IMG/VR virus record: IMGVR_UViG_3300030099_002710
Span: 1 to 37,678 of that record
DNA from: a virus
DNA: 37,678 nt
Reading direction: 5' to 3' (one strand)
Part shown: positions 1-37,678 of the stretch, one piece after another
How the letters are laid out: each line of letters begins with the position of its first letter
Numbering within the stretch: position 1 is the first letter of the stretch
The notes under the pieces: generated by a model
Database searches by the model: none
What the model was told of the DNA's origin: nothing
The model's input: only the letters and a program-made list of their open reading frames with translations
Made by a program: the position numbers and the translations under genes

Positions 1-1
1 T

Positions 2-3000
2 ACATCAGGCTCTATAGATGCAGCCCATTCTTTTACTGAATACATGGTAAAAAATGGAATGAACCCAAGTGATTCTGATTCAGTTGCTAGATACATGAGC
101 GATAAAAAATTAGTATCAGAAGCTGAAAAGTATGCAAGAACTAGAGGTGCAATCATAGGTTCTTTTGATGGTTTATCTTTTGGGTTTGCTACTAAATTAA
201 TGGCACCTAAAGCTATATCTAATATTTTTGCTAGACAAGCAATGAACTCATTAGTTACTCAACCTGCAATACAAGGTACTTTAGGTGGTAGTGGTGAATA
301 CTTTGCACAACTTGCTACCTTAGAAGAAGGAGAAGAAATAAGAGTTGGCGATGTAGCTATGGAAATTATAGGGGAGTTTGGTTTTGCCCCTGCTGAAGCT
401 GCATTTGGTCAAGTGGCTGCTGGTCGTCAATATTCGCAAGAAGCTCAAAATTTAAAAGCAGAAGAACAATTAAGAATAACAAAAGATTTTTATAATACTT
501 TACAAAGAGGTCAAGTAGAAGGTGCACCTCAAAATGATCTTATCAAATTAATAAATTTAGTTGAATTAAAAACTACTAATAATATTAATGCAGGTCAAAA
601 TCCAATAGAAGCTAGAGCTAATGCTGTTAACGAGGTTAATGAAAGATCAGAGTTAGTTGAGGCTTTAAATATATATTCTAACTATACTAATAAAGGACAA
701 AATCCTGAGCAGTTTCCATCAAAAATAGTTACTCCCGATGTAACAGTTCCTAATATATTCCTTACAAAACAATTAGCAGATGGCACTTTTACGATTGTTG
801 ATTATCAAGGTAATTCAATAAGCAATCCAAATACAAATGAAACATATAGTTATCCTTCATTAGAAGTGGCAGGAAAAGTAGTAGCATCTCTAAATTTGTT
901 ATCACAAACACAGTATGGTGTAGAAAAAACTAATGATTATATTGAGATGCAAAATCTTGATCCTGCTAATCCTTTTATATCTAACTTAGGTCAAGCATTT
1001 TCAAATCCATTTTATGATGGAATAAGCATACAAGAATTAGAAAGTATTGGAGTTGCACCTGATGTAATTAAAACTATTACAGATGCAACAGGTAATAAAC
1101 TGCAAGTACCAATTAATGTATTAAAAGATAATTTATCAAAGAAACAGTTTGATAAAATTATGACTACAAGAAGTGAAAGCGGTATTCTTGGAGAAACACC
1201 TTCACCAAAAAGCATTACAGAAGCTACCTTTAAAAAATTATTTAAAGATAAAAATGTAGAGTTTGATGTAAATAGCGATGCTTTTAAACAGTTAGCTTTA
1301 CAATATACTGCCGAAACAGATATTAATAAAATGAGTATTGCACAAAAAAGAGTGCTGTATTCTGTTATTAATAGACTTCCTAGCTCACCAGAGCTTATCT
1401 CGTTGCCTGATTTTTCAAACAGGTCATACTCCCTTAATGATTATAACAAAGCCTTACAAGCGATTACAGAAACAAGTAAGCCTACTCTAAAAACTATTAG
1501 AGAAGCTACTGGTTTAAATGGTGTTGCTGCAAAAAGACTAAGACAAGACTTTATCACTGCTGGTTATGTAGAAGAAAAGAATGGAAAGTTTAAATTTAAA
1601 GGTACAGGTAATAAAAAATTTACTGATGAGGGTGTATTAGTAGATGAAGAAACACTAGAGGTTAATCAAGATTTAGATAATTTAATAGAAAGTTTTAGAA
1701 AAAATTTACCACCTGAAGTTGGAATTAAATTTGAAAAATATATTAGAGATCAACAAGGTAATATTAATAGAGATGCAGAAGGTGCTTTTAATCCTGTATT
1801 TAATGAGATTATTGTAGCTATAGATAGAGCAGGTTTAGATTTTAAAAACAACCCTGAACAATCTTTAGATGATTTAGCAAGAGTATTAGGTCACGAATCA
1901 TGGCACTCTCTTAGACAAGCTGATGTATTTACAGAAGCAGAGTACAACACTTTAGTTAATTATGTGCGTAATACAAAGCCAAAAAATAATGATAAAACAT
2001 ATTATGAGTTAGCTTTAGAAGAATATGGTGGCAGACCAGAATATGATAATGATGCTGATATTGTAGAAGAAGGTATTGCCAAAGTTTATGAAGATTACAT
2101 AGACAATAAAAAAAATGTTACAGGCAGACCTGCCTCAATATTAAATAAAGTTAGTACATTTTTTGAAAGAACAGTAAATGCTTTAAATGAAAATGGATTT
2201 CAAACAGCTAATGATATTGTTGAAAGAAGTTTAAGTGGCAAACTTGCAAATAGAGAAACAGGTAAAGTTAGAACAACATTAGAGTTAGACAGAATAAGAA
2301 CTAAGTTTAATGAAATTAATGATAGTGCAATTAACTTAGGTTTTGATATTAATAGTGAAGATGATGCACCACTTTCTGCAAGACCAATAGAAGATGCCCC
2401 AAGTTTAAAATATAAATTTAGAAAAGACTTACTCACTAAACCACCAAGACTATATACAGAATATATTATGGGTATAGAAGATGGTCAGTTTAGTGATGAT
2501 ATGAGTGTATGGACAAATCTTATGTATCAAAGCTCTAATGTTTTAAATGAATATTTAGTTAAAAGAAGATTTCCAACACCAGATAAAAACGGACTAAGAG
2601 AAATGAGCCAAGTGGCTTATCAAGCAACACAAACATTATTAAGAAAAGAAGCTAAAAATAAATCTAATGGCATAAAAACATTTTATTTTGTGGGTGATAT
2701 TCCTACTGGAGATAAAGTAGCAATAGTATATGATAAAAAAAATGAAGCTATGATGGCAGCACGATTAGGAGATAGTCAATATCATTCTATATCAGGTAAT
2801 CCACATCAAATAAGAGGATTTAATTTAAATTTTAGTGATGTATTGTTTCACCCTGATTTAATTAATTTAAGAAACAATCCTACAATATCTAATCCTTATA
2901 AAAACAAAGGATTATTTGGTGTAAGTAAAGATGCTATAGTATTAAAACAATCACCTGTATTTCCTGTTAAACCAGTTTTACCACAATCTACTACCAAATA

Positions 3001-6000
3001 TAGTCTAGTCAGAACAGAGGGTAGAATTACTCCTGAAAGAGAAATTTCACTAGTAACACGACTTAAAGGAATTACTGATAATAACAAACCAATACCTATT
3101 ACTTGGCAGTCTCTTAAAGATAAATATAGTGATTTTGATAAAGAAAGACAACCATTAATAGATAGAGTAATAAGACAAGCACAAGCAGATGGTTCAGATT
3201 CAATAGCTGCTATTTTAGAAAATGATGAAAATTATTTTATGGACACACTTGGTTTAGATGGTTGGAGTATAAACACAGTGATACAATTACAAGAAGATAT
3301 TAATTCTATTACTAGAGAAACACTAAGTAATTTTCCAGAACAAATAGTAGTTTATCGTGGTGGCAATATTCAAGATGAATATGATGTTGTGCCTGTAACA
3401 TTTAATCGCACAGTAGCAGAACAATTTTCTCGTAAAGATATAGATGATGTAGTTTTTGGTGAATCTCCAGAAATAGATGCCCGTGAAGAAGTAGAAGAAG
3501 GCATATATGCAGAAGATGGTAGCATTATTGAATACATAATACCTAAAGATAAAGTTTTAGCTTATATAAATCCTATAATGACTGGTGGTTATGATTTTGA
3601 TGTAACGGGTAGTTTAGGTAAACAATATAAATTTTTTAATGAATCTGAATTATTAGTCAATAAAAAAGATTTAATTGAAGCTGGTCGCCCCATTGAAAGA
3701 TTAGGACCTAGATTTAAACAACAGCTTTATCACAGAATTAAAACAATTAAAGAAGAAGCAAAAGAAATATTAGATCAAAATAGTATGAATTTTCTTATGG
3801 GTGCTGTAGGTAATCCAGCAGGTCCTCAAATAGATATACAGGTTGCAACTGATGATGTTTATAATTTATTAATCAGACAGTTAGAAGCTAAATTAAAAAA
3901 ACTTTCTAACAAAAGATTAAATCGTAATGAACTTATAAAATTGCTTACTGATTCAGCACTACAAGAAGCAGAGTTAAGAGTATTTAATCAAGAAGAAACT
4001 GCAAAAAATGTTAATGGAGAAATTAAATCTGATTTATATTTTGATGAAGAATTAAAAGCTAGAGAAAATAAATATGTACCACAACTAATTAGAAAAGCTG
4101 AGTCTTATGCTAAAGGAATTGTTAATAAAGATCGTAAAGCAGTAATAGTTATAGGTTTACCGGCATCAGGTAAATCTCATTTTGCAGAAAAAATTGCTAA
4201 AAAAATTGGTGCAGCAATAGTAGATTCAGATGATGCAAAAAAAATATTACCAGAGTTTGGAAATGGTTTAGGTGCAAATGCTGTAGCTGTAGAATCTAGT
4301 TTTTTATCTCAACAAGTTTTAAAAGATCAATTAAATAAAGGTGATAACATAGTTATACCTAAAGTTGGTGGAACTAATAAAGTTAAATCTTTAGATAAAC
4401 TTATATATAAACTGCAAGATGATTATAATTATGATGTAGATATTGTATTAGTAGATACAGATTTTAATTCTGCTGCTACAAGAGTTTTAAATAGATTTGT
4501 CGCAACAGGAAGATACATACCTAGCAGTTATTTAATTGATGTTGAAAATACACCAAGAGATACATACAATTATTTAAAAGATGACTTTGAATATCGAGGC
4601 ACCGGTTTTGTATTTATAAATAATAATTTTGGTGTAGGAGAACAAACACTTGAAGAAGATACCACAGAATCATATCAGTACCTTGCAGAAAGAAGAAGAA
4701 TTGGAGTTGGCAATGATGAACTTAGTATTCAACAAGACCAAGAACAAAGCAGAGAAACAAAACGACTCCTTCAAAAAGCAGAAGCTGAAAAACAAAAGTC
4801 AATAGATGCAGGTGTAAGACCTGTTATTAATACAGGGGCAAACCCTGATGCTGTAGCAGCAGCAGTTAAAGCACAAGAAGATATAAAGAACACACCCTCA
4901 GCAGAGTCTGCTGATATTAATTTTATTCTTAGCGATATAGGTCAAGATAATAAAATTAAATATTCTTTTAAAAATAGTGGTAAACCATTAAAACCAGAAA
5001 CAGAAAGAATAGTTCAACGCTTAACTGTTAGAGATAACACACCTGATGATGTAACTGTAGGTCAAAGAGTATTAGAAACATTAAAAGGTTTTTGGAATCC
5101 AATGGGTTTTAGAGAACAAATACTAGATAAGTATGGAAGATTAGCAGATACAGATTATGAAGCAGGAAAAATATCTGGTGTTGGAGATGAAATGTTATCT
5201 GCATCTGTATCAGCAGCAGCAGCTTTATATCATTCAGATAGATCAGGAGATATATTTCAACAGTCTTTTTTAAGAGGTGTTCCTGTATATAACAAAGAAA
5301 AAGGTTTCACTACAGTTGTTGATGTATCACCTCAAGATGGTCAACCTATCGTAGCACCATATGAAATATTTAAAGATTCTTTTGATAATAAAAATATGCT
5401 TTGGGCTTTTCAGGCTGTATTAAGAGTAAAAAGAGAAACTAGATTTGATGCAGAAGGTCGAAAGGTAAAAATAACTGCACAAGATAAAAAAGATGCACAA
5501 CAAGCATTAAAAGATTATCCACAATTACAAACTATGATTGATCAGTATCAAAAATGGAACTCACACATTGTTAGATTCCTTATAGATACAGGAGTCTTGG
5601 ATGAAAAAACAGGTAAGATTTGGATGGAAACATCAGATTACATACCTTTTTATAGACCACTTGAAGGCATGGAAGGATTTAAAGGTCCCAAGATACTGCA
5701 AGGTTTATCTATCACACCATTTAAAAGAGCAAAAGGCAGTGAAGAATTAGATATTGTTGATCCAATTGTAGGCATAACAAATAATCTTAGAGCAGCAATA
5801 AACTTAGGTATGAAAAATATTGCAGCTAATAGAGTTATGCGTAACTTACAAATTCTTGGTGTAGCAGAACAAGTTAAGGGTAATGTTAAAGGACCAAACA
5901 TAGTTCAGATAAAAGTAAATGGTAAAACTACATCATGGAGAGTTGATGATATTGATTACTTTAATGCGTTTACCATAATGACAGGTGGAGATTTTGCAAC

Positions 6001-7660
6001 TACAGGTTATTTAATGGGTGCATTACGAGGAACAAAACAACTTGTGTCTGACTTTATTACAAGACTGCCTGACTTTTGGTTTAGACAAATACTTAGAGAT
6101 TCAGTATCAGCATGGGCTTTAAGTGGTGCAAACTATACTCCTGTTATTAGTTCTTTAAAAGAAACAGTAAGCATAGCTGTTGGTATGGCTACAGGTAATT
6201 TGCCAAAAGAATTTAAACAATTAAAAGATGCAGGAATTATTACAGGATACGATCAAGGTGTTAGACAAATAGATACAACAGAAAAGTTAATTAAAAATCT
6301 GCGTAAAAAAGAACTTAAAAAACAAAGATCAACAATTCAAAAAATATATATGTCACCTTTTGATACTCTTGGAAAAGTATGGGAAATATTGGGACAAGGT
6401 ACAGCTATTACTGATGCAGCAACAAGAGTCGCTGTTTATAAAGATGCTCTTAAAAGAACAGGCAGTGAAGCAGAAGCTATATTTCAAGCTATGGAAGTTT
6501 TAAACTTTACAAGGCGTGGTAGTCATCCAGCTTTTCAATTTCTTGCACAAACAACAATGTTTTTAAATCCAAGAATACAAGGACTTGATGTATTTTATAG
6601 GGGTACTTTTAAAGGAACTTATGGCATACAAAGAGGTTTGAATCCAGCTAAAAGATTAAAGGGTGTATTTCTTAGACTTGCAGGACTAATTTCTTTAGTA
6701 CCTTATTACTATTTATTAGTTAGAGATAGTGAAGAATATGAAGAAGCACCTGAAGAAATCAAAGATAATTACATAATTATTCCCGGAACTAAAAAACTAA
6801 CAGGAGAAACGATTGCTTTACCTAAGCCATTTGAAGTGGGGTTAGTTGCATTTACTATTCCCGAAAGACTTTTAGCTTACACTATGGATGATATAGCAGG
6901 TAAAGATGTAGCTGATAACATATTTAGAAACATAAGAACTACGCTTTCTATTACACCACCTACATTATTAGAACCAGCATTAGAAAATTTGGTTGGTTAT
7001 GATTTTTTTACACAAAGAAAAATAGTCCCGTCATACTTAGAGGGCACAGATGACTTGGCTTATCGACCAAGCACAGACACCCTTTCAAGGGTTGTGGGTG
7101 ATCAATTAAATGTTAGTCCTCTTTATATAGAAAATCTCATTCGTGGATACACAGGAACTATGGGAACATATCTTATGCAAGGCTTTGATTCCATGTTAAG
7201 AGAAGGTTTAACAGGATCAGAGAGGGCTAGTTTGCGTGTCGATCAACTTCCTGTTATTGGGGCGTTCACATTACCACCTGAGGGGCGAGGTATTGAAAAT
7301 CAATTCTATGATCTTAAAGGCATGACAGATGATCTAGTAAAATCATTTAGAAAACTAGAAGATGATATTGTAGATAGGGGTGATACATTTGCGATAGGCA
7401 TGGCTAAAGAATACCGATTTGAATATTATGAATTACTTAAAGAATTGCAGAAAGACTTGCAAGATATTTCAGATGAATTAAAAGAGATTAGAAATGCAGA
7501 GAGTTTAATAGTAAATAGTCAAACTCTCACAGGTGATCAAAAACGAGATCAGCTTGTTGAGTTGCAGGTATTAAAGAATGATCTTCTAAAATCCAAACAA
7601 GTTCCCTTAGTTAGGAAAGCTGTCTTGCAAGACATATTACCAGAAGCAGTCCAGAGATAA
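2..7660 (+). CDS. Large polyvalent protein, 5' end outside window (metallopeptidase-like, ADP-ribosyltransferase-like, zeta-like kinase)
   Basis: The reading frame is open to the first base of the window, so the ATG at 44 is probably internal and the protein exceeds 2550 residues. Counting from that ATG, a winged-helix-like stretch lies near 465-520. HESWH at 617-621, followed by an EEGIA segment that could supply a third ligand, resembles zinc metallopeptidases. An ADP-ribosyltransferase-like region spans about 1035-1175, with YRGG (R1105), a VTFNRT strand and E1163 as candidate R, STS-like and E elements. A P-loop GLPASGKS at 1371-1378 followed by VDSDDAKK resembles zeta-toxin or polynucleotide kinases. 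The remaining ~900 residues are mostly helical and resemble domains of the phage large polyvalent protein class (LPD38-like, from memory). Such proteins are thought to be carried in virions and to act early on the host; that role is inferred here. The gene is last in its strand block and would follow the tail genes at the right end if the genome is circular. Confidence 0.9.
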   Translation, partial: TSGSIDAAHSFTEYMVKNGMNPSDSDSVARYMSDKKLVSEAEKYARTRGAIIGSFDGLSFGFATKLMAPKAISNIFARQAMNSLVTQPAIQGTLGGSGEYFAQLATLEEGEEIRVGDVAMEIIGEFGFAPAEAAFGQVAAGRQYSQEAQNLKAEEQLRITKDFYNTLQRGQVEGAPQNDLIKLINLVELKTTNNINAGQNPIEARANAVNEVNERSELVEALNIYSNYTNKGQNPEQFPSKIVTPDVTVPNIFLTKQLADGTFTIVDYQGNSISNPNTNETYSYPSLEVAGKVVASLNLLSQTQYGVEKTNDYIEMQNLDPANPFISNLGQAFSNPFYDGISIQELESIGVAPDVIKTITDATGNKLQVPINVLKDNLSKKQFDKIMTTRSESGILGETPSPKSITEATFKKLFKDKNVEFDVNSDAFKQLALQYTAETDINKMSIAQKRVLYSVINRLPSSPELISLPDFSNRSYSLNDYNKALQAITETSKPTLKTIREATGLNGVAAKRLRQDFITAGYVEEKNGKFKFKGTGNKKFTDEGVLVDEETLEVNQDLDNLIESFRKNLPPEVGIKFEKYIRDQQGNINRDAEGAFNPVFNEIIVAIDRAGLDFKNNPEQSLDDLARVLGHESWHSLRQADVFTEAEYNTLVNYVRNTKPKNNDKTYYELALEEYGGRPEYDNDADIVEEGIAKVYEDYIDNKKNVTGRPASILNKVSTFFERTVNALNENGFQTANDIVERSLSGKLANRETGKVRTTLELDRIRTKFNEINDSAINLGFDINSEDDAPLSARPIEDAPSLKYKFRKDLLTKPPRLYTEYIMGIEDGQFSDDMSVWTNLMYQSSNVLNEYLVKRRFPTPDKNGLREMSQVAYQATQTLLRKEAKNKSNGIKTFYFVGDIPTGDKVAIVYDKKNEAMMAARLGDSQYHSISGNPHQIRGFNLNFSDVLFHPDLINLRNNPTISNPYKNKGLFGVSKDAIVLKQSPVFPVKPVLPQSTTKYSLVRTEGRITPEREISLVTRLKGITDNNKPIPITWQSLKDKYSDFDKERQPLIDRVIRQAQADGSDSIAAILENDENYFMDTLGLDGWSINTVIQLQEDINSITRETLSNFPEQIVVYRGGNIQDEYDVVPVTFNRTVAEQFSRKDIDDVVFGESPEIDAREEVEEGIYAEDGSIIEYIIPKDKVLAYINPIMTGGYDFDVTGSLGKQYKFFNESELLVNKKDLIEAGRPIERLGPRFKQQLYHRIKTIKEEAKEILDQNSMNFLMGAVGNPAGPQIDIQVATDDVYNLLIRQLEAKLKKLSNKRLNRNELIKLLTDSALQEAELRVFNQEETAKNVNGEIKSDLYFDEELKARENKYVPQLIRKAESYAKGIVNKDRKAVIVIGLPASGKSHFAEKIAKKIGAAIVDSDDAKKILPEFGNGLGANAVAVESSFLSQQVLKDQLNKGDNIVIPKVGGTNKVKSLDKLIYKLQDDYNYDVDIVLVDTDFNSAATRVLNRFVATGRYIPSSYLIDVENTPRDTYNYLKDDFEYRGTGFVFINNNFGVGEQTLEEDTTESYQYLAERRRIGVGNDELSIQQDQEQSRETKRLLQKAEAEKQKSIDAGVRPVINTGANPDAVAAAVKAQEDIKNTPSAESADINFILSDIGQDNKIKYSFKNSGKPLKPETERIVQRLTVRDNTPDDVTVGQRVLETLKGFWNPMGFREQILDKYGRLADTDYEAGKISGVGDEMLSASVSAAAALYHSDRSGDIFQQSFLRGVPVYNKEKGFTTVVDVSPQDGQPIVAPYEIFKDSFDNKNMLWAFQAVLRVKRETRFDAEGRKVKITAQDKKDAQQALKDYPQLQTMIDQYQKWNSHIVRFLIDTGVLDEKTGKIWMETSDYIPFYRPLEGMEGFKGPKILQGLSITPFKRAKGSEELDIVDPIVGITNNLRAAINLGMKNIAANRVMRNLQILGVAEQVKGNVKGPNIVQIKVNGKTTSWRVDDIDYFNAFTIMTGGDFATTGYLMGALRGTKQLVSDFITRLPDFWFRQILRDSVSAWALSGANYTPVISSLKETVSIAVGMATGNLPKEFKQLKDAGIITGYDQGVRQIDTTEKLIKNLRKKELKKQRSTIQKIYMSPFDTLGKVWEILGQGTAITDAATRVAVYKDALKRTGSEAEAIFQAMEVLNFTRRGSHPAFQFLAQTTMFLNPRIQGLDVFYRGTFKGTYGIQRGLNPAKRLKGVFLRLAGLISLVPYYYLLVRDSEEYEEAPEEIKDNYIIIPGTKKLTGETIALPKPFEVGLVAFTIPERLLAYTMDDIAGKDVADNIFRNIRTTLSITPPTLLEPALENLVGYDFFTQRKIVPSYLEGTDDLAYRPSTDTLSRVVGDQLNVSPLYIENLIRGYTGTMGTYLMQGFDSMLREGLTGSERASLRVDQLPVIGAFTLPPEGRGIENQFYDLKGMTDDLVKSFRKLEDDIVDRGDTFAIGMAKEYRFEYYELLKELQKDLQDISDELKEIRNAESLIVNSQTLTGDQKRDQLVELQVLKNDLLKSKQVPLVRKAVLQDILPEAVQR

Positions 7661-7666
7661 TTAAAT

Positions 7667-7680
7667 ATTAACCGGTTAAT
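7667..7680. repeat. 14-bp perfect palindrome, member of the dispersed ATTAA-N4-TTAAT family
   Basis: ATTAACCGGTTAAT lies just after the stop codon of the polyvalent gene and is followed by AGTTATATAA and then a run of nine T at 7694-7702. The palindrome plus AGTTA flank matches copies found upstream of genes at 17604, 18094, 20215 and 21593. Unlike those, it sits between convergent genes. It could alternatively be a weak terminator, but the stem is short and AT-rich. Confidence 0.6.
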
Positions 7681-7706
7681 AGTTATATAATAATTTTTTT
7701 TTGTGT

Positions 7707-7730
7707 GAGCTTGAGCTAGAGCTTGAGCTT
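7707..7730 (+). repeat. Four tandem hexamers, GAGCTW
   Basis: GAGCTT, GAGCTA, GAGCTT, GAGCTT follow one another without spacers in the 146-bp gap between convergent genes. Each unit holds the palindrome AGCT. It could be a slippage product or a small protein-binding array; nothing decides this. The same gap holds a 10-bp palindrome GGGGTACCCC (7763-7772) and a 6-bp hairpin AATCGT-GAA-ACGATT (7781-7795). Confidence 0.7.
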
Positions 7731-7806
7731 ATGCGGTTTTAATTTATTTTTAAGTTTATTCTGGGGTACCCCGAAATACGAATCGTGAAACGATTGATGT
7801 ATAAGT

Positions 7807-7989
7807 TTATTGATCTTCTTCATGGTAGAACACCATGAATGAGCCGTTAGATATTTTGATAATAGCTTGAATGTCTTGATCTTTTAGTTTCTTTTCCGCC
7901 CCTGAGAAAGTCCTAGCCCTCACAATAGAAGTTGAGATTGAATACTCATCTTCATCTGTTTCTAGTATGATGCGTTTAAGCGTTTCCAT
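7807..7989 (-). CDS. Small hypothetical protein, last gene of leftward recombination operon
   Basis: A 60-residue acidic/basic mixed protein with no membrane segment or cysteine motif. It starts METLKRI and ends FYHEEDQ. It is the last gene of the leftward operon, 57 bp after the preceding gene, and only a weak AAAGG-like ribosome site some 14 nt upstream supports the start. It is accepted because it is in strand register with the operon and has no better competitor. Function not recognised. Confidence 0.7.
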   Translation of the reverse strand: METLKRIILETDEDEYSISTSIVRARTFSGAEKKLKDQDIQAIIKISNGSFMVFYHEEDQ

Positions 7990-8046
7990 GCAGTTAAAAT
8001 AATACCTTTCTTTTTAAATTTTTCTTTTTCAATTCCCACCGGAAGA

Positions 8047-8397
8047 TTAACCACACATGACTTCTTCATGGGTATTATTTTCTTTTTGTTCTTCTTCATT
8101 GTTCCCCCTCTCATGTTTCAATGGTTTAATTACGAAGAAGTCTTTATGCTCAGGATAACTATGTATAAAGTATCTAGCGTAATAACCTATGAAATCGTTT
8201 GATATTTTAAAAGGATTACCTTTCGTTACAATATCAGTCTCCCATCTTATCCTCTGCATTATAGCCCAATGAGAATAATGTTTCCTGCCTGACCTAATAG
8301 CCTCAAAAGTAAACTTCTGAAACAACACCCACACTCTAGGGTTTTTCTTATGCCAAGCCCACCACCTCAGCTTAGTCTTATCTATTACTTCGCCCAT
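8047..8397 (-). CDS. Conserved phage hypothetical protein (tryptophan-rich WAWHKKNP type)
   Basis: A 116-residue protein beginning with a Trp-rich WWAWHKKNP segment and containing RSGRKHYSHWAIMQRIRWE. I recall this pattern from many annotated phage genomes as a protein without known function; no catalytic motif is evident. The C-terminal 25 residues are charged and look disordered. Its start overlaps the end of the preceding gene by 13 bp, which fits translational coupling and explains the lack of a strong separate ribosome site. Confidence 0.85.
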   Translation of the reverse strand: MGEVIDKTKLRWWAWHKKNPRVWVLFQKFTFEAIRSGRKHYSHWAIMQRIRWETDIVTKGNPFKISNDFIGYYARYFIHSYPEHKDFFVIKPLKHERGNNEEEQKENNTHEEVMCG

Positions 8398-8861
8398 TTT
8401 GATTTGCTATAGTCTAAGATAATCATATCTAATTGTTGTCTAGCCTCTTTGTTTTCCATGAGTTCTGATCTACTTTCAATGCCTAATTCTTTCCTTAAAC
8501 ATTCAGCACAGTTGTCGCTATTAAAATCTTCTACACCAATAATTACATCAAATGCAGGTATATTGTTTCTATCCGCAATAAATAACTGAAACTCCCTCTC
8601 CTTACAAAGCAATCCTGCTTTTGCTACATACCTTTCACCCTCAGTTTTATTTTTGGGAACAACCGGCATCTCATCATCTCCTATTTGAACCATAGCTACT
8701 TGATACCTAGAGCCTACCCAATCCCTTAACAAACTCTCAGGCACTTCGTTAGGGTGAACAGACAAAGTTAGAATGTATCCATTCTTATCTTGCCTCATAG
8801 CAATCTTAACTCCCTCAAAATTTATCGTTGCTTTTTCATACTGCTTTTCATAGTTTTGCAT
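8385..8861 (-). CDS. Conserved phage hypothetical protein, 158 aa
   Basis: The start is well supported by GGAGAAAAA just upstream of the ATG. The protein opens with a strand-rich half (FEGVKIAMRQDKNGYILTLS, then LLRDWVGSRYQVAMV) and ends with ELGIESRSELMENKEARQQL, which looks helical and compact. I recall similar small proteins in phage early operons but no assigned role. A single Cys pair (DNCAEC) near residue 118 might bind metal but has no visible partner. It overlaps its neighbours on both sides, consistent with one polycistronic message. Confidence 0.85.
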   Translation of the reverse strand: MQNYEKQYEKATINFEGVKIAMRQDKNGYILTLSVHPNEVPESLLRDWVGSRYQVAMVQIGDDEMPVVPKNKTEGERYVAKAGLLCKEREFQLFIADRNNIPAFDVIIGVEDFNSDNCAECLRKELGIESRSELMENKEARQQLDMIILDYSKSKWAK

Positions 8862-9468
8862 TTTTTCTCCTTACATTAATTGTTCTTATAATTTTATGAT
8901 TTTGATTTCTTTGTTTAATATCTTTAAAAAAATTTTTTTTCCACTTTTTAAGTTTTTTACTTAAATTATTTACAAATAAATCCATAGAACCATCATGTTT
9001 TTTTAAAAGACTTAAATAAGTTTTTTCTTCTTCTGTTGTTGGAAGATCAATATAATCTTTATGTTTGTTGTATTTAGGTGCATATCTTTTAATCAAAATC
9101 TTTTCCCAATACTTTCTCCTGTTTGTAGGCAATATTCTATAACCATCAAACACTTTGTCTTTTACATGATTACCGATTCTTTGATTGGGATTTTTACTTT
9201 CGCCTATGTAAACCATTTCTTTTTGATAAAACAAAATATAAACACAAGACAAACAAAGATTTATAACTTTACTGCCTTGATAATTTACTACAGGTCTATT
9301 GGAATGTTTAACAGCTAGTAAGTTCATATCTCTATCTTGTTGTGTTTCTCCATATTTATTTTCTGTAAGTTCATATTCATTAAAAATAGGTGATATTGAT
9401 GTAACTGCGTTACCACCTGCTGTTCCTGTGGTAACAACATTACGAGTTGCTACTATTAAATCATTCAT
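8848..9468 (-). CDS. GIY-YIG family endonuclease
   Basis: The second half carries the GIY-YIG signature in the form YILFYQKEMVYIGES, then QRIGNHV, and further on a basic stretch with a Glu (NRRKYWEKILIKRYAP) in the usual spacing for the family's catalytic Glu. GIY-YIG domains make metal-dependent cuts in DNA; phage copies act in homing, host-DNA degradation or repair. I chose the ATG at 9468, where ATGAATGA overlaps the upstream TGA; a longer frame from a GTG at 9498 is possible but runs deeper into the HNH gene. The product is 206 aa with an unassigned ~65-residue N-terminus and a very basic C-terminus. It follows an HNH gene directly, so two nuclease types sit side by side. Confidence 0.85.
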   Translation of the reverse strand: MNDLIVATRNVVTTGTAGGNAVTSISPIFNEYELTENKYGETQQDRDMNLLAVKHSNRPVVNYQGSKVINLCLSCVYILFYQKEMVYIGESKNPNQRIGNHVKDKVFDGYRILPTNRRKYWEKILIKRYAPKYNKHKDYIDLPTTEEEKTYLSLLKKHDGSMDLFVNNLSKKLKKWKKNFFKDIKQRNQNHKIIRTINVRRKNAKL

Positions 9469-9802
9469 CTTTTTGTTCAAAGTAATCTGCGTTATCACTA
9501 GTTATAGCTTGATACTTATCAGGTATTGTTTCTCCCTGCCATTCATTAAAAGTATTCTCCGCCCAAGCCAACCCATCTACACCATTCATAGCCCACCACA
9601 TTTTCTCTTTGCCGGTTCTATGACAATCCATGTGATGCTCTGCACATAGCGGAACTGCCCATTGATCTCCATTTTTTAATCCCCAACCCTTGTAATCTGC
9701 GTGTCGTAAATGATGAGCATGAACACCAACCTTGCCACATATCAAGCATGGAAACTGCCTGATATGTTTAAGGTAGCGTTCACTTCTTAATCTATTTTTC
9801 AT
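9461..9802 (-). CDS. HNH endonuclease
   Basis: The 113-aa protein has C19-x2-C22, HAHH at 28-31, and LCAEHH with H56-H57 and H61, which is the zinc-supported beta-beta-alpha metal HNH fold. HNH enzymes nick or cleave DNA; phage versions often sit near terminase or in early recombination modules. Here the position inside the recombination operon argues for a junction-processing or DNA-degradation role, not packaging. The start ATG overlaps the upstream TAA by one base (TAATG). Confidence 0.9.
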   Translation of the reverse strand: MKNRLRSERYLKHIRQFPCLICGKVGVHAHHLRHADYKGWGLKNGDQWAVPLCAEHHMDCHRTGKEKMWWAMNGVDGLAWAENTFNEWQGETIPDKYQAITSDNADYFEQKDE

Positions 9803-10110
9803 TATGAACGAGGCTTATGTATCTCCCTTAAAGTATCTACAGTTTTCTCAGGCAAATCTTTAAGATGTTTGGGGGTATATTTCTCAGGGTTCTCTGCCAT
9901 ATCTTCTTTAATCCAACGAGCAGATGTATCCCACATATCCCCTTGATCATTGCATAACTCTAAATAATTTATTAAATCGTAGTGAGCATTGTTCCTGCCT
10001 TTAGATTTAAGTTGCTCAATTAACAATTTATAACTAGTCCAAAAGTTTACAAAGTCTCTTTCTTCCATATCATCTTCTACAGATTTAACTACTTCTATTA
10101 ATCTATTCAT
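9802..10110 (-). CDS. Hypothetical protein, 102 aa
   Basis: The frame is open to 10182, but the ATG at 10110 is the likely start: AGGAG lies five bases upstream, and the ATG overlaps the previous gene's TGA as ATGA. The protein is soluble and charged (EVVKSVEDDMEERDFVNFW at the start, a Trp-rich middle, and LREIHKPRS at the end). No motif recognised. It lies between an acidic small protein and the HNH nuclease. Confidence 0.8.
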   Translation of the reverse strand: MNRLIEVVKSVEDDMEERDFVNFWTSYKLLIEQLKSKGRNNAHYDLINYLELCNDQGDMWDTSARWIKEDMAENPEKYTPKHLKDLPEKTVDTLREIHKPRS

Positions 10111-10358
10111 ACATTCTCCTGTTTTGCTAAAATACTTTCGATCATTTTTGGAGAATGACCTTGCTCTGCTAGGCTCTCCCATGTGTGTTTACTCTCCCAT
10201 TTTTTAATTTGTTCAAGTAAAGATGTAGCACATTCACTTCTGCCTTCGTGAATATCCTCAGTGCCATCAGATAATTCTTCATCGCCATTTAATACAGGCT
10301 CGTTATGTTCTATTTCTTCCTTTAACCAAGTTTTTACTTTTTCTAATACATCATTCAT
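10107..10358 (-). CDS. Small acidic hypothetical protein, 83 aa
   Basis: A strongly acidic protein (for example NGDEELSDGTEDIHEG) with predicted helices at both ends (DVLEKVKTWLKEEIEH and LLEQIKKWESK). It has a GAGG ribosome site about nine bases upstream of the first of two neighbouring ATG codons. It overlaps its upstream neighbour by 8 bp and its downstream neighbour by 4. Acidic phage early proteins can be DNA mimics, but nothing here shows that. Confidence 0.78.
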   Translation of the reverse strand: MNDVLEKVKTWLKEEIEHNEPVLNGDEELSDGTEDIHEGRSECATSLLEQIKKWESKHTWESLAEQGHSPKMIESILAKQENV

Positions 10359-10536
10359 TTTCGTTATCCTCTTTTATTTTTTGCACATCATAAGATACCT
10401 TAGGTTTTATTGATGGTTCAGTTTGTGTATGTAATCTCCAATAAGCTAAATCTTTTGCCTCAGTCAAACTATTAGCCTCTATTGTGTAATCAGCAGACTT
10501 TACTTCTTTAATGTTTATTTGATAACTTGTTTTCAT
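10351..10536 (-). CDS. Small hypothetical protein, 61 aa
   Basis: It starts MKTSYQINIKEV and contains EANSLTEAKDLAYWRL, a strand-strand-helix pattern seen in many tiny phage proteins of the type that accompany nucleases or SSBs; no function follows from it. Its ATG overlaps the upstream stop as ATGA and its end overlaps the next gene by 8 bp, which supports it as a true member of the operon. Confidence 0.78.
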   Translation of the reverse strand: MKTSYQINIKEVKSADYTIEANSLTEAKDLAYWRLHTQTEPSIKPKVSYDVQKIKEDNENE

Positions 10537-10874
10537 TTTTGATCTTTTGTTGCAAGTAAATCACTCAAGTTAAGAGTCATTACAGGTGTTTCATCACTCG
10601 CTAGACTTTCGTATTCGTCCTCATACTCACTAATGAAGTCCACTCCAAACTCCTTAGATAAAGGCTCTAATACATCATTAGCATTATTGGTGTTGTATCT
10701 AAATAAATCTATTACATTGTTATTAATATCTGTTGCAAAGTGTAAATATGATTTACAAAAAAAGTATTGTCCATCTTCATCATTTACAATCTTAAAACCT
10801 CTAAGTTTAAGACTTTTATTTTTTTTAATATCTTCTAGCGATATTGGTTTTGTTGGTCTGTAATATGTTGACAT
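10533..10874 (-). CDS. Hypothetical protein, 113 aa
   Basis: The protein opens MSTYYRPTKPISLEDIKKN and has a compact middle with a Cys-Lys pair and several aromatic residues, then an acidic C-terminus (SEYEDEYESLASDE). An AAGGAGTTAAT ribosome site precedes the ATG. It follows the SSB-like gene in the operon and may work with it; that is only context. Family not recognised. Confidence 0.8.
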   Translation of the reverse strand: MSTYYRPTKPISLEDIKKNKSLKLRGFKIVNDEDGQYFFCKSYLHFATDINNNVIDLFRYNTNNANDVLEPLSKEFGVDFISEYEDEYESLASDETPVMTLNLSDLLATKDQK

Positions 10875-10903
10875 AATAATTAACTCCTTAATATTTAATT
10901 TTA

Positions 10904-11275
10904 TTAGAATGGGACATCTTCATCATTAAATGAATCTGTTTTAACACTAGCCTCAGCGTTGACACTATCAGTTGCCTCTTGTTGAGCCTTTTCTTTATCA
11001 CTCTTATAGTTATCTATTTCTATAACAGTATAAAGATAAGGTGTATGATCTCCGGTTTTAGGATTAGGGTTCTTAGAAACTCTATCCCACATGGCAATAG
11101 ATAAGTCCACTCCCTTTTCTCTCCTAGTATCTTCTCTAATAAACTCCACCATATCCCTTAATAGTTCAGCAGGAATGGTTATCGTGCTTTTGTAATCAGG
11201 GTGTGTTTGTTTATTCTTATATCCATTCTTGAATATATTACCTGTAGCCTTAGGCTTGTTTGCATAATCAGACAT
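10904..11275 (-). CDS. Putative single-stranded DNA-binding protein
   Basis: The 123-aa protein contains GNIFKNGYKNKQTHPDY near the N-terminus and ends in an acidic tip NDEDVPF. Such acidic tips ending in Pro-Phe are typical of SSBs, where they recruit replication and repair partners. The middle is strand-rich with an ordered TPYLYTVIEI segment. It lies directly downstream of the ERF annealing gene and overlaps it by 8 bp, a usual pairing in phage recombination modules. No canonical OB-fold SSB signature is certain, so the call rests on the tail and context. The AGGAGTTAGAAA leader supports the start. Confidence 0.75.
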   Translation of the reverse strand: MSDYANKPKATGNIFKNGYKNKQTHPDYKSTITIPAELLRDMVEFIREDTRREKGVDLSIAMWDRVSKNPNPKTGDHTPYLYTVIEIDNYKSDKEKAQQEATDSVNAEASVKTDSFNDEDVPF

Positions 11276-11900
11276 TTTCTAACTCCTTTTTCTTGTCGTC
11301 TTTTAGTTTAATTAACTTGTTGTAAACATCTAAATTAGATTTCTCTAATTTTTTAATAGCATCTTGATTAGCTTTCCAATTTTCTTTTAGCGATTCCATA
11401 CTACTACTTCCGCTTACTCCCATAGCTAAAGCCTCATACAAAACATTAGCATGACTTTCATCTTGCTCATCTTGTTTTGGTTTAGCTTTAGATTTTGCTT
11501 TTGGTTTAGCTTTGTAATTAGATTCAGCACTATTGCCATCATCATCTTCACTAGGTAAACCACAAGCAGTTATAAGTGAATACCTTTTCGCATAGGTTAA
11601 GGCACTCCCATATCCCTGAGGTGTTTGTTTGTCAGCAGGAACATACACTCTCCCTGCTTTAATAACTCCACCATGACCATGAAACTCAGTCTCTACGCAT
11701 TGTCCCCCCTCAGCAAGATACACTTTTTGCAAATAAAAAATGCCATTGTCATTGAGAGGGTTTTTAACCGCATCAATTACAGTTTCCAAGGGGGCATAGC
11801 CACTCTTAAAGTGTGGGTTAGTCCCTGTCTTTGAGGCAAAAGTCATTTCGCTTTGTGCTTTGATTAAAGCCCCAATAAGTTTATCGTTAATATCAGTCAT
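11268..11900 (-). CDS. ERF-family single-strand annealing recombinase
   Basis: The N-terminal ~125 residues show the ERF pattern: NPHFKSGYAPLETVIDAV, a VKNPLNDNGI segment, then TPQGYGSALTYAKRYSL and an acidic SEDDDGNSA. ERF proteins form rings that anneal complementary single strands, supporting phage recombination and repair. The middle is a Lys-rich linker (KAKPKAKSKAKPK) and the C-terminal ~60 residues are helical. The gene sits between an SSB-like gene and a PD-(D/E)XK nuclease, giving the nuclease/annealase/SSB set expected for a Red-like pathway. AAGGAGTATAAAAA precedes the ATG. Confidence 0.9.
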   Translation of the reverse strand: MTDINDKLIGALIKAQSEMTFASKTGTNPHFKSGYAPLETVIDAVKNPLNDNGIFYLQKVYLAEGGQCVETEFHGHGGVIKAGRVYVPADKQTPQGYGSALTYAKRYSLITACGLPSEDDDGNSAESNYKAKPKAKSKAKPKQDEQDESHANVLYEALAMGVSGSSSMESLKENWKANQDAIKKLEKSNLDVYNKLIKLKDDKKKELENV

Positions 11901-12114
11901 TTTTTATACTCCTTACTATTTGAATTAACATCTTTACATCACTACAAACAAACTGATCTAGTGTCAATTTTTTTGTGGTAATAATAAATGGGTTTGATCT
12001 ATCTTCTATGATTATATGTTTTTGTTTCTCATCTAAAGATAGAGTTATGTTCTCAATGCCATAGTCTCCAAATGCTTTTAACATTCCAATTATTTTTGAT
12101 TCAAGTTCATTCAT
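11893..12114 (-). CDS. Small hypothetical protein, 73 aa
   Basis: The sequence begins MNELESKIIGMLKAFGDYG and continues as alternating short strands (ENITLSLDEKQKHIIIEDR). No cysteine cluster or membrane segment. It overlaps the nuclease gene upstream and the ERF gene downstream by 8 bp each, so it is cotranslated with the recombination proteins. Not recognised. Confidence 0.78.
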   Translation of the reverse strand: MNELESKIIGMLKAFGDYGIENITLSLDEKQKHIIIEDRSNPFIITTKKLTLDQFVCSDVKMLIQIVRSIKND

Positions 12115-12994
12115 TGTCTTGTTGCCATTGTTTGTATTGTTCGCACCAAGTATTAACCTTGCAATAGTTATCTACACATCTAACCGGAATACCTATTCGT
12201 TCTTCAACCTCATACTCATCACCTTTCTCTTTGGCTAATTTATTCGCATCTTCCACATTATCAAATACTTTTAATGCCCTAATATTCTTTTTCTTTTTAA
12301 CTGCGTAGGTGTTCTCTCTCTGCCATCTTTCCTCAGGGCTACACTCAGACATACCCTTTTCAAAAGCATAGTCTTGGAGAGCCTCTCTGTGCTTTATAGT
12401 CCTATCTTTTAAATAGTTTCTCTGTTCCTCGTATGACCATAGTTTTATAGGCACTACCATTATTTGTTGTTGCGGATATGATTGATCTCTTTTTGCATTG
12501 TTTCTATTCCAATCTCTTAGAAAAGCAATGACTTGAAGTTCTTTAATTTCTTTGCCCTTACATTCATGCACTAGATAAGCATAGCAATTAAGTTGCCTCT
12601 CCCAATCTAGCTTAGGATTCTTAACCGCCCAAACAGAAGTAAACTTATAATCCATTACAGTAATAGAGTTATCATCTTCTATTCTTTGCACATCAATAGC
12701 ACCGCTAACAGTCCAATTCTCTATCTCTAAAAATAATCTTTCTTCTACTATGTGTTTATCGTCTGCACCTTTCTCTGTTATGTGGTGCAATGCACTACCT
12801 AAGTTCGCCCAAAAAGTATCTATAACATCTTCTTGAATTTTATTATCGTTAGCCATTCTCAAGATAGATACTCTTGGAGAATCAATAAGTTGTGTTATTG
12901 ATCTATCAGACTTGCCCCTTGTATAGTTTCTTCTCTCAGCTAAATTAACTAAGGTCTGAGGTAGGTTATGATTATTAGTTATTTGATTCGCCAT
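12107..12994 (-). CDS. PD-(D/E)XK exonuclease (RecB/Cas4-like)
   Basis: The 295-aa protein has the ordered motifs of RecB-type nucleases: a helix with LGSALHHI (H70), SGAIDV with D101, VMDYK with D115 and K117, and RQLNCYAYL (Q134, Y138). C-terminal cysteines in CVDNYCKVNTWC, with another Cys upstream in MSECSP, could hold an iron-sulfur cluster as in Cas4/AddB-type enzymes, but spacing is not conclusive. Next to ERF and SSB-like genes it most likely resects double-stranded ends for annealing. It overlaps the upstream small gene by 16 bp. Confidence 0.88.
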   Translation of the reverse strand: MANQITNNHNLPQTLVNLAERRNYTRGKSDRSITQLIDSPRVSILRMANDNKIQEDVIDTFWANLGSALHHITEKGADDKHIVEERLFLEIENWTVSGAIDVQRIEDDNSITVMDYKFTSVWAVKNPKLDWERQLNCYAYLVHECKGKEIKELQVIAFLRDWNRNNAKRDQSYPQQQIMVVPIKLWSYEEQRNYLKDRTIKHREALQDYAFEKGMSECSPEERWQRENTYAVKKKKNIRALKVFDNVEDANKLAKEKGDEYEVEERIGIPVRCVDNYCKVNTWCEQYKQWQQDNE

Positions 12995-13263
12995 ACTCTA
13001 AGACCTAACTTTTCTTCTCTTGATGTTAGTTGTATGTTGGTTTTTTCTCTGTGCTTTAATATTCTTTTAGCATAAGCAATTTTACTTCTCAGCACATTAA
13101 CTTCTCTTTTATCTTTTAATTCATCAACACTCATGGGTATAAGAAAACAATGATCAATCTCAAGTTCTCTTAGTGTTTTTAGTATGTCTTTAAGTTTACT
13201 ATCTGCTTTAGAAATATTAGTTCTTGCAGGGGGAACAGGTATGTCCTTTTCGATTTTATACAT
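12979..13263 (-). CDS. Conserved small phage protein, first gene of leftward recombination operon
   Basis: The 94-aa basic protein begins MYKIEKDIPVPPARTN, has a helical NISKADSKLKDILKTL and a VLRSKIAYAKRIL helix, and ends GLRVWRIK. I recall comparable small proteins (a strand, a 'sFl(v)P' segment, a basic helix, a terminal VWR-type strand) near phage replication genes; their role is unknown to me. The leader has TAAGGAG eight bases before the ATG and a good promoter 24-51 bases upstream. Confidence 0.82.
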   Translation of the reverse strand: MYKIEKDIPVPPARTNISKADSKLKDILKTLRELEIDHCFLIPMSVDELKDKREVNVLRSKIAYAKRILKHREKTNIQLTSREEKLGLRVWRIK

Positions 13264-13286
13264 CTATATAACTCCTTACCATTGAA

Positions 13287-13314
13287 ATTATATTCATTTT
13301 TGTATTAAATACAA
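13287..13314 (-). promoter_or_regulatory. Leftward sigma70-type promoter for the recombination operon
   Basis: On the minus strand TTGTAT (13314-13309) and TATAAT (13292-13287) are separated by 16 bp. Transcription would start near 13280, giving a leader of about 17 nt that just contains the AAGGAG site. A perfect -10 in the divergent gap makes this the best promoter for genes 13263 to 7807. Confidence 0.65.
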
Positions 13315-13315
13315 A
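13299..13315. promoter_or_regulatory. 17-bp palindrome over the -35 box, candidate operator
   Basis: TTTGTAT-TAA-ATACAAA is a perfect inverted repeat with 7-bp arms. It covers the -35 of the leftward promoter and lies 22 bp from the ATG of the rightward gene at 13337, so one bound repressor could control both operons. The regulator is not identified. Confidence 0.6.
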
Positions 13316-13336
13316 TGTTAAATAAATTTTAATTAA

Positions 13337-13600
13337 ATGAATCAAAAAATTTATATGCAAGTAATCATTCAAGCCATTCGAGATTTAGCTAGTAGTGATG
13401 ATAAGAAGGTTTATAAAGCGTTTGATTGGTTTAGTTCGGTTGACTTTGAAGAAATTTGTTTACAGGCTAACCTAAATCCTCAACACCTGAGGGAATCATT
13501 ATTGAAGTTAATAAATTCTAAAGATAGAAAAAAAATATCTGAGAATATTATATCTGCTATTAATGGTATGGCTTGGCAAAGAGAAGTAATTAATCACTAG
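13337..13600 (+). CDS. Hypothetical protein, 87 aa, first gene of primase operon
   Basis: A soluble helical protein (NQKIYMQVIIQAIRDLASS, later HLRESLLKLINSKDRKK) with one or two possible starts: the ATG at 13337 has no purine-rich site before it, and another ATG follows at 13355. It lies between the divergent promoter region and the CTAG palindrome array in front of the primase-helicase. It might be a replication accessory or regulator; no DNA-binding motif is clear. Confidence 0.75.
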   Translation: MNQKIYMQVIIQAIRDLASSDDKKVYKAFDWFSSVDFEEICLQANLNPQHLRESLLKLINSKDRKKISENIISAINGMAWQREVINH

Positions 13601-13651
13601 TTAAAAACTAAACTAGTTTATAACTAGTATTAGTATTAGTTTAATACTAGT
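13595..13651. repeat. CTAG palindrome array upstream of the primase-helicase
   Basis: The 70-bp gap before the primase gene holds ACTAGTTA, a perfect 12-bp palindrome TAAACTAGTTTA (13609-13620), and a 10-bp-arm inverted repeat ACTAGTATTA / TAATACTAGT (13623-13632 and 13642-13651, 9-nt spacer). The 13-mer TAGTTTAATACTA at 13637-13649 recurs exactly at 24268-24280 and 24283-24295 before the large terminase. Possible operators, promoter elements or iterons. Confidence 0.75.
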
Positions 13652-13670
13652 ATATATAAGGAGTATGTAA

Positions 13671-15422
13671 ATGCAATTAGATCACATAATAAATTCAGAA
13701 TATCTTGCTGATCAACAGAACAAAAGGATTGAATGTCCTGCTTGTTCACCACACCGGAAAAAAAAGAATCAAAAGACTTTATCGTTGACTAGGGATAGCG
13801 ATAAAATTTTATATCAATGTTGGCATTGTCAATTATCAGGAGTAGTAAACATGAATCAAACACCAACAACAAAAACAAAAAAGATAACAGAGCCAACACC
13901 TATATCTGTGGCGAAAGAAATAACACCTAGTTCTGGGGTAGCGTATAACAAACATCAAATAAAATTCCTTAAAGATAGGGGTATATCAGAGGATACAGCA
14001 AAAAAATATGGGGTTTACTTTGATAGTAGAGGGTTCAACGGAGTTGGCAATGCTACGGGTGTCGGGTTTCCATACTACAAAGAAGATAAGATTTATGCGG
14101 TCAAATGGAGAACATTAGAGGGAAAAAACTTTACGCAAGAGGGATCGGCTAGGACATTCTTTGGACTAGACAAGATAAACATTAACGAGTTAATAGTTAT
14201 ATGCGAGGGGGAGTTTGATGCACTAGCACTTGCCGAGGCAGGAATAGAGGGGGCGGTGTCTGTGCCTAATGGTGCGGTGATGAAAGTAAACAACAACAAG
14301 ATTGATCCTAGTGAAGATAAAAAGTTTCAGTATGTTTGGAACGCTAGTGAGAAGTTGGATAAGGCTAAGAAGATAGTCTTATGCTGTGATAATGATGATG
14401 CAGGTAAGTCTTTAACAGAGGAATTAGCTAGACGCATAGGAAAAAATAAAGTGTGGATCGCCTCTATCCCTAGTGAATACAAAGATGCTAATGACTGTTT
14501 GATTGAAGGGGGTTCGGAGAAACTCCAACAGGTTGTTGCTAATGCAGAGCCATACCCACTTTCAGGATTGTATAAATCTAACCACTATGAAAATTCAGTC
14601 ATTGATTTATACGACAAGGGTTTTATGCAGGGTGTGTCAACAGGATATTCTAATGTAGATGAATTGTTTAAGATTGCAGGGGGGCAGTTGTCAGTTGTAA
14701 CAGGCATACCAAGTTCAGGCAAGTCTGAGTTTATAGATATGATTATGATGAACCTTGCTAAGAATGAGGGTTGGAAGTTTGCGGTGTGTTCTTTTGAGAA
14801 TCCACCGGACTTACACATTGCAAAGTTAGTTGAAAAGTATATTGATAAACCATTCTTTACAGGTGCTACTAAGAGAATGAATGAAGATGAAAGAGACAAT
14901 GCACTCAAGTTTATTGAGGAACACTTTATCTTTATTGATTACCTAGATGGCGAACCTGCCACTATGGATAGCATCATTGAGAAAAGCATAGGTGCTGTTA
15001 GACAGATGGGTTGTAGGGGTATAGTCATTGATCCATATAACTATATAGAAATGGATAAATCATTTAGTGAAACAGATAGTATTTCGCAGATGCTTACCAA
15101 GATCACACGCTTTGCTAAAGCCCATGACTGCCATGTTTGGTTTGTTGCTCACCCACACAAACTCTATCCAAATGCAGATGGCAAGATCAATCCACCAACA
15201 GGATATTCTATATCAGGTTCAGCATCATGGTTCTCCAAAGCAGATGTAGGGCTTACTGTTCATAGAGGCGAGGGAACAGATGTAGAGATACATACTTGGA
15301 AGTGTAGGTTTAAATGGGTAGGTAAACAGGGCATGACAAAACTAGACTACTATCCACCAACAGGTGTATATTCAGAGCCTAACGAAGAAAATTTAATAGA
15401 AGAATATGATTGGGACTTTTAA
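13671..15422 (+). CDS. Primase-helicase (T7 gp4 / Twinkle-like)
   Basis: One chain of 583 aa carries all three expected parts. A zinc ribbon uses C22-x2-C25 and C50-x2-C53 for template recognition. A TOPRIM domain follows, with CEGEFDALAL (E179) and CCDNDDAGKS (D240 onward), which makes RNA primers. A RecA-fold helicase has Walker A GIPSSGKS (345-352), Walker B GIVIDPYN near 450, and a VWFVAHPHK segment like motif H3. It would unwind and prime at the phage fork. A strong AAGGAGTATGTAA leader precedes the ATG. No phage DNA polymerase is found nearby, which is unusual for a gp4-type protein; it may load host polymerase. The helicase part resembles mitochondrial Twinkle more than DnaB. Confidence 0.93.
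   Translation: MQLDHIINSEYLADQQNKRIECPACSPHRKKKNQKTLSLTRDSDKILYQCWHCQLSGVVNMNQTPTTKTKKITEPTPISVAKEITPSSGVAYNKHQIKFLKDRGISEDTAKKYGVYFDSRGFNGVGNATGVGFPYYKEDKIYAVKWRTLEGKNFTQEGSARTFFGLDKININELIVICEGEFDALALAEAGIEGAVSVPNGAVMKVNNNKIDPSEDKKFQYVWNASEKLDKAKKIVLCCDNDDAGKSLTEELARRIGKNKVWIASIPSEYKDANDCLIEGGSEKLQQVVANAEPYPLSGLYKSNHYENSVIDLYDKGFMQGVSTGYSNVDELFKIAGGQLSVVTGIPSSGKSEFIDMIMMNLAKNEGWKFAVCSFENPPDLHIAKLVEKYIDKPFFTGATKRMNEDERDNALKFIEEHFIFIDYLDGEPATMDSIIEKSIGAVRQMGCRGIVIDPYNYIEMDKSFSETDSISQMLTKITRFAKAHDCHVWFVAHPHKLYPNADGKINPPTGYSISGSASWFSKADVGLTVHRGEGTDVEIHTWKCRFKWVGKQGMTKLDYYPPTGVYSEPNEENLIEEYDWDF
14181..14194. repeat. Copy of the dispersed palindrome inside the primase gene
   Basis: ATTAACGAGTTAAT followed by AGTTATAT. 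The 14-mer GTTAATAGTTATAT is identical to the copy after the polyvalent gene (from 7675). It encodes INELIVI of the TOPRIM strand, so it may be coincidental, but a second coding copy occurs at 15541. Confidence 0.45.
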
Positions 15423-15912
15423 ATCTACAGACTTAGGTAATAAATATCTGCATAACAAACATAAGTTTGTCATAGAGGATTTAGGAAATAAGTATTTACG
15501 AGCAAGGAATATTACTCAGCATATCATTGATGATTTATTTATTAACGAGTTAATAGATAAACACCAACACCAAGCAGGTGAATATGTTTTAAATGTGTGT
15601 GTCAAGTCAGGGATATTTCAGGGGGGTTTGAATTTGAATTATTCAGGGAAGCAGACAGATATGAAAAATTCTAGTAATAAACTTCTCAAATCGTTGCTGT
15701 TAAGGAAAGTAAGTAAAATGTTTGTTTGCCATGATCCAGCACTTTTCACTCACTTGATGGGTGTCATTGTGGAAAATAAAATCAAAAGGGAATCAGATAT
15801 ACACCTCTTAAAATTGGGGCTAAATGTAGTCTCCAATTCCCTTTATCATTCAGACTTAGATAAGTCTAAAGATTCTTGCTCTCTTGCAATTCAATCTGTT
15901 GTTCAAGCATAA
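15406..15912 (+). CDS. Hypothetical protein, 168 aa, with internal DLGNKYL duplication
   Basis: The gene overlaps the primase-helicase end by 17 bp and so is probably cotranslated. The N-terminus repeats DLGNKYL at 17-residue spacing. The rest is mixed alpha/beta with VLNVCVKSGIF and a basic SSNKLLKSLLLRKVSK helix; no catalytic motif is seen. Its 3' end overlaps the convergent ribbon-helix-helix gene by 47 bp. Linked position suggests a replication or regulatory accessory role only by context. Confidence 0.82.
   Translation: MIGTFKSTDLGNKYLHNKHKFVIEDLGNKYLRARNITQHIIDDLFINELIDKHQHQAGEYVLNVCVKSGIFQGGLNLNYSGKQTDMKNSSNKLLKSLLLRKVSKMFVCHDPALFTHLMGVIVENKIKRESDIHLLKLGLNVVSNSLYHSDLDKSKDSCSLAIQSVVQA
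15541..15554. repeat. Second coding copy of the dispersed palindrome
   Basis: ATTAACGAGTTAAT is identical over 14 bp to 14181-14194 and again encodes INEL, here in an unrelated protein. Flank is AGATAA instead of AGTTAT. Confidence 0.4.
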
Positions 15913-16036
15913 AGATTATCTGTGATGATAAACTTCGCCTGTTAGTATCAGCGATACTTTGTATTTCCTGCCTAAGTTTATGTGGCATACGAGTTGTTAC
16001 ATATCCCTTAGGCTCAGGGGGTTTCTTTAGTTTCAT
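15866..16036 (-). CDS. Ribbon-helix-helix (Arc-like) transcriptional regulator
   Basis: The 56-aa protein has the Arc/MetJ layout: a strand YVTTRMPHKL, helix QEIQSIADTNR, turn, and a second helix SLSSQIIFMLEQQIEL. Such proteins dimerise and insert a beta ribbon into short palindromic operators, usually as repressors. The frame is open further upstream, but AATAGGAGTAATT before the ATG at 16036 decides the start. It is the last gene of the leftward accessory operon and ends inside the convergent 168-aa gene. It is a candidate to bind the ATTAA-N4-TTAAT or CTAG palindromes of this genome (inference). Confidence 0.85.
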   Translation of the reverse strand: MKLKKPPEPKGYVTTRMPHKLRQEIQSIADTNRRSLSSQIIFMLEQQIELQESKNL

Positions 16037-16047
16037 AATTACTCCTA

Positions 16048-16254
16048 TTAATTTCCTATTGTTATATCTATTGTATTTCCGCAAATTATTGACAAATTTT
16101 CCATTGCTCTAATTACACCTACTTTAGTAAGATCAAACTCAAGAGGTTCTTCAACCACCCAATCATTAGCATTTGCCTCTTTTAACATTCTTCTTTTACT
16201 AGTAAAACCATAAGGTATTTCATTGTCTAAGTCTTTTGCAATGTATATTTTCAT
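16048..16254 (-). CDS. Small hypothetical protein, 68 aa
   Basis: It begins MKIYIAKDLDNEIPYGF, then a basic helix TSKRRMLKEANAND and a strand-rich end with IICGNTIDITIGN. GAGGATTAATT gives a ribosome site. It lies 11 bp before the RHH gene and 2 bp after its upstream neighbour's stop. Function unknown. Confidence 0.78.
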   Translation of the reverse strand: MKIYIAKDLDNEIPYGFTSKRRMLKEANANDWVVEEPLEFDLTKVGVIRAMENLSIICGNTIDITIGN

Positions 16255-16256
16255 AA

Positions 16257-17021
16257 TTAATCCTCAATAAATTGTTTTAATACTTCAGCTATCTCTATTG
16301 CTGATCTTCTTTTAGCATCATCACCATACCTATAGCAAGATACATTCCAAGATTTAATATCAGGTAGTTTAAGATTAACAGGTGCAGGAAAATGATATTT
16401 TTCTTCAGTCCCAGCATATTTGCCATCAATATTTATTGATGCTTTTTTTTGTATTTCTTTAACACTACTTTTTATATCAGGGGCTATATAACCATTAAAC
16501 ACGCTGTCTAATACTTTTTGATTTAGTTTAGCTTGTTCTTGATCTCCGTATCCATGATAGTAATCGTAAGCATTTTTACCCACACCAAAATCACGAATAA
16601 GAAAATAGTCTTTAGCAGTCCTACCTTTATATTTTCTATCATCAAGATAGCCCAACCACATAACATCTGATAGTTCAGGATTTGATGCCAAAGCAATACA
16701 GGAATCTCTGTTATAAAATATCTTGGCATATTTTTTCTGATCTTTAAAAATAGATTTAGGAATCTTTACCGGCTTACCTAATAACTCTACCAATCTTTTA
16801 TAATCAGCGTAGATAGTTGCTGATTGATTGTGATAATGGGGAAAGCCTTTAGACCAATTAAGATCACACCTAACGCATGAATGACTAGGTGCATTAAACA
16901 CTTTATGATAAGCATCTAAACACGCCCTATAATCACCCTCAGGAATGATAAAGTCCTCAATCTTTTCATAGCCTAGTTCATGTGATGTAGTTATGGGATA
17001 ACTATATTTGACTAGGCTCAT
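16257..17021 (-). CDS. Hypothetical protein, 254 aa
   Basis: A soluble protein without recognised family. It contains a CVRCDLNWSKGFPHYH stretch near residue 50, where two Cys and two His could bind a metal, and many Tyr/Asp residues (VGKNAYDYYHGYGDQEQ). The C-terminus is helical (RRSAIEIAEVLKQFIED). Its ATG overlaps the upstream stop as ATGA. It is the largest unknown of the accessory operon. Confidence 0.82.
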   Translation of the reverse strand: MSLVKYSYPITTSHELGYEKIEDFIIPEGDYRACLDAYHKVFNAPSHSCVRCDLNWSKGFPHYHNQSATIYADYKRLVELLGKPVKIPKSIFKDQKKYAKIFYNRDSCIALASNPELSDVMWLGYLDDRKYKGRTAKDYFLIRDFGVGKNAYDYYHGYGDQEQAKLNQKVLDSVFNGYIAPDIKSSVKEIQKKASINIDGKYAGTEEKYHFPAPVNLKLPDIKSWNVSCYRYGDDAKRRSAIEIAEVLKQFIED

Positions 17022-17203
17022 AATGTATCCACCTCAGAAACTACATTGATAGTAAATCCCATATCCTTTAACACTTTAATTGTATGTGGTGTTAGAGTTT
17101 TATGTCCGCTAAGTTTAGCGAACATAACAGCACTAGCACACTTAGGATATACAAGATCATTGCCATATTTATTTTTAATAAATACTTCTATTGTTTTATC
17201 CAT
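17018..17203 (-). CDS. Small hypothetical protein, 61 aa
   Basis: MDKTIEVFIKNKYGNDLVYP is followed by a helix-turn-helix-looking HKTLTPHTIKVLKDMGF, too short to be sure of DNA binding. AAGGAGTAATT precedes the ATG, and the stop overlaps the next gene by 4 bp. It might be a small regulator or adaptor. Confidence 0.75.
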   Translation of the reverse strand: MDKTIEVFIKNKYGNDLVYPKCASAVMFAKLSGHKTLTPHTIKVLKDMGFTINVVSEVDTL

Positions 17204-17205
17204 AA

Positions 17206-17604
17206 TTACTCCTTGTTAAATAAATTTGCAAACATAAGAGCCACTTCGCCCTCATATTTATCGTTAGTATCTTCTACCCATACATCTTTAGTATTATCAC
17301 AAAACTCATCATTTATTTTTGCTATATCAGAACTAAGTTTTATTTTTGGATATTTTATGTCGCCATTCTCATTGGCAAACTTAAACCTTAAATACTTAGG
17401 TTCACCTGCCTCTCTATCAGGATACAAAGCATCTAAGTTTTTTTGATTGATCGCTACTAGCTTATTGAATAAACCTACTAGTTCCCAATCACACTCTGTC
17501 ATATCATCAGAATCTTTTGTGCCTCTATCTATTTGTGTATAGATGTCATTGCAGATACCAATAATATTTTTAGTTGCACTCTCTAAGAGTTCTCTATTTT
17601 TCAT
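17206..17604 (-). CDS. Hypothetical protein, 132 aa
   Basis: An acidic, mostly helical protein (RELLESATKNIIGICNDIYTQ at the N-terminus) with a DREAGEPKYLRFKFANENG strand region. The AGGAGTATATAT leader carries the dispersed palindrome 17 bp upstream of the ATG. No motif recognised. Confidence 0.8.
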   Translation of the reverse strand: MKNRELLESATKNIIGICNDIYTQIDRGTKDSDDMTECDWELVGLFNKLVAINQKNLDALYPDREAGEPKYLRFKFANENGDIKYPKIKLSSDIAKINDEFCDNTKDVWVEDTNDKYEGEVALMFANLFNKE

Positions 17605-17620
17605 ATATATACTCCTATAT

Positions 17621-17634
17621 ATTAGTTAGTTAAT
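17621..17634 (-). promoter_or_regulatory. Dispersed leader palindrome upstream of the 132-aa gene
   Basis: In gene orientation ATTAACTAACTAAT is followed by ATATAGGAG and the ATG. It lies between the stop of the 46-aa gene (17637) and the ribosome site. Same layout as at 18109, 20239 and 21609. Confidence 0.65.
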
Positions 17635-17636
17635 AA

Positions 17637-17777
17637 TTAATTTAGCTTTTCATCATCAATAAAAAATTTGACATGGACAAAGCCACCTTGCATTGATGAT
17701 ATGGTGTATTTGAATTTGCAGGTTTCCAACCACGCAATAAATTCTTTTAACTTTTCAGTTTGTATAGTTGCACTCAT
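17637..17777 (-). CDS. Small hypothetical protein, 46 aa
   Basis: A short gene whose ATG overlaps the stop of the 106-aa gene as ATGA, which strongly supports translation by coupling. The product begins MSATIQTEKLKEF and ends FFIDDEKLN, with an IAWLETCKFKY middle. It ends three bases before the palindromic leader of the next gene. Too short to assign. Confidence 0.7.
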   Translation of the reverse strand: MSATIQTEKLKEFIAWLETCKFKYTISSMQGGFVHVKFFIDDEKLN

Positions 17778-18094
17778 TTTAAGTAAGAGTATCTATCTAC
17801 AAAACCTTGACTGTTTCTAGCCACTAAACCTGTATCAATACCTGTTTGATTTTCTAATTTGCCTAACACTTTAGCTACTTCAAATTTTATAGTTTTGATT
17901 AGTAGTTCAGTCTCTAATTCGCTAACCTCAAAACCCTCATTGTCTTTAAGAACTTGTCTAGCTATATCACTTCTAATATCTAAGCCACCAAAAGCATTTT
18001 TGTAAACCTTATCCTCGAGATCAATGATGGTATCTAGTATTAATGTTTTCGCTAGATGATTTACATTTTTAACTTCTTGATTTTTATATTTCAT
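17774..18094 (-). CDS. Hypothetical protein, 106 aa
   Basis: A helical protein (VKNVNHLAKTLILDTIIDLEDKV split by a glycine turn, then VSELETELLIKTIKFEVAKVL). It has no cysteine or catalytic pattern. AGGAGTATTT precedes the ATG and the dispersed palindrome lies 15 bp upstream. It follows the VWA-like gene, separated by a hairpin. Confidence 0.8.
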   Translation of the reverse strand: MKYKNQEVKNVNHLAKTLILDTIIDLEDKVYKNAFGGLDIRSDIARQVLKDNEGFEVSELETELLIKTIKFEVAKVLGKLENQTGIDTGLVARNSQGFVDRYSYLK

Positions 18095-18108
18095 AAATAC
18101 TCCTATGT

Positions 18109-18122
18109 ATTAATTAGTTAAT
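18109..18122 (-). promoter_or_regulatory. Dispersed leader palindrome upstream of the 106-aa gene
   Basis: In gene orientation TAACT-ATTAACTAATTAAT-ACATAGGAG. The segment TTAATACATAG is shared with the leader of the small-terminase gene at 23219-23229, which lies on the other strand, so the element keeps its orientation relative to the gene. Confidence 0.65.
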
Positions 18123-18129
18123 AGTTAAA

Positions 18130-18152
18130 TGCTTGTTTTGACAGAACAAGCA
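18130..18152 (-). promoter_or_regulatory. Intercistronic hairpin after the VWA-like gene
   Basis: TGCTTGTT and AACAAGCA form an 8-bp stem around a 7-nt loop. There is no T run on either side, so it looks like an RNA stability or processing hairpin more than a terminator. Confidence 0.5.
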
Positions 18153-18177
18153 AACTGTTTACCAACGAATAGCAATG

Positions 18178-19344
18178 TCATTCGACATCTACTATTTCCC
18201 CAAAAGTAAAATACTTAGTTGCCTCAGTAGTAGCCCATATCACCGGATAGTCAGGCTCTACTAATCTATCGCAATAACAATACCCATCTGTAAGATAAAC
18301 CAAGTAAGAAATATCGTTGTCTAACTCTTTATCTATGTATTTGAATACAGGCTCATAGTCAGTAGCACAACCCCATAAGTGATCTAAGGTAATCTTTTCA
18401 CCCTTATAGAATGTCTTAACTTCTTGAACATGATCATCACAATAAATAAGACTAACCTTGTTAGGCTTTCCTACTGTAATAATATTGTTGATAGCATCTA
18501 AGAACATAGCTTTAGTGTCCTCATAGATAGAACCGCTAGTATCAATAGCAATAGCTATGTTTTGATTAGGTTCTTTTTCAACGCTAGGTAGATACATATC
18601 TTGATAGATAAATCTCCTATCAGGATTGTTAAAGTTGTAATCGCATGGGGTGAGATTATCTAACATATGATTAGCTAAGACATCTTCCCAATCAACCTTA
18701 TCCTGCTTAACTGATTCAATCATCTTTTGAAAAGCAGAACCTTTACCACCTATACCCTTAGCAGATTGAACAGCTTGTAGAACGCTAACATTAATCTCTC
18801 TCTCAAGTTCTTTAATGTCCGCATCTGATAGTGAACCGCCCTCATCATTGACAGCATCTATGACCTCACCCCAAGATGGTGCTTTGCCATCATCACCACT
18901 ATCTTCACCATCACCATCACCATCACCGGAATCGTCTTTTGATTCTTGATAAACAAGGTCATAGACTTTCTCAGTTTGCATACTTGCGTATTCAGAATTG
19001 TGTAATCCACCCTCAGGCAAGATGAAACCATCTTCTAGCAGAATGTCATTAATGACATAATCTCCTGCTACATTCCAATAGTAGCCGTCCCTTTTGCCCC
19101 TGCGTAGATGGTGCTTATAGACAACATGAAGTATCTCATGGGCTATAACTCCTACCCTCTCTTGATGGGTAATACTTTTAACCCACTCAGGATTATAATA
19201 AATACGCTGTCCGTCTGTAGCCATAGTATCAAACTTATCTGATTCAATAAGTTCAAGACCTAAAGCAAGTTTGCCAAAGAAAGGATAATTCAAAACTAAT
19301 TCAGTTCGAGCCTTAATCATTTCAGGCATTATCTTATTAGTCAT
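18178..19344 (-). CDS. Metallopeptidase-like / VWA-like protein (DUF2201 type)
   Basis: Two parts are visible in 388 aa. The N-terminal part has VIAHEILHVVYKHHLRRG with HExxH at H69-E70-H73, matching the putative metallopeptidase half of DUF2201-type proteins. An Asp/Gly-rich linker lies at about 137-153. The C-terminal part is VWA-like with a MIDAS pattern: DTSGS at 268-272 and LTDG at 351-354. Proteins of this build are usually encoded with a MoxR-type ATPase, as here, and are thought to act as the metal-dependent client-binding partner of the ATPase. Whether the HExxH site is catalytic is unknown. It overlaps the DUF3150-like gene by 8 bp, so the two are cotranslated. Confidence 0.85.
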   Translation of the reverse strand: MTNKIMPEMIKARTELVLNYPFFGKLALGLELIESDKFDTMATDGQRIYYNPEWVKSITHQERVGVIAHEILHVVYKHHLRRGKRDGYYWNVAGDYVINDILLEDGFILPEGGLHNSEYASMQTEKVYDLVYQESKDDSGDGDGDGEDSGDDGKAPSWGEVIDAVNDEGGSLSDADIKELEREINVSVLQAVQSAKGIGGKGSAFQKMIESVKQDKVDWEDVLANHMLDNLTPCDYNFNNPDRRFIYQDMYLPSVEKEPNQNIAIAIDTSGSIYEDTKAMFLDAINNIITVGKPNKVSLIYCDDHVQEVKTFYKGEKITLDHLWGCATDYEPVFKYIDKELDNDISYLVYLTDGYCYCDRLVEPDYPVIWATTEATKYFTFGEIVDVE

Positions 19345-20215
19345 TGAGCCACCCCCCTAGATCATCAAGTATCTCATCTGTCTTACTTGCGATCTCATTA
19401 GCTTTATCTTTATCCTCTCTCAAGGTATTAGCATTGACATCATTACCCACGAAAATATCCATGAGTTCTTGATGTGCTTTGTGAATTTTAGAATCTCCTG
19501 CGATATTAAGATCAGGCAATACATCACAGAGATCAATAACTTTATCAATCGTTGAATCTCTAAATGTCTCACCACTCTTAATCTTCTCAGAGAAGTGTCC
19601 TAAAACACCCTGCACCTTATCAACTACCGCACCGGTGATTTCAGATAACTTAGCGTCATGCTCTTGTTGAGCATTAGACTTGAGTTCGTCTATCTCATCT
19701 TTAGATAGATTAACTCTAATATCATCTGTATTAGGTATTGGGCTTTTGATCACTTCGCATGAGAAACAATCTTTAATATCATCAAGCGAGGGAAAGTCTG
19801 ATATATCAAAAGTTGAGCCAAGATTACCCTTAGCCTCATCTATAATATCAGGATACTCTTTAACAAAGTCCCTCACATACAATTCCCTTGCATCACGATA
19901 CTCAGCGAATCTTTTTTCAAACTTCGATTTTGCATCAACAGGCAAAAGGTATGTGCCTTGATTATCCCAAGCATGACAAAAACCCCTGTATCCTGCACCG
20001 CTATAGATACAGTCAGTTCTAATAAGACCATCAATCTTTTTGATCTCTTTTAAGTTTTGACTGTTCGTTAGCTTTTTAGACACAGAGAAATGTTTAGCTA
20101 GAACACCATGCTTATCGGCAATTTCTTCAGATAAGCCTTTATCGACCTTAGTTCCGCCCCATTTTTTGAGATTGACTTTGATCAGGATAGCTTTTTCATT
20201 TAGCTTAGTAGCCAT
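19337..20215 (-). CDS. DUF3150-like protein between ATPase and VWA partner
   Basis: The 292-aa protein opens with a strand and KKWGGTKVDKGLSEEIAD, continues with a KKIDGLIRTDC helix and a YRGFCHAWDN...YLLPVD segment, and then is largely helical. This order fits my memory of DUF3150, a family often encoded beside a MoxR ATPase and a VWA protein in phages and bacteria; role unknown. The C-terminal helices (HQELMDIFVGNDVNAN, DEILDDLGGWLND) suggest oligomer contacts. AGGAGTATGTTTT precedes the ATG, with the dispersed palindrome 24 bp upstream. Confidence 0.75.
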   Translation of the reverse strand: MATKLNEKAILIKVNLKKWGGTKVDKGLSEEIADKHGVLAKHFSVSKKLTNSQNLKEIKKIDGLIRTDCIYSGAGYRGFCHAWDNQGTYLLPVDAKSKFEKRFAEYRDARELYVRDFVKEYPDIIDEAKGNLGSTFDISDFPSLDDIKDCFSCEVIKSPIPNTDDIRVNLSKDEIDELKSNAQQEHDAKLSEITGAVVDKVQGVLGHFSEKIKSGETFRDSTIDKVIDLCDVLPDLNIAGDSKIHKAHQELMDIFVGNDVNANTLREDKDKANEIASKTDEILDDLGGWLND

Positions 20216-20238
20216 AAAACATACTCCTATATTTATAT

Positions 20239-20252
20239 ATTAATTGGTTAAT
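20239..20252 (-). promoter_or_regulatory. Dispersed leader palindrome upstream of the DUF3150-like gene
   Basis: In gene orientation ATAACT-ATTAACCAATTAAT-ATATAAATATAGGAG. It lies in the 75-bp gap after the ATPase gene together with a strong hairpin at 20271-20285. Confidence 0.65.
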
Positions 20253-20270
20253 AGTTATCGTTGATACCTA

Positions 20271-20285
20271 GGGGGCAAAGCCCCC
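20271..20285 (-). promoter_or_regulatory. GC-rich intercistronic hairpin after the ATPase gene
   Basis: GGGGGC-AAA-GCCCCC gives a 6-bp all-GC stem five bases after the ATPase stop. No T run follows on the leftward strand, so a full terminator is unlikely; it could block 3' decay and set the ATPase to partner ratio. Confidence 0.6.
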
Positions 20286-20290
20286 ATAGA

Positions 20291-21274
20291 TCATAATGTA
20301 ATGTCTTGATATGCAACATCAAAATCAATGTAAGCCTTAGTCTTTTTAAGATCAGGATTCATTGTTGTTGCATCACTCATGCACAATACTGCAAACTCAT
20401 CAGGCAAAGTCTTTAGAAAATCTACAAACTTCCCAATGTTTTCTTTAGTCATTTTCCTAGCGACAATACCGCATACCGCATACATAACCGCAGGATCAGA
20501 ATCAAGATTAATCTTGTCAGGGTTTTTCAGGATAGTATCCATAGATGGTAGCTTTCTCCATGTTCGCAGATAGCCTACCAATTCAGCAGAAATACCCTCA
20601 CCAATAGTCCCTGCTAATAATTCCTGCTCTATGTCAGCATCAGGATTATTATCAAGTATCCTAGAGGCATACTCCCAAGAACGAGGGGTAGTATTAACTT
20701 GAGCATTAGTATCAAACACAAAGATATTCTCAGGGCGATACCTAATATAGTTAATAACCTCAGGGATAATGCGACCACTACTCAAAGCCCATGATACCCA
20801 CTCCTCAGGACAAGGCTCTAAGTTAAGGTGAATAAATCTATCACCTAATGCAGTATTAACCCTGTTTGCCCCTGCTCTATCTTGTAGCCTATTACCGGCA
20901 CTCACAATGACAGTTGATTCAGGCAAAGTGTATTCACCTAATTGTCTGTCCTTGATTAATTGGAACAGAGCATTTTGAACAGATGGGCTACCATGCGGTA
21001 ACTCATCTAAAAACAAAAGAGTTTTGGGATCATCTTCTGTCGGTAAAAATACAGGGGGATTCCACTTAGTAGTCCCATTCTCAACAGAGGGAACACCCCT
21101 CAGATCAACAGGATCAAGTAAAGCCACCCTCACATCACGAACCGCAAAGCCTAGCGAATCCGCTACCTTATGCACGATCTCAGACTTACCAATACCAACA
21201 CCGCCCCAAATAAAGGCAGGTTGATTGATAGCAATGAGATTAGCTAAGGATTTTTCTAGCTGTGTTGCTTTCAT
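20291..21274 (-). CDS. MoxR-type AAA+ ATPase
   Basis: The 327-aa protein has Walker A GGVGIGKS at 24-31, Walker B LLFLDE at 86-91, a sensor-1 type SAGNR ending at 129, and GDRF with R146 as likely arginine finger. The PVDLRGVPS insert after the first strands is typical of the MoxR/CobS-like branch. These ATPases form rings and remodel a VWA-domain partner or its client, as in metal chelatases and complex assembly. Here the partner is very probably the protein encoded two genes downstream. AGGAGTATGTATG gives the start. No peptidase or DNA-binding domain is fused. Confidence 0.9.
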   Translation of the reverse strand: MKATQLEKSLANLIAINQPAFIWGGVGIGKSEIVHKVADSLGFAVRDVRVALLDPVDLRGVPSVENGTTKWNPPVFLPTEDDPKTLLFLDELPHGSPSVQNALFQLIKDRQLGEYTLPESTVIVSAGNRLQDRAGANRVNTALGDRFIHLNLEPCPEEWVSWALSSGRIIPEVINYIRYRPENIFVFDTNAQVNTTPRSWEYASRILDNNPDADIEQELLAGTIGEGISAELVGYLRTWRKLPSMDTILKNPDKINLDSDPAVMYAVCGIVARKMTKENIGKFVDFLKTLPDEFAVLCMSDATTMNPDLKKTKAYIDFDVAYQDITL

Positions 21275-21443
21275 ACATACTCCTATATGTATTGAAACAT
21301 TAATAAAACTAAACGAATACTGTTTCGAGGTATCTCATTCAGGCATAGCTACCATGCTATACGACAGTAATAAAAGGCAAGTGTGCGAGGGAAACAAAAG
21401 GAAAAACCCTCACACACTCTAACACTCTCCACCCTAAAAGATT

Positions 21444-21593
21444 TTAAGCGTATTCCTCATTCAATAACTTTGCTAAAGCCTTATCTATTGCTTTATCCAT
21501 AGCAATAGACATAGTTGTAATCTTAGGCTTTTTGTTAGTGAATTTCTTTTTTGGTTTCCACTTGGTTTTTTTATTTATTTTTTTAGCTTTCAT
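21444..21593 (-). CDS. Small lysine-rich protein, 49 aa
   Basis: Preceded by AAGGAGTATGTATG and the dispersed palindrome. The first ~23 residues are almost wholly Lys with aromatic and polar residues (KAKKINKKTKWKPKKKF), followed by a helix (MSIAMDKAIDKALAKLL). It might bind nucleic acid; inference from charge only. It is followed by a 169-bp gap before the ATPase start in which only parts of the leader are recognised. Confidence 0.7.
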   Translation of the reverse strand: MKAKKINKKTKWKPKKKFTNKKPKITTMSIAMDKAIDKALAKLLNEEYA

Positions 21594-21608
21594 ACATACT
21601 CCTTAAAT

Positions 21609-21622
21609 ATTAGCTAGTTAAT
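21609..21622 (-). promoter_or_regulatory. Dispersed leader palindrome upstream of the 49-aa gene
   Basis: In gene orientation CTAACT-ATTAACTAGCTAAT-ATTTAAGGAG. It begins three bases after the stop of the 28-aa gene, so each small gene carries its own leader. Confidence 0.65.
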
Positions 21623-21624
21623 AG

Positions 21625-21711
21625 TTAGGTAATCATGTTGTTTACTGCAATCATACCCACGACTGCACACCAACTAATTACAATCAATGACCACCCTATA
21701 AAATTATTCAT
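21625..21711 (-). CDS. Tiny predicted membrane peptide, 28 aa
   Basis: MNNFIGW is followed by one hydrophobic segment (SLIVISWCAVVGMIAV), enough for a single membrane pass, and a short polar end. GAGGAGTAAAT precedes the ATG with good spacing, which supports expression. Tiny phage membrane peptides may act in lysis, exclusion or host-membrane interference; nothing here distinguishes these. Confidence 0.6.
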   Translation of the reverse strand: MNNFIGWSLIVISWCAVVGMIAVNNMIT

Positions 21712-21720
21712 ATTTACTCC

Positions 21721-21990
21721 TCAATAGTATTTGTTACCAGACGAATAGCCAAGGTATTTAGTTATCCCTTTTATCCTCTTGTTAATCATTTTTTGTATTT
21801 CTTTTACTTCTCTCTCAGTTATTGGGGCAATGTTTTTGCCAAAAGTTTTAGATTGACTATCTAAATCTAAGTTCTCAACGTCCCAATTACCCTCTACCCA
21901 ATATCCCTCGAGCAGATCATCTAAGCGATCTAGTATGGTCTCTTTTGCATACTTGTTAGCAGTCATTTTGACTCCATTTTTTGTAATCAT
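21721..21990 (-). CDS. Hypothetical protein, 89 aa
   Basis: AAGGAGTAAAT precedes the ATG at 21990; a second ATG eight codons on (MTANKYAK) has no comparable site. The protein is helical with a Trp-rich turn (LLEGYWVEGNWDVENL) and REVKEIQKMINKRIKGI. Not recognised. Confidence 0.78.
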   Translation of the reverse strand: MITKNGVKMTANKYAKETILDRLDDLLEGYWVEGNWDVENLDLDSQSKTFGKNIAPITEREVKEIQKMINKRIKGITKYLGYSSGNKYY

Positions 21991-21992
21991 AT

Positions 21993-22169
21993 TTACTCCT
22001 TGTTGTTTAAAACTTTTGAAATATCACCGCCACTCACATAGTCAGGCAATATCTTTTCTAAATCATTTCTACAAACAAGTGATAGTTTTTCAACCTTGTT
22101 TGCATATCCACTCATTGTTAAATAAGTCCGCATTTTTTTTGCTACTGTTTTTGCATTTACATATTCCAT
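21993..22169 (-). CDS. Small hypothetical protein, 58 aa
   Basis: The gene has an AAGGAGTAATT site and a leader of 33 bp shared with the 104-aa gene. Product: MEYVNAKTVAKKMRTYL, then KVEKLSLVCRNDLEKI and an acidic end. Its own last codons AAC AAG GAG TAA form the ribosome site of the next gene. Not recognised. Confidence 0.72.
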   Translation of the reverse strand: MEYVNAKTVAKKMRTYLTMSGYANKVEKLSLVCRNDLEKILPDYVSGGDISKVLNNKE

Positions 22170-22173
22170 AATT

Positions 22174-22206
22174 ACTCCTTTTGTTTATATGTTTATCAAG
22201 ACAATT
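22174..22206 (-). repeat. Duplicated gene leader, copy A
   Basis: On the plus strand ACTCCTTTTGTTTA and GTTTATCAAGACAATT. Both blocks recur at 22589-22613 before the 104-aa gene, with 8 extra bases (TATGTTTA) here that duplicate the junction. In gene orientation the 16-mer AATTGTCTTGATAAAC leads into AAAAGGAGTAA. A shared promoter, regulator site or a duplication remnant. Confidence 0.7.
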
Positions 22207-22225
22207 TTCATTGTTTCGCCACCAC

Positions 22226-22247
22226 TCAAGGGGGCGAACCCCCTTGA
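22226..22247 (-). promoter_or_regulatory. Very stable intercistronic hairpin with UUCG loop on leftward RNA
   Basis: TCAAGGGGG-CGAA-CCCCCTTGA, a perfect 9-bp stem. On the leftward transcript the loop reads UUCG. It lies 23 bases after the stop of the 104-aa gene. No T run follows, so RNA stabilisation or processing is more likely than termination; attenuation is possible. Confidence 0.7.
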
Positions 22248-22269
22248 TCTGTGTTGCTCATCAGTTGAT

Positions 22270-22584
22270 TTAACTCACTCCATAAAATGAATTTTGAAAT
22301 TTTGTGAATGTTGCATGAGTTTTCGCAGTTTTAAGCATTGTTTCATACTTAGCCCACGCTTTATCAAACAGCTTTTCAGCATCATCATTATTTTCAAAAC
22401 CATATTCAGTAGCAAATTCCATGCAAGAGGAATAGTTGACTGTATCAACATCTATATCAAATAGCTTTTTTGCTATCTCATCAGATGTATTTCCAAGATA
22501 TACAGTCTTTTCTCTATTCACTATGCACTCAAGCCCCAATCCTTTATCAGATGGGGATAAAAATATATTGTTTTTGTTTTTCAT
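22270..22584 (-). CDS. Hypothetical protein, 104 aa, first gene of leftward accessory operon
   Basis: The protein begins MKNKNNIFLSPSDKGLGLEC and contains a helical middle (DDAEKLFDKAWAKYETMLKTA). An AAAAGGAGTAAAT leader supports the start. It is the first gene after the structured region and would be the first translated product of the leftward promoter at 23056-23083. Family not recognised. Confidence 0.8.
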   Translation of the reverse strand: MKNKNNIFLSPSDKGLGLECIVNREKTVYLGNTSDEIAKKLFDIDVDTVNYSSCMEFATEYGFENNDDAEKLFDKAWAKYETMLKTAKTHATFTKFQNSFYGVS

Positions 22585-22588
22585 ATTT

Positions 22589-22613
22589 ACTCCTTTTGTT
22601 TATCAAGACAATT
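22589..22613 (-). repeat. Duplicated gene leader, copy B
   Basis: ACTCCTTTTGTTTATCAAGACAATT; 16 bp (22598-22613) are identical to 22191-22206. It forms the boundary between the structured region and the first leftward gene. Confidence 0.7.
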
Positions 22614-22617
22614 CAAC

Positions 22618-23048
22618 ATGGGATTAGATCACTACACACGCCACAAGTTAGCCCCTAGAGACAAGCCACGCTACACCGCAATCCTTAGCACATCAGAGAC
22701 AATCAAAAACTGTCTCCTCGTTGACACACCCTGTTTTGTGTTCAGAGGGAATCAAGTCAGCTTTAAAAACTTGCGAGGGGGGAAACGCTACTCACCCAAC
22801 AATCGCAGTATTGAGCCACCAAGACCAACACTCTCAGGACACTAGGTAAACGCACAGAGACTTGAAGTCCGGATTTTTCGTGGTGAGGATTCCTAGTTTA
22901 CCTCGTTGCGGTATTGTCCCTAGTCTCGTTGACTGCTCTAGGCAACCAACATAGTGAAGTATCGTTGCGAACCTCACTCTAGGGGACAAAAGCAGTCCCA
23001 CTATGGGCGGTTCAGAGAGGGGGCAAAAGAGCCGACAACCCCAAACAC
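22618..23048 (-). ncRNA. Candidate structured non-coding RNA or leader, GC-rich gene-free region
   Basis: No convincing gene fills 22585-23231 (647 bp). Its core is about 50% G+C (47-58% in the blocks I counted between 22861 and 23040) against roughly one third elsewhere. It is dense in inverted repeats: GAGACA/TGTCTC (22696-22701, 22711-22716), ACACA/TGTGT with a bulge (22724-22741), AGGTAAAC/GTTTACCT (22844-22851, 22896-22903), TTGTCCCTAG/CTAGGGGACAA (22914-22923, 22979-22989), GACTGCT/AGCAGTC (22931-22937, 22991-22997) and CATAGTG/CACTATG (22950-22956, 22999-23005). A leftward promoter candidate ends just to the right, so the region may be transcribed leftward as a ~430-nt RNA or as a long leader of the accessory operon. 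It could instead be a replication origin. tmRNA, RNase P, 6S and group I intron signatures were sought and not found. Confidence 0.45.
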
Positions 23049-23055
23049 AAGACCT

Positions 23056-23083
23056 AATATATAGATTACCCCACAAATATCAA
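23056..23083 (-). promoter_or_regulatory. Leftward sigma70-type promoter before the structured region
   Basis: On the minus strand TTGATA (23083-23078) and TATATT (23061-23056) are 16 bp apart, five of six consensus bases each. Transcription would start near 23049 and run through the GC-rich region into the gene at 22584. Confidence 0.55.
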
Positions 23084-23127
23084 GTAAAAAATGATATTAA
23101 TTTTCTACAGATGTTCGCCACCAATAC

Positions 23128-23156
23128 TTGTGTTGCTTACGAAGTAAGCGGATAAT
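23128..23156 (+). promoter_or_regulatory. Rightward late promoter with palindrome in the spacer
   Basis: TTGTGT (23128-23133) and GATAAT (23151-23156) are 17 bp apart. The spacer contains GCTTAC-GAA-GTAAGC (23135-23149), a perfect 6-bp-arm inverted repeat, so a bound protein would block or adjust the promoter. It drives the terminase side, about 70 bp before the small-terminase ATG. Confidence 0.55.
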
Positions 23157-23170
23157 AAGGATAAAATGAT

Positions 23171-23187
23171 AGTAAGCACTAACTATA
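23171..23187 (+). repeat. Direct repeat flanking the small-terminase gene, left copy
   Basis: AGTAAGCACTAACTAT matches 15 of 16 bases with AGTAAGCACTCACTAT at 23703-23718, directly after the small-terminase stop. GTAAGC also occurs in the promoter palindrome at 23144. Candidate binding sites for the small terminase (pac) or a regulator. Confidence 0.55.
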
Positions 23188-23208
23188 GGCACATAAAAAA
23201 AATTAAAT

Positions 23209-23222
23209 ATTAATTCGTTAAT
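23209..23222 (+). promoter_or_regulatory. Dispersed leader palindrome upstream of the small-terminase gene
   Basis: ATTAATTCGTTAAT followed by ACATAGATT and the ATG at 23232. The only clear plus-strand gene leader with this element; it replaces a normal ribosome site, which is not visible here. Confidence 0.55.
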
Positions 23223-23231
23223 ACATAGATT

Positions 23232-23702
23232 ATGAGTAAAGATAAGAGTAAATCAGGAAACAAAGTAGCTAACATATCAGGGCTTACTCCTAAGCAGGAG
23301 AAGTTTTGTCAGGGTGTCATCTCAGGTAAGACCGCAAGTGAATCATACAGAGATGCTTACAGCGTAGAGAATATGAAAGACAGTAGCATATGGACAGAGG
23401 CTAGTAAGTTAATGAGCAACCCTAAGGTCTCCCATAGGATACAGCAAGGGATTAAGCGTAAAAACGATTATGCAGTTACTTCAGCTATCTCTCTCAGACA
23501 GTTCATTATGGAACGGCTACAAGCAGAAGCTACTGATACAAACAACAACGAATCAGCAAGAATCAGGAGTTTGGAACTTTTAGGAAAGGTTTCAGAGGTG
23601 GCACTATTCACAGAGAGAGTAGAAAGTATCACCAATGATAAGACGAGTGATGAGATCAGGATTGAGTTAGAACAAAAGATACAGCAAATGTTTGGCAACT
23701 AA
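23232..23702 (+). CDS. terS: Terminase small subunit
   Basis: The 156-aa protein has the Terminase_2-type N-terminus LTPKQEKFCQGVISGKTASE followed by a SYRDAY helix, a helix-turn-helix used to recognise packaging DNA, then helices for ring formation and an acidic C-terminal EIRIELEQKIQQMFGN. It would select the genome end and regulate the large subunit. It is the first late gene, preceded by a promoter with an operator-like palindrome and by the dispersed leader. No Shine-Dalgarno sequence is evident. Near-identical 16-bp repeats flank the gene. Confidence 0.88.
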   Translation: MSKDKSKSGNKVANISGLTPKQEKFCQGVISGKTASESYRDAYSVENMKDSSIWTEASKLMSNPKVSHRIQQGIKRKNDYAVTSAISLRQFIMERLQAEATDTNNNESARIRSLELLGKVSEVALFTERVESITNDKTSDEIRIELEQKIQQMFGN

Positions 23703-23719
23703 AGTAAGCACTCACTATC
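23703..23719 (+). repeat. Direct repeat flanking the small-terminase gene, right copy
   Basis: AGTAAGCACTCACTATC begins on the base after the stop codon. One mismatch in 16 to the copy at 23171. Confidence 0.55.
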
Positions 23720-23727
23720 ACGCAAAA

Positions 23728-23763
23728 CCCCATTAATATAACCCCACTCCCCCCCAACCCCCC
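23728..23763 (-). other. G-run tract on the minus strand, potential G-quadruplex
   Basis: The plus strand has C4, C4, C7 and C6 runs (23728-23731, 23742-23745, 23749-23755, 23758-23763); the minus strand therefore reads G6-TT-G7-AGT-G4-N10-G4. In an AT-rich genome this is conspicuous. It lies just after the small-terminase gene and its right direct repeat. It might stall polymerases or mark a packaging region. Confidence 0.5.
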
Positions 23764-23829
23764 AATATTATTTTTTGTCTGACTGTAGGGTACATACTAT
23801 TTTGCACATATAATTTCATAATTTTCATA

Positions 23830-23846
23830 GGGGCACCCCCTTTTTT
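23830..23846 (+). terminator. Weak terminator-like GGGG-CA-CCCC with T run
   Basis: GGGG/CCCC is followed by six T and later TTT runs. The loop of two bases forces opening of the last pair, leaving a 3-bp stem, so termination would be weak. Position after the small-terminase gene is sensible. Confidence 0.35.
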
Positions 23847-23866
23847 CTTTTTCGACCAACTTAGGA

Positions 23867-23896
23867 TTGGCTTTTTTTTTAGAATGTTCGTATAAT
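23867..23896 (+). promoter_or_regulatory. Promoter of the LexA-like gene
   Basis: TTGGCT (23867-23872) and a perfect TATAAT (23891-23896) are separated by 18 bp. Transcription would start near 23903, giving a 29-nt leader. The -10 lies wholly inside the LexA-type box. Confidence 0.65.
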
Positions 23897-23900
23897 GTTC
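23886..23900 (+). promoter_or_regulatory. LexA (SOS) box of the alphaproteobacterial type, GTTC-N7-GTTC
   Basis: GTTC (23886-23889), seven bases GTATAAT, GTTC (23897-23900). GTTC-N7-GTTC is the established LexA site in alphaproteobacteria. The larger unit AATGTTCGT repeats exactly at 23883-23891 and 23894-23902, an 11-bp period or one helical turn. Bound LexA would cover the -10. By composition about 0.5 exact matches are expected by chance in the whole window, so position is the stronger evidence. Confidence 0.65.
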
Positions 23901-23931
23901 GTGGGTCCCATACACCCCATACATATATACT

Positions 23932-24186
23932 ATGACAAACAAACAATTAAAGTTATTAGAAGCGATAGAAGCATACTGGGAAGAATTTAATTGTGGACCA
24001 TCACTAGATGCTTTAGCTTATACGCTAGGCATATCATCTAAGAGCACAGTACACGCTATGTTAAAGAGATTAGAAGATAATGGGTGGGTTACTATGCAAC
24101 CTAATAAGTGGCGTACTGTGATGAGCACAAGAAAAAGTCCTTTTAAAAAATTTGACTCAGGTATTGACGAACAAGTGAAGATGTGA
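23932..24186 (+). CDS. LexA-type winged-helix DNA-binding protein without peptidase domain
   Basis: The 84-aa protein resembles the LexA N-terminal domain: TNKQLKLLEAIEAYWEE, a GPSLDALAYTLGISSKSTV recognition helix-turn-helix, and MLKRLEDNGWVTMQPNKWR for the wing. Full LexA (~200 aa) adds a Ser/Lys self-cleaving domain; that is absent, so this protein cannot be inactivated by RecA-driven autocleavage. It might act as a constitutive repressor or competitor for LexA sites, or as a phage switch protein. A LexA box lies over its promoter, so autoregulation or host SOS control is plausible. It lies between the two terminase genes and just before a CTAG palindrome array. No clear ribosome site. Confidence 0.82.
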   Translation: MTNKQLKLLEAIEAYWEEFNCGPSLDALAYTLGISSKSTVHAMLKRLEDNGWVTMQPNKWRTVMSTRKSPFKKFDSGIDEQVKM

Positions 24187-24224
24187 AATTATGCACATAA
24201 TAGGGAGAGCTATCGGCAGATCAA

Positions 24225-24296
24225 CTAGTATTATACTAGCTAGTTTAAAACTAAGTTTTAATTTATATAGTTTAATACTATCTAGTTTAATACTAG
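24225..24296. repeat. CTAG palindrome array upstream of the large terminase
   Basis: The 119-bp gap before the large-terminase gene contains CTAGTA-TTA-TACTAG (24225-24239, perfect), TAGTTT-A-AAACTA (24241-24253), and two exact 13-mers TAGTTTAATACTA at 24268-24280 and 24283-24295, the same 13-mer as before the primase gene. Each extended copy is CTAGT-TTAAT-ACTAG-like. Likely regulatory sites for a dimeric protein; both arrays end within 25 bp of a start codon. Confidence 0.75.
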
Positions 24297-24305
24297 GAAA
24301 AGTTT

Positions 24306-25865
24306 GTGGCACTTTGTCTGGTCATACATACTCCTTACACACATGTATATTACTCAACAGAAGATGAGGTGCCACCATTGTTTGATTTAAGCAAACTAAG
24401 TCAATTACCCATAGAACAACAAAAGATGCTCTTAGAGCTTCTCTCAGAGTATGAGAGGGCTAAGATTAAAGAAGGTTGTAGAGATAGCTTTCTATCTTTT
24501 GTAAAAGAAATGTGGGTGGCTTTTATTGAAGGACATCATCACACTATTATGTCTGATGCTTTTAATAGAGTTAAAGAGGGTAAGTTAAAGCGTTTGATTA
24601 TTAACATGCCCCCTCGTCATACAAAGTCTGAGTTTGCATCTTATTTATTACCTGCATGGTTTCTAGGATGTTTTCCTGAGAAGAAGATCATTCAGGTTGC
24701 TCACACCGCAGAATTAGCTGTGGGTTTTGGTCGTAAGGTTAGAAACCTTGTCGGCTCAGAAGACTATAAAAAAGTTTTTACAGATGTAGGATTACAATCT
24801 GATTCTAAAGCAGCAGGTCGCTGGAATACCAATAAGGGCGGAGAATACTTTGCGATTGGTGTAGGCGGTGCTGTAACCGGTAAAGGTGCGGACTTGTTAA
24901 TCATAGATGATCCACACTCTGAACAAGAGGGACAAAGCAACGATCCCTCTGTCTTTGATAAGGTCTATGAATATTATACCTCTGGACCAAGACAGCGTTT
25001 ACAGCCGGGTGGTGCGATTATTATCGTAATGACAAGGTGGCATAAACGAGATTTAACAGGACAAATACTTAAAGCCTCTGCACAAAGAGATGGTTCTGAT
25101 GAATGGGAAGTTATAGAGTTCCCTGCTATCTTGCCCTCAGGTAGAAGTTTGTGGCAAGAGTTTTGGGATATTAAAGAATTAGAAAAGCTAAGAGCAGAAC
25201 TGCCTTTAGCTAAATGGTCTGCTCAATATCAACAGAACCCTACCGCAGAAGAATCAGCTATCATTAAAAGAGAATGGTGGCGTGTTTGGGAACAAGATTA
25301 TCCACCACAATGCGATTTTATTATACAGTCATGGGATACTGCGTTTTTAAAAACACAGCGTTCTGACTTTTCAGCTTGTACAACATGGGGTGTTTTTTAT
25401 CAACCTGATGATCATGGAGTTACACAACCACAAGTAATTTTATTAGATGCTTACAAAGAAAGGCTTGAGTTTCCTGATTTAAAAAAACGAGCTTTTGAAA
25501 TGTATCAAGAGTGGCAACCTGAAGCGTTTATTGTAGAAGCTAAAGCAGCAGGTATGCCTTTAATATTTGAACTAAGACAAATGGGAATACCAGTTTCAGA
25601 ATATACCCCTAGTCGTGGAAACGATAAAATAGCTAGGGTTAATGCGGTTGCAGATTTATTTGCATCCGGAATCGTATGGGCTCCAGAAAGGAAGTTTGCA
25701 GAAGAAGTAATTGAAGAATTTGCTTCTTTTCCATCTGGGGACCATGACGATTTAGTAGATTCATCTACACAAGCGTTGATAAGATTTAGACAAGGTGGTT
25801 TTATTGGTTTAGAATCAGACGAACCAGAAGAAGACTTACCCCCCAGAGAAGCAAATTATTATTAG
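24306..25865 (+). CDS. terL: Terminase large subunit
   Basis: An ATPase plus nuclease in 519 aa. The ATPase has an atypical Walker A PPRHTKSE near 102-109 and Walker B LLIIDDP near 199. The RNase H-like nuclease has SWDTAF near 343 (Asp), FIVEAKAAG near 413 (Glu) and GDHDDLVD near 478 (Asp pair). It drives DNA into the prohead and cuts it. The frame opens with GTG at 24306, preceded by TAGGAAAAG. The first ~20 codons look unlike terminase and contain CATACATACTCCT, the reverse of the leftward gene leader; a later start (for example the GTG near 24370) is possible. Terminase_6-like overall. Confidence 0.93.
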   Translation: MALCLVIHTPYTHVYYSTEDEVPPLFDLSKLSQLPIEQQKMLLELLSEYERAKIKEGCRDSFLSFVKEMWVAFIEGHHHTIMSDAFNRVKEGKLKRLIINMPPRHTKSEFASYLLPAWFLGCFPEKKIIQVAHTAELAVGFGRKVRNLVGSEDYKKVFTDVGLQSDSKAAGRWNTNKGGEYFAIGVGGAVTGKGADLLIIDDPHSEQEGQSNDPSVFDKVYEYYTSGPRQRLQPGGAIIIVMTRWHKRDLTGQILKASAQRDGSDEWEVIEFPAILPSGRSLWQEFWDIKELEKLRAELPLAKWSAQYQQNPTAEESAIIKREWWRVWEQDYPPQCDFIIQSWDTAFLKTQRSDFSACTTWGVFYQPDDHGVTQPQVILLDAYKERLEFPDLKKRAFEMYQEWQPEAFIVEAKAAGMPLIFELRQMGIPVSEYTPSRGNDKIARVNAVADLFASGIVWAPERKFAEEVIEEFASFPSGDHDDLVDSSTQALIRFRQGGFIGLESDEPEEDLPPREANYY

Positions 25866-25873
25866 GAGATTGA

Positions 25874-28309
25874 ATGGCAGAAAAACCATTAAAAACCCCA
25901 GACAAGATAGTTAAAGATTCTCCTTTAGAAGTTTTAGTAACTAACCCTGATGAGGTCGCAGTATTGACCGAAGACGGGGGAATGATTATAGATTTTGAAG
26001 AAGGTGCTGAACTTGGCACTCCAAACTTTGACGACAACATAGCAGAGTTCATGGAAGATGGTGAACTAGAAGTATTAGCATCAGAGCTAATACAGTATTT
26101 TAATTCTGATAAAGAATCACGCAAAGATTGGGAACAAACTTATACTAAAGGCTTAGACCAGCTAGGATTAAAGATAGAAGAAAGAACTTTGCCTTGGCAG
26201 GGTGCTTGTGGTGTATTTCATCCTTTACTCACAGAGTCTGTTGTTAGATTTCAAGCTGAGACTATTACAGAAATATTTCCAGCTAAAGGTCCTGTTGATG
26301 TAAGAATTGTTGGTGAAATAGATCAAGCTAGTCAAGATCAGTCTGTTAGAGTTAAAGATTATTTAAACTATTTGCTCACAGAAAAAATGACAGAATATAG
26401 AACTGAAACAGAAAAACTGTTATTTAATTTACCACTGGCAGGTTCTGCATTTAGAAAAATTTATTATGATCCCATGCTGGATAGACCTGCAAGTATGTTT
26501 GTTCCAGCAGAAGATTTTGTTGTAAGTTATGGTGCATCTGATTTAACAACTTGTGATCGTGCTACACACATAATGAAGAAAAGCACCAATGATATTAAAA
26601 AATTACAGGTCATAGGTTTTTATAAAGATGTAGATTTACAAGAACCCTCAGATGATTTAACAAACATTCAGTCTAAATACAACGAACTAACAGGGGAAAG
26701 ACAAACTTACGAAAATGATAATCGCCACACCATATTAGAAATGATGGTTGATTTAGATTTAAAAGGTTTTGAAGATAGAAAAGATGGACAAGTAACAGGT
26801 ATTGCATTGCCTTATGTAATTACTTTAGATCATCAATCAAATAAAATATTAGCAATACGCAGAAATTTTATTGAAGATGATCCATTAAAAAAACGCAGAC
26901 AACACTTTGTTCATTATCAATACTTGCCCGGAATGGGATTTTATGGCTTTGGATTGGTTCACTTAATAGGTGGCATAGCTAAATCTGCTACAAGTTTATT
27001 AAGACAACTAGTAGATGCAGGAACACTATCTAACTTGCCGGGTGGTTTAAAATCAAGAGGTTTAAGAATTAAGGGCGATGATACTCCTATTATGCCCGGA
27101 GAGTTTCGTGATGTGGATGTGCCGGGTGGTGCAATTAAAGATAATATTACATTTCTCCCCTACAAGGAACCATCTACTACCTTATACTCCCTTTTACAAA
27201 ACATTGTAGAAGAAGGTAGAAGATTTGCTTCTTTAGCTGATATGAAAGTCTCTGACATGAATAATCAGGCTCCAGTCGGCACCACACTCGCATTATTAGA
27301 AAGATCATTAAAAGTTATTGGATCAGTGCAAAGCAGGATTCATAACTCTATGAAACATGAATTAAGAATATTATCTAAAATAATTTATGATTTTGGACCT
27401 ACAGAATATCCTTATAGTATAAAAGGTAAAGAGTTATTAAAAGAAGATTTTGATGGCAGAGTTGATGTAATACCGGTATCTGATCCTAATGCTTCTACTA
27501 AAGCACAAAAGATTATGCAGTATCAAGCTGCACTACAGTTATCACAACAAGCACCACAAATGTATAACATGGAAGAACTTCATAGACAGATGCTTGATGT
27601 ATTAGGTATTAGAGATGCAGATAAGATTGTTCCACTTGAAACTGAGATAGCACCTACTGATCCAGTATCAGAAAATATGAATTTATTAAATAGAAAACCT
27701 GTTAAAGCATTTATGTATCAGGATCACGAAGCACATATTAAAGTTCACATGGCTGCTATGAACGATCCTAAGATGAGAGAAATGGTAGGACAAAGCCCTA
27801 ATGCTAATGCTATCTTAGCTGCGTTTACAGAGCATGTAACAGAACACATAGCTTTTCAATATCGTAAAGAAATTGAAAAACAACTTGGTGCACCATTGCC
27901 ACCGCCTGATGAACCGCTACCAGAAGATATTGAACTGCGTTTATCAGAACTTGTATCTGAAGCTGCTGAAAGAGTTTTAGCTTCAAGTCAAGCAGATGAA
28001 AGACAAGAAGAAATTAGAGAGCAACTAGAAGACCCTGTAATACAGCAAAGAGAAAGAGAGTTAGACATTAGACAAGCTGAAGTCCAAAGAAAAATGAAAG
28101 CTGATGCAGAGAGAATTGCTCTTGATTTAGAAAAAGCTAAAGCAACCACTGAAGTTGAAAAAGAAAGGATAGCTTCACAAGAACGCATAGCTGGTGCTAA
28201 CATAGGATTAAAAGCTGCTACAGAAAGTAAAAAAATATCTAGCAAAGAACAAATAGAAGGTGCTAAGATAGGCAAAGATATAGCAGAAACATTACTGGAT
28301 AACGAGTGA
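25874..28309 (+). CDS. Portal protein
   Basis: At 811 aa this is a large portal of the podovirus type. The core has ERTLPWQGACGVFHPLL, EDPLKKRRQHFVHYQYLPGMG-type segments split over residues 330-360, and a GFGLVHLIGGIAKSATSLLR helix, which I associate with marine phage portals. The C-terminal ~120 residues (RERELDIRQAEVQRKMKAD onward) form a long charged coiled coil, comparable in place to the P22 portal barrel. The portal forms the dodecameric DNA gate, holds the terminase during packaging and later the connector proteins. AGGAGATTGA precedes the ATG, nine bases after the terminase stop. Confidence 0.9.
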   Translation: MAEKPLKTPDKIVKDSPLEVLVTNPDEVAVLTEDGGMIIDFEEGAELGTPNFDDNIAEFMEDGELEVLASELIQYFNSDKESRKDWEQTYTKGLDQLGLKIEERTLPWQGACGVFHPLLTESVVRFQAETITEIFPAKGPVDVRIVGEIDQASQDQSVRVKDYLNYLLTEKMTEYRTETEKLLFNLPLAGSAFRKIYYDPMLDRPASMFVPAEDFVVSYGASDLTTCDRATHIMKKSTNDIKKLQVIGFYKDVDLQEPSDDLTNIQSKYNELTGERQTYENDNRHTILEMMVDLDLKGFEDRKDGQVTGIALPYVITLDHQSNKILAIRRNFIEDDPLKKRRQHFVHYQYLPGMGFYGFGLVHLIGGIAKSATSLLRQLVDAGTLSNLPGGLKSRGLRIKGDDTPIMPGEFRDVDVPGGAIKDNITFLPYKEPSTTLYSLLQNIVEEGRRFASLADMKVSDMNNQAPVGTTLALLERSLKVIGSVQSRIHNSMKHELRILSKIIYDFGPTEYPYSIKGKELLKEDFDGRVDVIPVSDPNASTKAQKIMQYQAALQLSQQAPQMYNMEELHRQMLDVLGIRDADKIVPLETEIAPTDPVSENMNLLNRKPVKAFMYQDHEAHIKVHMAAMNDPKMREMVGQSPNANAILAAFTEHVTEHIAFQYRKEIEKQLGAPLPPPDEPLPEDIELRLSELVSEAAERVLASSQADERQEEIREQLEDPVIQQRERELDIRQAEVQRKMKADAERIALDLEKAKATTEVEKERIASQERIAGANIGLKAATESKKISSKEQIEGAKIGKDIAETLLDNE

Positions 28310-28506
28310 GTGGATCAACTGAAAACATAGTAGAAGCTATACAGAAGAAGATTCGTGAGCATATGAATGAACATGCTGATCATTTATCCGGTGGTGGATG
28401 TAAAAATTTTGAGGAATACAGATATTTAACAGGTGTAATATCTGGACTTGCCTTAGTAGAAAGAGATATACTCGACCTATTACAAATAGTAGATCGTCAA
28501 CATTGA
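28306..28506 (+). CDS. Small hypothetical protein, 66 aa
   Basis: It begins with GTG overlapping the portal TGA (GTGA), indicating coupled translation. The protein is helical: ENIVEAIQKKIREHMNEHAD, a Gly-rich turn with one Cys, and LALVERDILDLLQIVDRQ. Small helical proteins often sit between portal and scaffold genes in marine phages; role unknown. Confidence 0.8.
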   Translation: MSGSTENIVEAIQKKIREHMNEHADHLSGGGCKNFEEYRYLTGVISGLALVERDILDLLQIVDRQH

Positions 28507-28515
28507 CGCAAGGAC

Positions 28516-28530
28516 CTAGACCTAATCTAG
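28516..28530. promoter_or_regulatory. CTAGA-CCTAA-TCTAG inverted repeat upstream of the GroES-like gene
   Basis: Five-base arms with a five-base spacer, the same geometry as CTAGT-TTAAT-ACTAG at 13637 and 24283. It lies between the small 66-aa gene and CAGGAG of the next gene. Possibly a third site of the same kind. Confidence 0.4.
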
Positions 28531-28545
28531 TGCACAGGAGAAAAT

Positions 28546-28935
28546 ATGACAAAACCTGCAAAAGATATTCAACCAAAAGAGGTTGAAGCAACAGACAAAG
28601 CTAAACAACTCCCTGTTCCGAAGGGATACAAAATTCTAATCGCATTACCTGAAATTGAAGAAGCTACCAAAGGTGGAATCATTAAGGCATCTGAAACTCG
28701 TAGAGTTGAAGAAGTTGGTTCTATCATAGGGTTTGTTTTGGAAATGGGTGATGATTGTTATAAAGATAAGAACAGATTTCCAAATGGTCCTTATTGTAAA
28801 AAGGGCGATTGGATTATTATGCGTTCTTATTCTGGCACTAGATTTATGGTGCATGGAAAAGAATTTCGTTTAATCAATGACGATAGTGTAGAAGCTGTTG
28901 TCCAAGACCCAAGAGGAATAGTAAAGGTAATTTAA
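28546..28935 (+). CDS. GroES-like co-chaperonin
   Basis: The 129-aa protein has a GroES-type beta barrel: PVPKGYKILIALPEIE, a mobile-loop-like KGGIIKASETRR, then VGSIIGFVLEMGDD, and KKGDWIIMRSYSGTRF with a terminal strand. GroES/gp31-like phage proteins cap host GroEL to fold the coat protein. Its position between portal and scaffold, upstream of the coat gene, fits that role. The mobile loop lacks the classical hydrophobic IVL triplet but has GGII. ACAGGAG precedes the ATG by six bases. Confidence 0.78.
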   Translation: MTKPAKDIQPKEVEATDKAKQLPVPKGYKILIALPEIEEATKGGIIKASETRRVEEVGSIIGFVLEMGDDCYKDKNRFPNGPYCKKGDWIIMRSYSGTRFMVHGKEFRLINDDSVEAVVQDPRGIVKVI

Positions 28936-28936
28936 T

Positions 28937-29992
28937 ATGTCTGAAAATAATACCGCAAATCAGGAAGTTGAACAGGTAGAACAACCTGTGCAAACTTCAA
29001 GAGAAGAAAAATTCTTTGGAGTAAAACATAAAATAGGTAAAGATAAAGATGCTCCTGAAGAAAACAATCCTGAACTTCAAGTAGAAGTCATTGATGATAG
29101 ACCACCTGAAGATCGTAAACCACCAAGGTCTGAAACTGCATCTGATGATGTAGAAGAAGAAATAGATGGGATTAACGAGAAAGTTCAGAAACGCATTGAT
29201 AAAATCAAGTATGAGTTTCACGAAGAAAGACGAGCAAAAGAAGCAGCCGAACGAGTAAGAGAGGAAGCTGTAGCTTATGCTACAAATGTTCAAAGTGAAA
29301 ATAAAAGACTATCAGCTTTAATTAATAAAGGTGAAGAAGCCTTGTTAGGACAAATCACAGCTAAGTCTAGTGCTGAGTTAGAACAAGCAAAAGCTGAGTT
29401 TAAAGATGCTTATGAAGCTGGTAATACAGATAAAATGCTAGAGGCAAATGAAAAAATTCTTGCAGCACAAGTTGATAAGAAATCTGCTTCTGATAAATTA
29501 GCTTATTATCAAAGACAACAGGAAGTTGCTCAACAACAGATACAGCAACCTGTTCAACAACCTCAGCAACCACAAGTGTTTATTGACCCTAGACAAACTA
29601 AATGGTTGCAAGAAAACACATGGTTTAATCATCCTGATTATGAAGAAGCCACTGGTTTTATCATGGGGTTACATAAAAAATTACTCATACAAGAAGGTGT
29701 TAATCCAAATTCTGATGAATACTATGATAGGATTAATAAAGGCAAAGAACAGATTTTTAAAATTTTAGAGAGCAAAGATAATGCTGTAGCTGCTGAACCT
29801 GAAGAAATTCAAGAAGAAGCAGAAACTGTGATCTCTAAAAAACCCTCGAATGTTGTAGCACCTGCAACAAGAAATAATGGTGCTATGCCTCGCAAAGTAC
29901 AGTTAACAGCAACCCAAGTGTCCCTCGCAAGGCGTTTGGGAATACCAATAGAAGAATACGCCAAACAACTCGCAAAAACGGAGAATAAATAA
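28937..29992 (+). CDS. Capsid scaffold protein (putative)
   Basis: A 351-aa, highly charged, low-complexity protein. The acidic N-terminus (about 1-90) leads to a long coiled coil (VQKRIDKIKYEFHEERRAKE through the QVDKKSASDKLAYYQRQQ region), a Gln/Pro run (QQPVQQPQQPQ), and a C-terminal basic helix with VSLARRLGIPIEEYAKQLA, typical of the coat-binding end of scaffolds. Its place two genes before the coat gene agrees. It starts one base after the GroES-like stop. Confidence 0.8.
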   Translation: MSENNTANQEVEQVEQPVQTSREEKFFGVKHKIGKDKDAPEENNPELQVEVIDDRPPEDRKPPRSETASDDVEEEIDGINEKVQKRIDKIKYEFHEERRAKEAAERVREEAVAYATNVQSENKRLSALINKGEEALLGQITAKSSAELEQAKAEFKDAYEAGNTDKMLEANEKILAAQVDKKSASDKLAYYQRQQEVAQQQIQQPVQQPQQPQVFIDPRQTKWLQENTWFNHPDYEEATGFIMGLHKKLLIQEGVNPNSDEYYDRINKGKEQIFKILESKDNAVAAEPEEIQEEAETVISKKPSNVVAPATRNNGAMPRKVQLTATQVSLARRLGIPIEEYAKQLAKTENK

Positions 29993-30474
29993 TGGCAGAT
30001 GAAAATAAAGTAAACGAAGAAGTTACTAGAGCAGCAAGAGAAACAGAATCCAGAGAGGCTTCTGCAAGACCCATAACATGGGAACCACAATCAAAACTAC
30101 CTAGCCCAACACCGCAAGACGGATGGGTGTTTAGATGGGTAGCAACTAGTGTTTTAGGTCAAGCTAATAACACTAATGTAAGTGCTAAATTTAGAGAGGG
30201 ATGGGAACCTGTGAAAGCAGAAGATCATCCTGAATTAAAATTAGTAACAGATGTGGATTCAGAGTGGGCTAAAAAAGGCAATTTAGAAGTAGGTGGTTTA
30301 TTACTTTGTAAAGCTCCAAAAGAGCTTATGGATCAAAGAGATGCTTACTACAGAAAAATGGCTGCGGAACAAATGGAAGCTGTTGATAACACTTATTTAA
30401 GTGAAAATGATCCTCGTATGCCTCTGTTAAAACCAGATCGCAAAAGTAGGACTACATTTGGTGGCTCTAAGTAA
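29992..30474 (+). CDS. Hypothetical virion protein, 160 aa
   Basis: TAATG couples it to the scaffold gene. After a charged N-terminus comes PQDGWVFRWVATSVLGQANN, KFREGWEPVKAEDHPEL and a helix KELMDQRDAYYRKMAAEQME, ending in a basic RKSRTTFGGSK. I recall similar proteins between scaffold and coat genes of marine phages; they may be minor head proteins. No enzyme motif. Confidence 0.8.
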   Translation: MADENKVNEEVTRAARETESREASARPITWEPQSKLPSPTPQDGWVFRWVATSVLGQANNTNVSAKFREGWEPVKAEDHPELKLVTDVDSEWAKKGNLEVGGLLLCKAPKELMDQRDAYYRKMAAEQMEAVDNTYLSENDPRMPLLKPDRKSRTTFGGSK

Positions 30475-30526
30475 TATTTAATTTTTGCTTGGGGCTGTTG
30501 TTACAACTCTTTATAGGAGAATATAA

Positions 30527-31105
30527 ATGGCTAGTTCAGCTACCCCAACAGGTGCAGAACCAGTAGGTTGTATTAGTTCTAATGGTTCCTTTACAGGAAA
30601 AGTTAGACATTACAAAATAGCCTCTGGTTATGGTACCGCTATATTCTATGGAGATTTTGTGAAGATAGTATCTTCCGGTACAGTTGAAAAAGACACCGGC
30701 ACTACTTCATTAACCCCCATAGGAGTATTTGTAGGTGTTTCATACACTGATCCAAATACAAATCAAAAAACATTCTCACAGACATATCCTGCTTCATTAG
30801 CAGCAAGTGATATTAGTGCGTATGTTGTTGATGATCCTTACCTAGAAATGAAAATGCAAGGAGATGCTTCTCTTGCACAGACAGCTTTAGGTAACAATGT
30901 TGCTGTGGTTCAAACCGCAGGAAGCACTACGATTGGTCGTAGTAAAAATGCTGTAGATTCATCTACCATTGCTACAACCAATACATTACCACTTAGAATT
31001 ATGCAGTTCGTAGATGGACCGGATAGTTCTGTTGGTGATTCTTTCACCGATGTCATTGTTAAATTTAATGCAGGACATCAACTCGATAACACAACTGGCG
31101 TTTAA
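30527..31105 (+). CDS. Capsid-associated structural protein (putative decoration), 192 aa
   Basis: Gly/Ser/Thr-rich and strand-rich, with few charges, directly before the coat gene. It starts MASSATPTGAEPVGCISSNG and has repeated valine/threonine strands such as YGDFVKIVSSGTVEKDTG. Such proteins are often head decoration or minor capsid proteins. TATAGGAG precedes the ATG. Confidence 0.72.
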   Translation: MASSATPTGAEPVGCISSNGSFTGKVRHYKIASGYGTAIFYGDFVKIVSSGTVEKDTGTTSLTPIGVFVGVSYTDPNTNQKTFSQTYPASLAASDISAYVVDDPYLEMKMQGDASLAQTALGNNVAVVQTAGSTTIGRSKNAVDSSTIATTNTLPLRIMQFVDGPDSSVGDSFTDVIVKFNAGHQLDNTTGV

Positions 31106-31119
31106 TTTAGGAGAATAAT

Positions 31120-32058
31120 ATGGCTATTTCAAGAGCACAAATGTTAAAAGAACTCCTACCCGGACTTAACGCTTTGTTTGGGATGGAGTATGAAAAGTAT
31201 GAAGACGAGCACACCATGATCTATGAAACTGAAAATTCAGATCGTTCATTCGAGGAAGAAGTTCAGTTAAGTGGATTTGGTCAGGCGGTTGTTAAAGACG
31301 AAGGTTCTGCAATCACTTATGATTCAGCACAAGAGAGCTTTACAGCAAGGTATAACCACGAAACCATTGCTTTAGGTTTTGCAATCACAGAAGAAGCTAT
31401 AGAGGATAATTTATATGATTCTTTATCTGCAAGATATACTAAAGCACTTGCAAGAGCTATGGCTTACACAAAACAAGTCAAAGCTGCATTTCCACTCAAT
31501 AATGGGTTTACAAATAGTTTCCAATCTGGAGATGGAGTAAACTTATTTACCGCAGATGGTGATGGTGTAACTGGTGGTGATGGGCATCCTTTAGTGGATG
31601 GAGGTAAAAACTCTAATAGACCTAGTACAGCAGCAGACCTTAATGAAACTTCTTTAGAAAATGCGATTATTGAAATTGCAGCTTTTAAAGATCAAAGAGG
31701 TTTGAAAATAGCAGCTAGACCAAGAAGACTTCTTGTTCCATCTGCTTTGCAGTTTACTGCAACTAGAATACTAGAAAGTCAATTTAGAACTACTACTTCA
31801 GATAATGATATTAATGCTATCGTAACTAACGGGGCTATACCTGAAGGTTATATGGTAAATCATTATTTCACTGATACTAATGCTTTCTACTTAATCACTG
31901 ATGTTCCTAATGGAATGAAACATTTCAATAGAACAGGCATGGAAACTTCTATGGATGGTGATTTTGATACTGGTAATGTGAGATATAAAGCAAGAGAAAG
32001 ATACTCATTTGGTGTATCTGATCCTCTTGGTATTTACGGATCACCCGGTTCAAGCTAA
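31120..32058 (+). CDS. Major capsid protein
   Basis: The 312-aa protein opens with a helix RAQMLKELLPGLNALFGMEY, then strands FEEEVQLSGFGQAVVKDEG and TARYNHETIALGFAITEEA, a spine-like helix LSARYTKALARAMAYTK, and a C-terminal FGVSDPLGIYGSP. This fits HK97-fold coats of the kind often found in marine phages. It would form the icosahedral shell with the scaffold upstream. AGGAGAATAAT precedes the ATG and a strong terminator follows the gene, so the coat message likely accumulates more than later genes. Confidence 0.9.
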   Translation: MAISRAQMLKELLPGLNALFGMEYEKYEDEHTMIYETENSDRSFEEEVQLSGFGQAVVKDEGSAITYDSAQESFTARYNHETIALGFAITEEAIEDNLYDSLSARYTKALARAMAYTKQVKAAFPLNNGFTNSFQSGDGVNLFTADGDGVTGGDGHPLVDGGKNSNRPSTAADLNETSLENAIIEIAAFKDQRGLKIAARPRRLLVPSALQFTATRILESQFRTTTSDNDINAIVTNGAIPEGYMVNHYFTDTNAFYLITDVPNGMKHFNRTGMETSMDGDFDTGNVRYKARERYSFGVSDPLGIYGSPGSS

Positions 32059-32064
32059 ACTTAT

Positions 32065-32089
32065 AGGGGAGCAATAGCTCCCCTTTTTT
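32065..32089 (+). terminator. Rho-independent terminator after the coat gene
   Basis: GGGGAGC-AATA-GCTCCCC, a 7-bp stem with a 4-nt loop (eight pairs if the flanking A-T is counted), runs into TTTTTT. It begins seven bases after the coat stop. The clearest terminator in the window; partial read-through would feed the genes downstream. Confidence 0.9.
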
Positions 32090-32174
32090 CGTATCTAGGG
32101 ATTTTATTAATTGTCTATCAACTGCCCTAGCAGACTTTGCCAAGATGATAGATATTTTCTTTTAGGAGAAATAA

Positions 32175-32699
32175 ATGGCTAACTCAACTTTTACTGGACC
32201 AGTTAGGTCCGAAAATGGCTTTACAGTCATTTCAAAAAATTCAACAACAGGTGCCGTAACCACTGAATTTACTTTTGATGGTGATGGTATGAAGGTTGCA
32301 CCTGTAGCTTTAACTGATGCAGATACAACACTAACAGCAACAGCAAATGGTGGTCGTATCAATGTAGTTCCAGCTATTACAGGTAATAGAACTCTTACAT
32401 TACCAAGCCCTGCTGCCGGTGTTTATTTTAAATTTATTTATGGCGGTGCAGCAGAAGAAACAGAAAACCTTATTATTGATACAGGTTCAGATACTAATTT
32501 CTTCTTGGGTGGAATAATTCATTTAGATTCTAATGCAGATAATGTTTCTGTTTATGCTGATGGCGACTCAAACTCCATTCTTACTTTAACTGACTTTGGT
32601 TTATTTGAAATCAATATCTTAGGTAAAGATTCAACGAATTGGTATATTTGGGGCAATCAAGAAGGTGCTGATGCTCCAGCATTTACTGACCAATCTTAA
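32175..32699 (+). CDS. Hypothetical structural protein, 174 aa
   Basis: A strand-rich, low-charge protein: MANSTFTGPVRSENGFTVIS, a TAVTL-type middle and NRTLTLPSPAAGVYFKFIYG, ending with NWYIWGNQEGADAPAF. The pattern suits a virion decoration or fiber-like surface protein. TTTTAGGAG precedes the ATG. The 85 bp between the coat terminator and this gene also holds CTAGGG/CCCTAG arms (32095-32100, 32124-32129). Confidence 0.75.
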   Translation: MANSTFTGPVRSENGFTVISKNSTTGAVTTEFTFDGDGMKVAPVALTDADTTLTATANGGRINVVPAITGNRTLTLPSPAAGVYFKFIYGGAAEETENLIIDTGSDTNFFLGGIIHLDSNADNVSVYADGDSNSILTLTDFGLFEINILGKDSTNWYIWGNQEGADAPAFTDQS

Positions 32700-32712
32700 T
32701 TGGGAGTAAATT

Positions 32713-33123
32713 ATGGCTGACGCAGTAACATCAACAACTATTCTTGATAGTGATAAAGATTTTATAGTTCAGCTTACAAATGTTAGCGATGGCACAGGTG
32801 AAAGTGCTGTCGCTAAAGTTGATGTAAGTTCTTTAAATTCTAGTTCAGTAGCAGGATTAACTTGTACTGGTGTGAAGTTATTAAAAGTTTATTACTCTAT
32901 TTTAGGTTTTACTAAAATAGGTTTATTCTGGAACGCATCATCAGATACATTATGCTTAGAGTTAAATCCAAGCACTGATGGAGTTTTAGATTTTTCACCT
33001 TTTGGTGGATTAAGAAACACATCAGGGTCAGGTAAAAATGGAGATATTAATCTTACAACTACAGGACATAGTTCTGGAGATACATATCTTATTATTTTAC
33101 ATTGTATTAAATCATTTGACTAA
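32713..33123 (+). CDS. Hypothetical structural protein, 136 aa
   Basis: Another strand-rich protein (DKDFIVQLTNVSDGTG, VAGLTCTGVKLLKVYYS), with a Gly/Ser turn near the end and HCIKSFD as terminus. It is 13 bp after its neighbour with GGGAG before the ATG. Its composition suggests virion surface or head protein; family not recognised. Confidence 0.75.
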   Translation: MADAVTSTTILDSDKDFIVQLTNVSDGTGESAVAKVDVSSLNSSSVAGLTCTGVKLLKVYYSILGFTKIGLFWNASSDTLCLELNPSTDGVLDFSPFGGLRNTSGSGKNGDINLTTTGHSSGDTYLIILHCIKSFD

Positions 33124-33131
33124 GGTAAATT

Positions 33132-33365
33132 ATGTCTTATAGAAAAGAAGAAAACGGACACTTTATGAATGGTGATCCGGCATTTTTAATTTGGAATGGA
33201 GAAGAACTAGTAGCTGGTCCTATACGAGAAAAGGAAGCTGACGCTATGCTAAAGGAACTAAAGCCTACAGCTAAGAAAGCCCCTGCTAAAAAGACCACTG
33301 CTAAGAAAGCTCCTGTTAAAAAATCAACAACAAAAAAGGTGAAAAAAAATGACAAAAAAAAGTAA
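33132..33365 (+). CDS. Small basic protein with histone-H1-like Lys/Ala tail, 77 aa
   Basis: The N-terminal ~45 residues are compact (GDPAFLIWNGEELVAGPIRE), and the tail is repeated AKKAPAKKTTAKKAP and similar, nearly all Lys, Ala, Pro and Thr. Such tails bind DNA without sequence preference. First of five consecutive small basic genes, so a role in DNA condensation within the head is possible. It overlaps the next gene by 17 bp. Confidence 0.8.
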   Translation: MSYRKEENGHFMNGDPAFLIWNGEELVAGPIREKEADAMLKELKPTAKKAPAKKTTAKKAPVKKSTTKKVKKNDKKK

Positions 33366-33564
33366 ATACGCATCAAAAATGAAAGGCGGTAAAAATACTA
33401 AATACTCATCAAAAATGAGAGGTGGTAAGAATACCAAATACTCGTCAAAGATGAGAGGTGGTAAGAATACTAAATACTCATCAAAAATGAGAGGTGGAAA
33501 AAATACTAAAATGACACCTACTTTCAACGAAGTTATTAAGAAAAAGGTTGGCGGTAGAGTTTAG
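33349..33564 (+). CDS. Repeat protein with four 12-residue basic units, 71 aa
   Basis: Four tandem units of the form KYSSKMRGGKNT fill residues 6-53, flanked by MTKKS and a Lys-rich end with VIKKKVGGRV. The repeat is also nearly perfect at DNA level. Only Lys, Arg, Gly, Ser, Tyr, Met, Asn and Thr are used, so it should be unstructured and DNA or RNA binding. Repeat number may vary among relatives. Confidence 0.8.
   Translation: MTKKSKYASKMKGGKNTKYSSKMRGGKNTKYSSKMRGGKNTKYSSKMRGGKNTKMTPTFNEVIKKKVGGRV
33364..33507 (+). repeat. Four tandem 36-bp repeats within the 71-aa gene
   Basis: Units at 33364-33399, 33400-33435, 33436-33471 and 33472-33507; the last three differ at only a few positions. 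They stay in frame and encode 12 residues each. No spacers, so not CRISPR. Confidence 0.92.
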
Positions 33565-33566
33565 TA

Positions 33567-33878
33567 GTGAGCCGAGCTTCTAAAGACTCGAGATTAAAAA
33601 GAGCAGGTGTATCGGGGTATAATAAACCAAAGCGTACCCCGAACCATCCTAAAAAATCTCATATAGTTGTTGCAAAAGAAGGCAACAAAATAAAAACTAT
33701 TAGATTTGGACAGCAAGGCAAAAAGGTTGGAACATTATCAGGAACTGCTGGTAAACCTAAGAAAGGTGAATCAAAACGCATGAAAGCTAAAAGAAAATCT
33801 TTTAAAGCTAGACATGGTAAGAACATCAAGAAAGGTAAAATGTCAGCAGCTTATTGGGCGGATAAAGTTAAATGGTAA
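33567..33878 (+). CDS. Small very basic protein, 103 aa
   Basis: A GTG start two bases after the previous stop. The protein is Lys/Arg-rich throughout (MSRASKDSRLKRAG, later KGESKRMKAKRKSFKARHG), with one strand-rich part SHIVVAKEGNKIKTIRFG near the middle, and ends AAYWADKVKW. The N-terminal RLKRAGVSGYNKPKRTP pattern is common in marine phage proteins next to terminase or head genes. Likely DNA binding; specific role unknown. Confidence 0.8.
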   Translation: MSRASKDSRLKRAGVSGYNKPKRTPNHPKKSHIVVAKEGNKIKTIRFGQQGKKVGTLSGTAGKPKKGESKRMKAKRKSFKARHGKNIKKGKMSAAYWADKVKW

Positions 33879-33991
33879 TGTCAAGAACTGCTTTTAGACA
33901 AAGCACACTAAAAGCACCAGCATCAAAAAAAAATAAAGTTCCACATAGAACAAATGAGAAGCAAAAAAGACCCAAAAAAAGGAACAGGTAA
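33878..33991 (+). CDS. Tiny basic protein, 37 aa
   Basis: TAATG links it to the previous gene (an ATG six bases earlier in the same frame is possible). The product MSRTAFRQSTLKAPASKKNK then runs on with Lys, Arg and Asn to the stop, net charge strongly positive. It overlaps the next frame by 38 bp. Short but in register with the basic gene cluster; moderately sure it is expressed. Confidence 0.5.
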   Translation: MSRTAFRQSTLKAPASKKNKVPHRTNEKQKRPKKRNR

Positions 33992-34241
33992 AAAACCTAA
34001 AGGCTCTGGTCGTAGGTTATATACTGATGAAAATCCAAAAGATACTGTAGGAATTAAGTTTGCTACACCTGCTGATGCTAGAGCAACAGTTGCAAAAGTA
34101 AAAAAAATTAAAAAACCTTTTGCTAGAAAAATACAAATACTTACAGTCGGAGAGCAAAGAGCTAAGGTTATGGGTAAGAATCAAGTAGTAAGTATATTTA
34201 AAAAAGGCAAAGAAGCTATTAGGAGACAGCATGGCAAGTAG
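33954..34241 (+). CDS. Small basic protein, 95 aa
   Basis: The N-terminus is a disordered basic stretch (MRSKKDPKKGTGKKPKGSGR) leading into an ordered alpha/beta part: TVGIKFATPADARATVAKV, KKPFARKIQILTVGEQRAKV and a terminal helix FKKGKEAIRRQHGK. I recall this pattern from marine phages; function unknown. No clear ribosome site; it probably depends on coupling to the overlapping 37-aa frame. It overlaps the next gene by 11 bp. Confidence 0.8.
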   Translation: MRSKKDPKKGTGKKPKGSGRRLYTDENPKDTVGIKFATPADARATVAKVKKIKKPFARKIQILTVGEQRAKVMGKNQVVSIFKKGKEAIRRQHGK

Positions 34242-34923
34242 CGGTACAACAGCATTTAATTTAGATTTATCTGATATTATAGAAGAAGCATATGAATTAT
34301 GCGGACTAGAAATGCGTTCAGGCTATGACTATAGAACAGCTAGACGAGCCTTAGATTTATTATTTCTTGAGTGGCAAAACAAAGGCACTAACTTATTTAC
34401 TATAACTGAAGGCACACAAGCATTAACAGAAGGCACAGCATCTTATAATTTAGGCACAGATGTTTTAGAGATAGTAGAGGCTTTTATAAGAACAGATGCT
34501 AGTGATACATCAAAACAATTTGATCAAAATCTCAGAAGAATTTCTGTAAGTGAATATACACATATAGCTAATAAATTATCTAAAGGTAAACCTAGTTTAT
34601 ATTATTTAGATAAAGGAGTTACATTTCCCACTTTAACATTATGGAATACTCCTGATGGTGTAGAGACTTATACTTGTCATTATTATTATATTAAAAAAAT
34701 AGAAGATACCGGAGAACCAGCTTCAAATAATGCTGGAGTGCCAACAAGGTATATACCATGTATGACATATGGTTTAGCTTATAATATAGCCTGTAAGAAA
34801 GAAAAAGCTATGCCAAGAATACCAATGTTAAAACAAAGATATTTAGAATTGTGGAATGAAGTTAGTGATGCTGATAGAGAAAGAGCATCAGTAAAATTTG
34901 TTCCTTATAGTTTTTATAATTAG
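34231..34923 (+). CDS. Head-tail connector / tail adaptor protein (putative), 230 aa
   Basis: The N-terminal helix LDLSDIIEEAYELCGLEM and RALDLLFLEWQNKGTNLF are followed by a strand-rich middle around YNLGTDVLEIVEAFIRT, and a C-terminal helical part KKEKAMPRIPMLKQRYLELW. This helical-bundle plus C-terminal tail order is typical of adaptor proteins that bind under the portal (P22 gp4-like in role). AGGAGACAGC precedes the ATG. Confidence 0.75.
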   Translation: MASSGTTAFNLDLSDIIEEAYELCGLEMRSGYDYRTARRALDLLFLEWQNKGTNLFTITEGTQALTEGTASYNLGTDVLEIVEAFIRTDASDTSKQFDQNLRRISVSEYTHIANKLSKGKPSLYYLDKGVTFPTLTLWNTPDGVETYTCHYYYIKKIEDTGEPASNNAGVPTRYIPCMTYGLAYNIACKKEKAMPRIPMLKQRYLELWNEVSDADRERASVKFVPYSFYN

Positions 34924-34924
34924 T

Positions 34925-35767
34925 ATGTATGCTCAAGGTAGAAAAGCATTAGGAATATGCGATAGATGTGGTTTTACATATAAACTAAAAGAACTCAGGT
35001 ATGAGGTTGAAAATAAAACTAGAAATGGTTTAAGAGTTTGTCCTGAGTGTTTTGATCCAGATCAACCACAGTTTGATGTTAATATAATATCAACGATTGA
35101 TCCTCAGGCATTGTATGATGCAAGAGTAGATACAGGAGAAGACGCATCAACAAGATTATTTGCTTTTGATCCTGTAGGTGGCGGTATAACAGCTTTAGGA
35201 TCAAGAACAGTTGGTTTGGATATGAGAGGTGAGTTAGGCACAATAACTTTATCTGGAGTAGTTACAACAACCCCTTCTCCATCTCCAACTCCAGCACCTA
35301 CTCCAGCACCTACTCCAGCACCATCTGATACAGCAACTCCAACAGCAGTTACTGGAACAGCAAATGTTGGATCAGTAACTATTGTAGTTCCTTCAGTTAC
35401 TACTTATACAGTAACTGTAGTAGGAGGTAATCCTTCAGATCATCCTTATTATAATGTAGGCTCATCAAATAAATTTGCTATTAATGGTTATACTTCTGCT
35501 GCTTATGTTAATTTAACATTATCAGAAGGTAGTATTTATAGATTTGATCAATCTGATTCCTCAAATAGTGGACATCCTTTAAGATTTTCTACTACTCCTA
35601 ATGGAACACATGGTGGCGGTTCAGAATATACAACAGGAGTAACTACTTCAGGAACACCCGGTTCTTCAGGTGCATATTCACAAATAGAAATAGCATCTGG
35701 TGCTCCAACATTATATTATTATTGTACAAATCATTCAGGTATGGGAGCACAGATAAATACAACATGA
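34925..35767 (+). CDS. Zinc ribbon, Pro/Thr linker and cupredoxin-like domain fusion
   Basis: The ATG at 34925, one base after the previous stop, gives 280 aa; an earlier frame start overlaps that gene. Three parts are visible. A zinc ribbon has C12-x2-C15 and C39-x2-C42. A Pro/Thr/Ala linker lies around 115-138 (PTPAPTPAPTPAP). The C-terminal domain is strand-rich and carries H217, then C267-x2-H270-x2-M273, the four ligands of a type 1 copper site with the short C-x2-H-x2-M loop known from amicyanin. Location among connector genes makes it a structural protein. Cupredoxin folds can serve purely as adhesion domains, but all copper ligands are kept here. Confidence 0.75.
   Translation: MYAQGRKALGICDRCGFTYKLKELRYEVENKTRNGLRVCPECFDPDQPQFDVNIISTIDPQALYDARVDTGEDASTRLFAFDPVGGGITALGSRTVGLDMRGELGTITLSGVVTTTPSPSPTPAPTPAPTPAPSDTATPTAVTGTANVGSVTIVVPSVTTYTVTVVGGNPSDHPYYNVGSSNKFAINGYTSAAYVNLTLSEGSIYRFDQSDSSNSGHPLRFSTTPNGTHGGGSEYTTGVTTSGTPGSSGAYSQIEIASGAPTLYYYCTNHSGMGAQINTT
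35291..35323 (+). repeat. 12-bp coding repeat (CCAGCACCTACT)
   Basis: Two full copies and a partial one encode the PAPT linker of the cupredoxin-like protein. Confidence 0.85.
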
Positions 35768-36405
35768 CATATTTAGAATTAAAAAACTTAGTGCAAAATT
35801 ATTTAGAAAATACAGAAACTCAATTTGTTTCTGATTTACCTAATTTAATTAAACAAGCTGAAGAAAGAATATTAAAAACAATTAATCTTCCTGTATTTAG
35901 AAAAAATGTAAGCGGAACATTTACATCGGGAAATCAGTATCTTGCAACACCATCTGACTTTCTTGATAATTTTTCATTATCATTTACAAACTCAAATGAA
36001 CAAACATTTTTATTATATAAAGATGTAAATTTTATTAGAGAAGCATATCCTAATTCTACTACTGTAGGATTACCAAAACATTATGCTTTATTTGATGATA
36101 CAACTTTTATAGTAGGACCAACGCCAAACAATAATTTTTCTGTTGAATTACATTATTTTTATAGACCAGCATCAATAACAGATGGTGCAGATAGTGGAAC
36201 AACATGGCTTTCAACTAATGCAAAAAATGCTTTATTATATGGAACACTACTTGAATCATATGTATATATGAAAGGTGATCCTGATATGATGTCTTTATAT
36301 GAAAAAAGATTTTTAGAAGCCTTAGTAAGATTAAAAAATCTTGGCGAAGGCGATAATACTGTTGATACTTATAGAGATGATGTTGTAAGAACACAAAGGA
36401 CATAA
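35764..36405 (+). CDS. Tail/connector structural protein (putative), 213 aa
   Basis: ATGA overlap with the previous gene fixes the start at 35764. The helical N-terminus LKNLVQNYLENTETQFVSDL and KQAEERILKTINLPVFRK lead to a strand-rich central part with QYLATPSDFLDNFSL, then FVIGP-like and YFYRPASITDG, and a helical end MMSLYEKRFLEALVRLKNL. I recall this organisation in adaptor or neck proteins next to a P22-like portal. No enzymatic motif. Confidence 0.78.
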   Translation: MTYLELKNLVQNYLENTETQFVSDLPNLIKQAEERILKTINLPVFRKNVSGTFTSGNQYLATPSDFLDNFSLSFTNSNEQTFLLYKDVNFIREAYPNSTTVGLPKHYALFDDTTFIVGPTPNNNFSVELHYFYRPASITDGADSGTTWLSTNAKNALLYGTLLESYVYMKGDPDMMSLYEKRFLEALVRLKNLGEGDNTVDTYRDDVVRTQRT

Positions 36406-36695
36406 TGTTTACTGTAGATGTAGAATCAACAATAGGTGATGTAGTTGTAGAAACTACACAAAATAAAGGTTTAAGTCCTGAATATTGGACTGAAAGAATA
36501 GTAAATAAAATTGTTAGTATAAGTGATAATGCTGATCCTATGGTGAAAGCACAAGCACAAGCATTTAAAGAATCTATACAAACAGTTATTTTACTTTACA
36601 TGAAACAAGCTATAGCAAGTGATAGAGCTACTGTAGCAGGTTTATTAGACAAACAAGGTCATAAAGATATGGCTGATATTATTAGGAGACTGTAA
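36405..36695 (+). CDS. Small hypothetical protein, 96 aa
   Basis: TAATG coupling to the previous gene. The protein is helical: LSPEYWTERIVNKIVSISDN, KAQAQAFKESIQTVILLYMK, and a C-terminal LLDKQGHKDMADIIRRL. This small all-helical type is common beside tail genes in marine phages. Not enzymatic as far as can be seen. Confidence 0.8.
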   Translation: MFTVDVESTIGDVVVETTQNKGLSPEYWTERIVNKIVSISDNADPMVKAQAQAFKESIQTVILLYMKQAIASDRATVAGLLDKQGHKDMADIIRRL

Positions 36696-37126
36696 TGGCA
36701 ATTTCACAAGCTATGTGTACATCATTTAAAAAAGAACTTTTAGAGGGTGTGCATAATTTTAAAAACTCAGGTGGTAGTACATTCAATTTAGCACTTTATA
36801 CAAGTAGTGCTAGTTTAGATGCATCTACTACTGCATATACTTCATCTAATGAGTCATCAGGTACAAACTACACTGCTAAAGGTGCAGCTTTAACAAGAGT
36901 TGACCCAACAACATCAGGCACTACTGCATTTACTGATTTTGCAGATTTAACATTTTCTAATGCAACAGTAACAGCCAATGGTTGTTTGATATTTAATGAA
37001 TCAGCCTCAGGTGATCCAGCAGTTTGCGTTTTAGCATTTGGTGGTGATAAAACATCTACAGCAGGTGATTTTACTATTCAATTTCCTACAGCAGACGCAT
37101 CTAACGCAATTATAAGAATAGCTTAA
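36695..37126 (+). CDS. Tail-associated structural protein (putative), 143 aa
   Basis: TAATG coupling again; TTAGGAGACTG precedes the ATG. Strand-rich and Thr/Ser/Ala-rich (FNLALYTSSASLDASTTAY), ending with DFTIQFPTADASNAIIRIA. The fold looks like a single beta domain of a tail or fiber component. No catalytic residues. Confidence 0.75.
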   Translation: MAISQAMCTSFKKELLEGVHNFKNSGGSTFNLALYTSSASLDASTTAYTSSNESSGTNYTAKGAALTRVDPTTSGTTAFTDFADLTFSNATVTANGCLIFNESASGDPAVCVLAFGGDKTSTAGDFTIQFPTADASNAIIRIA

Positions 37127-37127
37127 T

Positions 37128-37658
37128 ATGGCTGATATTACAGGTTGGGGTAGAGGCACTTGGGGTCAAGCTGGGTGGGGAAATCCTATACCTGTAGAAG
37201 TTACTGGAGTAGTAGGCACAACTGCTATCACATCAGTTGCAGTAAGTGCTGGTGGTGATGTAGGAGTTACTGGTGTAGCAGGAACAAGTGCATTAGGTAC
37301 AGAATCCTTAGTAACAAACAATAATTTATCAGTTACAGGTCAAGCTGGAACAGGTGCAACAGGAAGTGTATCTGTAAATGCAGCAGCAGTAACAGGCGTA
37401 TCTGCGGTAGCATCAACTTTAAACTTAGGTGATGAAACTTTAATCACTAACAACAATCTTAGCGTTACAGGTTTAGCAGGTACATCAGCATTAAATTCAA
37501 TTACAACACAAGCAAATGCAGATGTAGATGTAACTGGAAATCAAGGAACAACAGATTTAACAGGAGTAAATGTTTGGAGTTTAATTGACGATTCTCAAAC
37601 ACCTAATTACTCTATAATTAGTACAACACAAAATCCAAATTGGAAGGAAGTAGCATAA
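37128..37658 (+). CDS. Repeat-rich tail/fiber-like protein, 176 aa
   Basis: After a Trp/Gly-rich start (WGRGTWGQAGWGNP) come repeated units of about 25-30 residues with VTG-(x)-AGT and TNNNLSVTG, at roughly residues 25-140, each alternating Val/Thr strands and Gly/Ala turns. The last ~30 residues (VWSLIDDSQTPNYSIIS onward) are different. Repeated beta units are usual for fibers or tail adhesion proteins, and recombination among units could change length. It lies one base after its neighbour's stop. Confidence 0.78.
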   Translation: MADITGWGRGTWGQAGWGNPIPVEVTGVVGTTAITSVAVSAGGDVGVTGVAGTSALGTESLVTNNNLSVTGQAGTGATGSVSVNAAAVTGVSAVASTLNLGDETLITNNNLSVTGLAGTSALNSITTQANADVDVTGNQGTTDLTGVNVWSLIDDSQTPNYSIISTTQNPNWKEVA

Positions 37659-37659
37659 T

Positions 37660-37678
37660 ATGGCAACTTATGTAAATA
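37660..37678 (+). CDS. Start of a further late gene, cut by window end
   Basis: ATG at 37660 opens a frame reading MATYVN, one base after the previous stop, in the same tightly packed style. I recall tail proteins of marine phages that begin this way, but six residues prove nothing. Confidence 0.5.

Follow-up and report, generated by a model that had tools for sequence, protein, structure and literature searches.

The closest known case is that of GIL01, a temperate tectivirus of Bacillus thuringiensis, whose late promoter P3 carries LexA boxes of the host type with the late genes behind it, and whose gp6, the product of an early gene, is a LexA DNA-binding domain without the C-terminal domain, 44% identical to host LexA in that region (PMC6182141). 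As described there, this truncated LexA binds DNA alone and may activate; it recognizes a separate palindrome at the -35, activates with the LexA co-repressor gp7, and K38 in its recognition helix matters (PMC6182141). Sites for a host regulator likewise precede phage genes and time the cycle in the CtrA-dependent promoters of alphaproteobacterial phages (lytic deferment), although there the regulator is another one, CtrA of the cell cycle (PMC9437464). On the host side, infection of SAR11 HTCC1062 with the lytic phage HTVC027P is reported to raise recA, lexA, umuD and umuC, with nrdA up 3.12- to 8.87-fold at 9-15 h (PMC12753301). In the open-licence PMC literature on LexA and SOS in SAR11/Pelagibacter, as far as its available text goes, no LexA box is described in any pelagiphage.

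Here we describe a locus of similar wiring in the virus record IMGVR_UViG_3300030099_002710, analysed over a stretch of 37,678 nucleotides (the window). The features of the locus and of the genes around it are as follows.

23232-23702, + strand: terminase small subunit gene, upstream of the promoter (PF03592, 2.8e-08; phrog_51, 8.2e-19)
23829-23841, + strand: terminator-like hairpin and T run, separating the small terminase gene from the promoter
23867-23872, + strand: candidate -35, TTGGCT, 18 bp from the -10; found at that spacing in 2 of 33 relatives
23883-23900, + strand: invariant 18-bp core AATGTTCGTATAATGTTC, or AATGTTC-GTAT-AATGTTC, a 7-bp direct repeat with an 11-bp period
23886-23900, + strand: predicted SOS-type (LexA) operator GTTC-N7-GTTC, from its pattern, likeness to SAR11 lexA sites and conservation
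23891-23896, + strand: -10 TATAAT, within the operator
23903-23909, + strand: GGGTCCC at the expected transcription start (GGGTCCC or AGGTACC in the aligned relatives)
23932-24186, + strand: gene for an 84-aa predicted LexA-type winged-helix protein without the peptidase domain (PF01726, fold search)
24164-24192, + strand: second promoter-like site, TTGACG-N17-AATTAT, at the end of the winged-helix gene (9 of 12 matches)
24306-25865, + strand: terminase large subunit (TerL) gene, first large gene of the late block (phrog_38, 8e-104)
25874-28309, + strand: portal protein gene, late block (phrog_1216, 1.5e-34)
31120-32058, + strand: major head protein-like gene, late block (phrog_371, 1.2e-22)

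As in GIL01, a LexA DNA-binding domain standing alone is tied to late genes whose promoter holds a LexA-type box, in this instance in an unrelated phage. There are also differences: gp6 is an early product, whereas here the winged-helix gene opens the late block; gp6 activates from its own palindrome, whereas here the operator is a direct repeat lying over the -10, which makes repression the likelier mode; and GIL01 is temperate, whereas this is a tailed phage in which no tyrosine integrase was found. The search with PF00589 gave 0 of 7 records (the window, the related contigs G125, G126, G127 and G130 of 55.7-58.8 kb, HTVC027P and HTVC023P) and was positive in 14 of 14 control genomes; a lysogeny switch at this locus was rejected on the strength of this tyrosine-integrase search. 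The gp6 palindrome GaCACAnnTGTGaC has no match in the window at up to 2 mismatches.

The winged-helix gene sits between the genes for the small and large terminase subunits; portal and head genes come next, the whole series being on the + strand, and from this gene order the promoter appears to head the late block. In the 56-kb relative G125, which has the box at 37398, the bases lying in ORFs of at least 100 aa were counted by strand over 1-31500 and 43000-56034: the + strand holds 17,973 against 636 in 1-19000 and 11,364 against 711 in 43000-56034, while 19001-31500 has more - coding (6,147 versus 2,670). Evidence for the second promoter-like site is weak, the region having 40 such sites against 51.8 in shuffles. 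In many relatives the match to TerL begins only at residue 25 or beyond, so that its true start is possibly TTG 24378 and not GTG 24306.

Several further elements were noted in the surroundings. Palindromic repeats of the TAGTTTAATACTAG type occur at 24225-24296, between the winged-helix gene and TerL, and at 13614-13650, directly before a primase/helicase gene; they are possible packaging, replication or regulatory sites. Past the small terminase gene, GTAAGCACTCACTATC lies at 23704-23719, and its ACTCACTATC part recurs 3' of that gene in several relatives; the idea that this conserved part is a T7-type promoter was considered, and the window holds one exact copy. Elsewhere, a 2538-aa protein (44-7660) carries LPD38 and a zeta-toxin/kinase-like domain, and on the - strand, at 18178-21274, a MoxR-like ATPase, a DUF3150-like protein and a DUF2201 VWA protein adjoin one another.

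The earlier note on this DNA, made from its letters, had read the 84-aa product as a LexA winged helix lacking the cleavage domain, and profile and fold searches agree. PF01726 (LexA_DNA_bind) is its best Pfam match, at 39.5 bits against a cut-off of 23.7, and the full LexA profile TIGR00498 covers residues 1-64 only (36.5 bits, cut-off 110.95), so that by this match the C-terminal self-cleaving peptidase/dimerisation domain is absent. The best PHROG match is phrog_3502 (1.4e-12), a family of 131 positions with no assigned function, of which positions 49-114 only are spanned. The predicted structure (mean pLDDT 74.7) finds LexA first when compared with the PDB by Foldseek: 3k2z at E 5.5e-4 and the LexA-DNA complex 3jso at E 2.5e-3, with TM-scores on query length of 0.75 and 0.74. 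Other winged helices, of the MntR and MarR types, reach a TM of about 0.6, and a single match has an E below 0.001; a profile search of PDB sequences returned 3k2z alone (E 0.0086). By these models the protein is a LexA winged helix without the cleavage domain.

Its recognition helix comprises residues 37-49, KSTVHAMLKRLED. Alphaproteobacterial and SAR11 LexA (TIGR00498) have the same winged helix, an S-K-S-x-x-H helix and the operator GTTC-N7-GTTC, and differ in possessing the peptidase and dimerisation domain that the phage protein lacks. Although identity between phage protein and SAR11 LexA is 29-32% across 63 residues, the start of the helix is close (SKSTVHAM in the phage, SKSGIHRL in SAR11 LexA), with K37, S38 and H41 common to both. 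On account of these shared residues, host LexA should bind the box too, unless it is excluded.

The sequence GTTCGTATAATGTTC at 23886-23900 is the sole GTTC-N7-GTTC of the window when both strands are scanned, and TATAAT fills most of its N7, just as the earlier note had it. The same note's warning that about half a chance match was to be expected also stands: the computed expectation is 0.72 per window, 52 of 100 shuffles contain at least one site, and the count by itself is not significant and was rejected as evidence. A matrix built from SAR11 operators ranks the box as the top-scoring site of the window at 14.7 bits, and with it the boxes of two close relatives score 19.9 (L016) and 23.1 (L023) and the host sites 13.1-25.1; however, 12 of 60 simulated windows reach 14.7 bits, or 25 of 60 once the nrdA sites are dropped from the matrix, and it was likewise set aside as proof. 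The significance of the box comes instead from its conservation, described below. Two other details of the initial description hold in part. TTGGCT is present 18 bp from the -10, but beyond the two relatives listed above it is not kept at that spacing; with so weak and non-conserved a -35, the promoter may need an activator. The direct repeat given as AATGTTCGT with an 11-bp period is kept in relatives as AATGTTC, while its final GT varies. A rough G-run/C-run/T-run pattern, terminator-like, recurs in 19 of 32 relatives.

The IMG/VR database yielded 63 relatives of the 84-aa protein, of which three cut at a contig end were left out and 60 were read. They form two clades: 34 with an SKST[VI]HA helix (84 aa) and 26 with an SRST[VI]H[AS] helix (130-156 aa). 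Conservation of the box before homologous genes had been set beforehand as a test, and AATGTTCGTATAATGTTC stands upstream of all 34 SKST-clade genes, at a distance of 45-49 nt in 33 cases and of 164 nt in the remaining one. The alignment was made without this long-spaced case and without another that has 66 nt of upstream sequence; the window was added and duplicates were discarded, and in the resulting 28 unique upstream sequences the 18-mer is invariant (28/28), while the flanks and the -35 vary. The element is therefore real and conserved. In the long-spaced case, locus L297 (its contig is also that of L006), the box stays at the promoter and is separated from the winged-helix gene by 118 additional bases that may hold a short ORF (by eye). 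Over their whole length, the SKST contigs G125, G126, G127 and G130 contain 1, 2, 1 and 1 GTTC-N7-GTTC sites.

The SRST clade is built differently. None of its 26 loci (one of which has just 108 nt upstream) has the box within 150 nt upstream; 19 have TTCGTATAATG and then AAACGTTC and have lost the GTTC halves, TATAATG is lacking at that place in five (L330, L332, L334-L336), and two further loci gave another site. L028, on the same contig as L330, shows an 11-bp direct repeat. Where 410 nt or more of upstream sequence is available (16 SRST loci), every locus has instead GAAC-N7-GAACGTTC, 325-401 nt ahead of the gene; by eye this site, in L028, L031, L033 and L034 among others, resembles the second site of SAR11 lexA genes described below. 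Also by eye, in L028, L031 and L034, before TerL, the -35 of the TTGACG site is framed as AAAC-N7-GAAC. Residue K37 differs between the clades and stands in the recognition helix, as does the lysine K38 that matters in GIL01 gp6 (PMC6182141). Operator layout and recognition helix thus change together, probably as one evolutionary event, as far as comparison of these sequences can tell.

SAR11 genomes were reached by a 16S pattern, and the set consists of those among the matches listed. In the family of one such genome, LexA scored above the cut-off in 99 of 118 genomes. We read 36 lexA loci, six from one search and the best-scoring 30 from the search of the 118-genome family, and in 36 of 36 GAAC-N7-GAAC, which is GTTC-N7-GTTC on the opposite strand, lies 37-43 nt before the start of the LexA match; a second site, GTWC-N7-GTTC, fits 27 of them. 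Of 20 genomes searched for recA, 18 loci were obtained and all have GAAC-N7-GTAC upstream, and GTTCTTGTTTTGTTC, again GTTC-N7-GTTC, precedes both of the two umuD-like loci read. The view that the phage element follows the alphaproteobacterial SOS operator, here overlapping a promoter -10, is in keeping with these loci as judged by sequence, and GTTC-N7-GTTC is predicted to be an SOS operator of SAR11.

The nearest likeness to the phage site lies before nrdA. Of 397 SAR11 genomes, 88 contain the form AATGTTCNTATAATGTTC and none its reversed control; 309 lack this strict form, which we count against the explanation preferred below. Among the AATGTTCNTATAATGTTC loci listed (n = 30), an NrdA-like protein starts 88-93 nt downstream in every case when N-termini are judged by eye, and a strict N-terminal motif flags 21 of the 30; one of them, L381, was confirmed as the ribonucleotide reductase alpha subunit (633 bits). 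The exact phage 18-mer occurs in three of the 397 genomes (G171, G197 and G383), and two such sites were read (L379 and L381). The 15-mer GTTCNTATAATGTTC has three exact matches in 20 SAR11 genomes, each before an nrdA-like gene; allowing one mismatch it is not enriched in the same number of genomes (12 matches versus 20 for the reversed control), which likewise counts against that explanation. In the genomes that have it, this SOS-type box lies over the -10 of the SAR11 nrdA-like genes (L360-L389). For that part of the SAR11 genomes, nrdA is predicted as a probable SOS target.

Taking these comparisons together, the box is very probably an SOS-type operator, and that host LexA binds it is probable from the shared operator and helix. 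We also lean, with less assurance, towards binding by the phage protein, and the combination in which both would bind falls just short of an even chance. Three other readings were weighed. In the first, the phage protein is the sole reader and works as a self-contained autorepressor on the late block; its site would resemble host operators through a LexA origin or by convergence, with host SOS uninvolved. The close spacing of operator and gene (45-49 nt in 33 of 34 relatives, 164 nt in one), the joint difference of operator and helix between the clades, and the 1, 2, 1 and 1 sites of the four long contigs, which point to no wider phage regulon, all suit it; but it leaves unexplained that the identity of the 18-mer with a SAR11 nrdA-type site extends into the flanking AAT, and the residues shared with SAR11 LexA would let host LexA bind unless something excludes it. 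We consider it unlikely. More doubtful still is that host LexA alone reads the box and the winged-helix protein acts elsewhere, for example as an activator at another site like GIL01 gp6, or in packaging. The operator fits the host operator set, the -35 is weak, and the truncated LexA of GIL01 does bind a different palindrome and activate (PMC6182141); against this, operator and protein class coincide across the 60 relatives read, and the gp6 palindrome is absent from the window at up to 2 mismatches, although another protein would have another site. That the 18-mer is just a strong constitutive host-type promoter with incidental GTTC repeats is very improbable: -10 elements are conserved anyway and 19 of 26 SRST loci keep TTCGTATAATG without the GTTC halves, yet AATG and TTC beyond the -10 are invariant in 28 of 28 SKST sequences next to bases that vary, and like sites precede SAR11 lexA, recA and nrdA-like genes.

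The 18-mer pattern is not confined to this family. Its 17 fixed bases occur in 79 IMG/VR contigs, of which 34 encode the family's helix motif within the next 600 nt and 45 do not; in 23 of these 45 the sequence lies inside ORFs, as called by a simple script. Fourteen of the 45 contexts were read, with regulators named by eye, and some of those outside ORFs have the look of promoter operators. Loci L398, L414, L418, L423, L397, L401 and L449 have the 17 bases in unrelated, often GC-rich phages, beside Arc- or XRE-like genes (by eye) or AATGTTC arrays with an 11-bp period. Since some of the 45 stand beside such regulators, the sequence alone does not name LexA as its reader.

Relatedness and the operator together make SAR11 the likely host group. 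TerL is 55-58% identical to that of the Pelagibacter phages HTVC027P and HTVC023P, of 023Pt_psg01 and of a gammaproteobacterial phage; for HTVC027P/HTVC023P the values are 55-56% for TerL and 41-43% for the portal (56% and 41% in HTVC027P itself). Portal relatives (18 records) include Pelagibacter, Roseobacter, Caulobacter, cyanobacterial and other phages, among them a gammaproteobacterial one, and relatives of TerL, primase, portal and the DUF2201 protein give mixed hints as to the host. No tRNA genes that might hint at the host were found in the window or in five loci scanned. HTVC027P and HTVC023P, which do infect SAR11, have no GTTC-N7-GTTC at the matching place, and a tblastn search of isolate phages (25 records) found no close relative of the protein, all matches being below 60% identity with E of at least 1e-3 and none in HTVC027P. 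SOS control is therefore not general in this phage group.

The reading that we prefer, and hold to be evenly balanced between right and wrong, places the late-block promoter in the host SOS regulon: LexA would silence it until SOS, and the phage winged helix would autoregulate on the same site. The promoter at 23867-23903 would open the block from the winged-helix gene through TerL, portal and capsid onward. Early in infection, host LexA on the operator over the -10 would keep the block silent; phage replication would then yield single-stranded DNA, RecA would drive LexA self-cleavage, and the block would open at the stage of the host's own SOS and nrd genes. A late promoter with an nrdA-type operator would accordingly open alongside a rise in SOS transcripts and nrdA such as that seen in HTCC1062. 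The winged-helix protein, as first product, would most likely occupy the same GTTC half-sites and limit its own promoter. A protein occupying 23883-23900 covers the -10, which makes repression the more probable outcome, and because it has no self-cleaving domain, the phage protein would persist under SOS; we infer autorepression after host LexA is gone. For the suggestion that the protein holds host SOS genes shut there is no direct support; infection by HTVC027P, in which no relative of the gene was found, raises SOS transcripts (PMC12753301).

In its fullest form, which we offer tentatively and hold to be less likely than not, a lytic SAR11 phage would have enrolled its late block in the host SOS regulon through a copy of the host nrdA-type operator, and a non-cleavable winged helix would take over as LexA is destroyed, so that SOS would serve as a late clock, with a hand-over between two proteins on one site. 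The locus suggests a marine virus that times its late genes by the alarm system of its host. Few bacteria of the ocean are as abundant as SAR11, and the timing of their phages' genes is little explored; both the 18-bp site and the 84-aa protein are of a size that allows direct testing. If true, virion production would be coupled, through a late promoter responsive to the host's damage alarm, to DNA damage and phage replication, and the locus would be a second, apparently independent case of the GIL01 logic, in an unrelated phage class.
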